The notes under the pieces were generated by a model, which had not been told where the DNA came from, searched no databases, and saw only the letters and a list, made by a program, of their open reading frames with translations. Shown here piece by piece: positions 1 through 64,000 of a stretch of DNA of 64,000 nucleotides. The stretch is from NCBI RefSeq assembly GCF_030160075.1, contig NZ_BSNQ01000003.1, positions 2,224,128 through 2,288,127 on the forward strand, given 5' to 3'. The position numbers were made by a program, and so were the translations under genes. This stretch comes from Dyella lipolytica. GTDB lineage: Bacteria > Pseudomonadota > Gammaproteobacteria > Xanthomonadales > Rhodanobacteraceae. Positions within the stretch are counted from its first letter, which is position 1; every line of letters begins with the position of its first letter.

Positions 1-190
1 CCCAATCGCAAGATTGGCCCCTCACCCCAACCCTCTCCCCGAAGGGGAGAGGGAGAAAGACTTGGCGATGCAAAGAGGATTGAGGTGAGGGGCCAATCTT
101 GCGAAAGTGGCGCATCGAAGCCCGCTTCGAGCTAGCCCAATCGCAAGATTGGCCCCTCACCCCAACCCTCTCCCCGGAGGGGAGAGGGAG
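1..190. repeat. Intergenic repeat: two direct copies plus one inverted part-copy
   Basis: Bases 1-54 and 136-190 are near-identical copies of about 55 bp. Each begins CCCAATCGCAAGATTGG and ends in a hairpin of type CCCTCTCCCC/GGGGAGAGGG. Between them, 84-104 is the exact reverse complement of the start of the unit (TCGCAAGATTGGCCCCTCACC, one base short of its full extent shown). The whole gene-free stretch upstream of pilS (1-253) is made of this material. A shorter relative of the hairpin core lies at 34876-34895 after ispB. The arrangement resembles dispersed intergenic palindromic elements (REP-like). No transposase is present. Whether the hairpin terminates transcription is unknown; there is no T-run. 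Confidence 0.85.
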
Positions 191-253
191 TAGATGGCTA
201 ATGCCCCCTCCTATTCCTGCCGCCGAGTGCCCACAACTGTGTCCAGCCGCGCG

Positions 254-1858
254 ATGTCCGACTCGCCCAACAGCACGACGACCCGCCACGAATTGTTGTT
301 CCTGAATTATTTCAGGCTGGCCCAGGCACTGGTTTACGTCGGACTTGCCTTCACCCCCGTCGGAATCGGCTGGCCGCACCTGGACAACGTCGGCCTGGCG
401 CGCATCGTCGCAACGCTCTACCTGATCTTCGCCGGGGCCGTGGTGTCGGTCACCCACATGACCAAGACCCTAGGCTGGCTGGCCATTCTGGGCACCGTGT
501 TCGTCGATATCGTTGCCGCCGTATTGGCCATCACGGCCATGAACGATGCCCGCATCGGCATCGCCATGATGTTGGCCGTGAACCTGGCTGCCGGCGCCCT
601 GCTGCTGCCCCTGCGACTGGCGTTGTTCCTTGCCGCAGTCGCCACCTTGGGCGTGCTCGGCCGCACCCTGCTGGCCTTGCCGCATCTGGTGTTGGCCGAT
701 GATCGCGACTTTCTCGAGTCCGGCCTGTTCGGCATGGCCTATTTCTCGATCGTCGTGCTGTGCAACGTGCTGGGTCGCCAGTTACGCGCCAGCGAGGCCC
801 TGGCCGAACAGCGCAGTATCGACCTGGTCAACCTTTCGCAGGTCAACGAGCTGATCATCCGCCGCATGAAAACCGGCGTGATGCTGGTCGACGATGCCAA
901 TCGCATCCACCAGATCAACGAATCGGCGTGGATGTTGCTGGGTAATCCGTCCTCCGATCAGCGCGACCTGGGCCGCGTGGCACCCGAACTGTCGCGCCGC
1001 CTGTATCACTGGATCACCTCGGGCAAGCTGGACGAAACCGCCACGCAGCTGGCGGACGGCATGCCGGAAGTGGTGCCGCGTTTCAGCCGCCTGGCGCCGA
1101 ACGACGATTCGCTGGTGCTGATCTTTCTGGACGACACCTCCCTGGTGTCCCGGCGCGCGGAGGAACTCACGCTCAGTTCGTTGGGACGCCTCTCTGCGTC
1201 GATCGCACACGAGATTCGCAATCCGCTGGCGGCGATCCGCTATTCCGCGCAGCTGCTTGCCGAGTCCAACGAGATGAATCCCACCGACCTGCGCATGGTC
1301 GAGATCATCAACAACCATTGCAGCCGCCTCAATGAAATCATCGAGAACATTCTGCAGCTGTCGCGGCGCGAACGTTCGCGTCCCGAGACGCTCAATCTCG
1401 GCGACTGGTCGCACAGCTTTGTGGAGGAATACAAGCAGGGCAACGATCTGGGGAGCGATTCGCTGCGCGTGGTCGACAACAGCCCGGCACCCGTGGCGGC
1501 CGTGGCCGATCCGCAGCAGCTGCAGCAGGTTTTATGGAATCTGGTGCAAAACGCGCTGCGCTACGGCCGCATGCCTGGAGAGGCTGCACGTGTGATGGTG
1601 GTGGTGCGTCACGGCGAGCATGGCGTGCCGATTTTGGAAGTGATCGATCGCGGTCCAGGCATTGCACCGAAAGTCGCGGCGCAGATTTTCGAGCCGTTCT
1701 ACACCACGCACGAATACGGCACGGGTCTGGGGCTTTATCTGGCGAGGCAGATGGCCGAGGCCAATCAGGCCGCGCTCGAATACGTGCGCGTTGCAGGTGG
1801 CGGGAGTTGCTTCCGGCTGGTGCTCACGCCACCGGCGCGCATCGAACCGACGGTGTAG
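254..1858 (+). CDS. pilS: Sensor histidine kinase PilS
   Basis: Membrane sensor kinase of the type IV pilus regulatory pair, expected to phosphorylate PilR, encoded 13.5 kb downstream. The 534-residue protein starts with about six membrane segments (residues 15-175), then a PAS-like cytoplasmic domain (VMLVDDANRIHQINESAW), a HisKA box with the phospho-acceptor at H319 (SIAHEIRNPL), and ATP-binding N and G boxes (NLVQNALRYG, DRGPGIAP, GTGLGLYLA). The frame is open from 194, but the first residues there are not membrane-like and run into repeat DNA; ATG 254 gives the usual PilS N-terminus. The product matches PilS of Pseudomonas and Xanthomonas in architecture. In those genomes pilR follows directly; here a sugar locus lies between them. 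Confidence 0.9.
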   Translation: MSDSPNSTTTRHELLFLNYFRLAQALVYVGLAFTPVGIGWPHLDNVGLARIVATLYLIFAGAVVSVTHMTKTLGWLAILGTVFVDIVAAVLAITAMNDARIGIAMMLAVNLAAGALLLPLRLALFLAAVATLGVLGRTLLALPHLVLADDRDFLESGLFGMAYFSIVVLCNVLGRQLRASEALAEQRSIDLVNLSQVNELIIRRMKTGVMLVDDANRIHQINESAWMLLGNPSSDQRDLGRVAPELSRRLYHWITSGKLDETATQLADGMPEVVPRFSRLAPNDDSLVLIFLDDTSLVSRRAEELTLSSLGRLSASIAHEIRNPLAAIRYSAQLLAESNEMNPTDLRMVEIINNHCSRLNEIIENILQLSRRERSRPETLNLGDWSHSFVEEYKQGNDLGSDSLRVVDNSPAPVAAVADPQQLQQVLWNLVQNALRYGRMPGEAARVMVVVRHGEHGVPILEVIDRGPGIAPKVAAQIFEPFYTTHEYGTGLGLYLARQMAEANQAALEYVRVAGGGSCFRLVLTPPARIEPTV

Positions 1859-1861
1859 CGA

Positions 1862-2875
1862 TCAGGTCGATCTAACCACTAGCGTGGTTGCCATCATCTG
1901 CGATTGCACCGGCTGGCTATGAATCAACGCCAGCACTTTGCGCGCCAGCAGCACACCGCCCTCCTGCCAGTTCTGGCGCACCGTGCTCAACGGCGGCAGA
2001 AAGCTCGCGCCCAGCGGCGTGTCGTCATAACCGATCACCGAAACATCGTTCGGCACGGATAGCCCGAGTTCGACCAGGGCACGGATCGCGCCCATCGCCA
2101 GCAAGTCACTGCACGCAAAGATCGCATCGAAGCGAACCTTTCGACTGTGCAGCGAACGCACCGCGTCGACGCCCGATTCGAGGGTGAAATCCGCTCGGCG
2201 CAAAAGCAGCGGCTTGATGCCGTGGTCAGCCAGCTCGTCGACAAAACCGAACAGGCGCTGCGCCATTTCGGGGTGATCCGGGTTGCCTATAAAAACCGGA
2301 TTGCGCCGCCCGATGGAAAGAAAGCGCTCGGCCACGCTGATGCCGCCCTGTCGGTTGTCGCTGCCCACCACGATATGGCTATCGCCACCCTGCCCGGCCG
2401 CGCCCCACACCACCATCGGCATGCCCAGCTTGTCATAGAGACGCACAGCATCCTGGCGCACACCCTGGCCCAGCAGAATCAGGCCATCGGCGGATTGCAC
2501 CGACGCGTCCGCTGCGCCCTGGCGCGTGGTCAGCAGCACGCTGTAGCCGGCCGACGTCAGCTCCTGCGAGATACCACCTAGCAGGGACAACGGGTACGGA
2601 TCCCACATGGTGCGCCCGGAGGACGGTTTCATTTCCACGATCACCGCCACCGTGTGGCTGCGCCGCAGGCGCAGATTGCGGGCGCTGACATTCAGCTTGT
2701 AGCCATGCTTGCGCGCCAGCTCTTGAAGGCGTTCCCGCGTTTCCACATTCACCAGCGGACTGTCGCTCAGCGCCCGCGAAATGGTGATCTTGGATACCCC
2801 CGCCAACTTGGCCAGATCGGCCATGGTCAGGCCGGGGCGTTGCGCAAGGGGTTGTTTCTTCTTGGCGTGCGTCAA
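1862..2875 (-). CDS. LacI-family regulator of the alpha-glucoside locus
   Basis: DNA-binding repressor of the LacI/GalR family, encoded divergently from the phosphorylase gene. It has an N-terminal helix-turn-helix (LAKLAGVSKITISRAL), the LacI hinge helix region (NLRLRRSHTVAV) and a periplasmic-binding-like effector domain ending near SVIGYDDTPLGASFLPPLSTVRQ. The start is uncertain. The family normally has a few residues before the helix-turn-helix, so the ATG at 2824 is too late. TTG 2875 (MTHAKKKQPL) with GAGGG about 11 nt upstream is preferred; the frame is open to another TTG at 2956. The likely operator is the tandem palindrome at 3010-3036. The effector is inferred to be an alpha-glucoside or a derived sugar; the sequence alone does not show it. 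Confidence 0.85.
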   Translation of the reverse strand: MTHAKKKQPLAQRPGLTMADLAKLAGVSKITISRALSDSPLVNVETRERLQELARKHGYKLNVSARNLRLRRSHTVAVIVEMKPSSGRTMWDPYPLSLLGGISQELTSAGYSVLLTTRQGAADASVQSADGLILLGQGVRQDAVRLYDKLGMPMVVWGAAGQGGDSHIVVGSDNRQGGISVAERFLSIGRRNPVFIGNPDHPEMAQRLFGFVDELADHGIKPLLLRRADFTLESGVDAVRSLHSRKVRFDAIFACSDLLAMGAIRALVELGLSVPNDVSVIGYDDTPLGASFLPPLSTVRQNWQEGGVLLARKVLALIHSQPVQSQMMATTLVVRST

Positions 2876-3009
2876 GAGGCTGCCCTCGAAAGGCGGTGCG
2901 CGGAGCAATGCCGCATACCCGGACAAGTGTGGCCCGCGAACCGCGGCGGCGTCCAATCCAGCGATGTTTTCAGCCCGTTCACGAGCGCAAGTTGGTGCGA
3001 TGCCGCATA

Positions 3010-3036
3010 TGATATCGATATCTTGATATCGATATC
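3010..3036. promoter_or_regulatory. Tandem palindromic operator (2 x GATATCGATATC)
   Basis: Two perfect 12-bp palindromes GATATCGATATC occur at 3011-3022 and 3025-3036, as a 14-bp direct repeat (TGATATCGATATCT/A). They lie between the divergent LacI regulator and the phosphorylase gene and overlap the -35 element of the promoter at 3023-3051. The symmetry and location fit a double LacI-family operator. Binding by the adjacent regulator is inference. Confidence 0.7.
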
Positions 3037-3051
3037 ATTCGCTTCTATGCT
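3023..3051 (+). promoter_or_regulatory. Sigma-70-type promoter for the phosphorylase gene
   Basis: TTGATA at 3023-3028, a 17-bp spacer and TATGCT at 3046-3051 make a good sigma-70 match, about 60 bp upstream of the start at 3114. The -35 box and half the spacer lie inside the tandem palindrome, so a bound repressor would block RNA polymerase directly. Confidence 0.6.
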
Positions 3052-3113
3052 CGCCCCACAAGAGGCCTCAGGGCCGACGAGAAGACCAAGCAACGATGCC
3101 GAGGGGAGAGTGC

Positions 3114-6100
3114 GTGCACAGCCACGATGCGCCAACACCAGCCAGGGATACGGCACATCAGGTATCTCCGGACACCTGGCGCTTGGTGCATACGCATCGC
3201 CCGGCCGATAGCGAGCGGGCCAGGCTGGAAAGCCTGTTCGCCCTCGCCAACGGCATGCTTGGCGTGCGCGGCGGCCTGGAAGAAAGCCGCAGCCCGACCC
3301 AAGGCACCTTCCTTACTGGGGTCTGGGAACGTACGCCCATCGAGTATCACGAACGCTTCCCCGGCTTCGCTCGCAGCACCGATACGCGCATCCCCGTCGC
3401 CGACGGTACGCGCATCGGCCTGCGCCTGGGCGAAACACCGGTGGATCTGGATGAAGGCGAATGGCTGGCATTCGAGCAGGCTTTGGATCTGCGCGCCGGC
3501 TGCCTGCAACGCACTCTGCGTTGGCGCTCCCCCACGGGCGTCACTCTGCAGATCGACGCGGAGCGGATCGTACCCCTGCACACGCCGAACCTCCTGTGCA
3601 TCCGCTACCGCGTCACCTCTATCGACTACAGCGGCCCGATCACCCTCGAATCGGCCCTGGTCGCCAACACCGCCGCAGCCACGCAAGGCGACGACCCGCG
3701 TATCGGCACGCGTCTCGACGGCGGTCTAAGCATCACCGCCTTGGATTCGGATCAGACGCTGGCCTCGATCTGCCAGCGCACCCAAAACAGCCACATCCGA
3801 CTTGCCAGCGGCCAGCGCCATCGACTGAGGGAACCCGGACTGAGCTTCACCCGCGCCATCATTGAAGATGGGCAAGGCGCACAGCAGCACTACAGCGCTG
3901 AGCTGCACCCAGGCCAAAGCGTGATGCTGGAAAAGTACGTGGCCTACGCCTGGAGCCATCCCGAAAGCAGCGATACCGAAGCGCACCTGCTCGACGCCGT
4001 CGCCGCCAGCCTGGAACGGGCACTGGCGCAGAATTTCGACGCCCACCACGCCGACCAGGCAAAGGCCTGCGACGCTTTCTGGCGCGAGGCCGAGCTGATG
4101 ATCGACGGCGATCCGGCTGTCGAACAAGCGCTGCGCTTCAATCTGTTCCATCTGCTGCAGTCGACCGGCCGCGACGGCAACGGCAGCGCGGCCGCCAAAG
4201 GCCTTACCGGCGAGGGCTACGAGGGCCACTACTTCTGGGACGCCGAAGCCTTCGTCCTGCCCGTGCTCGCGCTGACTTCGCCAGCGCAAGCACGCAGCAT
4301 GCTCGAATATCGCGTCAACACACTCGCGCGTGCACGTAACCACGCACGCGAAATGAATCATCCGGTCGGCGCGTTGTACGCATGGCGCACGATCAGCGGC
4401 GACGAATGCTCGGCCTACTTCCCATCCGGCTCCGCGCAATATCACATCAATGCCGCGATCGCCTTCGCGATCCGCTTTTACGTCGACGCCACCGGCGATA
4501 CGGATTTTCTCGTGCGCGGCGGCGCCGACGTGTTGTTCGAGACGGCGCGCCTCTGGCATCACGTGGGCTATTACAACCCGCGTCGCAACAACGCGTTCTG
4601 CATCTGTCAGGTCACCGGCCCCGACGAATACACGGCACTGGTCGACAACAACTACTACACCAACCACATGGCGCAGCAACACCTGCGCTACGCCGCCGTT
4701 GTCGCGGCGCAATTGGCGCAGGACAAGCCGCAGGATTACGCGCGCATCGCCGCCGCGATCGATCTGTCGGAAAAAGAAATCGCGTCGTGGCTCGCTGCCG
4801 CGGATGCCATGTATCTGCCGGTCGATCCGACACTAGGTATCTTTCCGCAGGACGACGACTTTCTCGACAAGCCGCGTCTCCCCGCCACGCACTCGAACGA
4901 ACTGGGACATCGTCCGCTGCTGCTGCAAATGCATCCGCTGACGATCTATCGCCACCAGGTATGCAAGCAGGCCGATGTGCTGCAAGCCTTCGTGCTGGCC
5001 GGCAATGCGATCGACAAGGACAGCAAGCGCCGTAACTTCGATTACTACGAAGGCGTCACAGTGCACGACTCCACGCTGTCGGCATCGACCTTCAGCATCG
5101 TCGCTTCGGAAGTGGGCTATGCCGACAAGGCCTACCGCTATTTCCTCGGCACCTTGCGCGTGGATCTGGACAATCTGCACGGCAATACGTCGCACGGCGT
5201 GCACATGGCCGCGATGGCCGGCAGCTGGCTGGCGCTGGCCTGGGGCTTCGGTGGCATGCGGGCAATGAATGGCCACTCGGCTTTCGCGCCGGTGCTGCCG
5301 GCTGCATGGCGCGGTTATCGATTCGGTGTGCGTTGGAAGAACAGCCACATTCGCGTATCGGTTGGAAAAGATCGCGTGGAATACACGCTGACCGAAGGCG
5401 CACCGACGGAAATCCTGCATCACGGCCAGCCGTTGACGTTGCGCGTCGGGCAACCTCTCAGCGCGCCACTGCGCGCGTCCGCTTCGCAGAGCCTGAAAGG
5501 CCTGCTCTTCAAGGGTGTGATCTTCGATCTCGACGGCGTGATTGCCGACACTGCCGTGGTGCACCACGCCGCCTGGAAACAACTCGCTTCCGAGATCGGC
5601 ATACCTTTCGACGATGCGATTGGCGAAAGGCTGAAAGGCGTCGATCGTCGCAGTTCGCTGGACATCCTGCTCGAGCAGACGTCGCACGCATTTTCCGAGG
5701 ACGAAAAAGAAACGCTCGCCACCCGCAAGAACAACTACTACCGGCAACAGATCGAACACCTCGGCCCAGAGAACCTGCTGCCTGGCGCGCGCCATGCGAT
5801 CGAGTCGGTTCGCCGCGCCGGACTGAAAACCGCGCTGGCTTCGGCCAGCCGCAACGCACCGCTTCTGCTGGAAAGACTCGGCATCGCCGATTTGTTCGAC
5901 TACGTGGTGGACGCCAACCACATCCGTCGCGCCAAACCCGATCCCGAGATTTTCCTGGCCGCCGCGCGCGGCCTCGGCCTGGCACCGAGCGAATGCCTTG
6001 GCGTGGAGGACGCCGCGGCGGGCATTGCCAGCATCCACTCCGCAGGAATGAAAGCAGTGGGAATTGGCCATGCGCAAGCATTGGCCGGGGCAGACCTGCT

Positions 6101-6146
6101 ATTGCCGAGCGTCGCCGCGTTCGACATCAGCGTGTTTACGACATAA
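3114..6146 (+). CDS. GH65 glycoside phosphorylase fused to beta-phosphoglucomutase
   Basis: Predicted cytoplasmic bifunctional enzyme of 1010 residues. Residues 1 to about 785 form a GH65 (alpha/alpha)6-barrel phosphorylase of the maltose/kojibiose/trehalose phosphorylase type. The general acid is E505 in VTGPDEY, followed by LVDNNYYTN, KQADVL and TVHDSTLS. Residues about 797-1010 form a HAD-family beta-phosphoglucomutase, with FDLDGVI supplying D805 (nucleophile) and D807, then ASASRNAP and a late GVEDAAAGI. Together they would turn a disaccharide plus phosphate into glucose plus beta-glucose 1-phosphate, then glucose 6-phosphate. GTG 3114 is chosen because GAGGGGAG lies 5 nt upstream (3101-3108); the in-frame ATG at 3096 has no such site. 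The two activities are often separate neighbouring genes. The exact disaccharide cannot be told from sequence. Confidence 0.88.
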   Translation: MHSHDAPTPARDTAHQVSPDTWRLVHTHRPADSERARLESLFALANGMLGVRGGLEESRSPTQGTFLTGVWERTPIEYHERFPGFARSTDTRIPVADGTRIGLRLGETPVDLDEGEWLAFEQALDLRAGCLQRTLRWRSPTGVTLQIDAERIVPLHTPNLLCIRYRVTSIDYSGPITLESALVANTAAATQGDDPRIGTRLDGGLSITALDSDQTLASICQRTQNSHIRLASGQRHRLREPGLSFTRAIIEDGQGAQQHYSAELHPGQSVMLEKYVAYAWSHPESSDTEAHLLDAVAASLERALAQNFDAHHADQAKACDAFWREAELMIDGDPAVEQALRFNLFHLLQSTGRDGNGSAAAKGLTGEGYEGHYFWDAEAFVLPVLALTSPAQARSMLEYRVNTLARARNHAREMNHPVGALYAWRTISGDECSAYFPSGSAQYHINAAIAFAIRFYVDATGDTDFLVRGGADVLFETARLWHHVGYYNPRRNNAFCICQVTGPDEYTALVDNNYYTNHMAQQHLRYAAVVAAQLAQDKPQDYARIAAAIDLSEKEIASWLAAADAMYLPVDPTLGIFPQDDDFLDKPRLPATHSNELGHRPLLLQMHPLTIYRHQVCKQADVLQAFVLAGNAIDKDSKRRNFDYYEGVTVHDSTLSASTFSIVASEVGYADKAYRYFLGTLRVDLDNLHGNTSHGVHMAAMAGSWLALAWGFGGMRAMNGHSAFAPVLPAAWRGYRFGVRWKNSHIRVSVGKDRVEYTLTEGAPTEILHHGQPLTLRVGQPLSAPLRASASQSLKGLLFKGVIFDLDGVIADTAVVHHAAWKQLASEIGIPFDDAIGERLKGVDRRSSLDILLEQTSHAFSEDEKETLATRKNNYYRQQIEHLGPENLLPGARHAIESVRRAGLKTALASASRNAPLLLERLGIADLFDYVVDANHIRRAKPDPEIFLAAARGLGLAPSECLGVEDAAAGIASIHSAGMKAVGIGHAQALAGADLLLPSVAAFDISVFTT

Positions 6147-6163
6147 AGCGGCTAACAGACAGA

Positions 6164-6179
6164 CGTGGCCCGCGCCACG
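6164..6179. other. Short intergenic hairpin
   Basis: CGTGGC and GCCACG form a 6-bp stem with a 4-base loop between the phosphorylase gene and the TonB-dependent receptor gene. There is no T-run, so it may affect RNA processing or be incidental. Confidence 0.35.
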
Positions 6180-6212
6180 CGATCACTTACAAACCGTTGG
6201 GGAGAACGATTG

Positions 6213-8759
6213 ATGAACAACAAGCCACTCACACGCCTAGCGCTATCAGCGGCGATCGCGACCACGCTCGCATCTGGTGTCGTCTATGCACAGGACAGCA
6301 ACCAGGCCCAGACCACGCCGCCGCCCGCGACGACCACGACCAACGCCAATCCCGGCAGGCAACCGACCAATGACAAGAACACCAAGACGCTTGAGCAGGT
6401 CGTGGTGACAGGCACGGCCACCTTCGCCGGCATCAAGAAGATCGACGCGGCCTACTCGATCACTTCGATGTCCGCCCAGCAAATCAAGGAAGCCAACCCC
6501 AAGAGCGCCGCCGACCTGCTGAAAGCATCGCCTGGCGTCTATCCGGAATCCTCCGGCGGTCAGACCGGCGCGAACATCGAAGTGGCCGGTTTCCCGGGCG
6601 GCGGCGACGCGCCTTATGCCACGTACCAACTCAATGGCACGCCGCTTTATCCGATGTCTACCCTCTCGTTCATGGAGAACTCCTCCATGTTCCGCCTCGA
6701 CGACACCATCGATCGCGCTGAAATCGTGCAAGGCGGTCCCTCGGTGCTGTATGGCAACGGACAGCCCGGTGTGACGGCGAACTTTATCCTCAAGGAAGGC
6801 ACGGACGTACCTTCGGGCGATCTCGGCTTCACCTACGGCTCTGAAGGGATGGAGCGCTTGGACGGCTTTATTGGCTTCAAGATCGCCAACAATTGGTACG
6901 GCAGCGTCGGCGGATTCTGGCGCCGGTCCGACGGCGTGCGCGATCCCCAATTCCCGGCCGATAACGGCGGCCAGTTGACGGCTACGTTGACGCGCGATTG
7001 GGATAGCGGTTCGCTAATGTTCTACGCACGCTCGCTGAAGGATCACAACCAGTTCGTCACCGATACGCCGATTCTCAATCCGGGTCAGGGCAGTTTCTCC
7101 AACTATCCAGGCTTCAACGCGCTAACTGGCACCTTCGGCAGCAAGGCCGACCAGCGCGAATTTATCCAGACCACGCCTTGCTTCACCGCAGGTTGCACAC
7201 CGGGCGGCCTCGACGTGAACCTCGCCAAGGGACGCGGCGCAGACATACACCTATTCGGTACCAACTTCGATTGGGATTTCGGCAACGGCTGGTCGCTCTC
7301 CGATAAGCTGGGCTTTACCGGCGGCGAGATGAACACCGTGTCGTTCTTCAGCACGGGCAACAACCCCACCTCGTTGGCAAACTACATTGCTACGGCTGAA
7401 GCCGCTGACACGCAGCTTCCCACCGGCCTCACTGCCATCGCCACCTACACCAACGGCAGCCCGGCCAGCATGAACCAGAACGTCACCACGCAGGGACTCT
7501 GGTACGTGCACAAGGTCATCCAGGCGATCAGCAACGAATTCCATGTCAGCAAGGAATTGTTCGATGGCAACACGCTGACCGTCGGCAACTACACCGCCGT
7601 CTACAACGATCACGACACATGGTTCCTGGGCAACAACATGCTGCTGCAGGCCCAGAACAATCCGAATCCGATTGTGGTCGACCTCACTAACGGCGCCAAT
7701 ACATGGCAGCTCACCAGCCCACAGGGCTTCGCTGGTGCTGTGTCTGCAGCGGCCATCCGCGAACGCTGGAGCGGATTCAATACCGCGTTCTTCGCTACCG
7801 ACAGCTGGAAAGTCGACAACTGGCTGTTCGACGGTGGCTTGCGCGTAGAACGCCAACAGGCGAATGGCGCTATCGCCAACACCACTACCGGCGATCTCGA
7901 TGCCAATCCGTACACGCTGTACAACAACAGCTCCATATACTTCGCACCGGGACAGAGCTACATCCACTACTTGAAGACGGAAAAGTCCTGGACGCTCGGC
8001 GCCAATTACGAGTTCAACCCGAACATGAGCGCCTACGTTCGCGCGAATCTGGGTATCCACTTCCCGGGTTTCGATGACCTCCGCGGCTTGCCGACCACTC
8101 CGGTGCAAAAGGTCAAGAACTACGAGATTGGTTTCAAGTACCAGGCCGACTGGATCTATGCCGACGTCAGTGCTTACCGCAGGTTGTTCTACAACGTGCC
8201 GTACACCATCACCACGGACACCGGCCAGCAGACGTTCGTGTATGGATCGCAAACGAAGGGCGTGAATTTCACCACCACCGTGCAGCCATTCGAGCACGCT
8301 GCGATCACCTTCTCCGGCGACTACATGGATGGTCATTACAACCGTTACGTCGGTTGCGTCACGTACACGGCCCAGAACGGCAGCACGCAATGCGCAAGCA
8401 TCAACGGCATGCAGCTGCAACGCCAGCCGAAGTTCCAGGCCCGCCTGACGCCCTCTTACGACCTCCCCGCAAGCTGGGGCGACGTCAAGGTGTGGATCAC
8501 CTATGAACACATCGGCAATCGCTATGGCGATCTGATCCAGCAGCAGCCGCTGGGCAGTTACTACGATCTCAGCTTCGGCGTACTCGCCAATGTCGGCCAA
8601 CACTGGGAATACAGCGTGCAGGGCACCAACCTGACCAACCAGATCGGCATCACCGAAGGCAATGCCCGCTTGTTCGGCTTTGCCAGTACCGGTGGCGTGA
8701 TTCTGGCGCGCTCGATCGAAGGCCGCGAGGTGCAGGGACAGATCAAATACAAGTTCTGA
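6213..8759 (+). CDS. TonB-dependent outer-membrane receptor, alpha-glucoside uptake
   Basis: Outer-membrane beta-barrel transporter of 848 residues. A Sec signal peptide (residues 1 to about 26, ending VVYA before QDSN) is followed by a proline/threonine-rich linker, a TonB-box-like segment (EQVVVTG), a plug domain (INEANPKSAADLLKASPGVYPESSG region) and a 22-strand type barrel ending in a terminal phenylalanine (QGQIKYKF), as needed for BAM recognition. ATG 6213 is chosen because GGGGAGA lies 8 nt upstream at 6199-6205 and a signal peptide follows directly. Its place between sugar enzymes suggests uptake of an oligosaccharide, perhaps malto-oligosaccharides, trehalose or kojibiose. It has no N-terminal signalling (STN) domain, so it is a transporter rather than a transducer. 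Confidence 0.9.
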   Translation: MNNKPLTRLALSAAIATTLASGVVYAQDSNQAQTTPPPATTTTNANPGRQPTNDKNTKTLEQVVVTGTATFAGIKKIDAAYSITSMSAQQIKEANPKSAADLLKASPGVYPESSGGQTGANIEVAGFPGGGDAPYATYQLNGTPLYPMSTLSFMENSSMFRLDDTIDRAEIVQGGPSVLYGNGQPGVTANFILKEGTDVPSGDLGFTYGSEGMERLDGFIGFKIANNWYGSVGGFWRRSDGVRDPQFPADNGGQLTATLTRDWDSGSLMFYARSLKDHNQFVTDTPILNPGQGSFSNYPGFNALTGTFGSKADQREFIQTTPCFTAGCTPGGLDVNLAKGRGADIHLFGTNFDWDFGNGWSLSDKLGFTGGEMNTVSFFSTGNNPTSLANYIATAEAADTQLPTGLTAIATYTNGSPASMNQNVTTQGLWYVHKVIQAISNEFHVSKELFDGNTLTVGNYTAVYNDHDTWFLGNNMLLQAQNNPNPIVVDLTNGANTWQLTSPQGFAGAVSAAAIRERWSGFNTAFFATDSWKVDNWLFDGGLRVERQQANGAIANTTTGDLDANPYTLYNNSSIYFAPGQSYIHYLKTEKSWTLGANYEFNPNMSAYVRANLGIHFPGFDDLRGLPTTPVQKVKNYEIGFKYQADWIYADVSAYRRLFYNVPYTITTDTGQQTFVYGSQTKGVNFTTTVQPFEHAAITFSGDYMDGHYNRYVGCVTYTAQNGSTQCASINGMQLQRQPKFQARLTPSYDLPASWGDVKVWITYEHIGNRYGDLIQQQPLGSYYDLSFGVLANVGQHWEYSVQGTNLTNQIGITEGNARLFGFASTGGVILARSIEGREVQGQIKYKF

Positions 8760-8791
8760 TACGTGTTCATCGCCCTCCCCTCCTAGGGCAC

Positions 8792-8822
8792 CCATGGCCG
8801 GATGTCACACATCCGGCCATGG
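8792..8822 (+). terminator. Strong hairpin after the TonB-dependent receptor
   Basis: A perfect 14-bp stem (CCATGGCCGGATGT with its complement) and a 3-base loop, 33 bp after the receptor stop. It is followed by ACTTTCCT rather than a run of T, so it may be a partial terminator or an mRNA-stabilising hairpin separating receptor from transporter expression. Confidence 0.55.
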
Positions 8823-8942
8823 ACTTTCCTCACGAGGCAAGTTGTAGAGTTGGCGGTGCCATGCGCGGCAGCTTCCCGCGCTATTCGCAGTGGCGGTGAC
8901 TATCATGTTTTCGCTCACGCATTCATTTCCAAGCAGGTCGCC

Positions 8943-10205
8943 ATGAATCGATTCCGCATGCTTGCCGCGCTGGCGCTGATCTACATGGTCTTCGCGATCC
9001 TGCTCAATAGCGTCGGCACGGTTATCCTGCAATCGATCTCTACCTTCGGCGTCGACAAGCCACAGGCCAGCCTGCTGGAACTGTTCAAGGATCTGCCGAT
9101 CGCGATCACCTCTCTGCTGGTCGCTTCCTTCCTTCCCCTGTTCGGCTACCGGCGCGCGATGATGATCGCGCTCGGCATCGTCGCCTTTGCCTGCGTGCTG
9201 ATGCCGCTCTATCCGAGCTTCCATACCACCGAGCTGCTTTTTACGTGCGTCGGCATTTCGTTTGCGCTGACCAAAGTAGCCGTGTATTCCTCGATCGGTT
9301 TGTTGACCAACGACCGCAGCGAGCACGGCCGTCTCACCAACACCGTCGAAGGGCTATTCATGGTGGGCGTGCTGATAGCCGGCTGGCTGTTCAGTGCCTT
9401 CGTCGATCGTAGTGCACCGGCAAATCCTTCGTGGCTCAACGTCTACTGGGTGCTTGCGGTGATCTGCGTACTTGTGATCGTGCTGCTCGCTACGTCGCAG
9501 CTCGACGAATCGGCTGCGCGTACCGATGAAACGACATCGATGCGCGGCTCGCTCGCCGAAATGCTGCATCTGTTCTTGCGGCCGCTGGTTTATGTATTCC
9601 TCGCCTCGGCCTTTCTGTACGTGTTGATCGAGCAGAGCTTCAGCACCTGGCTGCCGACCTTCAATAACGAAATACTCAAGCTGCCCAATGCGATGAGCAT
9701 CCAGGTCGCCAGCATCCTCGCCGCCGCATCGGCCATCGGCCGCATCACAGCCGGACAAGTGCTTCGCCGCATGCCTTGGTATGCGCTGTTGAACCTGTGC
9801 GTGGTCGGCATGGGGTTGCTGGTCACGCTGACCTTGCCGCTGGCGCACGGTGTAACGGCACGCACCGATATCGGCTGGTTCAACGCTCCGATTGCCGCGT
9901 ACCTGATCCCGCTGATCGGCTTGCTGATGGCGCCGATCTATCCAGTGATCAATTCCGTAGCACTGAGCTCATTGCCGAAACCTTCGCATGCGGCAATGAC
10001 CGGTTTGATCGTGATTTTTTCCGCACTCGGCGGCACCCTCGGCTCCCGCATCACCGCCATTATCTTTTCACGCTTCAACGGCATTCACGCGTTCTATTTC
10101 TCGCTGGTGCCCATGTCGCTGATCTTGATCACGCTATTCCTCTTCAAGCGCGAAACCGATCGGGCGGGCCAGAAGACGGCACGCATCACCTTCACGGCCA
10201 AATAG
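8943..10205 (+). CDS. MFS transporter, probable sugar permease
   Basis: Inner-membrane major facilitator of 420 residues with about 12 hydrophobic segments. The first begins at residue 5 (MLAALALIYMVFAILLNSVG). A basic loop after helix 2 (FGYRRAMM) and the central cytoplasmic loop (about residues 185-205) fit the MFS fold. The frame is open from 8802, but ATG 8943 places the first helix at the N-terminus and excludes the hairpin DNA. By context it would move the disaccharide or glucose released in the periplasm into the cell, feeding the GH65-phosphoglucomutase fusion. Similarity is general to sugar MFS proteins; the substrate is inferred only from neighbours. Confidence 0.8.
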   Translation: MNRFRMLAALALIYMVFAILLNSVGTVILQSISTFGVDKPQASLLELFKDLPIAITSLLVASFLPLFGYRRAMMIALGIVAFACVLMPLYPSFHTTELLFTCVGISFALTKVAVYSSIGLLTNDRSEHGRLTNTVEGLFMVGVLIAGWLFSAFVDRSAPANPSWLNVYWVLAVICVLVIVLLATSQLDESAARTDETTSMRGSLAEMLHLFLRPLVYVFLASAFLYVLIEQSFSTWLPTFNNEILKLPNAMSIQVASILAAASAIGRITAGQVLRRMPWYALLNLCVVGMGLLVTLTLPLAHGVTARTDIGWFNAPIAAYLIPLIGLLMAPIYPVINSVALSSLPKPSHAAMTGLIVIFSALGGTLGSRITAIIFSRFNGIHAFYFSLVPMSLILITLFLFKRETDRAGQKTARITFTAK

Positions 10206-10250
10206 CGCTGTCCGGGCCGAAACGTGCAACGCGCCATCGCTGGAGTTTCC

Positions 10251-12497
10251 ATGAGTTTTCGCAACATCGGCATGTTGGGACTGTTTCTTGCTGCGTGCGC
10301 CGCCGCGGCCACCGCCCGGGGTGCCACGGATCCAAGCTTTTTGCTCACCGCCACGTCCGATAACTTCGGCAGCTACTTTCCCAGCTATTTGGCGAACGGC
10401 TATTTCTCCACGATGACCTCGCCACGCGGCACCGAGCCGAATCGCGCATACATGGTCGCGTTCATGGATTACGACAAAGCCGACATTTCGCGCCCCGCAG
10501 CGATACCGGGCTGGAGCGAGATCGACTACAACCCCGGCGGAGGCTGGCTGAATGCGACACGCCTGGACAAGAAGATCTTTGCGGACTATTCGCAAACGCT
10601 GGACATGTACGACGGCACGCTCACCACACGCTATCGCTTCGACTACGCCAACAAAGCGACGGACGTGCAGGTGGTTACCTTCGTCAGCCAGGCCAATGCG
10701 CATCTCGCTGCGACGCAAATCACCATCACGCCGCAATTCGACGGCAGTGTGGAACTCACCTTTCCGCTTCGCCTGTGGTCCGAATACCAGCCGCGCTTTC
10801 CGATTGGAAGCATGAGCGGCGATCAGATGATCGCGTCGGTCATAGCGAGCGGGCAAACGCTCGATAACAAGCCGATACCGACCCCCGATCGCGCTGCGGT
10901 GTGGTATCCGGGCTACACCCAGGTGTTATCCAGCGACGGCAACACCAAGGCACTGACATTGTGGCTCGATGGCCGCGCCAAGCAAGGCCTGAGCATGGCC
11001 GAGGCGGCGGCGATCGAATTGCCTGCATCGTTGACCGTAGAGAACGTAAAACTCGAGAAGACCCACGACCTGCTCTCCTTGCACATCACTGCGAAGGTGA
11101 AAAAAGGCGTGACATACACCTTCACCAAATACCTCGCCGCTTCGCGCCAGGATTGGGGCGGTGCGGCGAAAGACGATGTCGTGCTTGCCACGCAGGCACG
11201 ACAAGCGGGCTTTGCGGCACTGCTCGCCAGACACCGGGCCACGTGGAACGAACTGTGGCAGTCCGACATCGTCGTGGACGGCGATCCGCAAGTTCAGAAG
11301 GCCGTGCATTCCGATCTCTACTATCTGCTTTCCAACACCACCGTCGATACGGCGTGGCCCATGGGCGCCTGCGCACTGACGCCGAACTACGCAGGCCATG
11401 CGTTCTGGGATAGCGACTCCTGGGTGTTCCCCGCACTGCTTCTGCTGCATCCCGAGCGCGCCAAGCCGATCGTGATGTTCCGTCATCGCACCATGCAACC
11501 GGCGCGCGAGCGTGCCGTGCAATATGGGGCCAAGGGCACGATGTATCCGTGGGAAGCCGATCCGCAAACCGGCGTCGACAATACGCCGCACTTCGCCTAC
11601 GGCGTCTATCGCGAGATCCACGTCAACGCCGATATCGCCATCGCGCAATGGCAGTACTACCTCGCCAGCGGCGACACTGCGTGGCTGAAGCAATACGGTT
11701 GGCCGGTGATCCACGAGATCGCGCAGTTCTGGGCCAGCCGCGTCACCTACGACAAGGCGCAAGATCGCTACGAAATCATGCACGTCACGTCGCCGGACGA
11801 GGCTTATGACGACGTGCCAAACGATTCGTTCACCAATGCCGCGGCGCGCAAGGCGCTGCTGATCGCTATTGAAGCAGCGAAAGCAGTCGGCGAGCCAGCC
11901 GATCCGCAGTGGTCAAACATGGCAGCCAAGATGTACATCCCGTTCCTTGAGAAGGAACAACGTCATCTCGATTTCGACGAATCCGTACCGCACGACAAAA
12001 TCACGTGGATGGGTTCCTCGCTGGCGTGGTTGATGTATCCCAACCTCGACCTGCCGATGTCGGAAACCGTGCGCCGGAACGATTTCGACTTCCAGCTGCA
12101 CGAGCTGAAAGTCCATGGTGACGATCCGAACGAAATGATGATGGTGATGCTTGCAGTCGCGGCTTCCGAGCTGGGTGATGCGAAGACCGCCGGCGACTGG
12201 ATTCAACGTAACCTGGTCGGCTTTCTCAAGCCTCCCTTCAACGTACGCACCGAAACAGTCGCCAACAACGCGGGCTACATCCTCGCCACGTCGGCGGGCT
12301 TCGTGCAAAGCATGGTGTATGGCCTTACCGGCCTGCGTATCGACGACAAGGGGCTCGACGCGGCGTACGCGCCCACGTTGCCGCCAACGTGGACATCGCT
12401 GACGCTCAAACGCATCCGTTTCCAGGGCAAGCAATACGACATTACCGTGCAGCGCGACGCGCAAGGCAAGGCGACGTTGATACGTCATGCATTGTGA
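10251..12497 (+). CDS. GH65 family hydrolase, predicted lipoprotein
   Basis: Exported glycoside hydrolase family 65 protein of 748 residues. The N-terminus has a lipoprotein signal (GLFLAAC, lipid cysteine at C16), suggesting membrane anchoring on the periplasmic or outer face. The GH65 core includes HAFWDSDSWVFPALLLLHP and VTSPDEAYDD, where E517 is the expected general acid. It differs from the cytoplasmic GH65 paralogue at 3114-6146 in being exported, where free phosphate is scarce. A hydrolase role, as in the known GH65 alpha-1,2-glucosidases (kojibiose hydrolases) and acid trehalases, is therefore more likely than phosphorolysis; this is inference. ATG 10251 is chosen because the signal peptide starts there and GGAG lies 8 nt upstream. 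It is 46 nt upstream of the trehalase gene, probably in one transcript. Confidence 0.85.
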   Translation: MSFRNIGMLGLFLAACAAAATARGATDPSFLLTATSDNFGSYFPSYLANGYFSTMTSPRGTEPNRAYMVAFMDYDKADISRPAAIPGWSEIDYNPGGGWLNATRLDKKIFADYSQTLDMYDGTLTTRYRFDYANKATDVQVVTFVSQANAHLAATQITITPQFDGSVELTFPLRLWSEYQPRFPIGSMSGDQMIASVIASGQTLDNKPIPTPDRAAVWYPGYTQVLSSDGNTKALTLWLDGRAKQGLSMAEAAAIELPASLTVENVKLEKTHDLLSLHITAKVKKGVTYTFTKYLAASRQDWGGAAKDDVVLATQARQAGFAALLARHRATWNELWQSDIVVDGDPQVQKAVHSDLYYLLSNTTVDTAWPMGACALTPNYAGHAFWDSDSWVFPALLLLHPERAKPIVMFRHRTMQPARERAVQYGAKGTMYPWEADPQTGVDNTPHFAYGVYREIHVNADIAIAQWQYYLASGDTAWLKQYGWPVIHEIAQFWASRVTYDKAQDRYEIMHVTSPDEAYDDVPNDSFTNAAARKALLIAIEAAKAVGEPADPQWSNMAAKMYIPFLEKEQRHLDFDESVPHDKITWMGSSLAWLMYPNLDLPMSETVRRNDFDFQLHELKVHGDDPNEMMMVMLAVAASELGDAKTAGDWIQRNLVGFLKPPFNVRTETVANNAGYILATSAGFVQSMVYGLTGLRIDDKGLDAAYAPTLPPTWTSLTLKRIRFQGKQYDITVQRDAQGKATLIRHAL

Positions 12498-12543
12498 AAA
12501 AGAGACGCCACACCACGCAAAACGCATTGATGGGTGAACAAAC

Positions 12544-14196
12544 ATGAAGCTCTCAACATTCTCCCTGCTGCTTCTATCGGCGACGCTCAGTACGGGAACG
12601 ATGGCGACGCAACCGGATCCCGCCAAAACGCGCGCCTATATCGACCAGGCTTGGAGCACGCTCACGCGCTCGACGGACGACTGCGCGTCACTGGTGGATA
12701 TCAAGGTCGCCAATCGCCCGGTGCTCTACGTACCCGCGCAATTCTCCATGCCGGTGGACCTGGCTCAGGTGCAGAAGCGCTGCAACGTCGACGTGCAACC
12801 CCTGCCGCGCGCCATCGAAAACCTGGGCGATGTCGACGCGACAAAGCTGCCCGCACAGGGCCTGCTCTATCTGCCGCACCCTTATGTCGTTCCCGGTGGC
12901 TTCTTCAACGAAATGTACGGTTGGGACAGCTACTTCATCACGCTCGGCCTGATTGCCGACCACCACATCGACCTCGCGCGCAGCATGGTCGACAACGCCT
13001 TGTTTGAAGTGCAGTACTACGGCGGCGTGCTCAACGCGAACCGCAGCTATTACCTGAGTCGTTCGCAGCCGCCGTTCCTCTCCGCCATGATGGCGGCCCT
13101 GCTCGACGATCCGACGAGCTTTCACAACGCATCTGAAAAGCGCGCCTGGCTTGAACAGGCCTATCCGCTTGCCGTGCGCAATTATCGGATCTGGACACGA
13201 CCGGAGCATCGCGCTGGCGATACCGGCTTGGCGCGTTACTACGACCTGGGCAGTGGTCCCGTGCTGGAAGCGCTCGACAGTGAGTTTTATCGCGGCGTGA
13301 TCAAGTGGCTGCTGGCGCATCCGTCCGAGAATCCCGGTTATCTCGTGAAAGCGTCGGAACATCCGGATGACGCCGAGGCGGCACGCCTGAAAACGGAAAG
13401 CTGCGACGTGCGCGCGTCGAAGGTCTGCGCCGGCGCATGGGTGGATGGCTATCGACTCACGGCCGACTACTACCACGGCGATCGCGCCATGCGCGAATCG
13501 GGCTTCGACACCAATTTCCACTTCGGTCCGTTCGGCGGTTCCACGCATCACTATGCGGCGGTGGATTTGAACAGCTTGCTCTATCGCTACGAACGCGACT
13601 TGCACGATTTCGCCATGCGGCTGGGCAAGACGGCGGATGCCGAGCGCTGGACGCAAGCGGCGGCGGCGCGCAAGCGAGCGATGAACAAATACTTGTGGCG
13701 CCCCGAATTTGGCATGTATCGCGATTACGATTTTGTCGCCGGCAAGCCTTCCGATGCGCCTTACCTCACCACCTTCTATCCACTGTGGGCCGGCGCCGCT
13801 TCGGCGCAACAAGCGGCAGCAGTCCGCGACAAGCTTTCCATTTTCGAACTGCCTGGCGGACTGACGATGGACAACCGTTCCAGCGGCACGCAATGGAACA
13901 GTCCCTTCGGCTGGGCACCGACCAATTGGCTGGCGGTATCCGGTCTCGACGCCTATGGTTTTCACGACGATGCACGCCGCATCGCCGGCAAGTTCGACGC
14001 CACCGTCGATCGCAGCTTCGCGGCGGACGGCACCATTCGCGAGAAATACAATATGGCGCTGGGCAATGCCGACGTGAAGGTGAGTGCGGGCTACACCGCG
14101 AATGTGATTGGTTTCGGGTGGACCAACGGCGTGTACCTGAAGCTGCAAGAGATCTTGCATGGCCCGTCCGCCACACAACCCGTCATCGTGAAGTAA
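12544..14196 (+). CDS. treA: Periplasmic trehalase, GH37
   Basis: Hydrolyses alpha,alpha-trehalose to two glucose in the periplasm. The 550-residue protein has a signal peptide (residues 1 to about 21, LLLLSATLSTGTMA). Signature 1 appears as PGGFFNEMYGWDSY and signature 2 as QWNSPFGWAPTNW. The usual catalytic acid position is kept as D322 (SGFDTNF) and the base as E500 (IREKYN), judged by alignment with E. coli TreA in memory. The segment around D322 departs from the common SGWDFSSRW, so it may be a divergent subgroup with a changed substrate. It is probably cotranscribed with the GH65 lipoprotein gene upstream. Export of both enzymes with the TonB receptor suggests glucose is released outside the inner membrane. 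Confidence 0.88.
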   Translation: MKLSTFSLLLLSATLSTGTMATQPDPAKTRAYIDQAWSTLTRSTDDCASLVDIKVANRPVLYVPAQFSMPVDLAQVQKRCNVDVQPLPRAIENLGDVDATKLPAQGLLYLPHPYVVPGGFFNEMYGWDSYFITLGLIADHHIDLARSMVDNALFEVQYYGGVLNANRSYYLSRSQPPFLSAMMAALLDDPTSFHNASEKRAWLEQAYPLAVRNYRIWTRPEHRAGDTGLARYYDLGSGPVLEALDSEFYRGVIKWLLAHPSENPGYLVKASEHPDDAEAARLKTESCDVRASKVCAGAWVDGYRLTADYYHGDRAMRESGFDTNFHFGPFGGSTHHYAAVDLNSLLYRYERDLHDFAMRLGKTADAERWTQAAAARKRAMNKYLWRPEFGMYRDYDFVAGKPSDAPYLTTFYPLWAGAASAQQAAAVRDKLSIFELPGGLTMDNRSSGTQWNSPFGWAPTNWLAVSGLDAYGFHDDARRIAGKFDATVDRSFAADGTIREKYNMALGNADVKVSAGYTANVIGFGWTNGVYLKLQEILHGPSATQPVIVK

Positions 14197-14250
14197 TTCG
14201 AAGTTATGCGTAGGTTGATGATGAACGTGGCCCGCTCTAAGGGGAACATC

Positions 14251-15312
14251 ATGCATGTAGTACGCCTTCTTTCTGCCGCATCAGCCTTCCTGCTGTGCAC
14301 AGCCGCATTCGCACAAAACGCCTCTCCCAGTGTCACTCCCGACGGCAGCGTAAGCTCGTCAGTTGCGACCGTGCCCTACTCGGCCCTCGCCTCGCCGGAA
14401 GCGCACGACTTTTTTCCCAAGATGCTGGCCGCGGGTAGCAAGGCGCCACCGATAACCGCACCGATCGCGCAGAACCGTGCCTTCTACGACCGCATGAACA
14501 GCGATCGCGCCGCGCGCATGGAAAAGCTCTATCCGGTGAAGATCCATAGCGAGACCATCGCCGGCGTCGGCACCGATGTCGTGCTGCCCGCGGAAGGTAT
14601 TGCGCCGGAAAATCGCGATCGCGTGCTGATCAATCTGCATGGCGGCGGCTTCCTGTGGGGGGCGCACAGCGGTGGCCTGGTCGAATCCATCCCCATCGCC
14701 AGCATCGGTCGGATCAAGGTCATCAGCGTGGACTACCGGCAAGGGCCCGAGCACACCTTTCCGGCCGCCAGCGACGATGTGGAGGCGGTCTATCGCGCCT
14801 TGCTCAAGCAGTACAAGCCCGCCCAGATCGGCATCTACGGCTGCTCCGCAGGCGGCATCCTCACCAGCGAGGCGGTTGCCCGCTTTATCACCGACCAGCT
14901 TCCCGTTCCTGGCGCCATCGGCACCTTTTGCGGCTCGCTGGTGGATGTCAGCGGCGATTCGGCCTATGTCGCCCCGTTGTTGAACGGTCAGGGCATACCG
15001 GCGCATCCGCTAGGGCTGGCCGAGCTGCCCTATTTCCACGGTGTAAATCTAAACGATCCGCTGGTGCAGCCGGGGCTGTCGCCGACCCTGCTGGCCAAAT
15101 TCCCGCCCACGTTGTTGATCACCGGTACGCGCGACATGACGATGAGTTCGGTGCTCTATAGCCAGCAGCTGCTGGACCGCGCCGGTGCCCAGACCGAACT
15201 GCATGTTTGGGAAGGCATGTGGCACTCCTTCTTCTCCGACCCGGAGCTGCCCGAGTCGAAGGAGGCCTATCGCACCATCGTCCATTTTTTCCTACAACAC
15301 TTGAGTCGTTGA
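14251..15312 (+). CDS. Secreted alpha/beta-hydrolase esterase (HSL type)
   Basis: Exported carboxylesterase-like enzyme of 353 residues. A signal peptide (residues 1 to about 21, ending TAAFA) is followed by an alpha/beta-hydrolase fold of the hormone-sensitive lipase group: oxyanion motif HGGG at H130, nucleophile S199 in GCSAGG, acid D295 (GTRDM) and base H325 (MWHSFF). ATG 14251 is preferred over 14206 because AAGGGGAA lies about 6 nt upstream and the signal peptide follows at once. It is the last gene before pilR and could deacylate esterified sugars taken up by the locus, but the sequence does not show the substrate. Confidence 0.8.
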   Translation: MHVVRLLSAASAFLLCTAAFAQNASPSVTPDGSVSSSVATVPYSALASPEAHDFFPKMLAAGSKAPPITAPIAQNRAFYDRMNSDRAARMEKLYPVKIHSETIAGVGTDVVLPAEGIAPENRDRVLINLHGGGFLWGAHSGGLVESIPIASIGRIKVISVDYRQGPEHTFPAASDDVEAVYRALLKQYKPAQIGIYGCSAGGILTSEAVARFITDQLPVPGAIGTFCGSLVDVSGDSAYVAPLLNGQGIPAHPLGLAELPYFHGVNLNDPLVQPGLSPTLLAKFPPTLLITGTRDMTMSSVLYSQQLLDRAGAQTELHVWEGMWHSFFSDPELPESKEAYRTIVHFFLQHLSR

Positions 15313-15334
15313 CGCTACGTACACACATCGCGCT

Positions 15335-15363
15335 TTGCCACTGACGGGCGCGGCGAGTATCCT
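15335..15363 (+). promoter_or_regulatory. Candidate sigma-70 promoter for pilR
   Basis: TTGCCA at 15335-15340, a 17-bp spacer and TATCCT at 15358-15363, 29 nt before the pilR start. This gives pilR its own promoter, as expected given its distance from pilS. Confidence 0.5.
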
Positions 15364-15392
15364 GAAACACACCCTACCTTCGCCTCCGGACC

Positions 15393-16835
15393 ATGAGCCA
15401 ACAGACCGTCCTGGTCATCGACGACGAACGCGATATCCGCGAACTGCTCACCATCACCCTAGGCCGCATGGACCTGAAGGTCGATGCCGTCGGCACCGTG
15501 GCCGAGGCGCGCCACGCGCTAGGTGAACGCAGCTACGACCTGTGCTTCACCGACATGCGCCTGCCCGACGGTAGCGGCCAGGAAGTGATCGAGCTGATCG
15601 CAGCGGAACATCCCGATACGCCCGTGGCGATGATCACCGCCTACGGCAATGTCGACGCGGCCGTGACCGCACTGAAGGCCGGCGCCTTCGACTTCGTCTC
15701 CAAACCGGTCGACATCCAGATGCTCCGCCGGCTCGTGCGCACCGCGCTGAAACTGGCCGAGGAAAAACGCAGCGGCGCCGGTGCCGGCAGTGCAGCGACC
15801 CATTCCAGCGATCGCCTGATCGGCGACTCGGCGGTCATGCAGCAGGTGCGCAGCACCATCGGCAAACTGGCCCGCAACCAGGCGCCTGTCTACATCGCCG
15901 GCGAATCAGGCGTGGGCAAGGAGCTGGTGGCGCGGCTGATCCACGAACAAGGGCCGCGCGCCACCGGACCGTTCGTACCGGTCAACTGCGGCGCGATTCC
16001 GTCGGAGCTGATGGAAAGCGAATTCTTCGGCCATCGCAAAGGCAGCTTCACGGGCGCCGGCGCCGACAAAGAAGGCCTGTTCCAGGCCGCCCACGGCGGC
16101 ACGCTGTTCCTGGACGAAGTCGCTGAGCTGCCCCTGCACATGCAGGTGAAGCTGCTGCGCGCGATCCAGGAAAAAGCCGTGCGCCCGATCGGCGCCCGCG
16201 AGGAAGTGGCCGTGGACGTGCGCATTCTCTCCGCCACTCACAAAAACCTCGCCGCGCTCGTCGACCAGAGCCAGTTCCGCCAGGATCTGTTCTACCGCAT
16301 CAACGTGATCGAGCTGCGCGTGCCGCCGCTGCGCGAACGTCGCGGTGATGTGTCGCTGCTCGCCGATTTCGTGCTGCGTCAGCTCGCCGCGAAGAGCAAG
16401 AGCGAAAGCGGCGCCGTGCGCCTGCTGCCCGAAGCGCGACAAGCGCTGGAGGAATACGACTTCCCAGGCAACGTGCGCGAGCTGGAAAACATTCTCGAAC
16501 GCGCCGTCGCCATGTGCGATGGCGACCGCATCGACACCACCGATCTGATGCTGCCGCAACGCCCGCCACGTCAGAGCGCGGATACCGCCGCCGCCATGCA
16601 TACCCATCATCATGCGCAATCCGGCGTTACGCAGCTCGGTTCCGCACCTTCCGCACCACCGGCCCCCGCACCATCCAGCGAACTGCCGCTGGATGACTAC
16701 ATCAGCAATCTCGAACGCACGGCGATCATGAAGGCGTTGGAAGAATCGCGCTACAACAAGACCGCCGCAGCACGGAAGCTGGGTATCACGTTCCGTGCAT
16801 TGCGCTACAAGCTAAAGAAACTCGGCATCGACTAG
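15393..16835 (+). CDS. pilR: Sigma-54 response regulator PilR
   Basis: NtrC-type activator of sigma-54 promoters, classically that of the major pilin gene. The 480-residue protein has a receiver domain (residues 1-125, phospho-acceptor D54 in CFTDMRLPDGSG), a AAA+ domain (Walker A GESGVGKE, sigma-54 contact loop GSFTGA, Walker B GTLFLDE) and a C-terminal Fis-type helix-turn-helix (NKTAAARKLGITFRALRYKLKKLGI). A histidine-rich, proline-rich linker precedes the last domain. The GSFTGA form of the loop is normal for PilR. Its cognate kinase PilS is at 254-1858. It converges on the three-gene phosphorelay operon with only 27 nt between stops. Confidence 0.92.
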   Translation: MSQQTVLVIDDERDIRELLTITLGRMDLKVDAVGTVAEARHALGERSYDLCFTDMRLPDGSGQEVIELIAAEHPDTPVAMITAYGNVDAAVTALKAGAFDFVSKPVDIQMLRRLVRTALKLAEEKRSGAGAGSAATHSSDRLIGDSAVMQQVRSTIGKLARNQAPVYIAGESGVGKELVARLIHEQGPRATGPFVPVNCGAIPSELMESEFFGHRKGSFTGAGADKEGLFQAAHGGTLFLDEVAELPLHMQVKLLRAIQEKAVRPIGAREEVAVDVRILSATHKNLAALVDQSQFRQDLFYRINVIELRVPPLRERRGDVSLLADFVLRQLAAKSKSESGAVRLLPEARQALEEYDFPGNVRELENILERAVAMCDGDRIDTTDLMLPQRPPRQSADTAAAMHTHHHAQSGVTQLGSAPSAPPAPAPSSELPLDDYISNLERTAIMKALEESRYNKTAAARKLGITFRALRYKLKKLGID

Positions 16836-16862
16836 CAGGCTTTTCGGGTTCCCGTAGACCGT

Positions 16863-18446
16863 CTATTCGCGACCGACACGCGCGGTACGTGTGTTGTTCA
16901 ACGCTTCGCGTACTGCTTGCAGCAATGCCCTGGTGCTCACTGGCTTGTTCAGGCGACGAAGCTGACCGGGCACCGGAAACATGTCGGCATCGAGCCGATC
17001 GTCTGTCCTGCAGAGCACCAGCACGCCATTGCGATAGCCGTACTGGCTCAATGCCGCCAAAGTGCGCTCGCTGGTGAACAGGCTCATGTCCGCGTCCATC
17101 ACTACGAGATCGGGCAGACCGCAGGCTTCGATCCATTGCAGTGCCGCGGTGCCGCTCTGGCTCGCGTGTACTTCGTAACCCCAGGTATCGAGGGTGTCGG
17201 TCAGCAGCGTGAGCTGCCCGGCTTCTTCCACCACCAGCAACACGTGTTCGGCATTGCCGTGCAGGCTGGTGTCGCCATCCATGAGCGCGGATGCGTCGGC
17301 GGCGGGACGGGACAAGGGAATATAGATCTCGAAACAGCTACCTTCGCCCGGAATGCTGTCCAGGCGCATCACACCGCCGTGGCTGGCGACGATGCGGCGG
17401 CAGGAAAGCAGACCAAGCCCGGTACCGCCTTCCTTGGTAGTGAAGAACGGCTCGAACAATCGCTTGAGCACTTCCTCGGGCATACCTTGGCCGGTGTCGG
17501 AGACCGAGAGACGCACGTAATCGCCCGCCAGCGATTCTTCGTGTTCCAGAAAGAAGTCGCTACCCAATGACACCTTGGTGGTGACGACGCGCAAGATGCC
17601 GCCATCGGGCATGGCCTGGATCGCATTGAGGCAAAGGTTGAGCAGACACTGCTGCAACTCGGTGTGGTTGCCCTCGAAGCTGAGCTCGGGATCGGTCACT
17701 TCGATGTCCAGGTGCACCGAACGCGGCACACTTCCCTGCAGCAGCAAGGCCAGCGCGTCGATCAGCGCTTGCGCCCTGACCTGCTCGGCTCGCCGCGCGC
17801 CGCGTGCGAACGACAGCATGGATTGCACCATCTCCAATCCGCGTCGCCCGCAATCGCGCACCAGCGCGCCGAGTCGCGCCAGGCGCGGATCGTCCTGGTA
17901 ATCCTGCAGACTGTCGCCGGCCAGCAACAGCGGCTGCAGCAGGTTGCGCAAGTCGTGACTCAAACCGCCGGCCAGCATGGCGAGACTTTCGAAACGTTGG
18001 ACGCGGATCAGTTCGGCCTCGGCATGCGCCCGCGCGCGTTGTTCTTCCGCTTCGCGCAGGGCGCGACGCACGGCGGAGGCCAACCGCGCCGGATTCTGTT
18101 TCAAGATGTAGTCGGTGGCGCCTTCGCGCAGCGCTGCGATGGCCGCCTCCTCGCCGAGGGTGGCCGAGACGTAGATGAAGGGAATATCCACGCTATGGTC
18201 GCGCAATAGCTCCAGCGCACGCTGTCCGGAAAAGCCGGGCATGCTCAAGTCCGATAGCACGATGTGCGGTTTGAACTGCTCCAGCGTTTCGACAAAGGCC
18301 GGCTCGTCATCGACCAGACGCACGTCATAGTCGATACCGTCGGCCTGCAACTCGGTGAGGATCAGCTCGGCATCGAGAGGACTGTCCTCCACCTGCAGGA
18401 CACGAATGCGAGGCAGCGATCGTTGATGGTTGGACTTATCCGGCAT
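16863..18446 (-). CDS. Hybrid sensor kinase: receiver-kinase-receiver
   Basis: Soluble signalling protein of 527 residues with no membrane segment. An N-terminal receiver has D66 in HIVLSDLSMPG. A coiled linker (about 125-150) leads to a HisKA-like domain with H164 in GGLSHDLRNLLQP and an HATPase with DTGQGMPEEV and GTGLGLLS. A second receiver-like domain has D451 in LVVMDADMS and a conserved lysine in LNKPV. It is the third gene of an operon read from 20770, after a CHASE3 kinase and a single-domain receiver. It could take phosphate from the upstream receiver or pass it back. No DNA-binding or enzymatic output domain is present, so the final target must be elsewhere. Confidence 0.85.
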   Translation of the reverse strand: MPDKSNHQRSLPRIRVLQVEDSPLDAELILTELQADGIDYDVRLVDDEPAFVETLEQFKPHIVLSDLSMPGFSGQRALELLRDHSVDIPFIYVSATLGEEAAIAALREGATDYILKQNPARLASAVRRALREAEEQRARAHAEAELIRVQRFESLAMLAGGLSHDLRNLLQPLLLAGDSLQDYQDDPRLARLGALVRDCGRRGLEMVQSMLSFARGARRAEQVRAQALIDALALLLQGSVPRSVHLDIEVTDPELSFEGNHTELQQCLLNLCLNAIQAMPDGGILRVVTTKVSLGSDFFLEHEESLAGDYVRLSVSDTGQGMPEEVLKRLFEPFFTTKEGGTGLGLLSCRRIVASHGGVMRLDSIPGEGSCFEIYIPLSRPAADASALMDGDTSLHGNAEHVLLVVEEAGQLTLLTDTLDTWGYEVHASQSGTAALQWIEACGLPDLVVMDADMSLFTSERTLAALSQYGYRNGVLVLCRTDDRLDADMFPVPGQLRRLNKPVSTRALLQAVREALNNTRTARVGRE

Positions 18447-18518
18447 CCTGCGGGCCTCTGGGTCACCCTATCCATCATATTTCAATGCATTGCCGCCGGC
18501 GCGCTTCTATCGTGGTCC

Positions 18519-18965
18519 TTACTCGGAATCCGGCGCCTGATTGAGCACCGCCCAGAACTGGCCCAGGGTACGCACCGCCTCGAAAAACTGCGCAACATCG
18601 ACCGGCTTGATGACATACGCGTTGACGCCAAGATCCCAACTGCGCACCAGGTCGCTTTCCTCGCGGGAGGAAGACAGGATCACGACCGGCAAGCGCCGAA
18701 ACCGCTCGTCCGCCCGCATTAAGGTCAACACTTCCAGGCCATCCATGCGCGGCATTTTGATATCGAGCAATACCACCGCCGGATCGTCGCCCTGCCGTTG
18801 GGCGAAGGCGCCGCGCGCATAGAGCCAGTCCATGCAATCCACCCCGTCCTCGACATGGGTGATGGGGTTGGCGAGATTCGCACCGCGCAGTGCGTCCATC
18901 GTCATCTCGGCGTCGACCGGGCTGTCTTCGACCAACAGAATCGTGCGCAAGGGACCTTGTTTCAT
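18519..18965 (-). CDS. Single-domain response regulator, Rcp1-like
   Basis: Stand-alone receiver of 148 residues: acidic pair in LLVEDSP, phospho-acceptor D68 in VVLLDIKMP, then VILSSSREESD and conserved lysine in VIKPVD. The spacing and the sequence DSPVDAEMTMDAL match receivers that partner phytochrome-like kinases (Rcp1 family). ATG 18965 forms an ATGA overlap with the stop of the kinase gene upstream, which supports it over the ATG at 18977. It probably shuttles phosphate between the upstream kinase and the downstream hybrid protein. Confidence 0.88.
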   Translation of the reverse strand: MKQGPLRTILLVEDSPVDAEMTMDALRGANLANPITHVEDGVDCMDWLYARGAFAQRQGDDPAVVLLDIKMPRMDGLEVLTLMRADERFRRLPVVILSSSREESDLVRSWDLGVNAYVIKPVDVAQFFEAVRTLGQFWAVLNQAPDSE

Positions 18966-20770
18966 GACGATAACCATCCATCGGGCGTTGGCGCTTCGAC
19001 CCCCGACAGCGTGAAATGAAAGCGCGCGCCGTGCCCAGGCTCGCCTTCTGCCCAGGCCTTACCGCCGTGCCGCGTCACGATGCGTTGCACGTTGGCCAGG
19101 CCAATGCCGTTGCCGGGAAACTCGCTAGCTTTGTGCAGGCGCTGGAATACGCCAAAAAGCTTGTCGACGTAGCGCATATCGAAACCGGCGCCGTTGTCGG
19201 CGACAGTAAACTCGTAGTCACCGGCGTCATTGCGCCAAACGGAGATCTCGATACGGGCGACCTTGCATTGACCCGTGTATTTGACGGCATTGCCGATCAA
19301 ATTCTGCCATACCGTGCGCAGCATGTTCTCGTCGCCGACAACCACCGGCAGCGGCTCGATCTGCCACTCGATGCAGCGGTCCGGCACTTCCGACTCGGCC
19401 AGCGTGCGCGTCTCCTCGACCAACGATTGCATGTCGACCGCCTGTAGCCGCAAGGCACCGCGTCCGAGCCGGGAGAACACCAGCAGATCTTCGATCAGTT
19501 GTGCCATGCGCTGGGCCGCATCGCGGATCACGCCCAGGTAGTGGCGTGTCGTTTCGTCGACGCCTATGCCCTGGTGTAGTTCCAATTTCTGCGTAAAGGC
19601 GGTGATGTGTCGCAGCGGCGCACGCAGGTCGTGGGATACGGAATAGCTGAAAGCTTCCAGCTCGCGGTTCACGTCGGAAATTTGTGCCACTTTGCTTTCG
19701 AGCTGATGATTGAGTTCCTTCACTTGTTGCTCGACCAGGGCGCGCGCGGTGACGTCGCTCACCGTCAGGAGCAAAGCCGGCTTCTCGCTATCCTGCTGTT
19801 GCAGACACCGCGCATTGATCACCACGTGCCGTTCGACACCGTCGATGGTGCGCTGAATCAGCTCGAAATCCCACAATTCGCGGTCGCGTAGCAGCACGTC
19901 GCGCAGGCGCTGTTGCAGCACTTCGTCAGCCCATGCGCCTTGTCCGACCTCATCGAGGTATTCCGCGCGACTGTCCTCGGACACGCCATACAGTTCGCTA
20001 AAGGCCGCATTGACCTGCAGCGTGCGCAAGCTGTTGTCGAGCAGGGCGATCGGTTCGCGCACTGCCTGCAGGATCATTTGCGAGCGTTGCACTGCTTGCC
20101 GCTCGCGTATTTCAGCGCGCAGTCGTCGACCGATCTGCCGCTCGGATACCACCACCACGATCATCAGCATCAGCAGCTGCATGGCGGCGGTGAGCGCCAA
20201 TACCAGGCGATTGTCGACCGAACGCTGTTTGGCGCTCTCTCGGCGCAGCTGCAGTTGTTGTTCGGCGTTGTCGACGATCTTTTCGGCAATGTCGTCGATC
20301 TGGAATAACGCGCCGGCATCGCTCAAAGCCTGATCGGCACCGGCACGATCGTTTTGCTGATAACGCTGCAGGGCCTGCTGCAACAACGCCAGCCGACCGT
20401 TCTCCTTTGCGTTCAGCTGATCCACCAGATGCTGTTGCGCCGGATTGTCGGCCGACAAGCGGTGCAGCTCGTCGAGCAACGCCGGCACGGTTTTCCCGGC
20501 GTTTTGCGCGGTCACTTCAGCGTGGCTGTATGGGTCGTTCGCCAGCAGATGCTGCACGGCCGATTCGCTATCGTGCGTCTGATCGGCGATACGATAGACC
20601 AGCGCCTGGATCTCCGCCGAGCGGGTCACCAGCTCGCCGGCGTTGAGGGACTGCTGAGAACCGCCACGGGTGATCAGATACGGCAGGGTCACGATGACGA
20701 ACACGGCAAACAGCAGACCGGCAGTGCGCCAGCGCATCGCCGTTACTTGTCGCATCCCCCTACGGATCAT
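18962..20770 (-). CDS. CHASE3-PAS sensor histidine kinase
   Basis: Membrane sensor kinase heading a three-gene operon. The 602-residue protein has a first membrane helix at about residues 13-34, a periplasmic alpha-helical CHASE3-type domain (about 35-185), a second helix (NRLVLALTAAMQLLMLMIVV, about 187-208), a PAS domain (about 228-350), a HisKA box with H380 (SYSVSHDLRAPLRH) and an HATPase domain (NLIGNAVKYT, DNGAGFDM, GNGIGLANV). This kinase type resembles bacteriophytochrome-like kinases, but no chromophore-binding GAF/PHY domain is present. ATG 20770 has AAGGG about 7 nt upstream; the frame is open to ATG 20803. The signal is unknown. Confidence 0.87.
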   Translation of the reverse strand: MIRRGMRQVTAMRWRTAGLLFAVFVIVTLPYLITRGGSQQSLNAGELVTRSAEIQALVYRIADQTHDSESAVQHLLANDPYSHAEVTAQNAGKTVPALLDELHRLSADNPAQQHLVDQLNAKENGRLALLQQALQRYQQNDRAGADQALSDAGALFQIDDIAEKIVDNAEQQLQLRRESAKQRSVDNRLVLALTAAMQLLMLMIVVVVSERQIGRRLRAEIRERQAVQRSQMILQAVREPIALLDNSLRTLQVNAAFSELYGVSEDSRAEYLDEVGQGAWADEVLQQRLRDVLLRDRELWDFELIQRTIDGVERHVVINARCLQQQDSEKPALLLTVSDVTARALVEQQVKELNHQLESKVAQISDVNRELEAFSYSVSHDLRAPLRHITAFTQKLELHQGIGVDETTRHYLGVIRDAAQRMAQLIEDLLVFSRLGRGALRLQAVDMQSLVEETRTLAESEVPDRCIEWQIEPLPVVVGDENMLRTVWQNLIGNAVKYTGQCKVARIEISVWRNDAGDYEFTVADNGAGFDMRYVDKLFGVFQRLHKASEFPGNGIGLANVQRIVTRHGGKAWAEGEPGHGARFHFTLSGVEAPTPDGWLSS

Positions 20771-20876
20771 CGACGGCCCTTGGTCAGCATGCGCATCCTG
20801 CATGATGCACGCATTCTGCGCATGTTTGCCGCTACTGACCAGCCCGTTCTAGCCCGGATGGCGAAGTAGTCGCCGC

Positions 20877-23216
20877 TCAGCGCGAGTAGGAGCTCATCGC
20901 TGTGGGACGTGCGGAAATGGCCTGACCCCAGCTTTTGTTCGGCTCGGCCTGCATCGTGAAATGCAGCTCCCCGCCCGCCAGGATGTCTGCGTGCCGCAGA
21001 TAAACGCGATCCAGCGGCTTGCCGTTGAGGGTGACCGCGCCGACATAGGGATGCGTCCCATCCATCGGCGTAGCCGTAATCGTGAAGGTGTGGCCGTTGC
21101 TCAGGTGGATGGCCGCTCGCGGCACAAACGGCCGACCGATGGCGTATTCGTCGCTGGCGGGCGCGACGGGATAGAAGCCAAGCGCAGTGAAGATGTACCA
21201 GGCAGACATCTGGCCGAGGTCGTCATTGCCGATCAACCCCGAGGGTCCGGGGCCGTATTCGTTGTCCATGATTTGCTTGAGCCGCTGCTGCGTTTTCCAC
21301 GGCGCGCCGGCGTAGTCGTAGAGATAGGCAATGTGGTGACTGGGCTCGTTGCCGTGCGCGTACCAGCCGATCAGGCCGGTGATGTCTTCCACGTTTTTGA
21401 AGATGGCCGGGTCCACCTTGGCATCGAACAGCTGGTCGAGTTTGCGGTTGAAGGCATCGTCGCCACCCATGGCCGTGATCAGGCCGGCTACGTCCTGCGG
21501 CACATACCAGGAGTACTGCCAGGCGTTGGCTTCGGTGTAATCGTCGCCATAGCCGGCGCTGGCGGGATCGAAGGGTTCGCGGAACTGACCGTTGCTCAAC
21601 TTCGCACGCATGAAGCCCGTCTTCGGATCCCAGACATTGCGCCAGTTGGTGGCGCGTTTTTCGAAGGTGGCGAAAACATCGGTCTTGCCCATCGCTTTGG
21701 CCATCTGCGCGATCGCCCAGTCGTCATAGGCGTACTCCTGCGTCTTGGAGCCGCCTTCCACTTCCTTGTCGATCGGCACGTAGCCGAGCTTCATGTAATC
21801 GGCCAGGTCGCCGTAATCGCCATAGGTGGCAGTGGACACCATCGCTTTCATCGCCTTGTCGGCATCGAAGCCGCGGATGCCCTTGACATAGGCATCGGCG
21901 ATGATCGCCACGGCGTGATAGCCGGTCATGCACCAGGTCTCCAACCCCTGATACGACCATACCGGCAACATGCCGAACGGGCTGGCTTCCTGCGAAGCTA
22001 TCAACGAGCGCACGAAATCGACGGTGCGATCGGGATGCAACAAGATCAACAACGGTTGCTGCGCGCGATACACATCCCACATCGACCAGCTGGAATAAAA
22101 GTCGAAACCGTCGGCGTGATGTACCTGATGATCCGGCCCGCGATATTCGCCGTTGACGTCCATGCTCAAGTTCGGAGCGATCATCGCGTGATAGAGCGCG
22201 GTGTAGAACTGCGTGCGCACGGAAGGCGAACCATCGACATCGATGGGCGACAGCGCTTTGTTCCAGGCAGCCATCGCGTCCGCGCGGTGCGCATCGAAGA
22301 GCCAGCCCCGCCCGTCCTGGTCGAGATTGGCGATGGCATTTGCTTCGCTGACCGGCGAAATCGCCACCTTCATCAGCAACGGCTGCTTGAGTTCGCCGAA
22401 ATCGAACACACCGACAAGCGCGCGGCCGTTTTGCGCAACGGCATCTTCGGCTTGGTTGCCTGGCCCCTTGAAACCCTTGTAAACGAGGTCGGTCTCGCGG
22501 TTATAGAGCTCGCGCGAGGTCATCGGCTGATTGAAGCGCATGGCGAAGCAAAGCTCGCGTCCCGGCGCCCAGCCGCGCGTGGTGCGGCAGCCGGTGACCG
22601 TGCCGTCGGGGCGCACCTGCACGTTCGCCCATAGCACCTTGCCGGAGTAGTCATAGATGCTGGGACGAAGATCCAGCAAGACATGGGCGGGCTTGCCCGT
22701 GGGAAAGGCGTAGCGATGCCAACCGACGCGGCGGCTGGCGGTCAATTCGGCGCGCACGCCGTAGTCGCTCAGCGTGACGGCGTAATAGCCGGGCTGCTCC
22801 ACCTCCGTGGCATGGTCGAACCGCGAGCGGTAGCCGCTGCCGGGGACCTTCTCGTCACCCGGGTCAAGCCGCACGTCCCCGGCAATCGGCATCACCAGCA
22901 CATCACCTAGATCCGAGTGACCCGAACCGGAAAAATGCGTATGCGAAAAGCCCATGATGGTGGCATCGCCATACTGGTAGCCTGCCGCCCACTTGTAGGC
23001 GTGCTTGAAATCCGGCATGGCGGTATCCGGTGACAGCTGGATCATGCCGAAGGGCACGGTGGCGCCGGGGAACAGGTGTCCATCGCCCCCGGTACCTATG
23101 CGAGGATCGACGTTTGCAGCGTGTTGCTCGGCGGCCTGGGAGGCCGTAGCGGCAAAAACGCCAAGCGATGCCGTGAAGAACAGGGTAAGAAAGGTATAAA
23201 TCGGGCGACGATTCAT
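20877..23216 (-). CDS. Alpha-mannosidase, GH92, secreted
   Basis: Calcium-dependent exo-alpha-mannosidase family GH92, releasing mannose from N-glycans or fungal and plant mannans. The 779-residue protein has a signal peptide (residues 1 to about 29, ending TASQAA). Family landmarks in order are GTGGDGHLFPGATVPFGM, GFSHTHFSGSGHSD, GNEPSHHIAYLYDYAG (probable acid region) and GNDDLGQMSAWYIFTALGFYPV (probable catalytic aspartates). ATG 23216 is chosen because it starts the signal peptide and lies downstream of the operator at 23237-23254; the frame is open to ATG 23288. It is divergent from a LacI regulator and a mannose catabolic operon. Confidence 0.92.
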   Translation of the reverse strand: MNRRPIYTFLTLFFTASLGVFAATASQAAEQHAANVDPRIGTGGDGHLFPGATVPFGMIQLSPDTAMPDFKHAYKWAAGYQYGDATIMGFSHTHFSGSGHSDLGDVLVMPIAGDVRLDPGDEKVPGSGYRSRFDHATEVEQPGYYAVTLSDYGVRAELTASRRVGWHRYAFPTGKPAHVLLDLRPSIYDYSGKVLWANVQVRPDGTVTGCRTTRGWAPGRELCFAMRFNQPMTSRELYNRETDLVYKGFKGPGNQAEDAVAQNGRALVGVFDFGELKQPLLMKVAISPVSEANAIANLDQDGRGWLFDAHRADAMAAWNKALSPIDVDGSPSVRTQFYTALYHAMIAPNLSMDVNGEYRGPDHQVHHADGFDFYSSWSMWDVYRAQQPLLILLHPDRTVDFVRSLIASQEASPFGMLPVWSYQGLETWCMTGYHAVAIIADAYVKGIRGFDADKAMKAMVSTATYGDYGDLADYMKLGYVPIDKEVEGGSKTQEYAYDDWAIAQMAKAMGKTDVFATFEKRATNWRNVWDPKTGFMRAKLSNGQFREPFDPASAGYGDDYTEANAWQYSWYVPQDVAGLITAMGGDDAFNRKLDQLFDAKVDPAIFKNVEDITGLIGWYAHGNEPSHHIAYLYDYAGAPWKTQQRLKQIMDNEYGPGPSGLIGNDDLGQMSAWYIFTALGFYPVAPASDEYAIGRPFVPRAAIHLSNGHTFTITATPMDGTHPYVGAVTLNGKPLDRVYLRHADILAGGELHFTMQAEPNKSWGQAISARPTAMSSYSR

Positions 23217-23236
23217 GGAATGGGGGCCAATAGTGG

Positions 23237-23254
23237 GTTTGGATCGTTCTAAAC
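23237..23254. promoter_or_regulatory. LacI-type operator, GH92 side
   Basis: GTTTGGATCGTTCTAAAC, a near-palindrome with one mismatch between arms, 21 bp upstream of the GH92 start. It shares the core TTTGGATCGTTC with the second site at 23327-23344. Confidence 0.7.
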
Positions 23255-23326
23255 TCGGCAAACTAACACCGGCGATTTTTCTCCGCATGTTGCAGTGCGC
23301 GATAGCAATTTCGCCGATTCAGGTAA

Positions 23327-23344
23327 ATTTGGATCGTTCCAAAT
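23327..23344. promoter_or_regulatory. LacI-type operator, regulator side
   Basis: ATTTGGATCGTTCCAAAT has perfect 7-bp arms around a 4-bp centre and lies 17 bp upstream of the regulator start at 23362. The 90-bp spacing from the other site would allow looping or independent control of both directions. Binding by the adjacent LacI protein is inferred. Confidence 0.72.
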
Positions 23345-23361
23345 GCAAGGATCGGGGATAA

Positions 23362-24414
23362 ATGGGGAACACACAGCCAGTAGGTCGAAAAGTTACCTTA
23401 AGCGACATCGCAGCCGGTTGCGACGTTTCGCGCGCCACCGTCTCGCTGGTGCTGCGAGGCAGCCCGTTGGTCAACAAGCACACCCGCGCCCGTGTCGAAG
23501 AGGAGCTGCGGCGGCAGGGCTATGTGTATAACCGCGCCGCGGCGAATCTGCGCCGTCGCACCTCATCCAGCATTGCGCTGGTGCTCAACGACCTGGCCAA
23601 CCCGTTCTTCGCCGAATTCGCGGCCGGCGTCGATGAAGTTTTGGGCAATGCTGGTTTCGTTACTCTGCTTGGCAGCACCGGCGAATCGACCGCGCGTGAG
23701 CTGGCCGTGCTCGGTTCGCTGATGGAACACGGACCGGCCGGCATCATCCTCTCCCCGGCCGAGGGTGGCGACGCGGAACAGATCCTGGCCGCTGTCGGCA
23801 CGCAGACACCGTTGTTGCTGTTTAACCGCGAGGTGGGCGGCGATATCGCTGCCTGCGATCACTGGGATCGCCTGTTTCTGGATAACCAGCATGGTGCGCG
23901 GCTGGCGACCGAGCACCTCATCGCCCAAGGACACCGGCGCATTGCCTTCTACGGCGGGCATCTCAGCTCCAGCTCCTGCCAGCAGCGCCGCGCCGGCTAT
24001 GTCGACGCGATGCGTAAAGCGGGTTTGCCGGTGGCAGCGTCGTGGATGGTGGAATGCATTCCCAACCGCCTCGATGCCGTCGCGCAATGCGATCAGTTGT
24101 TCGCCGACGGCGCGGCGCCCACCGCAGCCGTTTGCTACAACGACGCGGTCGCACTGGGCCTGATGCTTGGCCTGCATAAACGCGGACTGCAACCGGGCCG
24201 CGATTTCGCGCTCACCGGTTTCGACGATATCGCCGAAGCGGCAGTCAGCGCACCGCCGCTGACGACACTGGCGGTAACGCCCCGTGCGCGCGGCCGCCAG
24301 GCCGCGGAACTGATCCTGCAGCGTTTGCAGGAACCGTCGTCGTCACCGCGCCAGACCATCGTTCCGGTGCAATTGTTGGTACGTGCCAGCAGCTGTCCGC
24401 CACACGTCGCCTGA
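23362..24414 (+). CDS. LacI-family regulator of the mannoside locus
   Basis: Transcriptional repressor of 350 residues. The helix-turn-helix is at about residues 12-31 (LSDIAAGCDVSRATVSLVLR), the hinge at ANLRRRTSSSIALV, then a periplasmic-binding-like sugar domain (NDLANPFFAEFAAGV to LTGFDDIAEAAVSAPPLTTL). ATG 23362 has a purine-rich stretch upstream (AAGGATCGGGG). It is the first gene of a run of five same-strand genes for mannose uptake and conversion and sits divergent from GH92. It likely binds the two TTTGGATCGTTC operators beside it, with mannose or a mannoside as inducer (inference). Confidence 0.9.
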   Translation: MGNTQPVGRKVTLSDIAAGCDVSRATVSLVLRGSPLVNKHTRARVEEELRRQGYVYNRAAANLRRRTSSSIALVLNDLANPFFAEFAAGVDEVLGNAGFVTLLGSTGESTARELAVLGSLMEHGPAGIILSPAEGGDAEQILAAVGTQTPLLLFNREVGGDIAACDHWDRLFLDNQHGARLATEHLIAQGHRRIAFYGGHLSSSSCQQRRAGYVDAMRKAGLPVAASWMVECIPNRLDAVAQCDQLFADGAAPTAAVCYNDAVALGLMLGLHKRGLQPGRDFALTGFDDIAEAAVSAPPLTTLAVTPRARGRQAAELILQRLQEPSSSPRQTIVPVQLLVRASSCPPHVA

Positions 24415-24431
24415 TCCATACGGAATTCATC

Positions 24432-25757
24432 ATGGCTTTTACTGCACCGACCGCTCCCTCTTCGACCTCCACCACTGCTTCGAACAGCCAACGCTATACG
24501 TACTATCCGATGGCACTGACCGTGATCACCGCGGTCTTTTTCATGTGGGGCTTCCTCACCGCACTGAACGACATTCTGATTCCGCATCTCAAAGCCGTAT
24601 TCGAGCTGAACTACGCGCAGGCGATGCTGGTGCAATTCACGTTCTTCGGCGCGTACTTCCTGATGTCGTTGCCGGCTGGGCGCGTGGTGGCGCATCTTGG
24701 TTATAAGAAAAGCATCGTCGCGGGACTGATCATTGCCGGTGTCGGCGCCGTTGGCTTTTGGCCCGCCGCAGGCTTGCGGCTCTACCCGGCATTCCTCGGT
24801 GCGCTATTCGTGCTGGCCACCGGCATTACGTTGCTGCAGGTCGCGGCGAATCCTTATGTCGCATTGCTGGGGCCGGAGAAAACCAGTTCCAGTCGCCTGA
24901 CATTGGCGCAGGCGCTGAATTCGTTCGGCACGTTCCTGGCACCCTGGTTCGGCAGTCTGCTGATTCTTTCGACCAAGGTGAAGAGCGCCGCCGATATCGC
25001 GGATTTGTCCGCCAGCGGACAACTACTCTACCGCACACAGGAAGCACAGGCGGTGCAAACGCCGTATATCGGCCTGGCTGTGGTGCTGGTGCTGCTGGCG
25101 GTGTTTGTGTGGATATTCCGCCTGCCTTCGCTGGAAGAAAGCACGGAGAAGGCCGATACCAGCCACCACACCCTGCTCGATGCACTGCGTTATCCGCATG
25201 TGCTGTTCGGCGTGCTCGGCATTTTCTTCTACGTCGGCGCCGAGGTGTCGATCGGTAGCTTCATGGTGAACTATTTGTCGCAACCCGACATCGGCCATAT
25301 GAGCGAGCAGCAGGCTGCTCATTACGTATCGCTTTACTGGGGCGGCGCAATGGTCGGACGTTTCTTGGGTTCCGCCCTCTTGGCGAAGATGTCGCCGCGC
25401 AAATTGTTGGCAGTGTTCGCCGCAGTCAACATGCTGCTGTTGCTGGCCACGATGTCGACCAGCGGTATGACGGCCATGTACAGCATCGTGGCGATCGGCC
25501 TGTTCAATTCGATCATGTTCCCCACCATTTTTTCGCTTGGCATCGAACGCATGGGACCGCTTACCGGCAAGGCATCCAGTCTGCTGATCATGGCGATCGT
25601 GGGCGGCGCGCTGATGCCCTACGTACAAGGGTTCCTGGCCGATAACATCGGTGTACAGCACGCGTTTTTCTTGCCGCTGCTGTGCTACGCGTACATCGTG
25701 TTTTACGGCCTCAGCGGTTCGCGGATTCGCACCGCGCCGGTCGATGCGCAGCACTGA
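24432..25757 (+). CDS. FHS-family sugar:H+ symporter (FucP/GluP-like)
   Basis: Inner-membrane major facilitator of 441 residues, of the fucose/glucose/galactose:H+ symporter group. A 25-residue Ser/Thr-rich head precedes helix 1 with the family motif FFMWGFLTALNDILIPHLK; later motifs are FFGAYFLMSLPAG, LQVAANPYVALLGP and RLTLAQALNSFGT, all typical of FHS proteins. The start is 17 nt after the regulator stop. By context it imports mannose released by GH92, or fructose; the family covers both. It is followed by a fructokinase and a mannose isomerase, so substrate passes straight to them. Confidence 0.9.
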   Translation: MAFTAPTAPSSTSTTASNSQRYTYYPMALTVITAVFFMWGFLTALNDILIPHLKAVFELNYAQAMLVQFTFFGAYFLMSLPAGRVVAHLGYKKSIVAGLIIAGVGAVGFWPAAGLRLYPAFLGALFVLATGITLLQVAANPYVALLGPEKTSSSRLTLAQALNSFGTFLAPWFGSLLILSTKVKSAADIADLSASGQLLYRTQEAQAVQTPYIGLAVVLVLLAVFVWIFRLPSLEESTEKADTSHHTLLDALRYPHVLFGVLGIFFYVGAEVSIGSFMVNYLSQPDIGHMSEQQAAHYVSLYWGGAMVGRFLGSALLAKMSPRKLLAVFAAVNMLLLLATMSTSGMTAMYSIVAIGLFNSIMFPTIFSLGIERMGPLTGKASSLLIMAIVGGALMPYVQGFLADNIGVQHAFFLPLLCYAYIVFYGLSGSRIRTAPVDAQH

Positions 25758-25832
25758 ATATCTCTATCCACGGAGCGTGCAATCTGTGCGCTGCCAACTG
25801 ACGCGGCACTACGACGTATTGGGGTTTATTTG

Positions 25833-26810
25833 ATGAAACATTCCGTCCTCTGCTTCGGCGAGGCTTTGATCGATATGCACGGTGAAGGCGACGATGGCCA
25901 TGGCTTTGCGCGGCACTACCTGCCCTTTGCGGGCGGCGCGCCTGCCAACGTTGCGGTAGCGGTGGCGCGACTGGGTGGGCATGCGCGATTCGCAGGCATG
26001 CTGGCGCATGATCGCTTCGGTGATTTCCTGCTGCACAGCTTGCAACAAGCCGGTGTGGACACCATCGATGTCGCGCGTACCGGCGAAGCCAATACCGCGC
26101 TGGCCTTCGTGACGCTGGACTCGCGCGGCGAACGCAGCTTCAGCTTCTATCGACCGCCCTCCGCCGATCTGCTTTTTCGCGCCGAACATTTTCGTGCACA
26201 AACCTTCGACAACACCGCGGCGTTCCACGCATGCTCCAACAGCCTGACCGATCCCGGCCTGGCGGCAGCGACGCTGGAAGGCATGCAGCGCGCGCGGAAG
26301 GCCGGCGCCCTGGTCAGTTTCGACTTGAACCTGCGCCCGGCACTGTGGCCACACGGCAGCGAGCCGCGCGGCGTTGTATGGCCCGCGCTGCAACTTGCCG
26401 ACGTGGTAAAGCTCAGCGCCGAGGAATTCGACTGGCTGGCGACCGACGGCGAACAGGCCCTGCTCGATCGCCTCTGGAGCGGTTGCGCGCGCTTTCTGGT
26501 AGTGACCGATGGTGCCTTGCCGTTGCGTTGGTATCACCCCGACGCCGAAGGCGAACTGCCCTGTTATAGCGTGCCAATGGTCGATAGCACCGGCGCTGGC
26601 GACGCATTCGTAGGTGGTCTGCTGCATCAGCTGGCCGCTCAAGCCGTCACCCCCGAGAACCTCGACGCATGGGTGGCAACCCTACCGCGCCTGCACGCCG
26701 CCCTGCGCTATGCCAGCGCTTGCGGTGCCATCGCCGTGACGCGGCATGGTTCGTTTGCCGCCATGGCGAATGCCGACGACGTAGACCGTTTTATGGAGAT
26801 TTACGCATGA
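25833..26810 (+). CDS. PfkB-family fructokinase
   Basis: Cytoplasmic sugar kinase of 325 residues, ribokinase/PfkB family. The N-terminal signature is GGAPANVAVAVARLGG (about residues 32-47) and the C-terminal signature DSTGAGDAFVGGLL holds the catalytic aspartate. The start motif LCFGEALIDMH is typical of bacterial fructokinases (ScrK-like). The stop overlaps the next gene as ATGA, so the two are translationally coupled. With the mannose isomerase product, it would make fructose 6-phosphate from fructose. ATG 25833 has a GGGG stretch 8 nt upstream. The symbol is withheld because the scrK, frk and mak types cannot be separated by eye. Confidence 0.88.
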   Translation: MKHSVLCFGEALIDMHGEGDDGHGFARHYLPFAGGAPANVAVAVARLGGHARFAGMLAHDRFGDFLLHSLQQAGVDTIDVARTGEANTALAFVTLDSRGERSFSFYRPPSADLLFRAEHFRAQTFDNTAAFHACSNSLTDPGLAAATLEGMQRARKAGALVSFDLNLRPALWPHGSEPRGVVWPALQLADVVKLSAEEFDWLATDGEQALLDRLWSGCARFLVVTDGALPLRWYHPDAEGELPCYSVPMVDSTGAGDAFVGGLLHQLAAQAVTPENLDAWVATLPRLHAALRYASACGAIAVTRHGSFAAMANADDVDRFMEIYA

Positions 26811-28024
26811 CCAAGCCGGCCCTACCGGATTTCCGTTCCGAAGCATTTCTGCGCGACCACATAGCCAAGACGATGGCGTTCTATCACCCGCGCGCGATCG
26901 ATCCTGCTGGCGGTTTCTTCCATTATTTTCGCGATGACGGCACGGTTTACGACCGCAGTCACCGGCATTTGGTCAGCAGCACGCGCTTTGTCTTCAACTA
27001 CGCGATGGCGGCAATCGAGTTCGGCGAAGAGGATTACCTCAACGCGGCGCGACATGGCCTGCGTTACCTGCGCGACGTTCATCGCGATGCCGCCACCGGC
27101 GGCTATGCCTGGACCATTCGCGACGGCAAGCCGGAAGACCGCACCAATCACGCATACGGTGTCGCCTTCGTGCTGCTGGCCTATTCCACGGCGTTGAAGG
27201 CAGGCATCAGCGAGGCCGCCGCGTGGATGGACGAAACCTGGCAGCTGCTGGAACAACGCTACTGGGATGCGCAGGCCAACCTCTACCGCGACGAAGCCGA
27301 TACGCATTGGCACTTCAGCGACTATCGCGGCCAGAACGCCAACATGCATATGTGCGAGGCGATGCTGGCGGCCTATCAGGCCAGCGACGAGCCGCGCTAT
27401 CTCGAGCGCGCGCTAACGCTCGCCGACACCATGACGCGCAAGCAGGCCGCGCTCGCCGATGGCCTGGTGTGGGAGCACTACCACACCGACTGGACGATCG
27501 ATTGGAATTACCACCGCGACGATCCCAAGCACCTGTTCCGTCCGTGGGGTTTCCAGCCGGGCCATCAGACCGAATGGGCCAAGCTGCTACTGATCCTCGA
27601 ACCGCTGTTGCTTGAGCGTGGTCGTGAAGAGTCATGGCTGGTGCCGACTGCAAGGCATCTGTTCGATACCGCTGTCGCACGTAGCTGGGATAACCAGTAC
27701 GGCGGCCTTTGCTACGGCTTCGCGCCCGACGGCACGATCTGCGACGACGACAAGTATTTCTGGGTGCAAGCCGAGTCCTTGGCTGCCGCAGCACTGCTGC
27801 ACGCGGCAACGGGTGTGCCCGACTATGACCAATGGTATGGGAAGCTGTGGGCCTATGCGTGGGAGCATCTGGTCGATCATCGCTATGGCGCATGGTTCCG
27901 CATCCTCACGCGGGACAATCGCTCCTACAGCGACGAGAAGAGCCCTGCCGGCAAGACGGACTACCACACCATGGGTGCCTGTTACGAAGTGCTTTCCCTG
28001 GTTCGCGCCGGCGCTGTCCCCTAA
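26807..28024 (+). CDS. Mannose isomerase / AGE-family epimerase
   Basis: Cytoplasmic (alpha/alpha)6-barrel enzyme of 405 residues in the N-acylglucosamine 2-epimerase superfamily. Motifs close to mannose isomerase/YihS are RTNHAYGVAFVLLAY, YRGQNANMHMCEAMLAAY, FQPGHQTEWAKLLLIL and KTDYHTMGACYEV; conserved histidines in each form the active site in this family. It most likely interconverts D-mannose and D-fructose, since it is coupled by an ATGA overlap to a fructokinase and lies in a mannosidase locus. An epimerase acting on N-acylglucosamine or cellobiose cannot be excluded by sequence alone, but the context favours mannose. Confidence 0.85.
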   Translation: MTKPALPDFRSEAFLRDHIAKTMAFYHPRAIDPAGGFFHYFRDDGTVYDRSHRHLVSSTRFVFNYAMAAIEFGEEDYLNAARHGLRYLRDVHRDAATGGYAWTIRDGKPEDRTNHAYGVAFVLLAYSTALKAGISEAAAWMDETWQLLEQRYWDAQANLYRDEADTHWHFSDYRGQNANMHMCEAMLAAYQASDEPRYLERALTLADTMTRKQAALADGLVWEHYHTDWTIDWNYHRDDPKHLFRPWGFQPGHQTEWAKLLLILEPLLLERGREESWLVPTARHLFDTAVARSWDNQYGGLCYGFAPDGTICDDDKYFWVQAESLAAAALLHAATGVPDYDQWYGKLWAYAWEHLVDHRYGAWFRILTRDNRSYSDEKSPAGKTDYHTMGACYEVLSLVRAGAVP

Positions 28025-28037
28025 TCCTGAGAAATCC

Positions 28038-30017
28038 ATGAGTCGCCTGACCCTGCTTCGACCGCTTGCCGCTGCCCTACTGCTCGCCTCAAGCGCCGGA
28101 ATGGCGGCGCAGACACCATCGACATCGAACTACGATCCTCTCCAGACGTTTGCACCCTACGTTTATCCGCAATCCGCCAACGCCTATCGCGCAAGCAGTG
28201 GCATGCCGGGCCCGTTGTTCTGGCAGAACCATGCCGACTATCAGATCAAGGCCTCGCTGGATCCGGACACGCGCAAGCTCACTGGCGAGGAAATCATCAC
28301 CTACACCAACCACAGCCCGGATGATCTGGACGTGCTGTGGTTGCAAGTGGAACAGAACCGCTATCGCAAGGATGCGCGCGGCGCATTCGCTGACGAGGCG
28401 TTTCCCACTGAATTCACTGATGGCGAGCACATCGCATCGGTGGCGATAGAAGGCGCCAGCGGCACATTGCAGAAGGCCGAATGGGTTATCTCCGACACCC
28501 GTATGCAGGTGCGCCTGCCGCAACCGCTGAAGGCACACGATGGCAAGTTGCGGTTGCATATCAGCTACAGCTACACGGTGCCCGGCGAATTCGGCGGTCG
28601 CACCGATGTGAACCCAAGCAAGAACGGCGACATTTTCGAGATCGCACAGTGGTACCCGCGCATGTGCGTGTACGACGACCTGCGCGGCTGGACGACGGAT
28701 CCTTACCTCAACAACGAGTTCTACCTCGAATACGGCGATTACGACTATTCGGTCACCGTGCCGTGGAACATGATCGTGGTGGGTGCCGGCGAATTGTTGA
28801 ACCCGCAGGACGTGCTCACCAAGACCGAGCTGCAGCGCCTGGAGCAAGCCCGTCATAGCGATGCGACGGTAATGATCCGCTCGCCGGAGGAAGTGAACGA
28901 TCCGGCCACGCGTCCCAAGCAAAGCGGCACACTCACCTGGCACTTCCGTATTCAGAACAGTCGCGACGCGGTGTTCGGCGCATCGAAGGCGTATGTGTGG
29001 GACGCCGCACGCATCAATCTGCCGAATGGCAAAACCGCGCTGGCCGAATCCGCCTATCCGGTGGAAAGCGCCGGCAACGGTGCATGGGGCCGCGCGACCG
29101 AGTACGTGAAAGCATCGACCGAATACTTCTCCAAACAGTGGTACCCGTACCCCTACACCGTTGCGATCAACGAAGCCGGTTCGGCCGGCGGCATGGAATA
29201 CCCAAGCATCACCTTCGACGCGAAAGAAGCAAAAGGCAGCGATCTGCATGCGCTGATCGCGCACGAGATCGGTCACACCTGGTTCCCGATGATCGTAGGC
29301 ACCGACGAACGGCGTAACGCGTGGATGGACGAGGGCTTCAACACCTTCATCGATGTCTACGAAGCCGATCAATTCAATCACGGCGAATACGCACCCAAGC
29401 GCGACCCCGAATACGCGCCGGGTGGCGGCAATCCAGCCGACGAGATCGTCAAAGTACTTACCGATCCGGACGCGCCGGCGCTACTGAGCCGCGCCGATCA
29501 AGTCCAGGAGAAGTACCGTCACCCAGTGACCTACTTCAAGTCTGCTTATGGCTTGATCTTGCTGCGTGAACAGATCATCGGGCCGGAACGTTTCGATCCG
29601 GCGTTCCGCAAATACATTCAAACCTGGGCGTACAAACATCCCGGCCCGTCGGACTTCTTCCGCTTCATGGAAAGCGAAACCGGCGAGGATCTGGGTTGGT
29701 TCTGGCGTGGCTGGTACCAGCACAACTGGCAGCTGGATATGGCCGTACAGAAGGTAACGGCCGTGGACGGCGACTGGCGCAAAGGTGCACAGGTGACGGT
29801 AGCCAATTTAAACAAACTGGTGATGCCCGCCACGCTGGAAGTGGTCTATACCGATGGCAGCAAGCAGGATATTCGGCTGCCGGTAGAAACCTGGATGCAG
29901 CATCGCAGCTATACGATTCGCGCGGATGGCAACAAGCCGGTGAAGTCGGTCACGATCGATCCTCGTCACCTGATTCCGGATGTGGATCGGAGCAATAACA
30001 CGTTTACGGTGAAGTGA
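28038..30017 (+). CDS. Secreted M1-family metallopeptidase
   Basis: Zinc aminopeptidase-like protein of 659 residues with a signal peptide (residues 1 to about 24, ending GMAA). The catalytic site is HEIGH with zinc ligands H409 and H413 and E410 as base; the third ligand is E432 in WMDEGFNTF. A substrate N-terminus motif GGMEYP precedes it, a variant of the usual GAMEN. It starts 13 nt after the mannose isomerase gene, so it is probably cotranscribed. In this setting it may release amino acids from mannosylated glycoproteins, or it may be a passenger. The start at 28038 is where the signal peptide begins; the longer open frame upstream is in the shadow of the isomerase gene. Confidence 0.88.
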   Translation: MSRLTLLRPLAAALLLASSAGMAAQTPSTSNYDPLQTFAPYVYPQSANAYRASSGMPGPLFWQNHADYQIKASLDPDTRKLTGEEIITYTNHSPDDLDVLWLQVEQNRYRKDARGAFADEAFPTEFTDGEHIASVAIEGASGTLQKAEWVISDTRMQVRLPQPLKAHDGKLRLHISYSYTVPGEFGGRTDVNPSKNGDIFEIAQWYPRMCVYDDLRGWTTDPYLNNEFYLEYGDYDYSVTVPWNMIVVGAGELLNPQDVLTKTELQRLEQARHSDATVMIRSPEEVNDPATRPKQSGTLTWHFRIQNSRDAVFGASKAYVWDAARINLPNGKTALAESAYPVESAGNGAWGRATEYVKASTEYFSKQWYPYPYTVAINEAGSAGGMEYPSITFDAKEAKGSDLHALIAHEIGHTWFPMIVGTDERRNAWMDEGFNTFIDVYEADQFNHGEYAPKRDPEYAPGGGNPADEIVKVLTDPDAPALLSRADQVQEKYRHPVTYFKSAYGLILLREQIIGPERFDPAFRKYIQTWAYKHPGPSDFFRFMESETGEDLGWFWRGWYQHNWQLDMAVQKVTAVDGDWRKGAQVTVANLNKLVMPATLEVVYTDGSKQDIRLPVETWMQHRSYTIRADGNKPVKSVTIDPRHLIPDVDRSNNTFTVK

Positions 30018-30029
30018 ATCCGGCACGCT

Positions 30030-30051
30030 CCTCCCCTGCTTGCAGGGGAGG
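30030..30051. terminator. Bidirectional hairpin between convergent genes
   Basis: A 10-bp stem (CCTCCCCTGC with its complement) and a 2-base loop, 13 bp after the M1 peptidase stop and 15 bp from the stop of the opposing DUF4105 gene. It has no clear T-run, but its position between converging stops fits termination. The CTCCCC/GGGGAG sequence is like the repeat family at 1-190. Confidence 0.5.
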
Positions 30052-30065
30052 GAGTTCATGCTCTG

Positions 30066-31112
30066 CTATGGCTCAGGCGGCGTGCGAATGGCACGCGAAA
30101 AATCATCGCTCGTCCCGCTGGCTCGTGCTCGCGCCGTGATGTCCCCCTGCTTAGTCAGCACGGCAAGCGGGTAGCCTGTGTCCAGTGCACCGACCTGGTA
30201 GAGATAGCCAGGTAGATAGGACGTCAGCAACAAGCGATAGTCATAAGGCAACCCAGGATCGATCTGCTTGGCCATGCCGTACACGATGGTCACGCAATTG
30301 GACGTCGCGGTGTTGTAGAACGCGGGCTTGGCGGCAAGCTCATTGGCTTCTTTAACGTAGGCCAGAAACAATTCGCGCATGGCCGGCTTGCTCATCTGCA
30401 ACCGATACAGATGATCGTCCTCGCCGCGCACATTGGTGCGCACGCGGATCACATCGCGCTCGTCCGCAGCGACGATGGTGCGTTCGTATCGCTTGAAAAA
30501 GCCGCCGATGGACGAAAACGATTGCCCACGCCGGCGGCGGATCTCTACGGAAAAAACGACGTGCGAGCCGTCAGCGAAACCGAACGACAAAAGCGCATGT
30601 GAAATACCCGGCACACCCCAGGAAGAAAGAATGACGTCGGCGTTCGAAAGCTGGTCGAGATCGTAGTTGCGCGTTTCCCAGCGAGCGTCGTAATCCTGAT
30701 CGGAGCGCCAATTGAAGTTGCGCACGTTGTACAGGGTTGCGCGCTCGCCCTCAACGTTGCCGGTCAACATGCGCGATACATCGTCGGCCCAGTCCCGATG
30801 ATTCGACGGTGCGATCGTGCTCCACCATGCCAGCAACACCATCAACGCCAGCGCATAAGCGGCGAGGGGCAAGCCGCTGCGCCGCGACCAGGCGAACACG
30901 ATCGCCGCCAGCACGATCAGGCCCCAGATGATGCTGACCAACCAGCGAACTAGGATGCCACCCGGCACCTGATACCACAGGGCCAAGGCACCCCAGCTAC
31001 CCGATAGCAGCACGACCAGGACGAGCAGTACGTAGAGAATTCCTCGCACGATCACGCCCACTCTCCTCAGAGCCACCGATACATGGATAATAGAACGGCA
31101 ACGACCGTTCAT
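30066..31112 (-). CDS. DUF4105 membrane protein
   Basis: Conserved protein of 348 residues with no assigned function. Three hydrophobic helices at about residues 20-105 (GILYVLLVLVVLLSG, LVSIIWGLIVLAAIVFAW, AAYALALMVLLAWW) are followed by a DUF4105 domain that should face the periplasm. This has RNFNWRSDQDYDARWE, GISHALLSFGF and NTATSNCVT; the cysteine in TSNC and the histidine in ISHALLSF resemble a papain-like NlpC/P60-type pair, an inference. ATG 31112 has GGAAG upstream. It is divergent from an alpha/beta-hydrolase lipoprotein gene 26 bp away. Confidence 0.82.
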   Translation of the reverse strand: MNGRCRSIIHVSVALRRVGVIVRGILYVLLVLVVLLSGSWGALALWYQVPGGILVRWLVSIIWGLIVLAAIVFAWSRRSGLPLAAYALALMVLLAWWSTIAPSNHRDWADDVSRMLTGNVEGERATLYNVRNFNWRSDQDYDARWETRNYDLDQLSNADVILSSWGVPGISHALLSFGFADGSHVVFSVEIRRRRGQSFSSIGGFFKRYERTIVAADERDVIRVRTNVRGEDDHLYRLQMSKPAMRELFLAYVKEANELAAKPAFYNTATSNCVTIVYGMAKQIDPGLPYDYRLLLTSYLPGYLYQVGALDTGYPLAVLTKQGDITARARASGTSDDFSRAIRTPPEP

Positions 31113-31138
31113 CCCGCTTCCACGCCCGAGAAGAATCG

Positions 31139-33088
31139 ATGACAGGCCGCACGCTAATCTGGATCCTTCGCGTCGTTGCGCTGACTACCTTGCTGCCGGT
31201 CACCGCCTGCGACATCGTCGGCGTGCGACATGTCGCGCAAAAGGAATATGCCATCCAGCGTCGCAGCGACGTACTGAGTACGCGCACGCTCAGCGACAGC
31301 ACGATCCAGACCCTCAACGTCGTAGCGCTCAGCCAGGATGATTGCGCAGCAAATTTTCCGCGCTGTACCCATACCCTGCTTTACTCCGACGGCATCGACG
31401 ACGAGCGCCGCCTTTCGGCACTCGCGGAGTTATGGCTGGCCTTCGCCATCCAGGCCGACCATGCCGGCAAAAACCAGGCCACGAACGATTCGGCGCTGGA
31501 TGCGTACTTGCAGTCGGCCCGCTACGCCTACGCATACCTGTTCTATACCGCACGCAATCCGGGCGAACGTGCGTTCGAGACGCGGCAATCACAGGTGCTG
31601 GATTTTTATAACTACGCCGCACAACGGTCGGTCGGTAGCTTCTTCAAACTACTTCCCACCCTCGGTACGGATTGGACCACCGCGCCGGTAGCGGGCTGGA
31701 CGCTGCTCAAGCCCAGCACCGACGTTTATCTTGGTTCGGGCGATTACATTCCGAAAGAACTGATTCCCGCCGAAGGATTGCACTTTCGTGGTCTGCGCAA
31801 CATCTACCGTCGCGACGGCTTTGGTTCGGAATTCGTCGCTGTCGGCGCACCGCTGGTAAACACCGATCAGCCATGGCGAGAATCGAACTACGTACCGCTC
31901 ACGGCAGTATTGCAATTTCCAGGCGACACGCTGCACAGCGTGCTCGAAACCCATGACGTTCGCTTGTATGCGAAGAATCCCTATCTGGATCGTTCGATCA
32001 CGCTCGACAACCAGAACGTGCCGCTCGCCGCCAATTTCACCGCTCCCTATGGCGTGTGGCTGGCACGTTCGGGCTTTGCGCAGGAATCCCTTCGTTCGCT
32101 CTTAGGGCGTGGCGGCCTCACCAAACCGCAAGTGCTGTTGATGCAGCCTTACGATCCCAACCGGCTCACCGTCGTGATGCTGCATGGGCTGGCGAGCAGC
32201 CCGGAAGCATGGATCAACGTGGTCAACGAAGTGATGGGCGACGACCAGCTACGCCGCACCTATCAGGTGTGGGAGGTGTACTACCCGACCAATGTGCCGG
32301 TGGCCGTCAATCTCGCGCAGATCCGTCGCGCCCTCGACGACACGCTGCATCACTTCGATCCGTCAGGACGTGCTGTGGCGTCCAACCATATCATGCTGAT
32401 CGGCCACAGCATGGGTGGCGTTATCGCGCGCCTGCTGGTGTCCTCCAGCGGCGACAAGTTATGGAGCGTGGTCCAGGCACGCCCTGGCCTTTCGGAGGCA
32501 GCCAAGCAAAAGCTGCGTCAGCGCCTCACGCCTTATCTGCAATTTCAGCCTATGCCACAGGTGACGCGCGCAGTGTTTCTCGCAGCACCACATCGGGGAA
32601 CACCCGTTGCGCGATGGAAGCTGGCGCGCTGGATCGGCGACCTGATCCGCCTGCCGGTCACGCTGTTGGAAGAAGGCAAGGGCATCACCGACGCTATCCA
32701 AGGCAAGAACGCCGCTCCTGATGCGCCGGCTCGCCTGCCCAACAGTATCGACAACCTCAGCGATGCCGATCCTTTTATCAAGGCGTCGAGCACGCTACCG
32801 ATCTCACCCAACGTGCACTACCACACCATCGTCGGCGTCTATAAATCGAAAGGACCGTTGGCAGAATCCGAAGACGGCGTTGTGCCATACGCCAGTTCGC
32901 ATCTCGACGGCGCCGATTCCGAACTGGCAGTTCCCGCCTGGCACAACGTGCAGGAAACGCCGCAAGCGATCATCGAGCTGCGCCGCATTCTTCGGCTTCA
33001 CGCCAACGAGCTGCATTGTCTGCAACGTGAAGGATCGGACGACGCAGGACAGGTGCCCCCGGCTTGCATGGCGTCAACAGCACCATGA
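31139..33088 (+). CDS. Lipoprotein with alpha/beta-hydrolase (lipase-like) domain
   Basis: Predicted lipoprotein of 649 residues: lipobox VTAC with lipid cysteine C24. The first 330 residues lack a domain I recognise. The C-terminal half is an alpha/beta-hydrolase: oxyanion segment VVMLHGLASSPEAW, nucleophile S424 in GHSMGG, a later acid and the histidine in DGVVPYASSHL. It resembles PGAP1- or lipase-like hydrolases, which act on acyl groups of lipids or lipoproteins. It is transcribed divergently from the DUF4105 membrane protein and may share its control region. The substrate is unknown. A perfect bidirectional terminator follows at 33104-33137. Confidence 0.8.
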   Translation: MTGRTLIWILRVVALTTLLPVTACDIVGVRHVAQKEYAIQRRSDVLSTRTLSDSTIQTLNVVALSQDDCAANFPRCTHTLLYSDGIDDERRLSALAELWLAFAIQADHAGKNQATNDSALDAYLQSARYAYAYLFYTARNPGERAFETRQSQVLDFYNYAAQRSVGSFFKLLPTLGTDWTTAPVAGWTLLKPSTDVYLGSGDYIPKELIPAEGLHFRGLRNIYRRDGFGSEFVAVGAPLVNTDQPWRESNYVPLTAVLQFPGDTLHSVLETHDVRLYAKNPYLDRSITLDNQNVPLAANFTAPYGVWLARSGFAQESLRSLLGRGGLTKPQVLLMQPYDPNRLTVVMLHGLASSPEAWINVVNEVMGDDQLRRTYQVWEVYYPTNVPVAVNLAQIRRALDDTLHHFDPSGRAVASNHIMLIGHSMGGVIARLLVSSSGDKLWSVVQARPGLSEAAKQKLRQRLTPYLQFQPMPQVTRAVFLAAPHRGTPVARWKLARWIGDLIRLPVTLLEEGKGITDAIQGKNAAPDAPARLPNSIDNLSDADPFIKASSTLPISPNVHYHTIVGVYKSKGPLAESEDGVVPYASSHLDGADSELAVPAWHNVQETPQAIIELRRILRLHANELHCLQREGSDDAGQVPPACMASTAP

Positions 33089-33103
33089 GTTTCGGCGCCG
33101 GGA

Positions 33104-33137
33104 AAAAAAGAGCCCGCGATATCGCGGGCTCTTTTTT
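33104..33137. terminator. Perfect bidirectional intrinsic terminator
   Basis: A 34-bp perfect palindrome with A-run, GAGCCCGCGAT stem, centre at 33120/33121, and T-run on both strands. It separates the convergent lipoprotein gene and ssb. Confidence 0.95.
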
Positions 33138-33166
33138 GGCATGCGGCAAAAATGCCGAAACAGTGA

Positions 33167-33682
33167 TCAGAACGGAATATCGTCGTCGTCGAAGTTGTTG
33201 TTGCTCTCCGGCGGCGGTGCGGATTGACGCTGCGGCGCATGGCCGTAGTCGTCGCCGCCCTGGGCCTGGCTCTGGCTCTGACGCGATGCACCGCCCTGCG
33301 AGCGCTCGCGGTAACCACCGCCACCGCCCATGCCACCACCTTCGGCCCCGCCGCCCAGCATTTGCAGGTCGTTGGCGATAATGTCGGTGGAGTAACGTTC
33401 GACACCGTCTTTGCCGGTGTATTTATCAGTGCGCAGCGAACCCTCGATGTACACCTGGCGACCCTTTTTGAGGTACTCGCCGGCGATCTCCGCCAGACGG
33501 CCGAACAGCTTGACGCGATGCCACTCGGTGCGCTCCTGCTTCTGGCCGCTCTGCTTGTCGGTCCACTGCTCGGAGGTCGCGATGCTCAGGCTGGCGATCG
33601 CGGTACCGCCGCCCGTGTAACGGACCTCGGGATCGGCACCGAGGTTGCCAACCAGAATGACTTTATTGATGCCACGTGCCAT
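33167..33682 (-). CDS. ssb: Single-stranded DNA-binding protein
   Basis: Binds single-stranded DNA in replication, repair and recombination. The 171-residue protein has an OB-fold (residues 1 to about 110: [60 protein letters not shown]), a Gly/Gln/Ser-rich flexible tail and the acidic tip DDDDIPF that binds partner proteins. ATG 33682 gives the standard SSB N-terminus; GAGG lies upstream. Genome context is ordinary: it converges on the lipoprotein gene and diverges from ispB. Confidence 0.97.
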
Positions 33683-33830
33683 GAGAACCTCAAACGATGC
33701 CGTGTAACGGACTGGCTTGGCATCGTAACATACGGCCCTGGGACCGATGCCGGGAAGCATCTTGGCAACCTGCCCTCCTGCGCCGTTCGCGGCTGGGCGA
33801 AAATCCGGGACGGGGCCAGGCTAGCGCCCC

Positions 33831-33836
33831 TATAAT
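33831..33836 (+). promoter_or_regulatory. Consensus -10 box just before ispB
   Basis: A perfect TATAAT lies 9 bp upstream of the first ATG of ispB (33846). No convincing -35 is seen at 17 bp. The transcript would begin about 33842-33843, so translation may be leaderless or start at the second ATG, 33864. Confidence 0.5.
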
Positions 33837-33845
33837 CTGGGTTCT

Positions 33846-34868
33846 ATGTCCAGTACCCGCCGCATGAACACCTCCGTTCTCCAGACCATCGATACCGCGC
33901 GCGACTTCGCAAGCGTGCGCGCGCTCGCCGAAGGCGATATGCAGCGCATCGATGCCTTGATCCGTCAGCGGCTGGCTTCCGACGTAGTGCTGATCAACCA
34001 GATCGCCGACCACATCATCGCCGGCGGCGGCAAGCGCCTGCGCCCCATGCTGCACGCCCTGGCCGCCCGCGCCGCGGGGTATACCGGCGACAAGCACCTC
34101 AAGCTGGCCGCGGTGATCGAGTTCATCCACACCTCGACCCTGCTGCATGACGATGTGGTGGACGAGTCGGATCTGCGCCGCGGACGCAAGACGGCCAATG
34201 CGCTATGGGGTAACGCCGCCAGCGTGCTGGTGGGAGATTTTCTCTACTCGCGCTCCTTCCAGCTGATGGTGGAGCTGGACGATATGCGCATCATGCGCAT
34301 CCTGGCCGACACCACCAACACCATCGCCGAGGGCGAGGTGTTGCAGCTGCTCAACATCGGCAATGCCGACGTGGACGAAGCGGCCTATTTGGCCGTTATC
34401 GAGCGCAAGACTGCCGTGCTCTTTGCCGCTGCCACCGAATTGGGTGGTTTGCTGGGCGGACTGCCCGATGCCCAGGTCGCGGCGCTGCGCCATTACGGCA
34501 TGCAACTGGGTTATGCCTTCCAGATCGCCGACGACTTGCTCGACTACGTCAGCGACTCCGGCACGCTGGGCAAGAACATTGGCGATGACCTGGCCGAGGG
34601 TAAGCCCACGCTGCCGCTGATCTACGCGCTGCAGCGCGTCGGTTTGGAGCAGGCTCGCGAGTTGCGGCATGCGATTGAGCACGGTGGGCTGGATTCGCTC
34701 GATCACATTCTTGCTGCGATCCGTGAATCCGGTGCCATTGAGCGTACCCGTGACTGCGCGCTCCGGCATGCCCACGCCGCGCGCGATGCACTCGTGGCGC
34801 TCCCCGCATCTTCTTATCGCGATGCCTTAGCGACGTTGGCCGATTATTCGGTGCAGCGAACATTTTGA
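33846..34868 (+). CDS. ispB: Polyprenyl diphosphate synthase (IspB-like)
   Basis: Trans-prenyl transferase that makes the octaprenyl side chain of ubiquinone. The 340-residue protein has GGGKRLRP, a first aspartate-rich motif in LLHDDVVDESDLRRG (about residues 99-113) and a second in FQIADDLLDYVSD (about 223-235), both needed for magnesium and substrate binding. Neighbouring genes to the right include two ubiquinone hydroxylases on the other strand, in keeping with the pathway. The start at 33846 is within 10 bp of a TATAAT box; ATG 33864 is a likely alternative. It ends before a hairpin-rich stretch related to the repeat at 1-190. Confidence 0.92.
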   Translation: MSSTRRMNTSVLQTIDTARDFASVRALAEGDMQRIDALIRQRLASDVVLINQIADHIIAGGGKRLRPMLHALAARAAGYTGDKHLKLAAVIEFIHTSTLLHDDVVDESDLRRGRKTANALWGNAASVLVGDFLYSRSFQLMVELDDMRIMRILADTTNTIAEGEVLQLLNIGNADVDEAAYLAVIERKTAVLFAAATELGGLLGGLPDAQVAALRHYGMQLGYAFQIADDLLDYVSDSGTLGKNIGDDLAEGKPTLPLIYALQRVGLEQARELRHAIEHGGLDSLDHILAAIRESGAIERTRDCALRHAHAARDALVALPASSYRDALATLADYSVQRTF

Positions 34869-34875
34869 TGGCTCC

Positions 34876-34895
34876 CCCTCCCCTACGGGGAGAGG
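34876..34895 (+). repeat. Short hairpin related to the intergenic repeat
   Basis: CTCCCC/GGGGAG stem with a TAC loop, followed by AGGGAGAAAAAT, between the convergent ispB and dienelactone hydrolase genes. Its core matches the hairpin in the repeat at 1-190 and may act as a terminator. Confidence 0.5.
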
Positions 34896-34911
34896 GAGAA
34901 AAATCTAAGGC

Positions 34912-35706
34912 TTAAGGCGTGCCGCTGAAAGCGGCGTGCAACCAGTCGTGCATCAGACGATAACTGCGAGTAGCAGCGCGCGCATCGTATTTGCAGCCTT
35001 GCGAGTTCTCGCCGACTTCGGTGAAGCAGTGCACGGCGTTACCCAGCACGACGAATTGCCAGTCGGCTGGGCTGGCACGCATTTCGTCCATGAATTTATC
35101 GGCGTCCGGCATGGTGCCTTTGTCGTCGGCGCCATTCATCACCAGCACCCGCGCCTTGATGTTCTTGGATAGTGTCGGATCGTCGGTCGTCAACCCGCCA
35201 TGAAAGGACACGATGGCCGCAACATCAGCACCGCTGCGCGCCAGGTCGAGCACCGCCGTGCCGCCAAAGCAGAAACCGATGGCCGCCAGCTTAGTGGTAT
35301 CGATGGGTGCCGTTCCTGCCTGCGCTTTCAATTGCGCAAGGGCTGCGTTGATGCGCTTTCTCATCAACGTGCGGTCGCTATAAAGCGACTTGGTCGCTGC
35401 CTGCGCCTGGTCCGCATGGCCGGGTTGCGGCCGTACGTTCTCGCCGTACATGTCGGTGAGCAGGATGACGTAGTCCTTGCCCGCGATCATTTCGGCTTTC
35501 TGCACGGCAGCGTCGTTCACGCCGTACCAGTTCGGCACCATCACCAAGCCTGGGCGCTTGGCGCTGACCGCGTCGTCGTACACCAGCACGCTTTTGAAGT
35601 GCGTGCCATCCAAGGTCCATTCCACGGGACGATGAACCATCTTTGCCTGTGCGGCGAAGCTGAAGCCGGCCAGTAAGGCGAGACAACCCAGTCGAACGAA
35701 GCGCAT
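34912..35706 (-). CDS. Dienelactone hydrolase family protein, exported
   Basis: Alpha/beta-hydrolase of 264 residues with a signal peptide (residues 1 to about 21, ending FAAQA). The catalytic set is that of dienelactone hydrolases: cysteine nucleophile C146 in GFCFGG, acid at D194/D195 in NGADD, and base H226 in NAVHCF. ATG 35706 is supported by AGAGGAA upstream and the signal peptide; the open frame extends to 35796. No aromatic-degradation genes are nearby, so it is likely a general periplasmic ester or lactone hydrolase. The substrate is not shown by the sequence. Confidence 0.85.
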   Translation of the reverse strand: MRFVRLGCLALLAGFSFAAQAKMVHRPVEWTLDGTHFKSVLVYDDAVSAKRPGLVMVPNWYGVNDAAVQKAEMIAGKDYVILLTDMYGENVRPQPGHADQAQAATKSLYSDRTLMRKRINAALAQLKAQAGTAPIDTTKLAAIGFCFGGTAVLDLARSGADVAAIVSFHGGLTTDDPTLSKNIKARVLVMNGADDKGTMPDADKFMDEMRASPADWQFVVLGNAVHCFTEVGENSQGCKYDARAATRSYRLMHDWLHAAFSGTP

Positions 35707-35770
35707 GGCGTGATTCCTCTGCTTGGCTATGAAACAAAATCCGCCACGAGGGCGGATGAGAATGAAGCAA

Positions 35771-36973
35771 TCAAAGCCCGGCGGCGTGCGCGGCAATGCG
35801 CCGTTTCAGCGGCACCAGGCGATCGAGTACGCGCACGCCCAGACCGCGCATGGCCACCAGCGGCGACGCCTGCCAGGCATAGATGCGCGCCAGGGCATCG
35901 AAACCATAGGCATCCAGCGTATCCGCGCTGAGCCGACGGCGTGCGTAACGCCGCAACACGTGCGCGGCAGCGAAGTCGCGCCCCGCGTCGCGCGCGACGA
36001 CGAGCGTATCGCGCAACTCGACCACATCCCGCAGACCGAGATTCACACCTTGCCCGGCCAGCGGATGCACGGTGTGTGCGGCATCGCCGAGCAGGACAAA
36101 ACGCTCGGCCTGGTAAGTGTCGGCAAGCTGCAGTTTCAACGGAAACGCGGCGCGTGGGGTGCTGGCCGTTATCCGTCCTAGCCGGAAATCGCTGGCGACA
36201 CCCAGTTCATGGAGGAACGCCTGGTCATCCAACGCGTGCACGCGGCGTGCCTCGGCTTCGGGCAGCGACCACACGACCGAGCTTCGTCCGTCCGCCAGCG
36301 GCAGCAACGCCAGCGGCCCGGTGGGAAGAAAGCGCTGCCAAGCGGTATGGGCATGCGCGCGCTCGGTGGTGACGTGCGCCACCACGGCACGTTGCGCGTA
36401 GTCGCGCCCGTGTGTGGCGATGCCGGCGAGCTCGCGTAGTGGCGAACCGGCGCCATCGGTAGCGATCAGCAAACGCACCGACACGCTGTCGCCATCGGCC
36501 AGTTCCAGCGCAATGCGGTCGGATCGCGTGTCGAAATCCTTGACGGTGGCAGGACACATGCGGCGCACGCCAGCGGCCTCGATCGACTGCCAAAGCGTCC
36601 ACTGCACCAGATTGTTCTCGACGATGTAGCCGAGCAGATCGCGGCCCTCATCGGCGGCATCGAAATCGATCGCCGCACCGTTCTCGGCATCCCATACGTG
36701 CATGTGCGCATAGGGACAGGCGCGTGCATCGCGAATGGACGTCCAGACGTCCAGCTCATCGAGCAAGGCTATCGATGACGGCGCCAATCCCACGACACGC
36801 GGGTCTACCTCGTCCGTGGGGCTCCACGGCGTTGGCGGTCGCGCCTCCAGCAGGGCCGTGCTGAAGCCAGCTCGGCTCAGCGCAAGGGCTGCGGCGGCAC
36901 CCACCATGCCGCCGCCCACTACGGCAATATCCAGTGCTGGACCGCGCCGAAGGTTGGCTGGTGCGGACCTCAT
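35771..36973 (-). CDS. FAD-dependent ubiquinone hydroxylase (UbiI/UbiF-like)
   Basis: Flavin monooxygenase of 400 residues in the UbiH/UbiI/UbiF family, adding a ring hydroxyl in ubiquinone synthesis. Rossmann motif is IAVVGGGMVGAAAALALSRAG (residues about 16-36, listed in part here), FAD ribityl/phosphate motif VLLGDAAHTVHPLAGQG with GLRDV next to it, and DGAGSPLRE in the middle. The first codon overlaps the stop of ubiH in an ATGA, so they form a coupled pair. An upstream open frame reaching 37414 is a shadow of ubiH and should not be used. It cannot be assigned to UbiI or UbiF by eye. Confidence 0.86.
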   Translation of the reverse strand: MRSAPANLRRGPALDIAVVGGGMVGAAAALALSRAGFSTALLEARPPTPWSPTDEVDPRVVGLAPSSIALLDELDVWTSIRDARACPYAHMHVWDAENGAAIDFDAADEGRDLLGYIVENNLVQWTLWQSIEAAGVRRMCPATVKDFDTRSDRIALELADGDSVSVRLLIATDGAGSPLRELAGIATHGRDYAQRAVVAHVTTERAHAHTAWQRFLPTGPLALLPLADGRSSVVWSLPEAEARRVHALDDQAFLHELGVASDFRLGRITASTPRAAFPLKLQLADTYQAERFVLLGDAAHTVHPLAGQGVNLGLRDVVELRDTLVVARDAGRDFAAAHVLRRYARRRLSADTLDAYGFDALARIYAWQASPLVAMRGLGVRVLDRLVPLKRRIAAHAAGL

Positions 36974-38196
36974 GACAAGCGCTCCAGGACGGCGCGCGGC
37001 GGTTCGCCGCGAAAACCCATGCCACGTCGCGCTAAGGCTTGCTGCAGCGGCGGCACGCGGTCGTAGGCCAGCAACGCAAGCGAACGCAAGGGCGCAAGCC
37101 ACGGTTGCGGCATACAAGCGAAACGCACCAGGTCGTGGCTCATGGCCATGGTGCCTTCGCGATCGGGAGCACGTTGCATGGCATAGCGGTCCAGCAATGC
37201 CGGCGAACCGGGATCGGCTGCATCCTGCACCAGTTCGGCGAGCGTCAATGCATCGCGCAAGCCGAGGTTGAAGCCTTGCGCGCCGATCGGGTGCACCGTC
37301 TGCGCTGCATTGCCGACCAGTACGGAGCGTGCGGCAGTCAGTTGGCGCGCGGCCACGCGTCGAATCGCATACGGATGACGCTTGCCGGGCCGGCTTAGCC
37401 GCCCCAACCGCCAACCGAAGCGTTGCTGCGCCAGTGCGATGAACTGAGCGTCATCCATGGCCGCGACCTCGGTGGCGGATGCCGACGGGACGGTAAGTAC
37501 GAGTCCGCAACGCCGTTCGGCCAGCGGAAGCATGGCGATCGGTCCTTCGTCTGAAAAACGCTCCCAGGCACGGTTCGCCGGATCGCGCTCTGGCGTCACG
37601 GTGCAGACGAACAAGGTTTGCGCGTAATTGTGCGTGTCGGCTTCGATGCCCAATTGGGTACGCACGAACGATTCGGTGCCGTCGGCGCCCACCAGCAAGG
37701 CGGCATCGATGTGCTGGTGACCCTGTTCGGTCGTGATCTGCGCACGCCAGCCGTCGGCGTGTTTCTCAAGATCGGTGAGGCTGGCCGGCGCAAGTCGCAC
37801 GAGCCGCTTGCAATCATCCAGTCGCCGCAGCAGCGCAGCACCCAGCTCGCGCGCAGGCAAGGTCCAGCCGAGCGCGTCGACGCCATGGCGCGCCGCATCC
37901 AGCCGCGCGCTTCCGAACTCGCCGGCGCGGCTGACATGGATGTGGCGGATCGGCGTGGCCTGCGCAGCAACCAGCGGCCAGACGCCAATGGCAACCAATC
38001 CATTCACCGTGGCACGTGCCAGTGCAAGATTGCGCTCGTCGTAACTGGGTTGGGCGTCCGTGCGCGGTGCAGCCGCTTCGACCAGAGTGACGTGGCAACC
38101 GGCTGCATCCAGCGCAATGGCGAGGCTGGCGCCGACCAGGCCGCCACCGACGATCAGTACGTTGCCATGGGCGGCAAAGGGAGGAGAGGCATTCAT
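36970..38196 (-). CDS. ubiH: 2-octaprenyl-6-methoxyphenyl hydroxylase UbiH
   Basis: FAD-dependent aromatic hydroxylase of ubiquinone synthesis, 408 residues. It has VLIVGGGLVGASLAIALDAAG for FAD binding near the N-terminus, the UbiH-type segment SYDERNLALARAT, middle DGTESFVR and the late VLVGNAAQTVHPIGAQGFN. The last motif has asparagine where the family often has aspartate (GDAAH), and glutamine for histidine (AAQT), the same as other UbiH proteins. It is the first gene of a two-gene operon with the hydroxylase at 35771-36973. Assignment as UbiH rather than another paralogue rests on the YDERNLAL motif and is probable. Confidence 0.85.
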   Translation of the reverse strand: MNASPPFAAHGNVLIVGGGLVGASLAIALDAAGCHVTLVEAAAPRTDAQPSYDERNLALARATVNGLVAIGVWPLVAAQATPIRHIHVSRAGEFGSARLDAARHGVDALGWTLPARELGAALLRRLDDCKRLVRLAPASLTDLEKHADGWRAQITTEQGHQHIDAALLVGADGTESFVRTQLGIEADTHNYAQTLFVCTVTPERDPANRAWERFSDEGPIAMLPLAERRCGLVLTVPSASATEVAAMDDAQFIALAQQRFGWRLGRLSRPGKRHPYAIRRVAARQLTAARSVLVGNAAQTVHPIGAQGFNLGLRDALTLAELVQDAADPGSPALLDRYAMQRAPDREGTMAMSHDLVRFACMPQPWLAPLRSLALLAYDRVPPLQQALARRGMGFRGEPPRAVLERLS

Positions 38197-38300
38197 GCAC
38201 GAAATAATACGCGTTGAATGCGCGCCTAGGGTCTCTATGCAGTCGCATTGGGCTAAACTGGGCGTCTTCTCTGGCCGCCTGTCTATTCACGGAGTTCTTC

Positions 38301-38906
38301 ATGGCGATGACGCAGACCCAGCGCTTTGGCATTTTTGCCGCGCTTGCCTTGGTGATGGCGGCGACCCGTATACATCACTCCACCCTGCATCATTTCGATG
38401 CCTTGCCCGATGCGAGCTGGGGAGTGTTCTTCCTCGCCGGGTTCTGGCTGCGCGGCGCGGCCCGGTGGGCGTTCCCGCTGCTGATGGCCGAAGCCGTACT
38501 GATCGACTATGTGGTGATCACCCATCTGGGCATCGACTTCTGGAGTCATTACTGCGTTTCGGCGGGCTACTGGTTCCTGATTCCGTCTTATGGCGCGTTG
38601 TGGCTGGGCGGTAGCTGGCTGGCGAAACATCAGGTCGGCCTGCGCCTGTCCACCCTGGCGCTCGCCGTGGTCGCGCTGCTGGTTAGCGAAAGCCTGTGCT
38701 ACCTGATCTCCAACGGTAGCTTCTACTGGATTAGCGCCAACGTACCGGCGCCCCGCAGCTTCGCGGCCTGGTTCGAAAATCTTGGCGACTGGTACCTGCC
38801 GTTCCTGCAGACCACGGCGTTATACGTTGGGCTTGGCGCGGTGCTGCATGTGTTGGCTGTGCAAGTGGCGCGGTTGGCCCAGCATCGCGGACAGACCCAG
38901 CACTAA
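38301..38906 (+). CDS. Small polytopic membrane protein, unknown function
   Basis: Conserved-looking hydrophobic protein of 201 residues with about six membrane segments. After helix 1 it carries a histidine-rich turn (ATRIHHSTLHHFDALPDASW); helices continue with WGVFFLAGFWL, AFPLLMAEAVLIDYVV, SAGYWFLIPSYGALWLGG, LALAVVALLVSESLCYL and ALYVGLGAVLHVLAVQ. GGAG lies 7 nt upstream of ATG 38301. It is two bases from the cobalamin adenosyltransferase gene, so both are cotranscribed, and a link to cobalamin or cobalt uptake is possible but unproven. I do not recognise the family. Confidence 0.8.
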   Translation: MAMTQTQRFGIFAALALVMAATRIHHSTLHHFDALPDASWGVFFLAGFWLRGAARWAFPLLMAEAVLIDYVVITHLGIDFWSHYCVSAGYWFLIPSYGALWLGGSWLAKHQVGLRLSTLALAVVALLVSESLCYLISNGSFYWISANVPAPRSFAAWFENLGDWYLPFLQTTALYVGLGAVLHVLAVQVARLAQHRGQTQH

Positions 38907-38908
38907 CC

Positions 38909-39475
38909 GTGGGCAACCGACTTTCCAAGATCTATACCCGCACCGGCGACGACGGCAGCACCGGCCTTGGCGACGGTTCGCGAGTGGCGAAGGATTCTCT
39001 GCGCGTTGCCGCTTACGGTACGGTCGACGAGCTCAATAGCACCGTAGGCATGGTGTTGGCCTGCGACGGTGTCGATGACGCGGTGCGAGAGACCCTGACG
39101 CAGGTGCAGCACGAGCTGTTCGACCTCGGCGGCGAGTTGTGCATTCCCGGCATGGCGATGATCGACGATGCCGATATCACCCGGCTCGAACAATCGCTCG
39201 ACGGCTTCAACGAACCGCTGCCGCCGCTGAAGGATTTCATCCTGCCCGGCGGCGGTATGGCGGCGTCCTGCTGCCATCTGGCGCGTACGGTGTGCCGTCG
39301 GGCCGAACGGGAGGTCATTGCGCTAGGGCGCGTGGAACCCATCCGACCGCAGACCCATCATTACCTCAACCGGTTATCGGATCTGCTGTTCGTGCTGTGC
39401 CGCGTGCTGGCCCGCTCCAGCGGACACGGCGAGGTGCTCTGGGAACACGAGCGTCGCCGCAAACCCAACGCCTGA
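38909..39475 (+). CDS. Cob(I)alamin adenosyltransferase, PduO type
   Basis: Transfers the adenosyl group of ATP to cob(I)alamin, making adenosylcobalamin. The 188-residue protein has the PduO family N-terminus KIYTRTGDDGSTGLGDGSRV (ATP site), then AYGTVDELNSTVG, and C-terminal RRAEREVIALGRVEPIRPQTHHYLNRLSDLLFVLCR, cited here as separate motifs. It starts with GTG two bases after the stop of the membrane protein gene. Its length matches the trimeric PduO/ATR family. Its partner consumer of adenosylcobalamin is not in this window. Confidence 0.93.
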   Translation: MGNRLSKIYTRTGDDGSTGLGDGSRVAKDSLRVAAYGTVDELNSTVGMVLACDGVDDAVRETLTQVQHELFDLGGELCIPGMAMIDDADITRLEQSLDGFNEPLPPLKDFILPGGGMAASCCHLARTVCRRAEREVIALGRVEPIRPQTHHYLNRLSDLLFVLCRVLARSSGHGEVLWEHERRRKPNA

Positions 39476-39486
39476 TCTGCCACGTC

Positions 39487-40407
39487 ATGCTGCAGCTCTA
39501 CACTCATGCCGTTTGCCTGCAGCATGACCCGGGTCCGGGGCATGCCGAATCGCCGGCCCGCTTGCGTGCCGTGCTGCAAGCGCTGGACCAGGATCGCTTT
39601 GCGGTGCTGGACCGGATCGAAGCGCCACGGGCAACACGCGAACAGCTGCTGCGAGTACACACAGCGGCCCATGTCGACCGGATTCTTAGCACCTTGCCCG
39701 ATTCAGGCACGGTGCGTCTGGACGAAGACACCTTGATGTCGCCAGCCTCCGCCGAGGCCGGCCTGCGTGCGGCCGGCGCGCTGGTTGCCGCCGTTGACGC
39801 TGTGATGCAGGGTGCGGCGACGCGCGCGTTCTGCGCGGTACGGCCGCCCGGCCACCACGCGACGCCCGACACGGCGATGGGCTTTTGCTTGTTCAACAAT
39901 ATCGCGGTCGCCGCTGCACACGCCCTGACTTCCCACGGCTTGAAGCGGGTAGCGATCGCCGATTTCGATGTCCATCACGGCAACGGTACTCAGGACATTT
40001 TTCAGCGCGAACCGCGTGTGCTGTTTATTTCCAGCCATCAGTCGCCGCTCTATCCGGGAACGGGAAGCGCGGGGGAACATGGTGCGGGCAATATCGTCAA
40101 CGCCCCCTTGTCGCCGGGCGATGGTTCTTACGAATTCCGTGAATTGTGGGATGGCGCGCTGTTGCCGCGATTACATGCGTTCAAGCCGCAGCTGGTGCTG
40201 GTTTCAGCCGGTTTCGACGCCCATCGAAACGACCCCTTGGCCGACATACGCCTGCAGACCGAGGATTACGCCTGGATCACGGAGCGCCTGGTCGATGTGG
40301 CCAGAATGCACGCCGGAGGCCGACTGGTGTCTACGCTTGAGGGCGGCTACGACCTGGCGGCTTTGGCGGCCAGCGTAAGCGCACATGTAGCTGCGCTTAT
40401 CGATTGA
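39487..40407 (+). CDS. Histone deacetylase family amidohydrolase
   Basis: Zinc-dependent deacetylase-like enzyme of 306 residues, of the arginase/HDAC fold. Motifs: RPPGHHA (catalytic histidines), DFDVHHGNGTQD with zinc ligands D161 and H163, SSHQSPLYPGTG, SAGFDAH with the third ligand D244, and LEGGYD with the catalytic tyrosine. Bacterial members remove acetyl groups from polyamines (acetylpolyamine amidohydrolase) or proteins (AcuC). ATG 39487 is 11 nt after the adenosyltransferase stop, so the gene is likely in the same transcript; a longer frame upstream is a shadow. Substrate unknown. Confidence 0.92.
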   Translation: MLQLYTHAVCLQHDPGPGHAESPARLRAVLQALDQDRFAVLDRIEAPRATREQLLRVHTAAHVDRILSTLPDSGTVRLDEDTLMSPASAEAGLRAAGALVAAVDAVMQGAATRAFCAVRPPGHHATPDTAMGFCLFNNIAVAAAHALTSHGLKRVAIADFDVHHGNGTQDIFQREPRVLFISSHQSPLYPGTGSAGEHGAGNIVNAPLSPGDGSYEFRELWDGALLPRLHAFKPQLVLVSAGFDAHRNDPLADIRLQTEDYAWITERLVDVARMHAGGRLVSTLEGGYDLAALAASVSAHVAALID

Positions 40408-40425
40408 CCCCTACGCTGCGCAGGC

Positions 40426-40827
40426 TCATTTCGCTGGCACGAAGTCCAGCGCCAGCGAGTTGATGCAGTAGCGCATACCGGTGGGCTTGGGGCCGTCCGG
40501 AAAGACGTGCCCAAGATGCGACTCGCACTGTGCACATCGCACTTCCGTGCGATGCATGCCATGGCTCTCGTCCTGCAACAGGCTGACCGCCGCACGCGTC
40601 ATCGGCTGGAAAAAACTTGGCCAGCCGGAACCGGAGTCGTATTTGGCTTCGGAGGCGAACAACTGCGCCCTGCAAGCCGCGCAAATATAGGTACCGGGCT
40701 CTTTATGCCGGTACCACTTGCCGCTGAAAGGCGGCTCCGTCGCCGAACAACGGCATACGGCGTATTGCTCCGGGCTCAGGCTTTCCCGCCATTGTTCGTC
40801 GGTCTTGCCGGGTTTGTGCTGACTCAT
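40426..40827 (-). CDS. msrB: Peptide-methionine (R)-S-oxide reductase MsrB
   Basis: Repairs methionine-R-sulfoxide in proteins. The 133-residue protein has GTEPPFSGK-like motif (SATEPPFSGKW), a structural zinc site of two CxxC pairs (CAAC, CAQC), GWPSFF, and the catalytic cysteine C121 in RYCINS. There is no cysteine at the usual internal resolving position; C25 and C27 near the N-terminus (YAVCRCSATE) could take that role, as described for Xanthomonas MsrB, where an N-terminal cysteine resolves. It is divergent from lptD over an 83-bp gap. Confidence 0.94.
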   Translation of the reverse strand: MSQHKPGKTDEQWRESLSPEQYAVCRCSATEPPFSGKWYRHKEPGTYICAACRAQLFASEAKYDSGSGWPSFFQPMTRAAVSLLQDESHGMHRTEVRCAQCESHLGHVFPDGPKPTGMRYCINSLALDFVPAK

Positions 40828-40910
40828 GCTGAATCCTCGCGCGGACGTGTGCCGTCCGAAGGGCCTTTCTGTTAGCTTAACGCCCCTTCGCCGCCGATTG
40901 ACTGCCCTCC

Positions 40911-43343
40911 GTGAAGCCTACGCCGCCCTTGCGTTCTCTGCCTCCACGCCGCCTGCTGGCAATCGCCGCCGCCGCTGCCTTGATCAGCAGCCAGGGCGCC
41001 CATGCCGGATCCCAGAATCGACGCCCCAAGGCCACGCTGGATGGCTCGCAGGTCGTCTGCCCGCTGGGCACATTTATCTGCGCACCGCGCCCGGACAACT
41101 TCGCACTGTGCCGCCCCAACGGCTTGCTCGAGTTCTACGATCCTTTTCTGAGCAAGGACTCCTCGCTGCGCGACACGGCCAAGACCCATGTGTGGGCCGA
41201 TCAAGTGGAGAGCCCGGACCAGACCATCTATCACCTGACCGGCCACGTGAAAACGGTCCGCGCCGACCAGGAGCTGCACGCCGACATCGCCGACTACAAC
41301 AGCGACACGACGGACTATGACGCGCGCGGCAACGTGCACTACCAGGAGGCCGCGCATCTGCTCTCGGCCGATCACATTGTCGGCAACACCAACAACAGCA
41401 CCGGGGTCGCCACCGGCAACGTGCGCTTCCAGATGCTGGATTCGCATGGCAACGGCACCGCCGTTCGTGGCGAGATGATTGACGAAAACCGCAATCGCTA
41501 CAGCGTCGCCACCTATTCCACGTGCGATATCGGTCGTCACATCTGGGAAATACGCGCGAAGACTATTGATACCGACCAGAACACCGGCCGCGGTGTCGCA
41601 CGCAACGCCACGATGAACTTTTACGGCGTGCCGTTCTTCTACACGCCCTATATGTCGTTCCCGTTGAACAACGATCGCCAGAGCGGCTTTCTGTATCCGT
41701 ATTTCGAGCATACGGGCAACGCCGGTTATCAGTTCAGAATTCCTTACTATTTCAATCTGGCACCGAATTACGACGCGACGCTGGATCCGCGCTACTACAC
41801 GAAGCGCGGCGCGATGCTCGGCGCTGAGTTCCGTTATCTGTTTCCGAAGACGAGTGGAACATTCAACATCGAATTCCTGCCTAGCGACAATTACAACGAC
41901 CAGAAAATCACGCCGACCGCGCCGGATACACAAGGTCAGGAACGTTATCTATACAAATTCGTCAACAACACCAGCTTGTGGCCAGGGTGGAGCCTCAACA
42001 CAAACATCAATCGTGCGTCGGATCAGAACTACATGCACGATTTCGGCGACGACCTTTTCAGCATTTCCACGACCTTCCTCTACTCCAGCATTTACCTCAA
42101 TGGCTCGGGTAATTGGTGGAGTGCCGCTGTCGGTGGAGACATGTGGCAGAACGTGGATCCTTCGCAGCCCAACAGCGTAGAGCCCTACAAACGCCTGCCG
42201 CGCGCCACGTTCAATATGGATATCCCATTCGCGCGGTGGTACGACGTTGGCATGACCAGCGAAGCCGTGTCGTTCCGCAAAACCAACAGCGTGGAAGGCA
42301 GCCGACTGGATCTCTACCCCTATGTCGACGCGGACTTTCAAGGGGCCGCCTGGTTTATCAGGCCTAAGCTGGCTTACCGCTATACGGCCTATTCACTCGA
42401 CTCGGGCTACCAGAATTTCTACACCGCCACGACGACCTCAACGGGAACGACGTTCTATCCGTTCCCGCAAAGCAACCCGAGCCGTTCGTTGCCGATCGTC
42501 AGTCTTGACCAAGGCCTGATCTTCGACCGCAGCACGTCGCTGTTCGGCACGAACTACACGCAGACACTGGAACCGCGCCTTTATTACCTCTACGTGCCCT
42601 ACCGCAATCAGAACAACCTGCCGTTGTTCGACACCGGCTTGATGGCGTTCGACGACTGGATGCTGTTCGCCCCGAACCAGTTCTCGGGCGCCGACCGCCA
42701 GATGAATGCGAACAACCTCACTGCCGCGGTCACCACCCGATTGCTCGACGATGGCGGCGTGGAGCGCTTGTCGGCGACGTTTGGACAGATTCGCTACTTC
42801 ACCCCTCAGCTCGTGCAAACGCCCGGGGTGGCTGCTACGAACTGGTCGGGTTCGGACTACGTGGCCGAACTGAGCAGTCAGTTGAACGACCAGTGGACCA
42901 TGAGCACCGAGTATCTGTGGAACCCGAATACCCGCAAGACCGATCTGGGCACGTTTACCGTCCAGCGCCGTCTCGGCTTCGACGGCATCCTCAACTTCTC
43001 CTACCGCTTCCGCCAGGGCCAGTTGGAACAATACGACGCCTCGGCGGTCTATCCACTCACCGACCGCTGGCGCCTGATCGGCGACTGGACGTACTCGGTG
43101 ATGGACAAGAAAACCGTGGAGGCAGTCGCCGGGGTGCAGTACGAAGGCTGTTGCGTCAAGGTCAGCCTGGTGGCTCGCCACTATGTGACGGGCTATGACG
43201 GCGTCATCACGAACCTGCTGCCAGGCCAGGCCATTCCCGGCAGCGATACCGCTGTCATGTTCGAGTTGGAATTCAAGGGCATGGGTGCTTTCAGCGGTCA
43301 GACGGACAGCATCCTGCGGCGTGATATCCTTGGCTATCAATAA
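40911..43343 (+). CDS. lptD: LPS-assembly protein LptD
   Basis: Outer-membrane beta-barrel that inserts lipopolysaccharide into the outer leaflet with LptE. The 810-residue protein has a signal peptide (residues 1 to about 32, ending GAHA), a periplasmic beta-jellyroll (about 80-230: VWADQVESPDQTIYHLTGHV, YDARGNVHYQEAAHLL) and a C-terminal barrel. Cysteines useful for disulphides are C50, C57, C67, one in STCDIGRHIWE and the pair in YEGCCVKV near the C-terminus, in line with the four-cysteine arrangement of E. coli LptD. Start is GTG 40911. It heads the lptD-surA-pdxA-rsmA-apaG-apaH cluster as in E. coli. Confidence 0.94.
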   Translation: MKPTPPLRSLPPRRLLAIAAAAALISSQGAHAGSQNRRPKATLDGSQVVCPLGTFICAPRPDNFALCRPNGLLEFYDPFLSKDSSLRDTAKTHVWADQVESPDQTIYHLTGHVKTVRADQELHADIADYNSDTTDYDARGNVHYQEAAHLLSADHIVGNTNNSTGVATGNVRFQMLDSHGNGTAVRGEMIDENRNRYSVATYSTCDIGRHIWEIRAKTIDTDQNTGRGVARNATMNFYGVPFFYTPYMSFPLNNDRQSGFLYPYFEHTGNAGYQFRIPYYFNLAPNYDATLDPRYYTKRGAMLGAEFRYLFPKTSGTFNIEFLPSDNYNDQKITPTAPDTQGQERYLYKFVNNTSLWPGWSLNTNINRASDQNYMHDFGDDLFSISTTFLYSSIYLNGSGNWWSAAVGGDMWQNVDPSQPNSVEPYKRLPRATFNMDIPFARWYDVGMTSEAVSFRKTNSVEGSRLDLYPYVDADFQGAAWFIRPKLAYRYTAYSLDSGYQNFYTATTTSTGTTFYPFPQSNPSRSLPIVSLDQGLIFDRSTSLFGTNYTQTLEPRLYYLYVPYRNQNNLPLFDTGLMAFDDWMLFAPNQFSGADRQMNANNLTAAVTTRLLDDGGVERLSATFGQIRYFTPQLVQTPGVAATNWSGSDYVAELSSQLNDQWTMSTEYLWNPNTRKTDLGTFTVQRRLGFDGILNFSYRFRQGQLEQYDASAVYPLTDRWRLIGDWTYSVMDKKTVEAVAGVQYEGCCVKVSLVARHYVTGYDGVITNLLPGQAIPGSDTAVMFELEFKGMGAFSGQTDSILRRDILGYQ

Positions 43344-43374
43344 GGGCGCTTTGCAAGGTTTGGGCGCCCTCAAG

Positions 43375-43397
43375 AAAACGGCTACGTAGGCCGTTTT
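43375..43397 (+). terminator. Hairpin between lptD and surA
   Basis: AAAACGGC/GCCGTTTT stem (8 bp, 7-base loop) followed by a T. A second hairpin of AGGGCGC/GCGCCCT lies just upstream at 43343-43370. Both sit between genes that are normally cotranscribed, so they may partially terminate or process the mRNA, perhaps with a surA promoter following. Confidence 0.6.
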
Positions 43398-43447
43398 TGA
43401 GATCACCGTTAATTCGCTCGCCATTGGCGATAGAAGGCTGTTCACTG

Positions 43448-44800
43448 ATGAAGCAGATTTTTGCGTTGTTCCTGCTGACGATCGTTTCGGCGGCTCCGTC
43501 GCTGGCCCAGGCTCAGCTCCTGTCGCCGCAGGACGCAGGCTCCGGCCTGCAACCGGTCGACCGGATCGTCGCCGTCGTCGAAGACGACGTGATTCTGCAG
43601 AGTGAGTTGAACGACGCCGTCGCCGCGATCCAGCAGCAATATGCCAGTCAACCGGGGCAGCTTCCCCCCATCGACGTGTTGCGCCGACAGGTGCTCGACC
43701 GTCTGATCCTGATGAAGCTGCAGCTGCAGCGCGCCGACGACCAGGGTATCCGCGCCTCCGATTCCGACGTCGATCAGGCGGTGCAGAATGTCGCCACCCA
43801 GAACAAGATGTCGCCCGACCAGCTGCGCGCCGCGGTGGAACAAAGCGGCCTGAGCTACGCGGCTTTCCGTCAGCAGCTGCACGATCAGCTGGTCGTCCAG
43901 AAGCTGCACCAAGGCGTGGTGCGCGATTCGGTGTCGATCACTGACAGCGAAATCAACAACCTGCTCAACAGCTCCAGCTACAAGGCTGGCGAAGTGCACC
44001 TGGCGCATATCCAGATCAGCATTCCTAGCGGTGCGAGCGCCGCCGATATCCAGAACGCGCAGAGCAAGGCCGAACAGGCGCTTGCTGCCATCAAGGGCGG
44101 TATGGACTTCAAGGCCGCGACCATCCGCTTCTCCGATGCGCCTGATGCGCTGGACGGCGGCGATCTCGGCTGGCGTCGCATGGACGAGGTGCCGTCGGCC
44201 TTCGTCGACACCATCGGCGGCATGAAGACCGGCGACGTAAGCGGCATCCTGCGCGGCCCCACGGGCTTCCACATCATCCAGCTGATCGGTCAGCGCGAAC
44301 CGTCCAAGCAGATGGTGACCGAATATCACGCCCGCCAGATTCTGATCCGCCCGAGCGAGCTGCTTTCGGCGGCACAGGCGCAGCAAAAAGCGCAGGACAT
44401 CTACAACCGCATCGCCAACAAGCATCAAGACTTCGCCAAACTGGCGAAAGACGATTCCAATGACGACACGACCGCCAACGCCGGCGGTGACATGGGTTGG
44501 TTCCAGCAGAGTGACTGGGGTCAGCTGATCGGCCAGAAATTGGACGAGCTCAAGGATGGTGAAGTATCGCAGCCGTTCCAGAGCGAGGCTGGCTGGCACA
44601 TCATCCAGCGTCTGAGCACGCGCAGCAGCGATATGACCACGCAAGTCGCCCGCGAACAGGCGCGTCAGGCGATCGGCAACCGCAAGGCCGACCAGGCGTA
44701 CGACGACTACCTGCGCGAATTGCGCTCCAGCTCGTACGTGAAGATCCTCGCGCCAGAGCTCGAGGAGCCCGCCGGTTCGGACAACAAGGCGTCTTCGTAA
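43448..44800 (+). CDS. surA: Periplasmic chaperone and peptidyl-prolyl isomerase SurA
   Basis: Assists folding of outer-membrane proteins, including LptD encoded just upstream. The 450-residue protein has a signal peptide (1 to about 21, SLAQA), an N-terminal chaperone domain (VDRIVAVVEDDVILQSEL, LDRLILMKLQLQ), two parvulin domains (VHLAHIQISIPSGA to PTGFHIIQLIGQ; EYHARQILIRPSE to EAGWHIIQRLSTR) and a short C-terminal helix. The start at 43448 is preceded by GAAGG and followed by the signal peptide. The open frame extends to 43397 without a better start. Confidence 0.95.
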   Translation: MKQIFALFLLTIVSAAPSLAQAQLLSPQDAGSGLQPVDRIVAVVEDDVILQSELNDAVAAIQQQYASQPGQLPPIDVLRRQVLDRLILMKLQLQRADDQGIRASDSDVDQAVQNVATQNKMSPDQLRAAVEQSGLSYAAFRQQLHDQLVVQKLHQGVVRDSVSITDSEINNLLNSSSYKAGEVHLAHIQISIPSGASAADIQNAQSKAEQALAAIKGGMDFKAATIRFSDAPDALDGGDLGWRRMDEVPSAFVDTIGGMKTGDVSGILRGPTGFHIIQLIGQREPSKQMVTEYHARQILIRPSELLSAAQAQQKAQDIYNRIANKHQDFAKLAKDDSNDDTTANAGGDMGWFQQSDWGQLIGQKLDELKDGEVSQPFQSEAGWHIIQRLSTRSSDMTTQVAREQARQAIGNRKADQAYDDYLRELRSSSYVKILAPELEEPAGSDNKASS

Positions 44801-44825
44801 TGGCGCCACGACGCGCGGGTATCCC

Positions 44826-45869
44826 GTGAACAGGCTCGCGCTACCGCGGCTCGCCCTCACTGCAGGCGAGCCGGCCGGTGTCGGTCCCGAGTTGCTTGTC
44901 CGATTGGCCGCCACCTCGTTGGCGGCCAATTTCGTTGCGATCACCGATCGTGCCTTGCTCGAACGCGCGGCTATCCGGTGCGGCGTCGAGATCAATTTGA
45001 TCGATGACGATGGCGGGGACGTCGAGGAGCGATCGCCAGGCACCCTGCGCATTCGACATATTCCGCTCGCGGCCAACGAAGTTCCTGGCCGTCCCGACCC
45101 GCGCAATGCCCAACATGTTCTCGCCACGCTGGCGGAAGCCGCCGATGGATGCATAAGCGGTCGCTACGGCGCCTTGATCACGGCTCCGCTGCAGAAGTCC
45201 TCGATCAACGACGCGGGCATATCCTTCAGCGGCCACACCGAATTCTTCGCCGCACATAGCCACGCCGACGTGGTGATGATGCTGGCCAGCCCGGAACTGC
45301 GTGTCGCGTTGGCAACCACTCACTTGCCGTTGAATGCTGTGTCTGCGGCCATCGATGCCACGTCGCTGGAACGAACGCTACGCATCGTGCATAACGAACT
45401 GCAGGCAAAATTCGGCTTTGCCGAGCCGCGCATCGCCGTGCTGGGCCTCAACCCGCATGCCGGCGAAAACGGCCATCTCGGGCGCGAAGAAATCGATACG
45501 ATCATTCCTGTGCTGCAGAAGCTGCGCCAACAAGGCATGCAATTACTGGGCCCCATGCCGGCCGATACGGCGTTCGTGCCCGCGCAGCGCCAGCATTACG
45601 ACGCCGTGCTCGCGATGTATCACGATCAGGCATTGCCGGTACTGAAAAGCGAAGCGTTCGATCGCACAGTAAATCTCACGCTCGGCCTCCCCTTCATTCG
45701 CACTTCCGTCGACCACGGCACAGCGCTGGATCTTGCCGGCACTGGCAAGGCCGATCCGTCCAGCCTGATCGCCGCTGCGCAGATGGCATTAAATCTCGTG
45801 GCGCGACGTGCCACCCATTCATCGACACCCCTCCAGAGTGAGGGAACCGCTTCATCTAAGGCCGTATGA
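44826..45869 (+). CDS. pdxA: 4-hydroxythreonine-4-phosphate dehydrogenase PdxA
   Basis: NAD-dependent dehydrogenase of the DXP-dependent pyridoxal 5'-phosphate pathway, 347 residues. Characteristic motifs are LALTAGEPAGVGPEL at the N-terminus, ITAPLQKSSINDAGISFSGHTEF with a metal-ligand histidine, LGLNPHAGENGHLG, YDAVLAMYHDQALPVLK and GLPFIRTSVDHGTALDLAGTG. GTG 44826 is the only start giving the full N-terminus; it lies 25 nt after surA. The stop overlaps the start of rsmA in an ATGA, so the two are coupled as in E. coli. Confidence 0.95.
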   Translation: MNRLALPRLALTAGEPAGVGPELLVRLAATSLAANFVAITDRALLERAAIRCGVEINLIDDDGGDVEERSPGTLRIRHIPLAANEVPGRPDPRNAQHVLATLAEAADGCISGRYGALITAPLQKSSINDAGISFSGHTEFFAAHSHADVVMMLASPELRVALATTHLPLNAVSAAIDATSLERTLRIVHNELQAKFGFAEPRIAVLGLNPHAGENGHLGREEIDTIIPVLQKLRQQGMQLLGPMPADTAFVPAQRQHYDAVLAMYHDQALPVLKSEAFDRTVNLTLGLPFIRTSVDHGTALDLAGTGKADPSSLIAAAQMALNLVARRATHSSTPLQSEGTASSKAV

Positions 45870-46654
45870 GCGCCCGCCCAAAGAAAAGCTTCGGCCAACA
45901 CTTCCTGCACGAGCGCCGCTACATCGAGCGCATCGTCAGCGCCATCTCGCCTCGTCCCGAGGATTTTCTGGTAGAGATCGGCCCGGGCGAAGGTGCGCTG
46001 ACCTTTCCGCTGCTCGCTGCGGCGGGCAAGCTCACGGCGATCGAGCTGGATACCGATCTCATCCCTAACTTGCAGGCGAATTCTGCCGGCGTCGGCGAGC
46101 TTTCGATCGTGCACGCCGATGTGCTGAAGGTCGACTTCACCGCGTTGGCGCATCGTCATGGCGCAGAGCGCCTGCGCATTGCCGGCAACCTGCCTTATTA
46201 CATCTCCAGCCCGATCCTGTTTCACTGCATCGATCATGCGGCAGCCATCACCGACATGCATTTCATGCTGCAGAAGGAAGTGGTGGATCGCATGGCCGCT
46301 GAGCCGGGCAGCAAAGTGTACGGGCGGCTGTCGGTGATGTTGCAACTCGCTTGCCGTGTCGAGCCGCTGTTCGATGTGCCGCCCGGTGCGTTCCGGCCGC
46401 CGCCGAAAGTCGATTCGTCGGTGGTGCGCCTGGTGCCACTCGCGGCAGAGGCGCGTCATGACGCCGACCCGGATCGCCTGTACGCCATCGTGAAAGCGGC
46501 TTTCGCGCAACGGCGCAAGACGCTCAGCAATGCGCTTCGCCAACTGATGGATGCCGATACCATCCGGCTCGCCGACGTCGATCCCAAGGCACGGGCGGAG
46601 ACATTGGCGCCGGAGGACTTCGTGCGCCTGGCCAAGACCGCACCCGCCTCTTGA
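45866..46654 (+). CDS. rsmA: 16S rRNA dimethyladenosine transferase RsmA (KsgA)
   Basis: Dimethylates the two adjacent adenines in helix 45 of 16S rRNA (A1518, A1519), 262 residues. Motifs: KKSFGQHFLHE (N-terminal), SAM-binding VEIGPGEGALTFPLL, catalytic NLPYYISSPILFH, and C-terminal RRKTLSNALRQL. It begins in an ATGA overlap with pdxA and is followed after 66 bp by apaG, so all are probably in one transcript. Resistance to kasugamycin arises on loss of this enzyme, which is established for the family. Confidence 0.97.
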   Translation: MSARPKKSFGQHFLHERRYIERIVSAISPRPEDFLVEIGPGEGALTFPLLAAAGKLTAIELDTDLIPNLQANSAGVGELSIVHADVLKVDFTALAHRHGAERLRIAGNLPYYISSPILFHCIDHAAAITDMHFMLQKEVVDRMAAEPGSKVYGRLSVMLQLACRVEPLFDVPPGAFRPPPKVDSSVVRLVPLAAEARHDADPDRLYAIVKAAFAQRRKTLSNALRQLMDADTIRLADVDPKARAETLAPEDFVRLAKTAPAS

Positions 46655-46720
46655 TGTCATACGCGTGCGCGAAATAGATCGGGGCATCCCTTAGGCGTGC
46701 TTAACGCTTACAATCCCGCC

Positions 46721-47104
46721 ATGAACGAGAAATCCCCCTACACGATCGATGTGCAGGTACATACCCGCTTTGTCCCGGACCAATCCGTGCCCGGTGAAAA
46801 CCGCTACGTATTCGCTTACACGATCAAGCTGCACAACGCCGGCATCATTCCCGCGCGCCTGCTCACCCGCCACTGGGTTATCACCGATGCCAACGGCAAA
46901 ATCGAGGAAGTGCGCGGTGAAGGCGTGGTCGGCGAGCAACCTTGGATGCGTCCGGGCGATGATTACGAATACACCTCCGGCGCGGTGCTGGAAACCGCCG
47001 TGGGCACCATGCACGGCAGCTACCAGATGGTGGCCGACGACGGCACACGCTTCGAGGCCCCCATCCCAGCATTTACGCTTTCCATTCCGCGTACCCTGCA
47101 CTGA
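46721..47104 (+). CDS. apaG: ApaG domain protein
   Basis: Small fibronectin-III-like fold protein of 127 residues, function not fully settled; related domains occur in F-box proteins. The ApaG features are [62 protein letters not shown] and MHGSYQMV, quoted in pieces. ATG 46721 begins the family N-terminus; the open frame extends to 46697 with no better site. It lies between rsmA and apaH as in E. coli. Confidence 0.93.
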
Positions 47105-47114
47105 GGAGCTGCTC

Positions 47115-47153
47115 ATGATTCGTGTGCAGCAGACCCCCAAGGCAATGCGCTGA
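47115..47153 (+). CDS. Possible 12-codon leader ORF between apaG and apaH
   Basis: ATG 47115 encodes MIRVQQTPKAMR and ends in TGA 47151-47153, whose last base is the first base of the apaH start, giving TGATG. A strong ribosome-binding site, GAGGAG at 47103-47108, lies 6 nt upstream and overlaps the apaG stop. It may couple translation of apaG to apaH rather than make a functional peptide. Chance is possible. Confidence 0.35.
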   Translation: MIRVQQTPKAMR

Positions 47154-48001
47154 TGGCCACCTACGCCATCGGCGATATCCAGGGTTGCTACCCGGAATTG
47201 CAGCGATTGCTGGAGAAGTTGCGTTTCGATCCCAGCAGCGATCGGCTATGGCTTTGCGGTGATCTGGTGAATCGCGGTGGGCAGTCGCTGGACACGCTGC
47301 GCCTGGTGCACTCGTTGCGGGACAGCACCATCGTTACGCTCGGCAATCACGACCTGAGCCTGCTGGCGATCGCACAACGCAAACAGGATGCGCAAGCACG
47401 AGTCAATGCGGAGCTTCGCGAAGTACTGTTCGCCGAAGACGCTCCGGTGCTGTTCGAATGGCTGCGCAACCAAAAGCTGCTGCACCATGATGAGTCGCTG
47501 GGCTGGACGATGGTGCATGCTGGTCTCGCACCCAGCTGGACGCTCAAGCAAGCTCAGCGCTGCGCCGCTGAAATCGAACGCGAGCTTTCCAGCCCGCATC
47601 ATCCGCGGCTGCTAAAGAATCTGTTCGGTAACCGACCGGCTGCCTGGTCGAGCCGTCTGCAAGGTATCGAGCGCATGCGCGCGTCGATCAACACGCTGAC
47701 ACGGATGCGCTTTTGCGACATCAATGGCCGGATCGACTTCGAAAGCAAGGGTGCACCCGGCACACAAAAGCCTGGCATGTATCCATGGTTCGAAGTGCCG
47801 GGCGTACGTCGTCGCGAGACGCGTTTCGTGTGCGGTCATTGGTCCACATTGGGACGCTTCGTCGGCATGGATGTCTATGGCATCGACACGGGATGCGTGT
47901 GGGGCGGCAAGCTCACCGCACTACGTCTGGATGGCGAAGAGCCGCAGTACATCACCGTGGATGCCGAGCCGCATCGCAAGCGCACGCCGGGCGGCGACTG
48001 A
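47153..48001 (+). CDS. apaH: Symmetrical Ap4A hydrolase ApaH
   Basis: Splits diadenosine tetraphosphate into two ADP; in bacteria this also removes Np4 caps from RNA. The 282-residue protein is a PPP-family phosphoesterase with the metal-binding motifs GDIQGCY (residues 7-13), GDLVNRGG and GNHDLS, and late HAGL and GHWS. ATG 47153 overlaps the stop of the 12-codon ORF. It is the last gene of the cluster begun by lptD; a bidirectional terminator follows before the convergent secA. Confidence 0.96.
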   Translation: MATYAIGDIQGCYPELQRLLEKLRFDPSSDRLWLCGDLVNRGGQSLDTLRLVHSLRDSTIVTLGNHDLSLLAIAQRKQDAQARVNAELREVLFAEDAPVLFEWLRNQKLLHHDESLGWTMVHAGLAPSWTLKQAQRCAAEIERELSSPHHPRLLKNLFGNRPAAWSSRLQGIERMRASINTLTRMRFCDINGRIDFESKGAPGTQKPGMYPWFEVPGVRRRETRFVCGHWSTLGRFVGMDVYGIDTGCVWGGKLTALRLDGEEPQYITVDAEPHRKRTPGGD

Positions 48002-48015
48002 CAACAAAAAAGCGA

Positions 48016-48036
48016 AGAGGCGCGAGATACGCCTCT
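48016..48036. terminator. Intrinsic terminator between apaH and secA
   Basis: AGAGGCG/CGCCTCT stem with a 7-base loop, T-rich on the right (CTTTATTT) and A-rich on the left (CAAAAAA), so it can serve both convergent genes. Confidence 0.85.
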
Positions 48037-48048
48037 CTTTATTTGGCT

Positions 48049-50769
<2,721 letters not shown>

Positions 50770-50831
50770 CGATCTTCCGGATCTGGAAACAGGGGACGCC
50801 CGCTGGAACAGGTCCGGCGGACAAAGGAGCG

Positions 50832-50860
50832 ATGATACTAGGGTCCGCCAGGTATCCCAA
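50832..50860 (-). promoter_or_regulatory. Sigma-70 promoter for secA
   Basis: On the minus strand, TTGGGA (50860-50855), a 17-bp spacer and TATCAT (50837-50832) lie about 63 bp before the secA start. Confidence 0.6.
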
Positions 50861-50956
50861 ACGCTCGGAACCGGCGGTACACCCGGTTACACCGGACGTT
50901 CTGGTTTAGGGGTGGCGGTAGGGCGACACGCTTTCAAGGGCGCCGCCAGGACGCGC

Positions 50957-51889
50957 TCAGCGATGGTTCTTCACATACGCCAGCGGATTGACGACGCGGC
51001 CGTTGTACCAAACCTCGAAATGCACATGAGGGCCGGTGGAGCGGCCGGTGGAGCCGGCCTCGGCGATCTCGTCGCCCACCCGCACATGTTCGCCCGGATG
51101 CACCAGCAACTTGCTGTTGTGGGCGTAACGCGTCATGTAGCCATTGCCATGGTCGATCTCGACCACATTGCCATAGCCACTGCGAACTCCGGCATAGGTC
51201 ACCATGCCCTCGGCGACGGTGTGGACCTCGCTGCCGAATGGCACCGCAATATCCAGGCCGGTGTGGCGGGCAGAACGACCATCGAACGGGTCAGCGCGTA
51301 CACCAAAATAAGAAGAGATATAACCATCCGCCGGCATCCCGGTCGGCTTGAGATCCGAATCGATGCGCGCATTGAGCAGCAGGCTCTGCATGGCGCTTAA
51401 TTGGGCTTGTTGCGTATCGAATTGGCTCGCCAGCTGGTCGATGCTGATATCTAGCGTTTGCGGCAAGGCAAACGCGCTGCTGCCGGTAGTGACTTCAACA
51501 CCGCCAACCGGCGGGGGCTGGTCGAAATTGAATTCGCCGTTGTCGAGCTTGCCGACCTGGGCCAACCGCTCGCCGAGTGCGTTCAGGCGCGTCGCTTGGG
51601 CCTGCAGCTGACCGAGCTTGGCGGCCAGCGCGTCGAGCTGTCGATGGGCGTCTTCGCGCAGGTCTCCAAGCTGTTTGTCCTGCTGCTTGACCTGTTGATG
51701 CAAGGTATTGATTTCGGCAAGCGCGCGATCGCGTGGACTGGCTACAGCCAGGGCCACGCCGGCGCCGACGCTGGCGAAGGCGAGCACCACAGCAGCGCCT
51801 ATACCCAAGACACGCCAGCGAAGTCGCTGGTTGGCGAGGTCCAATGTTCTCGGCACCTTCCCTGCACGTGAGACGAGTATGATTTGCAT
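50957..51889 (-). CDS. M23 (LytM-type) peptidoglycan peptidase
   Basis: Periplasmic, membrane-anchored zinc endopeptidase-like protein of 310 residues. One membrane helix (about residues 27-49) is followed by a coiled coil (about 55-110), a linker, and a C-terminal M23 domain with RHTGLDIAVPFG (H and D ligands), GYGNVVEIDHGNGYMTRYAH and the HxH motif GPHVHFEVW. All the metal ligands are present, so it should be active, unlike EnvC-type activators. It lies upstream of secA where secM is found in other gammaproteobacteria. The start at 51889 is preferred; a longer frame reaches 52183 across dciA and is a shadow. Confidence 0.88.
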   Translation of the reverse strand: MQIILVSRAGKVPRTLDLANQRLRWRVLGIGAAVVLAFASVGAGVALAVASPRDRALAEINTLHQQVKQQDKQLGDLREDAHRQLDALAAKLGQLQAQATRLNALGERLAQVGKLDNGEFNFDQPPPVGGVEVTTGSSAFALPQTLDISIDQLASQFDTQQAQLSAMQSLLLNARIDSDLKPTGMPADGYISSYFGVRADPFDGRSARHTGLDIAVPFGSEVHTVAEGMVTYAGVRSGYGNVVEIDHGNGYMTRYAHNSKLLVHPGEHVRVGDEIAEAGSTGRSTGPHVHFEVWYNGRVVNPLAYVKNHR

Positions 51890-51918
51890 GTCGTTACCAA
51901 TTCGAAGTTTTTTTACTG

Positions 51919-52401
51919 ATGCAGCGCGACGTACCCGCCGCCCCAAACCGCACCGGCCATGGACTGCAATCCCTTGCCGATATCGGTCCTGTAGCTGCAC
52001 TGGCCAAAAAAGCCGCCAAGCTCGAAGCCTTGGACCGCACACTGCGTCAGATGTTGCCGCCGCTCCTGCGTGAGCAGGTGAGATTCGCAAATTTTCGCGA
52101 CGACCGCCTTGTTTTCCTGGCTTCCTCGCCGGCCTGGGCATCGCGGCTGCGCCTGCAACAGGCGCAAATCCTCGCTGCCGCACGCGCCATTGGCGCGAAT
52201 GCCGGCTCAGTTACCGTGAAAGTGGCCCCCCTTCCTCCGCCTGATCCCCAGCCGGAGCAATCTAAACCGCTTTCCGCCACGGCCGCGCTTCACCTGAAGG
52301 CTGCCGCGAATTCGATCCAAGACCCCGAATTGCGGGCGCTGTTCCTAGAACTGGCGTCCGTCGCCGAAACCGCTGATTCCAAGCCTCAAAGGACGCCCTG
52401 A
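51919..52401 (+). CDS. dciA: DciA (DUF721) replicative helicase loader
   Basis: Small protein of 160 residues of the DciA/DUF721 family, which loads DnaB helicase in bacteria that lack DnaC or DnaI. The family core is LDRTLRQMLPPLLREQVRFANF and RLVFLASSPAWASRLRLQQAQIL, quoted separately; the C-terminal part is proline-rich and low in conservation. It is divergent from the M23 peptidase gene with a 29-bp gap. In related genomes the same protein is found between secA and lpxC; I infer the same role here. Confidence 0.82.
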   Translation: MQRDVPAAPNRTGHGLQSLADIGPVAALAKKAAKLEALDRTLRQMLPPLLREQVRFANFRDDRLVFLASSPAWASRLRLQQAQILAAARAIGANAGSVTVKVAPLPPPDPQPEQSKPLSATAALHLKAAANSIQDPELRALFLELASVAETADSKPQRTP

Positions 52402-52605
52402 GCTGAAGCGTCGTCCCGGATCGATAGGGCTGACTTCAGCCCACCCCCGGAACAGGTGTCAGATTTATACCACGCAACACCCCACCCAGGTCTTTAGGAC
52501 CTGTCGTAATAGCGTGAACGGGGGTGTGACGAAAGTGTGATGAAAGTCACAAAAACAACAAGCCGGGCTCGAAAGGCCCGGCTTGCTGGGGTGTCACGGA
52601 TGAAA
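52402..52605. other. Gene-free stretch between dciA and lpxC
   Basis: 204 bp between two convergent genes. It holds a short GGGCTGA/TCAGCCC hairpin at 52427-52442, with no T-run, and the lpxC terminator. Nothing else was recognised. Confidence 0.6.
52549..52585 (-). terminator. Intrinsic terminator of lpxC
   Basis: CAAGCCGGGC/GCCCGGCTTG 10-bp stem with a 7-base loop (52559-52585), followed on the minus strand by TTGTTTTTGT, about 20 bp after the lpxC stop. Confidence 0.9.
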
Positions 52606-53520
52606 TTAGATCGCTTGGGCGGGATGCGCGTAGGAGATCGGGGCGGTGGCCGGATCGTCCTGATAGCTGACCTCTTCCCATGCCGAGGCATCAGCCATCA
52701 GTGTGCGAAGCAGCTTGTTGTTCAACTCGTGCCCGGACTTGTGCGCGTAGTACGCGCCGATCAGGCTGTGACCGAGCAGATAGAGATCGCCGATGGCATC
52801 GAGAATCTTGTGTTTGACGAATTCGTCTTCGTAACGAAGACCATCTTCGTTGAGCACGCGATAGTCATCGAGCACCACGGCGTTGTCCATCGAGCCGCCG
52901 AGCGCGAGATTGTGTTCGCGCAGCATTTCGATGTCGCGCATGAAACCGAAGGTGCGCGCGCGGCTCACTTCCTTCACGAACGACGTGGTGGAGAAATCGA
53001 TCTCGGCGCGCGACGTGCGCTTGGAGATGATCGGGTGATTGAATTCGATGGAGAAGCCGACTTTAAAGCCTTCAAACGGCTCAAAACTGGCCCATTTATC
53101 GCCATCCTGCACTTTCACCGGCTTCTTGATGCGGATGAAGCGCTTGGCAACCGACTGCTCTTCGATGCCTGCCGATTGCAGCAGGAACACGAAGGGACCA
53201 GCGCTGCCGTCCATGATCGGCACTTCCGGCGCGGAAAGATCCACGTAAGCGTTGTCGATGCCTAGGCCCGCCATCGCCGACAACAAGTGCTCCACCGTTG
53301 AAACACGCACATCGCCATTGACCAGCGTGGTCGACAGACGCGTGTCGCCGACGTGATCCGGACGAGCGTGGATATCCACTGGAGGATTGAGGTCGGTGCG
53401 GCGAAAAACGATGCCGGTATTCGGCGCCGCTGGACGCAACGTCATGTAGACCTTGTCGCCGGTATGCAGACCGACTCCAGTGGCACGGATGATATTTTTA
53501 AGCGTACGCTGCTTGATCAT
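52606..53520 (-). CDS. lpxC: UDP-3-O-acyl-GlcNAc deacetylase LpxC
   Basis: First committed step of lipid A synthesis, a zinc amidase of 304 residues. Zinc ligands match the canonical positions: H78 in TVEHLLSA, H237 in VKHKILD and D241 of the same stretch; H264 in SGHELN is the catalytic histidine. Other landmarks are [10 protein letters not shown] and [14 protein letters not shown]. It follows ftsZ on the same strand as in enterobacteria, but with a 477-bp gap before it, implying its own promoter. A good terminator follows. Confidence 0.97.
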
Positions 53521-53997
53521 TTATTGGGTACCTGTAGGGGCAGCAGCCAATTCGAGCTGGGATGCTAACACAGTCTTAACCTGCGGGAAAACAAACCGTA
53601 CCGTACAGTCCGGCCAATCCTTCATTTTCCTTTCATCACATAATGCGATTCATTCGCATTCCGATGTTGCAAGCACTCCAGATAGATCAAGTACTTGCGA
53701 TTCGGCACAAAACCCCGCGCCGGGGACGGGAAAGTCCGGCAACGGGATTTTGGACCGGCAGGGCGGCAAATCCTTCCACGCCACACTGTCAATCGTGCGC
53801 CATCCTTAGGTCGCACTGCCTCTCGCATTCAACGCACGAACACGACGTCAGTCGACATCAGTGATGTCCCCTCCTCGCAACCGGCGTCCGGCAGCGGTCA
53901 GGTCGCGGACAGGGAGGGTACTCCTCCTTATCCAGCACAGGGAACACTGACAAGTTAATACGTCGTTAGTTCATGACATTCACATATCTTTACGTAA
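53521..53997. other. 477-bp gene-free region between lpxC and ftsZ
   Basis: No ORF with family features was seen on either strand. The part next to lpxC should hold its promoter and leader. The part next to ftsZ (53950-53997) is AT-rich and lies at the ftsZ 3' end. A GGAGG/CCTCC inverted repeat lies near 53913-53928. No tRNA-like or classical terminator fold was recognised. A small RNA cannot be excluded. Confidence 0.55.
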
Positions 53998-55179
53998 TTA
54001 ATCTGCCTGCCGGCGCAAGAAAGCGGGGATATCCAGGTAGTCGAAGCTCGGATCAGCGCTCTTGGCCTGGCCGTCGCCGCCACGCGGATTGCTGGCCACG
54101 ACTTCCGGCTGGGCGTAATCGACCACTTCGTTACCGGTACCGGTACGCAGCACCATCGGGCGCGGGCGCTGACGCATCTCCACCTGCTGGGTCGCAACCG
54201 GACGAATCGGCTGACGGGCGGCAACGCGATTGAGGCCTGTGGCCACGACCGTGACGCGCACGTCGTCCTGCATCTCCGGGTCGAGCGAGGTGCCGATCAC
54301 TACCGTGGCGTCTTCGCTGGCGAAGTCGTGGATGATGCGGCCGATCTCGTCGAACTCGCGCATGGTGAGGTTCGGGCCTGCTGTCACATTGACCAGGATG
54401 CCGCATGCGCCGTTGAGATTGACGTCTTCCAGCAGCGGATTGTTGATCGCCGCTTCGGCCGCAGCCTGTGCACGATCATCGCCACGGGCGGTACCCGAGC
54501 CCATCATCGACAGACCCATCTCGCTCATCACCGTACGCACGTCGGCGAAGTCGACGTTGATCAGACCGGGACTGGTGATGAGATCAGCGATGCCCTGCAC
54601 CGCGCCCTGCAGCACGTCGTTGGCGGCCTTGAACGCATTGAGCAAGGTCACCTCACGACCCAGTACCGACAACAACTTTTCGTTCGGTACCGTAATCAGC
54701 GAGTCAACGTGCTGCGACAGGTCTTCGATGCCCTTCAGGGCGACCTGCATGCGACGACGACCTTCGAACGGGAACGGTTTAGTCACCACCGCCACCGTAA
54801 GAATGCCCTTCTCTTTCGCCAGCTGAGCGACCACCGGTGCCGCGCCCGTGCCGGTACCGCCGCCCATGCCGCACGTGATGAACACCATGTCGGCACCATC
54901 GAGCATTTCCTCGATGCGTTCGCGATCTTCCAGTGCGGCCTGACGGCCCACTTCAGGATTGGCGCCCGCGCCCAGGCCCTTGGTGACATTGGCGCCCAGC
55001 TGCAGGTGGATACGACCACCGCAACCTTTCATGGCCTGCGCGTCTGTGTTGGCGACGACAAAATCGACGCCTTCGATGTTGGCGTTGAGCATATGTGCCA
55101 CAGCGTTACCGCCGCCGCCGCCCACGCCAATGACTTTGATCACCGCATTCGGTGCGAGTTTTTCGACCAGTTCAAACAT
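53998..55179 (-). CDS. ftsZ: Cell division GTPase FtsZ
   Basis: Tubulin homologue that forms the division ring, 393 residues. It has VIGVGGGGGNAVAHML near the N-terminus, the tubulin signature GMGGGTGTGAAPV, the T7 loop region NVDFADVRTVM, and the conserved C-terminal peptide DYLDIPAFLRRQAD that binds FtsA and ZipA. ATG 55179 has GGAGG at 8-12 nt upstream; the frame extends to 55236. It is 114 bp downstream of ftsA and is the last gene of the dcw run before lpxC. Confidence 0.97.
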   Translation of the reverse strand: MFELVEKLAPNAVIKVIGVGGGGGNAVAHMLNANIEGVDFVVANTDAQAMKGCGGRIHLQLGANVTKGLGAGANPEVGRQAALEDRERIEEMLDGADMVFITCGMGGGTGTGAAPVVAQLAKEKGILTVAVVTKPFPFEGRRRMQVALKGIEDLSQHVDSLITVPNEKLLSVLGREVTLLNAFKAANDVLQGAVQGIADLITSPGLINVDFADVRTVMSEMGLSMMGSGTARGDDRAQAAAEAAINNPLLEDVNLNGACGILVNVTAGPNLTMREFDEIGRIIHDFASEDATVVIGTSLDPEMQDDVRVTVVATGLNRVAARQPIRPVATQQVEMRQRPRPMVLRTGTGNEVVDYAQPEVVASNPRGGDGQAKSADPSFDYLDIPAFLRRQAD

Positions 55180-55293
55180 TTCCCGTCCTCCGTAAAGCTT
55201 TCGTTGTCGTTGTAACCGCGGTACGACTCCTGTCATGCCGAGGTGGTGAGCGAACCTCCATTCGCCCGGGCTGCGCCTCCTGCGCCGCCAAAC

Positions 55294-56526
55294 TTAAAAA
55301 TTCTTGGTGATCCAGCCGCGCAACTTGTCGACCAAACCACCTACGCTGCCGCCCGTTGTGCCGCTCATGCGCATGCCGCCGGAACGCGAGCCATGCAGTA
55401 ACAAGCCGACACCCGTGGAATGCAATGGACTGGCGATCACTTCGCCGAGCCCGTTGACGTGCTGCGGCACGCCGATGCGCACCATCTTGTGGAAGATCTC
55501 TTCGGCCAGTTCCAGCGCACCTTCCATGCGGGAGGCGCCGCCGGTCAGCACCACGCCGGCCGCGACCAGGCTGTCGTAGCCTGAGCGGCGCAGCTCGTCC
55601 TGCACCATTTCGAAGATTTCTTCGTAACGCGCCTGCACGCTTTGAGCGAGCGACTGTCGCGCCAAACGTCGCGGTGGACGATCTCCCACGCTGGGTACTT
55701 GGATGGTTTCTTCCGCATGTGCCAGCTGCGCTAACGCACAGGCGTACTTGATCTTGATTTCTTCGGCATGCGCCGTTGGGGTATGCACACCGTAGGCGAT
55801 GTCGTTGGTGACCTGATCGCCGCCCACCGGCAATGACTTGGTGTAGCGGATCGCACCTTGCGTATAGATCGCGATATCGGTGGTACCCGCGCCGATATCG
55901 ACCAGGCACACGCCCAGCTCGCGCTCATCGTCGGTCAGCACCGATTTCGCGCTGGCCAAGGCCGACGGCACCAGCTCATCGACGGACAACCCACAGCGCT
56001 GGATGCACTTGCTGATGTTCTGCACCGCCGCCGCCGCGCCGGTTACCAGATGCACGGAGGCTTCCAGGCGCACGCCGCTCATGCCCACCGGCGAGCGAAT
56101 GCCGTCCTGACCATCGATACGGTATTCCTGCGACTCTTTATATAAGACCTTGCGGTCAGCCGGGATCGCCACGGCGCTGGCCGCTTCGAGCACTTGATCG
56201 AGATCGCCCGGCGCCACTTCGCGGTCGCGGATCGCGGCGGTGCCGTGCGAATTGCGCGTTTCCAAGTGGCTGCCGGAAATCGAGGCATACACCGAGCGAA
56301 TATCGCAGCCAGCCATCAGCTCGGCCTCTTCCACCGCACGCTGGATCGAGTGCACGGTGGATTCGATATCCACCACCGAGCCGCGCTTCATGCCGCGTGA
56401 GACATGCGAGCCGATGCCGATCACTTCGATCGGTTCGCCCGGCTCGTACTCGCCCACGATCGCCACCACTTTCGAGGTGCCGATATCTAGGCCGACGACC
56501 AACTGCTTTTCGTTTTTGCCTTTCAT
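55294..56526 (-). CDS. ftsA: Cell division protein FtsA
   Basis: Actin-like ATPase that tethers FtsZ to the membrane, 410 residues. Motifs: VVGLDIGTSKVVAIVGEY (phosphate 1), VYASISGSHLETRNSHG in the 1C domain, LVDIGAGTTDIAIY (phosphate 2), VVLTGGASRMEG (adenosine) and a C-terminal amphipathic helix LVDKLRGWITKNF for membrane binding. ATG 56526 overlaps the stop of ftsQ in an ATGA. Frame continuation to 56574 lies inside ftsQ and is not used. Confidence 0.96.
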   Translation of the reverse strand: MKGKNEKQLVVGLDIGTSKVVAIVGEYEPGEPIEVIGIGSHVSRGMKRGSVVDIESTVHSIQRAVEEAELMAGCDIRSVYASISGSHLETRNSHGTAAIRDREVAPGDLDQVLEAASAVAIPADRKVLYKESQEYRIDGQDGIRSPVGMSGVRLEASVHLVTGAAAAVQNISKCIQRCGLSVDELVPSALASAKSVLTDDERELGVCLVDIGAGTTDIAIYTQGAIRYTKSLPVGGDQVTNDIAYGVHTPTAHAEEIKIKYACALAQLAHAEETIQVPSVGDRPPRRLARQSLAQSVQARYEEIFEMVQDELRRSGYDSLVAAGVVLTGGASRMEGALELAEEIFHKMVRIGVPQHVNGLGEVIASPLHSTGVGLLLHGSRSGGMRMSGTTGGSVGGLVDKLRGWITKNF

Positions 56527-57260
56527 GTGCGGGGCGTGCCTCCGGCGGTGGGGGCGGCCGGCGCTTGCGGCCATTTCACGGCGAAGCCGTTGGTGTAACG
56601 AAGATCGGCATACTCAAAGCCCTGGTCGTGACCGGCGATCACCTGCGGATACACATCGAGGAACCGGCGCAGTCGGCGACCCGCCTGGTTGCGGTCGCCG
56701 ATCACGATCTGCGCGCCGGAATCCGTGGCTACGCTCCAGCTGCCGCGGTCGGTCAGCGTGACGCCAGTGATCTTCAGATGCGTACCGGCAAACGCCTTCT
56801 GCACGTCGGCAAAGAAGCTCACCACTTCAGCAAGGTGATCGTCCGGTCCGCGCAAATCGGGCAGCTTGTTGTAGTCGGCAGCGTCAGGCACGGAAAACAC
56901 CTTGCCCTCGCCGCTGATCAGCTGACTGGTGTTCCAGCGCGCGAACGGTTGCCGTTCGTACACACGTAATAACAAGGTGTCAGGCCAGCGCTTGCTTGCC
57001 TCTACCGATTCCACCCACGGCAGCGCGGCGACGGCGCTTTGCACCGTATCCAGATTCATGGCGAAGAAGCCTTTGCCCAGGCGCGGCTGCACGGCGGCGC
57101 GAATCTGCTCCGCATTGACGTGCTTGAACTCGGCCTGCACCGTCAACTGGGTCACCGGCCAGCGATCGGCGGCAAACCAGCCGCACAGCACGCCGACGAT
57201 CGGCAAGACCACCAAAGCGATGGCCAGGCACCAGGCAACGAGGCGGATGCTTCCCCTCAT
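56523..57260 (-). CDS. ftsQ: Cell division protein FtsQ
   Basis: Bitopic membrane protein of the divisome, 245 residues, in complex with FtsL and FtsB. A short cytoplasmic tail, one helix (about residues 7-32: [22 protein letters not shown]), a POTRA domain ([23 protein letters not shown] region) and a beta domain ([32 protein letters not shown]) are seen. ATG 57260 is supported by GGGAGG upstream and an ATGA overlap with the stop of ddlB. It ends in a Pro/Ala/Thr-rich tail. Confidence 0.94.
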
Positions 57261-58192
57261 GCATCCTCCCTGAAACTGGTTTCGAGCACGCGCCAGCACA
57301 GCGCCTGGTAGTCGATACCAGCCACTGCCGCGGCTTTGGGCACCAGCGAATGCGAGGTCATGCCCGGCGCCGTATTCACTTCGAGCAGCCAGTTGCGACC
57401 CTGCCGATCGCGCATCACGTCGACGCGACCCCAGCCGTGGCAGCCCAGTGCATCGAACGCCTCCAGCGCCAGCGCACGCACGACAGACTCTGCCTCGCCT
57501 TCAAGGCCTGGACAGATGTAACGCGTGTCCTCGGCGATGTACTTGGCGTTGTAGTCGTAGAACGCACCCTTGGGCACGATGTGGATGCTGGGCAGCACCT
57601 GTCGGCCGAGAATGCCGACCGTGAGTTCGTCACCCTCGATCAGCGTTTCCATCAACAGATCACCCGGGTATTTTTCGGCCAGCGTCACAGCGGCATCGAG
57701 ATCCTTCTCTTCGAAGACGCGGGTGATGCCGACACTGGAGCCTTCGCAAGCCGGCTTCACAATCAGCGGAAAACCGATCTCCTTCGCCGCCGCGTGCACG
57801 TCGGCGCCGCGCGGAAGCGCGACGAACTTCGGTGTCGGCAGACCCAGCGATTGCCATACGCGCTTGGAGCGCGTCTTGTCCATCGACAACGCAGAGCCCA
57901 GCACGCCCGAACCGGTGTACGGCACATTCAGCGACTCCAACGCACCTTGCAGCACTCCGTCTTCGCCACCGCCATGCTGACCGTGCAGGATGTTGAAGAC
58001 GCGCGCGAAATGCCCGGCGCGCAGCGCGTCCAGCAACGCCGGAATGCCGTCGATCGCATGCGCGTCGACACCCTGCGCTTTCAGCGCAGCCAGTACGTTG
58101 CGGCCGGAATCAAGCGATACCTCGCGCTCGGCCGAGCTTCCGCCCATCACTACGGCGACACGACCAAACTGGGCGGGGTCCTGAATCTTCAT
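57257..58192 (-). CDS. ddlB: D-alanine-D-alanine ligase DdlB
   Basis: ATP-grasp ligase making the D-Ala-D-Ala dipeptide for peptidoglycan, 311 residues. Motifs are [51 protein letters not shown]-like segment ([15 protein letters not shown]), and [22 protein letters not shown] 58192 is preferred: it overlaps the murC stop as TGATG and gives MKIQD; a GTG at 58195 is in frame. It is coupled to ftsQ downstream. Confidence 0.96.
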
Positions 58193-59631
58193 CACTCGCT
58201 CGTCCTCAAATGACCGGCATGCGCCAGCTCCACGGCTGCCGTGCCGATGTCGCCGGCACCGAGCAGCAGCAGCAGATCGCCGTCGCGCAACAGCGCCGGC
58301 AGGGTGTCTTTCAATTCGCGGGGATGCGCGATCAGTACCGGATCGACCTTGCCGCGCGCGCGCACCGCGCGCGCCAGGGCGCGACCGTCCGCACCGGCGA
58401 TCGGCGCTTCGCCGGCCGGGTAGACCTCGGTCAGCACCAGCACATCGGCTTCGGCCAACACATTCGCGAAGTCGTCGAGCAAGTCGCGCGTACGGCTATA
58501 GCGATGCGGCTGGAAGCCCACGACCAGGCGACGCTCCGGCCAACCGCCGCGCGCTGCCGCAAACACTGCCGCGAGTTCGCGCGGGTGATGACCGTAGTCA
58601 TCAATCAGCATCACTTTGCCGTCGTCCAGTGCGATATCGCCGCGGCGATGGAAACGGCGGCCCACACCTTCGAAATGAGCCAGCGCGTGCGCAATCGATG
58701 CTGCTTCCACGCCCAGCTGCCAGCCGATCGATGCCGCCGCCAGCGCATTGAGCACGTTGTGTCGCCCGGGCAAGTTGAGCACGACCGGAATCGCCTTCGT
58801 AACACCGGGCAACAACAGATCGAAGTGCATTTCGAAACCGCGTTGCACTACATTCGTGGCGCGCACATCCGCGTTCTCAGTGTCGATACCGTAAGTCATC
58901 ACGCGGCGCGCGGTGATCTTGGCCAGCTCCGCCACTTCCGGATCGTCCACGCACAGCACGGCCAGGCCGTAGAACGGCAAGCGATGCAGAAAATCGCTGA
59001 AGGCCTTGCGCACCAGCGCGAAGTCGCCCTGGTAGTTTTCTAGGTGATCCGCATCGATATTCGTCACCACCGCGATAACCGGCGACAACAGCAAGAACGA
59101 ACCATCCGACTCGTCCGCCTCGGCCACGAGATATTGCCCCGTGCCCAAGCGCGCATTCGCACCGGCCGCGTTGAGCTGGCCGCCGATCACAAACGTGGGA
59201 TCGTAATTCGCCTCCGCCAGCACACTGGCAGCCAGGCTGGTGGTGGTGGTTTTGCCGTGCGTGCCGGCGATGGCGATGCCGCGGCGGAAGCGCATCAGCT
59301 CGCCGAGCATTTCCGCGCGCGGGATCACGGGAATGCGCGCTTCGCGGGCGGCGACCAGTTCCGGGTTGTCTTGTTTGATCGCGCTCGACGTGACCACGAC
59401 ATCGGCGTCACCGATGTGCGCGGCGAGATGACCGATACGCACATCGATGCCAAGCTGACGCAACCGCTGTGCCGTTGGCGACTCGCTGCGATCCGAACCG
59501 GATACCGCGTAACCGAGGTTATGCAGCACTTCGGCAATACCGCTCATGCCGACACCGCCGATGCCGATGAAGTGCACACGGCGGAAGGTGCTCATCAAAT
59601 CTTCGTGTGCGAGCAGTCGACGTGGCGTCAT
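58192..59631 (-). CDS. murC: UDP-N-acetylmuramate-L-alanine ligase MurC
   Basis: Adds L-alanine to UDP-MurNAc in the cytoplasm, 479 residues. Motifs: [19 protein letters not shown] loop [22 protein letters not shown], and the C-terminal domain DDYGHHPRE and [12 protein letters not shown] 59631 forms an ATGA overlap with the stop of murG, giving an N-terminal [12 protein letters not shown]; the internal ATG at 59595 is the alternative, nearer to other MurC starts. It lies in the coupled dcw run. Confidence 0.96.
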
Positions 59632-60701
59632 GCGGCCACCTCCACGCAAGCGCGAGCAATGTCTGCCGCTGCATTCGGCTTGGCCAGCGTGCGTGCAGCC
59701 TCGGCCATCGCAAGCATTACTGTGCGATTGCCAAGCAACGCGTTCAACCGCTGCGCCAGGTCTTTCGTATTCAGATCGCGCTCCTGTATCAATTCAGCCG
59801 CACCGGCAGCGACCAGCGCTTCGGCGTTGCGCGTCTGGTGGTCGTCGACCGCATGCGGAAACGGCACCAGCACCGCGCCCAATCCACACGCGGTCAGTTC
59901 CGCCAGCGTCAACGCACCGGCACGACATACCGCCAGATCGGCCCACGCGTACGTGCCGGCCATGTCCTCGATAAACGGCACGATGCGCGCTTCCACGCCC
60001 GCATCGGCATACGCCTTGCGTGCTTCGTCGATGCCCCGGTTGCCGCATTGGTGCAGCACGTCGGGCCGCTGATCGGTCGGCAAATTTGCAAGCGCCTGCG
60101 GAACGGATAGGTTCAACGCGCGCGCACCCAGACTGCCTCCCAGCACCAGCAACCGCGGCTTACCGCTGCGCTCGCCCATGCGTTGCGCAGGCGACGGCAG
60201 CGACGCGATCGCGGCGCGCACCGGATTACCTACCCACTCAGCATTCGGCAGGCTATCGACAAACCCAGCCATCACACGCCGCGCATGCGCTGCGAGCTTG
60301 CGATTGGTGAAACCGGCCACTCGGTTCTGCTCATGCACAAGCAGCGGACGGCGCAGCAAACGCGCCGCGACTCCGCCGGGGCCTGCCACATAGCCGCCCA
60401 TCGACAGCACGCTGCGCGGCTTCAAGCGATGAAGCACGGCAACTGATGACAACAAGGCGCGCAACAACATCCACGGTGCCAGCAGACGCGTCCTCAAACC
60501 TTTGCCGCGCAGACCGCCCACGGCAACTGTATGCAGCTCGATGCCATGCGCCGGCACCACTTTGGTTTCCATGCCGCCGGCAGCGCCGAGCCAAACGACG
60601 GGTACACCTTGCGCACGCAAGGTCTCGGCCACCGCCAGGCCTGGGAAAATGTGGCCGCCAGTTCCGCCAGCCATGATCAGCACGGGCGCCTGCGTGCTCA
60701 T
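59628..60701 (-). CDS. murG: Peptidoglycan glycosyltransferase MurG (lipid II synthase)
   Basis: GT28 glycosyltransferase adding GlcNAc to lipid I on the inner face of the membrane, 357 residues. Motifs: IMAGGTGGHIFPGLAVAE, VGGLRGKGLRTR, SMGGYVAGPGGVAA, HEQNRVAGFTN, LVLGGSLGARALN, and the UDP-GlcNAc-binding C-terminal CRAGALTLAELTACG and VPFPHAVDDHQTRNA. ATG 60701 overlaps the ftsW stop in an ATGA. The open frame reaches 61181 inside ftsW and must not be used as the start. Confidence 0.97.
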   Translation of the reverse strand: MSTQAPVLIMAGGTGGHIFPGLAVAETLRAQGVPVVWLGAAGGMETKVVPAHGIELHTVAVGGLRGKGLRTRLLAPWMLLRALLSSVAVLHRLKPRSVLSMGGYVAGPGGVAARLLRRPLLVHEQNRVAGFTNRKLAAHARRVMAGFVDSLPNAEWVGNPVRAAIASLPSPAQRMGERSGKPRLLVLGGSLGARALNLSVPQALANLPTDQRPDVLHQCGNRGIDEARKAYADAGVEARIVPFIEDMAGTYAWADLAVCRAGALTLAELTACGLGAVLVPFPHAVDDHQTRNAEALVAAGAAELIQERDLNTKDLAQRLNALLGNRTVMLAMAEAARTLAKPNAAADIARACVEVAA

Positions 60702-61936
60702 GCCGCCACCGCCTCGCGCTCGCGCGTCGTCTCTGCATTCGCGTCGGGCACGGCGGTGGCCGGCAGGCGTGTCGCCATATGGCGTGCATCCAGTGCGCGG
60801 TTGATTTCGAACGTCGCGCGCAACAGCACGCCCGCCATCGCGCACGTCAACACTATCGAGGAGCCGCCGTAGCTGATCAGCGGCAGCGTCAGACCCTTGG
60901 TCGGCAGCGCACCGAGATTCACGCCTACCGACACCATGGTCTGCAAACCGATCATCAGCGAAATGCCGAAGGCGATGTAACCGGCGAAGCGCTGCCCTAC
61001 TTCCACGCCTTTCAAGCCCATATGCAGGCCGCGCCAGACCGCTAGCGCGAACATGCCTATCACGGCAACGATGCCGAACAGGCCCAGTTCCTCGCCGATC
61101 ACCGCAAAAATGAAATCCGTATGCGCCTCGGGCAGGTACGACAGCTTCAGCACGCTCGAACCCAAACCTACGCCGGTCCACTCACCGCGGCCGATCGCCA
61201 TGAGCGATTGAGTGAGCTGAAAGCCATCGTTGAACGGATCCTTCCACGGATCCATGAACGAGGTAAGCCGCTTCATGCGATAGCTTTCGCTGGTCGCTGC
61301 AATCGCCAGCAGCGGCATCAACGGCAAGCCCATCAGGAACAGAAAGATCGGCCGCGCGCCGCCAAGCCAGACCATGGCAATGGTCACGGCAATGACCAAC
61401 GTGGCCGAACCGAAGTCGGGCTGCGCGAGCAGAAGCAGCACGATGATGCCCGATACGGCAATCGGCTTGATCAATCCGAGAAAGCGGGTCTCGATGCTTT
61501 CGCGATGACGCACCAGATAGCTGGCGATATACACCACCAGGATCAGCTTGACCGCCTCTACCGGCTGGAAGGTGGTAACGAGAAGATTGATCCAGCGCCG
61601 TGCGCCATTGAGCTTCATGCCGAAATGCGGCACGAATACCGCCAGCAACATGATGAAGGCCACCAGCATCAGGAAGAATGCGTGCTTTTCCACTTCCTTC
61701 AATTCGGTGCGCATCGCCATGCCGGCCGCAACGACGCCCAACCCGAGATACATCAGATGGTGCTTGAGGAAATAGAACTCGCCTTTGTGCGAGCTATCGG
61801 CCACCGCGATCGAACTCGACGCCACCATCACGACACCAAGACAGGCAAGGCCGACCAGGGCCACCAGCAGCGGCAAGTCGAACTTGCCGCGCGGGCCCTG
61901 CCGCCGCTTTGCCTGCGATGTGCCGAAACCAAACAT
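60698..61936 (-). CDS. ftsW: Peptidoglycan glycosyltransferase FtsW
   Basis: SEDS-family polymerase working with FtsI at the septum, 412 residues with about ten membrane helices. Landmarks: VMVASSSIAVADSSH, LNGARRWINL, FQPVEAVKLILVVYIASYL, LLAQPDFGSATLVIA, AHTDFIFAVIGEELGLFG and the C-terminal LPLISYGGSSI. ATG 61936 overlaps the mraY stop as TGATG. Adjacent mraY and ftsW leave no room for murD, which sits between them in E. coli. A longer frame reaching 62998 is a shadow. Confidence 0.96.
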   Translation of the reverse strand: MFGFGTSQAKRRQGPRGKFDLPLLVALVGLACLGVVMVASSSIAVADSSHKGEFYFLKHHLMYLGLGVVAAGMAMRTELKEVEKHAFFLMLVAFIMLLAVFVPHFGMKLNGARRWINLLVTTFQPVEAVKLILVVYIASYLVRHRESIETRFLGLIKPIAVSGIIVLLLLAQPDFGSATLVIAVTIAMVWLGGARPIFLFLMGLPLMPLLAIAATSESYRMKRLTSFMDPWKDPFNDGFQLTQSLMAIGRGEWTGVGLGSSVLKLSYLPEAHTDFIFAVIGEELGLFGIVAVIGMFALAVWRGLHMGLKGVEVGQRFAGYIAFGISLMIGLQTMVSVGVNLGALPTKGLTLPLISYGGSSIVLTCAMAGVLLRATFEINRALDARHMATRLPATAVPDANAETTREREAVAA

Positions 61937-63018
61937 CAACGTACCTTCAACGTTGCAAGACCGATAAGCACCAGCACGACGCTGATGATCCAGAAACGCA
62001 CGATGACCCGTGGCTCGGGCCAGCCTTTCAATTCGAAGTGATGGTGGATCGGCGCCATGCGGAAGATGCGCTTGCCGGTCATCTTGAAGCTGGCGACCTG
62101 CAGCATCACCGAGACGGTTTCCATCACGAACACGCCGCCCATGATCAGCAACACGATTTCCTGGCGCACGATCACCGCGATGGCAGCCAACGCAGCGCCA
62201 ATCGCCAGCGCGCCGACATCGCCCATGAACACCTGCGCGGGATACGTGTTGAACCAGAGGAAGCCCAGGCCCGCACCTGATAGTGCCCCGCAGAAAATAG
62301 CGAGCTCGCCTGCACCCGGAATCGCCGGGATACCGAGATATTCGGAAAAGACCTTGTTGCCGGCCAGGTACGCGAAGATGCCCAGCGCGCCGGAGACCAG
62401 CACCGTCGGCATGATCGCGAGACCATCCAGCCCATCGGTGAGATTCACGGCGTTGGAGAAGCCAACGATCATGAAATACGCGATGACGATGAAAAACACG
62501 CCCAATGGCACCGCCACATGTTTGAACAGCGGTACAAACAGCGCAGTCTCCGCCGGCAGCGTCGCCGAGTGATACAGGAACCACGCCGCACCGACGCCGA
62601 ACACCGATTGCCAGAAATACTTCCAGCGCGAAGCCAAGCCGCGACTGTCCTTCAACACCAGCTTGCGATAGTCGTCGTAGAAACCGATCACGCCGAAGCA
62701 CAGCAACACCGCAAGCACCAGCCAGATATAGCGATTGGCGAGATCGGCCCACAGCAACGTAGCGACGGCCACCGCAAGCAGGATCATCACGCCGCCCATG
62801 GTGGGCGTACCCGCTTTTGACAAATGTGTTTGCGGACCATCCTTGCGCACCACCTGCCCGGCTTTGAGCGCGGCCAGATTGCGGATCAATGCCGGACCAA
62901 ACAGCAGCGACATCGCCAGCGCGGTCAAAGCCGCCATGATCGTGCGGAAGGTGATGTACTGAAAAAGATGCAGGGCGGTGAAATGCCGTGCCATCCAATC
63001 CGCTAGTTCAAGCAGCAT
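61936..63018 (-). CDS. mraY: Phospho-MurNAc-pentapeptide transferase MraY
   Basis: Integral membrane enzyme making lipid I from UDP-MurNAc-pentapeptide and undecaprenyl phosphate, 360 residues with about ten helices. Motifs: [30 protein letters not shown] with the magnesium-binding aspartates, [31 protein letters not shown] and [14 protein letters not shown]. The start at 63018 is 8 nt inside the murF stop, an 11-bp overlap. Its stop overlaps ftsW. Length is standard. Confidence 0.97.
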
Positions 63019-64000
63019 GAGGTGCGCCCTCCCCTGGCCGCGCGCCCTTCAGCGCGGCGACGACTTGTTCCATACCCGCTGAGTGCGAGCCCTTCACCAG
63101 ACAAGTAACGCCGGCATGCAGTTGCGCACGTAGTGCGTCGATCAACGCCGCTTTGTCTGCGAAATGCACGCCACCCGCTCCGAATGCCTCGACGGCGGCC
63201 GCATTCAACGGACCCACAGCGAACAATTTTTGGATACCCTGCTCGCGCGCATGACGACCCACACCGGCGTGTAGCGCACGGGCATCTGCGCCCAACTCGG
63301 CCATATCGCCAAGCACCAGCCAGCGCTCGCCTTCGGCGAGGGCGAGCGTGTCGATAGCTGCGTGCATCGAACTCGGATTGGCGTTGTAGCTATCGTCGAT
63401 CAATGTCCATCCGTCAGGCATGGCGATGCGCTTCAGGCGTCCTTCGACCGCTGACGCGTGCTCAAGGCCAGCCACGATCGTGTCCAGCGGCACATCGAGC
63501 GCCAGCGCGATCGCGCTGGCCGCGAGGGCATTGGCGATGTTGTGGCGGCCGGGCAACGGCAGCGACACTTCCGCGTCACCATGCGGCGTACTCAACACAA
63601 AACGCGAGCCGTCGACGCGCTGTTCCACGATGTCTGCGCCCACATCCGCCTTGTGGTCCAGGGCGAAACGCAACACCCGGCGCCCACCGGCCAGTCCGCT
63701 GAAAAAGCTCGCGAACGCATCGTCGGCATTGATCACTGCCACGCCGTCGGCAGGCAATGCGCGGTAAAGCGCGCCCTTGGTTTCCGCCACCATTTCGATC
63801 GTACCCATCCGCTCAAGATGAGCCGGCGCGATGAGATTCACGAGGCCGATATCGGGCCGTGCGATGGCAGCAAGATAGTCGATATCGCCCGGTTTGCCTG
63901 CACCCATTTCGAGCACCGCATATTCGGTGTCTTCCGGCATCCACAGCAAGGTCAGCGGCAAGCCAATCTCGTTGTTGTAGCTGCCGGTGTTGACATGCGT
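63008..64000 (-). CDS. murF: UDP-MurNAc-tripeptide:D-Ala-D-Ala ligase MurF, 5' part missing
   Basis: Adds the D-Ala-D-Ala dipeptide, finishing the UDP-MurNAc-pentapeptide. Only the last 330 residues lie in the window; the frame runs off the right edge with [12 protein letters not shown], a Mur ligase motif, at the limit. Visible landmarks are [76 protein letters not shown] and [13 protein letters not shown], quoted in pieces. The missing N-terminus (about 130 residues) includes the ATP loop. The stop overlaps mraY by 11 bp. Confidence 0.93.

Follow-up and report, generated by a model that had tools for sequence, protein, structure and literature searches.

The locus analysed here raises the question of why pilS and pilR, which are adjacent in Pseudomonas, stand far apart in Dyella lipolytica with sugar genes between them, and how old this arrangement is. 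We analysed a stretch of 64,000 nucleotides, referred to below as the window, in which the following features are concerned.

254..1858, + strand: pilS, sensor kinase with 6TM_PilS, HisKA and HATPase_c domains; left flank of the locus
1862..2956, - strand: LacI-family regulator of the sugar locus, its stop 3 bp from the pilS stop; in 36 of the 37 split intervals described below
3096..6146, + strand: GH65 phosphorylase-like domain fused to beta-phosphoglucomutase (GH65-betaPGM); in 37 of 37 split intervals
6165..8759, + strand: TonB-dependent receptor; in 36 of 37 split intervals
8802..10205, + strand: MFS transporter (domain match)
10224..12497, + strand: GH65 enzyme like the kojibiose hydrolase FjGH65A (domain match, alignment)
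12544..14196, + strand: trehalase-family enzyme (domain match), presumably GH37
14206..15312, + strand: hormone-sensitive-lipase-type esterase (NF058650, 501.7 bits, cut-off 410); right end of the locus
15334..15363, + strand: promoter-like site of pilR, TTTGCC-n18-TATCCT, 29 nt before the ATG
15393..16835, + strand: pilR, sigma-54 response regulator; right flank of the locus

The coordinates and shared forward strand that a preliminary description had given for pilS and pilR were borne out. The pilS reading frame runs from an ATG at 254 to a stop ending at 1858, with a longer reading from 194. Its product matched the Pfam family 6TM_PilS (PF25323, 44.5 bits against a cut-off of 27) as well as HisKA and HATPase_c, and that of pilR matched a receiver, a sigma-54 activator domain, an AAA lid and a Fis-type HTH. 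Of the NCBIfam models matched by pilS (77) and pilR (105), none of the best 25 for either gene reached its cut-off; the names were given on the strength of the PilS membrane domain, the order of the domains and the best matches being neighbours in 61 of 117 genomes of the family. The window thus contains the PilS-type six-TM kinase and the sigma-54 response regulator of a PilS/PilR system, with 13,537 bp between the two matches where those 61 genomes have them adjacent. A succinyl-CoA-ligase-type gene lies upstream of pilS and divergent to it (L009:18446-19603), and the matches to pilS among named sequences include D. psychrodurans, D. dinghuensis and D. flava at 93%. In one genome (G012), the pilS match fell into two pieces in different frames (query 7-386 and 387-529), which is a frameshift or a sequencing error.

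Between the two genes, where a sugar-use locus had been proposed, we confirmed a seven-gene alpha-glucoside locus. It groups a TonB receptor, an inner-membrane transporter, sugar enzymes and a regulator, as CUT-type carbohydrate loci do, and its GC content (0.586-0.638 in 2-kb steps from 2001 to 14000) is similar to that of its surroundings. The GH65-betaPGM fusion is one protein of 1016 aa, whose best alignments are with maltose and kojibiose phosphorylases; it has Ser-Thr where those carry Ser-Ser, and phosphorolysis is likely but not certain. The second GH65 enzyme has Glu aligned at both catalytic positions of FjGH65A (numbering offset 3, counted by eye), these residues being those given in PMC8626586. 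Judged by gene content, alpha-glucosides of the trehalose, maltose or kojibiose kind are predicted to be imported via the TonB receptor and the MFS carrier and to be split by the trehalase and the GH65 hydrolase. The GH65 half of the fusion would carry out phosphorolysis, its betaPGM half would turn beta-glucose 1-phosphate into glucose 6-phosphate, and LacI is the predicted repressor of the locus. A second sugar-type cluster lies past pilR (20877-28024: GH92, LacI, MFS and GlcNAc 2-epimerase), preceded by two histidine-kinase-type genes.

The arrangement was surveyed in 117 genomes of the family from 26 genera, the window's own genus counted. The best matches to pilS and pilR were adjacent (<1 kb) in 61 genomes. 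In 37 genomes of 11 genera they shared strand and contig but were split, lying 3.2-24.9 kb apart; in the others they were >300 kb apart (2), on opposite strands (6), on different contigs (7) or not both found (4). All seven same-contig genomes of the window's genus were split, while genera g13, g14, g18, g19 and g22 each held both states. Among other families of the order (62 genomes, 26 of them without a usable pair at the thresholds used), the gap was <600 bp in 29 of 36 usable pairs and 1.1-4.5 kb in four, and the best pilR match lay upstream in three. Since the pair is usually adjacent across the order, adjacency is likely the older state; the split is an insertion, but an old one common to many genera and no event of this genome. 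The preliminary description had read the split as a sugar locus inserted at an otherwise conserved junction, which these counts support, and its proposed search for junctions where pilS meets pilR directly found them in the 61 adjacent genomes. Its alternative of an old ancestral order held in part, as the split is shared by the window's genus and genomes of ten others.

A set of named sequences, biased toward close relatives of this pilS, gave a similar picture: among the best 80 named pilS loci, the sugar locus followed pilS in 54 and pilR followed directly in 19, and the remaining seven comprised five with <1 kb of contig left, L099 and L144. On the other side of pilS, which served as a control junction, a divergent sucC-like gene was present in 80 of 80 loci and within 1 kb in 78. 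In L144 (Rhodanobacter glycinis), pilS is followed by a sugar transporter, GH3, LacI and TonB receptor genes; we dropped it as a second kind of cargo because a different contig carries its pilR and alpha-glucoside locus, and a rearrangement may account for the break. The seven genomes of genus g5 show another rearrangement of the pair, with the best pilR match 8.6-10.8 kb away on the opposite strand (four genomes) or hundreds of kb away (three). Sequence L232, considered together with g5, carries sucC-like, kinase, NAD synthase and YfiO-type genes, and L068, titled Candidatus Eremiobacteraeota and probably mislabelled, has a pilS 96% identical to that of the window followed by the same locus. 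Our literature search, which included Dyella, Rhodanobacter and Xanthomonas, found no published report of pilS and pilR split by a sugar locus.

The same locus, complete or in part, was present in each of the 37 split intervals. GH65-betaPGM was matched in every one, and LacI and the TonB receptor in all except G017; the MFS transporter, second GH65 enzyme, trehalase and esterase were variably present. Order and orientation were near-constant, with LacI at the pilS side, the exception being G093 and G116, in which the GH65-betaPGM and TonB receptor genes are inverted and a GH36-like gene adjoins pilS, together with GH125 and 2OG-Fe genes in G116. Three named sequences (L102, L118 and L134) share this inversion and also have further genes adjoining pilS (GH36-like and, in some, GH125, 2OG-Fe and TPR-2OG). 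Additional genes in the intervals encode a sulfatase in G020, a GH127 enzyme in G116 and a TPR-2OG-Fe protein in G038 and similar genomes. At the right end of the interval in L014 (G080), the esterase matches as two short pieces only and looks broken.

GH65-betaPGM was found in 53 of the 117 genomes (E <= 1e-150), matched along most of its length and split or cut by contig ends in two. These 53 comprise the 37 with split intervals, four in which contig ends break the region (the pilS side visible in G092 and G028, the pilR side in G028, G054 and G115), 11 with the locus elsewhere in the genome, and G077. In all 11, LacI and TonB receptor genes are nearby, as is the MFS gene in nine, and the esterase is absent from all the retrieved stretches around the locus. 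Rhodanobacter sp. MP7CTX1 (L098) likewise has adjacent pilS and pilR and the locus at a different site, namely L227:9674-19501, beside phosphoesterase and cytochrome c peroxidase genes. At the same threshold, GH65-betaPGM was not found in eight adjacent genomes of genera g14, g18, g19 and g22 (G019, G022, G035, G040, G049, G090, G102 and G105).

A general promoter scan scored 9/12 at 15335-15363, where 0.2 sites were expected in the 1-kb region. Each of the 37 split genomes has a site at most two letters off TTTGCC-n17/19-TATCCT at 28-32 nt ahead of pilR; this consensus was derived from the same sequences that it scores, and the similarity says nothing of activity. Among empty genomes, G022, G035, G040, G049 and G090 have the exact TTTGCC/TATCCT site, G009, G019, G102 and G105 have TTGACC-n16/18 followed by TAACCT or TACCCT, and the other 11 score 7-11/12, lowest in g2, g6 and g24 (7-8/12). 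The candidate promoter that the preliminary description had assigned to pilR recurs as a pattern among relatives. At the empty junctions inspected pilS ends, by eye, shortly before this site, and at loaded ones the insert sits between the pilS stop and the site, leaving neither gene broken. The insertion spot is probably harmless, as it falls between the end of one gene and the putative promoter of the next.

Remnants of the locus were found at otherwise empty or reduced junctions. The 157-bp gap of Dyella subtropica (L132, G040) retains the C-terminus of LacI (blastx 4.5e-6), and the 230-bp gap of Dyella sp. C11 (L085, G090) that of the esterase (blastx 1.8e-4), the latter gap also matching the right end of G113 over 143 bp (blastn 2.5e-15). 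In G017, which keeps only GH65-betaPGM, an esterase C-terminus precedes pilR (5e-8). The scan covered 39 gap sequences from overlapping sets (20 family genomes and 19 named), of which only four rows, representing these two gap sequences, reached E <= 1e-3; letter-shuffled gaps reached the scan threshold in 2 of 3900 cases, with a best value of 5e-5, so the blastx scar of L085 is by itself modest evidence. Weaker scar-like matches in G049, G019 and others (E 0.04-0.42) were left uncounted. We read the scars in the three genomes as in-place deletions of the locus.

To compare the history of the locus with that of its carriers, we used a tree of a single gene, rpoB (sequences obtained for 60 of 61 genomes searched, 59 scored for state), and a LacI tree of 40 junction copies, with which a second set of 49 named copies agreed. 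In the rpoB tree, the window's genus groups with g14, g19, g3 and g21 (98/99) in a Dyella-like clade, and a union with g22, a Rhodanobacter-type group, is rejected (p-AU 0.003); g22 was tested as a five-genome core, as rpoB does not group its further members. In the LacI tree the window's genus joins g22 (100/98), and the test on LacI rejects the Dyella-like clade (p 5e-7). This clade is also rejected by GH65-betaPGM (4e-4), MFS (5e-7) and the esterase (5e-4), all three of which reject the union with g22 as well, so that this grouping is seen for LacI only; for the trehalase the Dyella-like clade is not rejected (p 0.18). We gave no weight to the trees of the GH65 hydrolase and the TonB receptor, in which paralogues or strongly diverged copies may be mixed. 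On these trees, the locus genes have mixed histories, and the conflict between LacI and rpoB suggests that the regulator gene, if not more of the locus, crossed between genera and kept its address; transfer of LacI at the same address seems to have occurred. For the flanks, the clade tests gave 0.42 and 0.28 with partial pilS, 0.10 and 0.043 with partial pilR, and 0.34 (Dyella groups) and 0.07 (with the Rhodanobacter group) with full pilS. By partial pilS, each of the eight empty genomes from the mixed genera g14, g18, g19 and g22 fell within its own genus; by partial pilR six of them did, and G102 and G019 were unplaced.

The comparative finding that a recurrently remodelled sugar locus occupies a fixed junction inside a two-component pair is real and well supported, and its kind is known. 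As its explanation we favour, with good though not full confidence, that the pilS-pilR junction is a long-lived and recurrently remodelled address for a CUT-type carbohydrate locus, whose cargo is tolerated, exchanged and lost. The junction would tolerate cargo because pilR would have a promoter of its own and need no read-through from pilS, homologous recombination in the pil genes on either side would carry loaded alleles from one related genus to another, and losses would be ordinary in-place deletions. A further step, which we regard as unlikely, would make the junction a cross-genus cassette-exchange address, with Dyella, Rhodanobacter and Frateuria relatives swapping loaded and empty alleles by pilus-dependent natural transformation; pilS and pilR would recombine and themselves act as homology arms for exchanging metabolic genes. 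Also unlikely is a single ancestral insertion inherited only vertically, with many losses and no transfer between genera. The same order and orientation in nearly all intervals, the scars that prove losses and the genus-level groups that recur in the LacI tree all speak for it, but on rpoB a single gain requires 13 losses among the 59 scored genomes, against at least 12 state changes at equal cost, and the rejection by LacI of a clade that rpoB supports already appears to strain it.

A remodelled address is also to be preferred to a true hotspot, in which the locus and other cassettes were inserted independently at the same junction. Such a hotspot, which we think improbable, would account for the extra genes beside pilS and the inverted block in two genomes and three named sequences, and for the 11 genomes with the locus at another site; the near-uniform layout of the other intervals argues against it, and gains alone require 22 events on rpoB. 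It is very doubtful that the locus stays there because PilSR controls it or because sugar supply and pilus control are linked: 11 genera keep the address, but the locus was repeatedly lost and lies elsewhere in 11 genomes, and no sigma-54 site (TGGCAC-N5-TTGCW) with at most one mismatch occurs in the 64-kb window, where 2.8 were expected by chance, so we rejected PilR/sigma-54 control of the locus. We give hardly any credence to a recent island insertion in which copies of the repeat at 1-190 recombined, the route that the preliminary description had suggested. This repeat is indeed dispersed and lies 60 bp upstream of the pilS start: query 1-2400 had 75 matches in the genome, one being the window itself and 74 lying within query positions 5-198 and spread genome-wide. 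However, it is on the far side of pilS and does not border the locus at either end, the scans detected no further copy beside the locus, and the split is common to 11 genera; as far as this genome goes, the route is refuted. The repeat has inverted arms, and similar letters were seen by eye downstream of pilS in G021 and, in some g6 genomes, between pilS and pilR.

Taken as a remodelled address, this one junction offers a natural series of empty, loaded, reduced, scarred and double-loaded states over 11 genera, which makes it possible to date and test how a sugar locus is gained, lost and exchanged. It is a good natural example of metabolic genes being gained, lost and swapped at a fixed chromosomal address in Dyella/Rhodanobacter relatives. 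It also indicates that a kinase gene and its regulator gene need not stay together when the latter carries a promoter of its own, which calls for care where two-component genes are paired by their position.

The window's pilS and pilR, 13.5 kb apart, differ in this respect from the pair of Pseudomonas, in which the genes are adjacent. They share the six-TM PilS-type kinase and the sigma-54 response regulator with PilS-PilR of P. aeruginosa, in which PilR activates pilA with sigma-54 (PMC6058289). The sugar locus resembles the Xanthomonas CUT loci, such as the sucrose locus sux, in its grouping of TonB receptor, inner-membrane transporter, enzyme and regulator; sux has an amylosucrase (PMC1790865), whereas the enzymes here are GH65, the GH65-betaPGM fusion, trehalase and esterase. 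Unlike sux, the locus sits within the pilS-pilR pair, and its role in sugar uptake is a prediction. As for mobility, no tRNA was found in the window, no integrase or transposase was found by Pfam among its seven locus genes (the check covered these and nine cargo proteins), and neither the integrase nor the attachment repeats or tRNA target of an integrative genomic island were found in the window. The junction has variable content between conserved flanks and, within the scope of this check, no mobile-element genes. The address resembles the hotspots without mobile elements of Oliveira et al. (PMC5635113), in which recombination occurs at the flanking core genes; like them it has fixed core flanks and fast gene turnover and shows no integrase or tRNA. 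Unlike those hotspots, which span strains of one species, the pilS-pilR address spans genera and carries mostly one locus.
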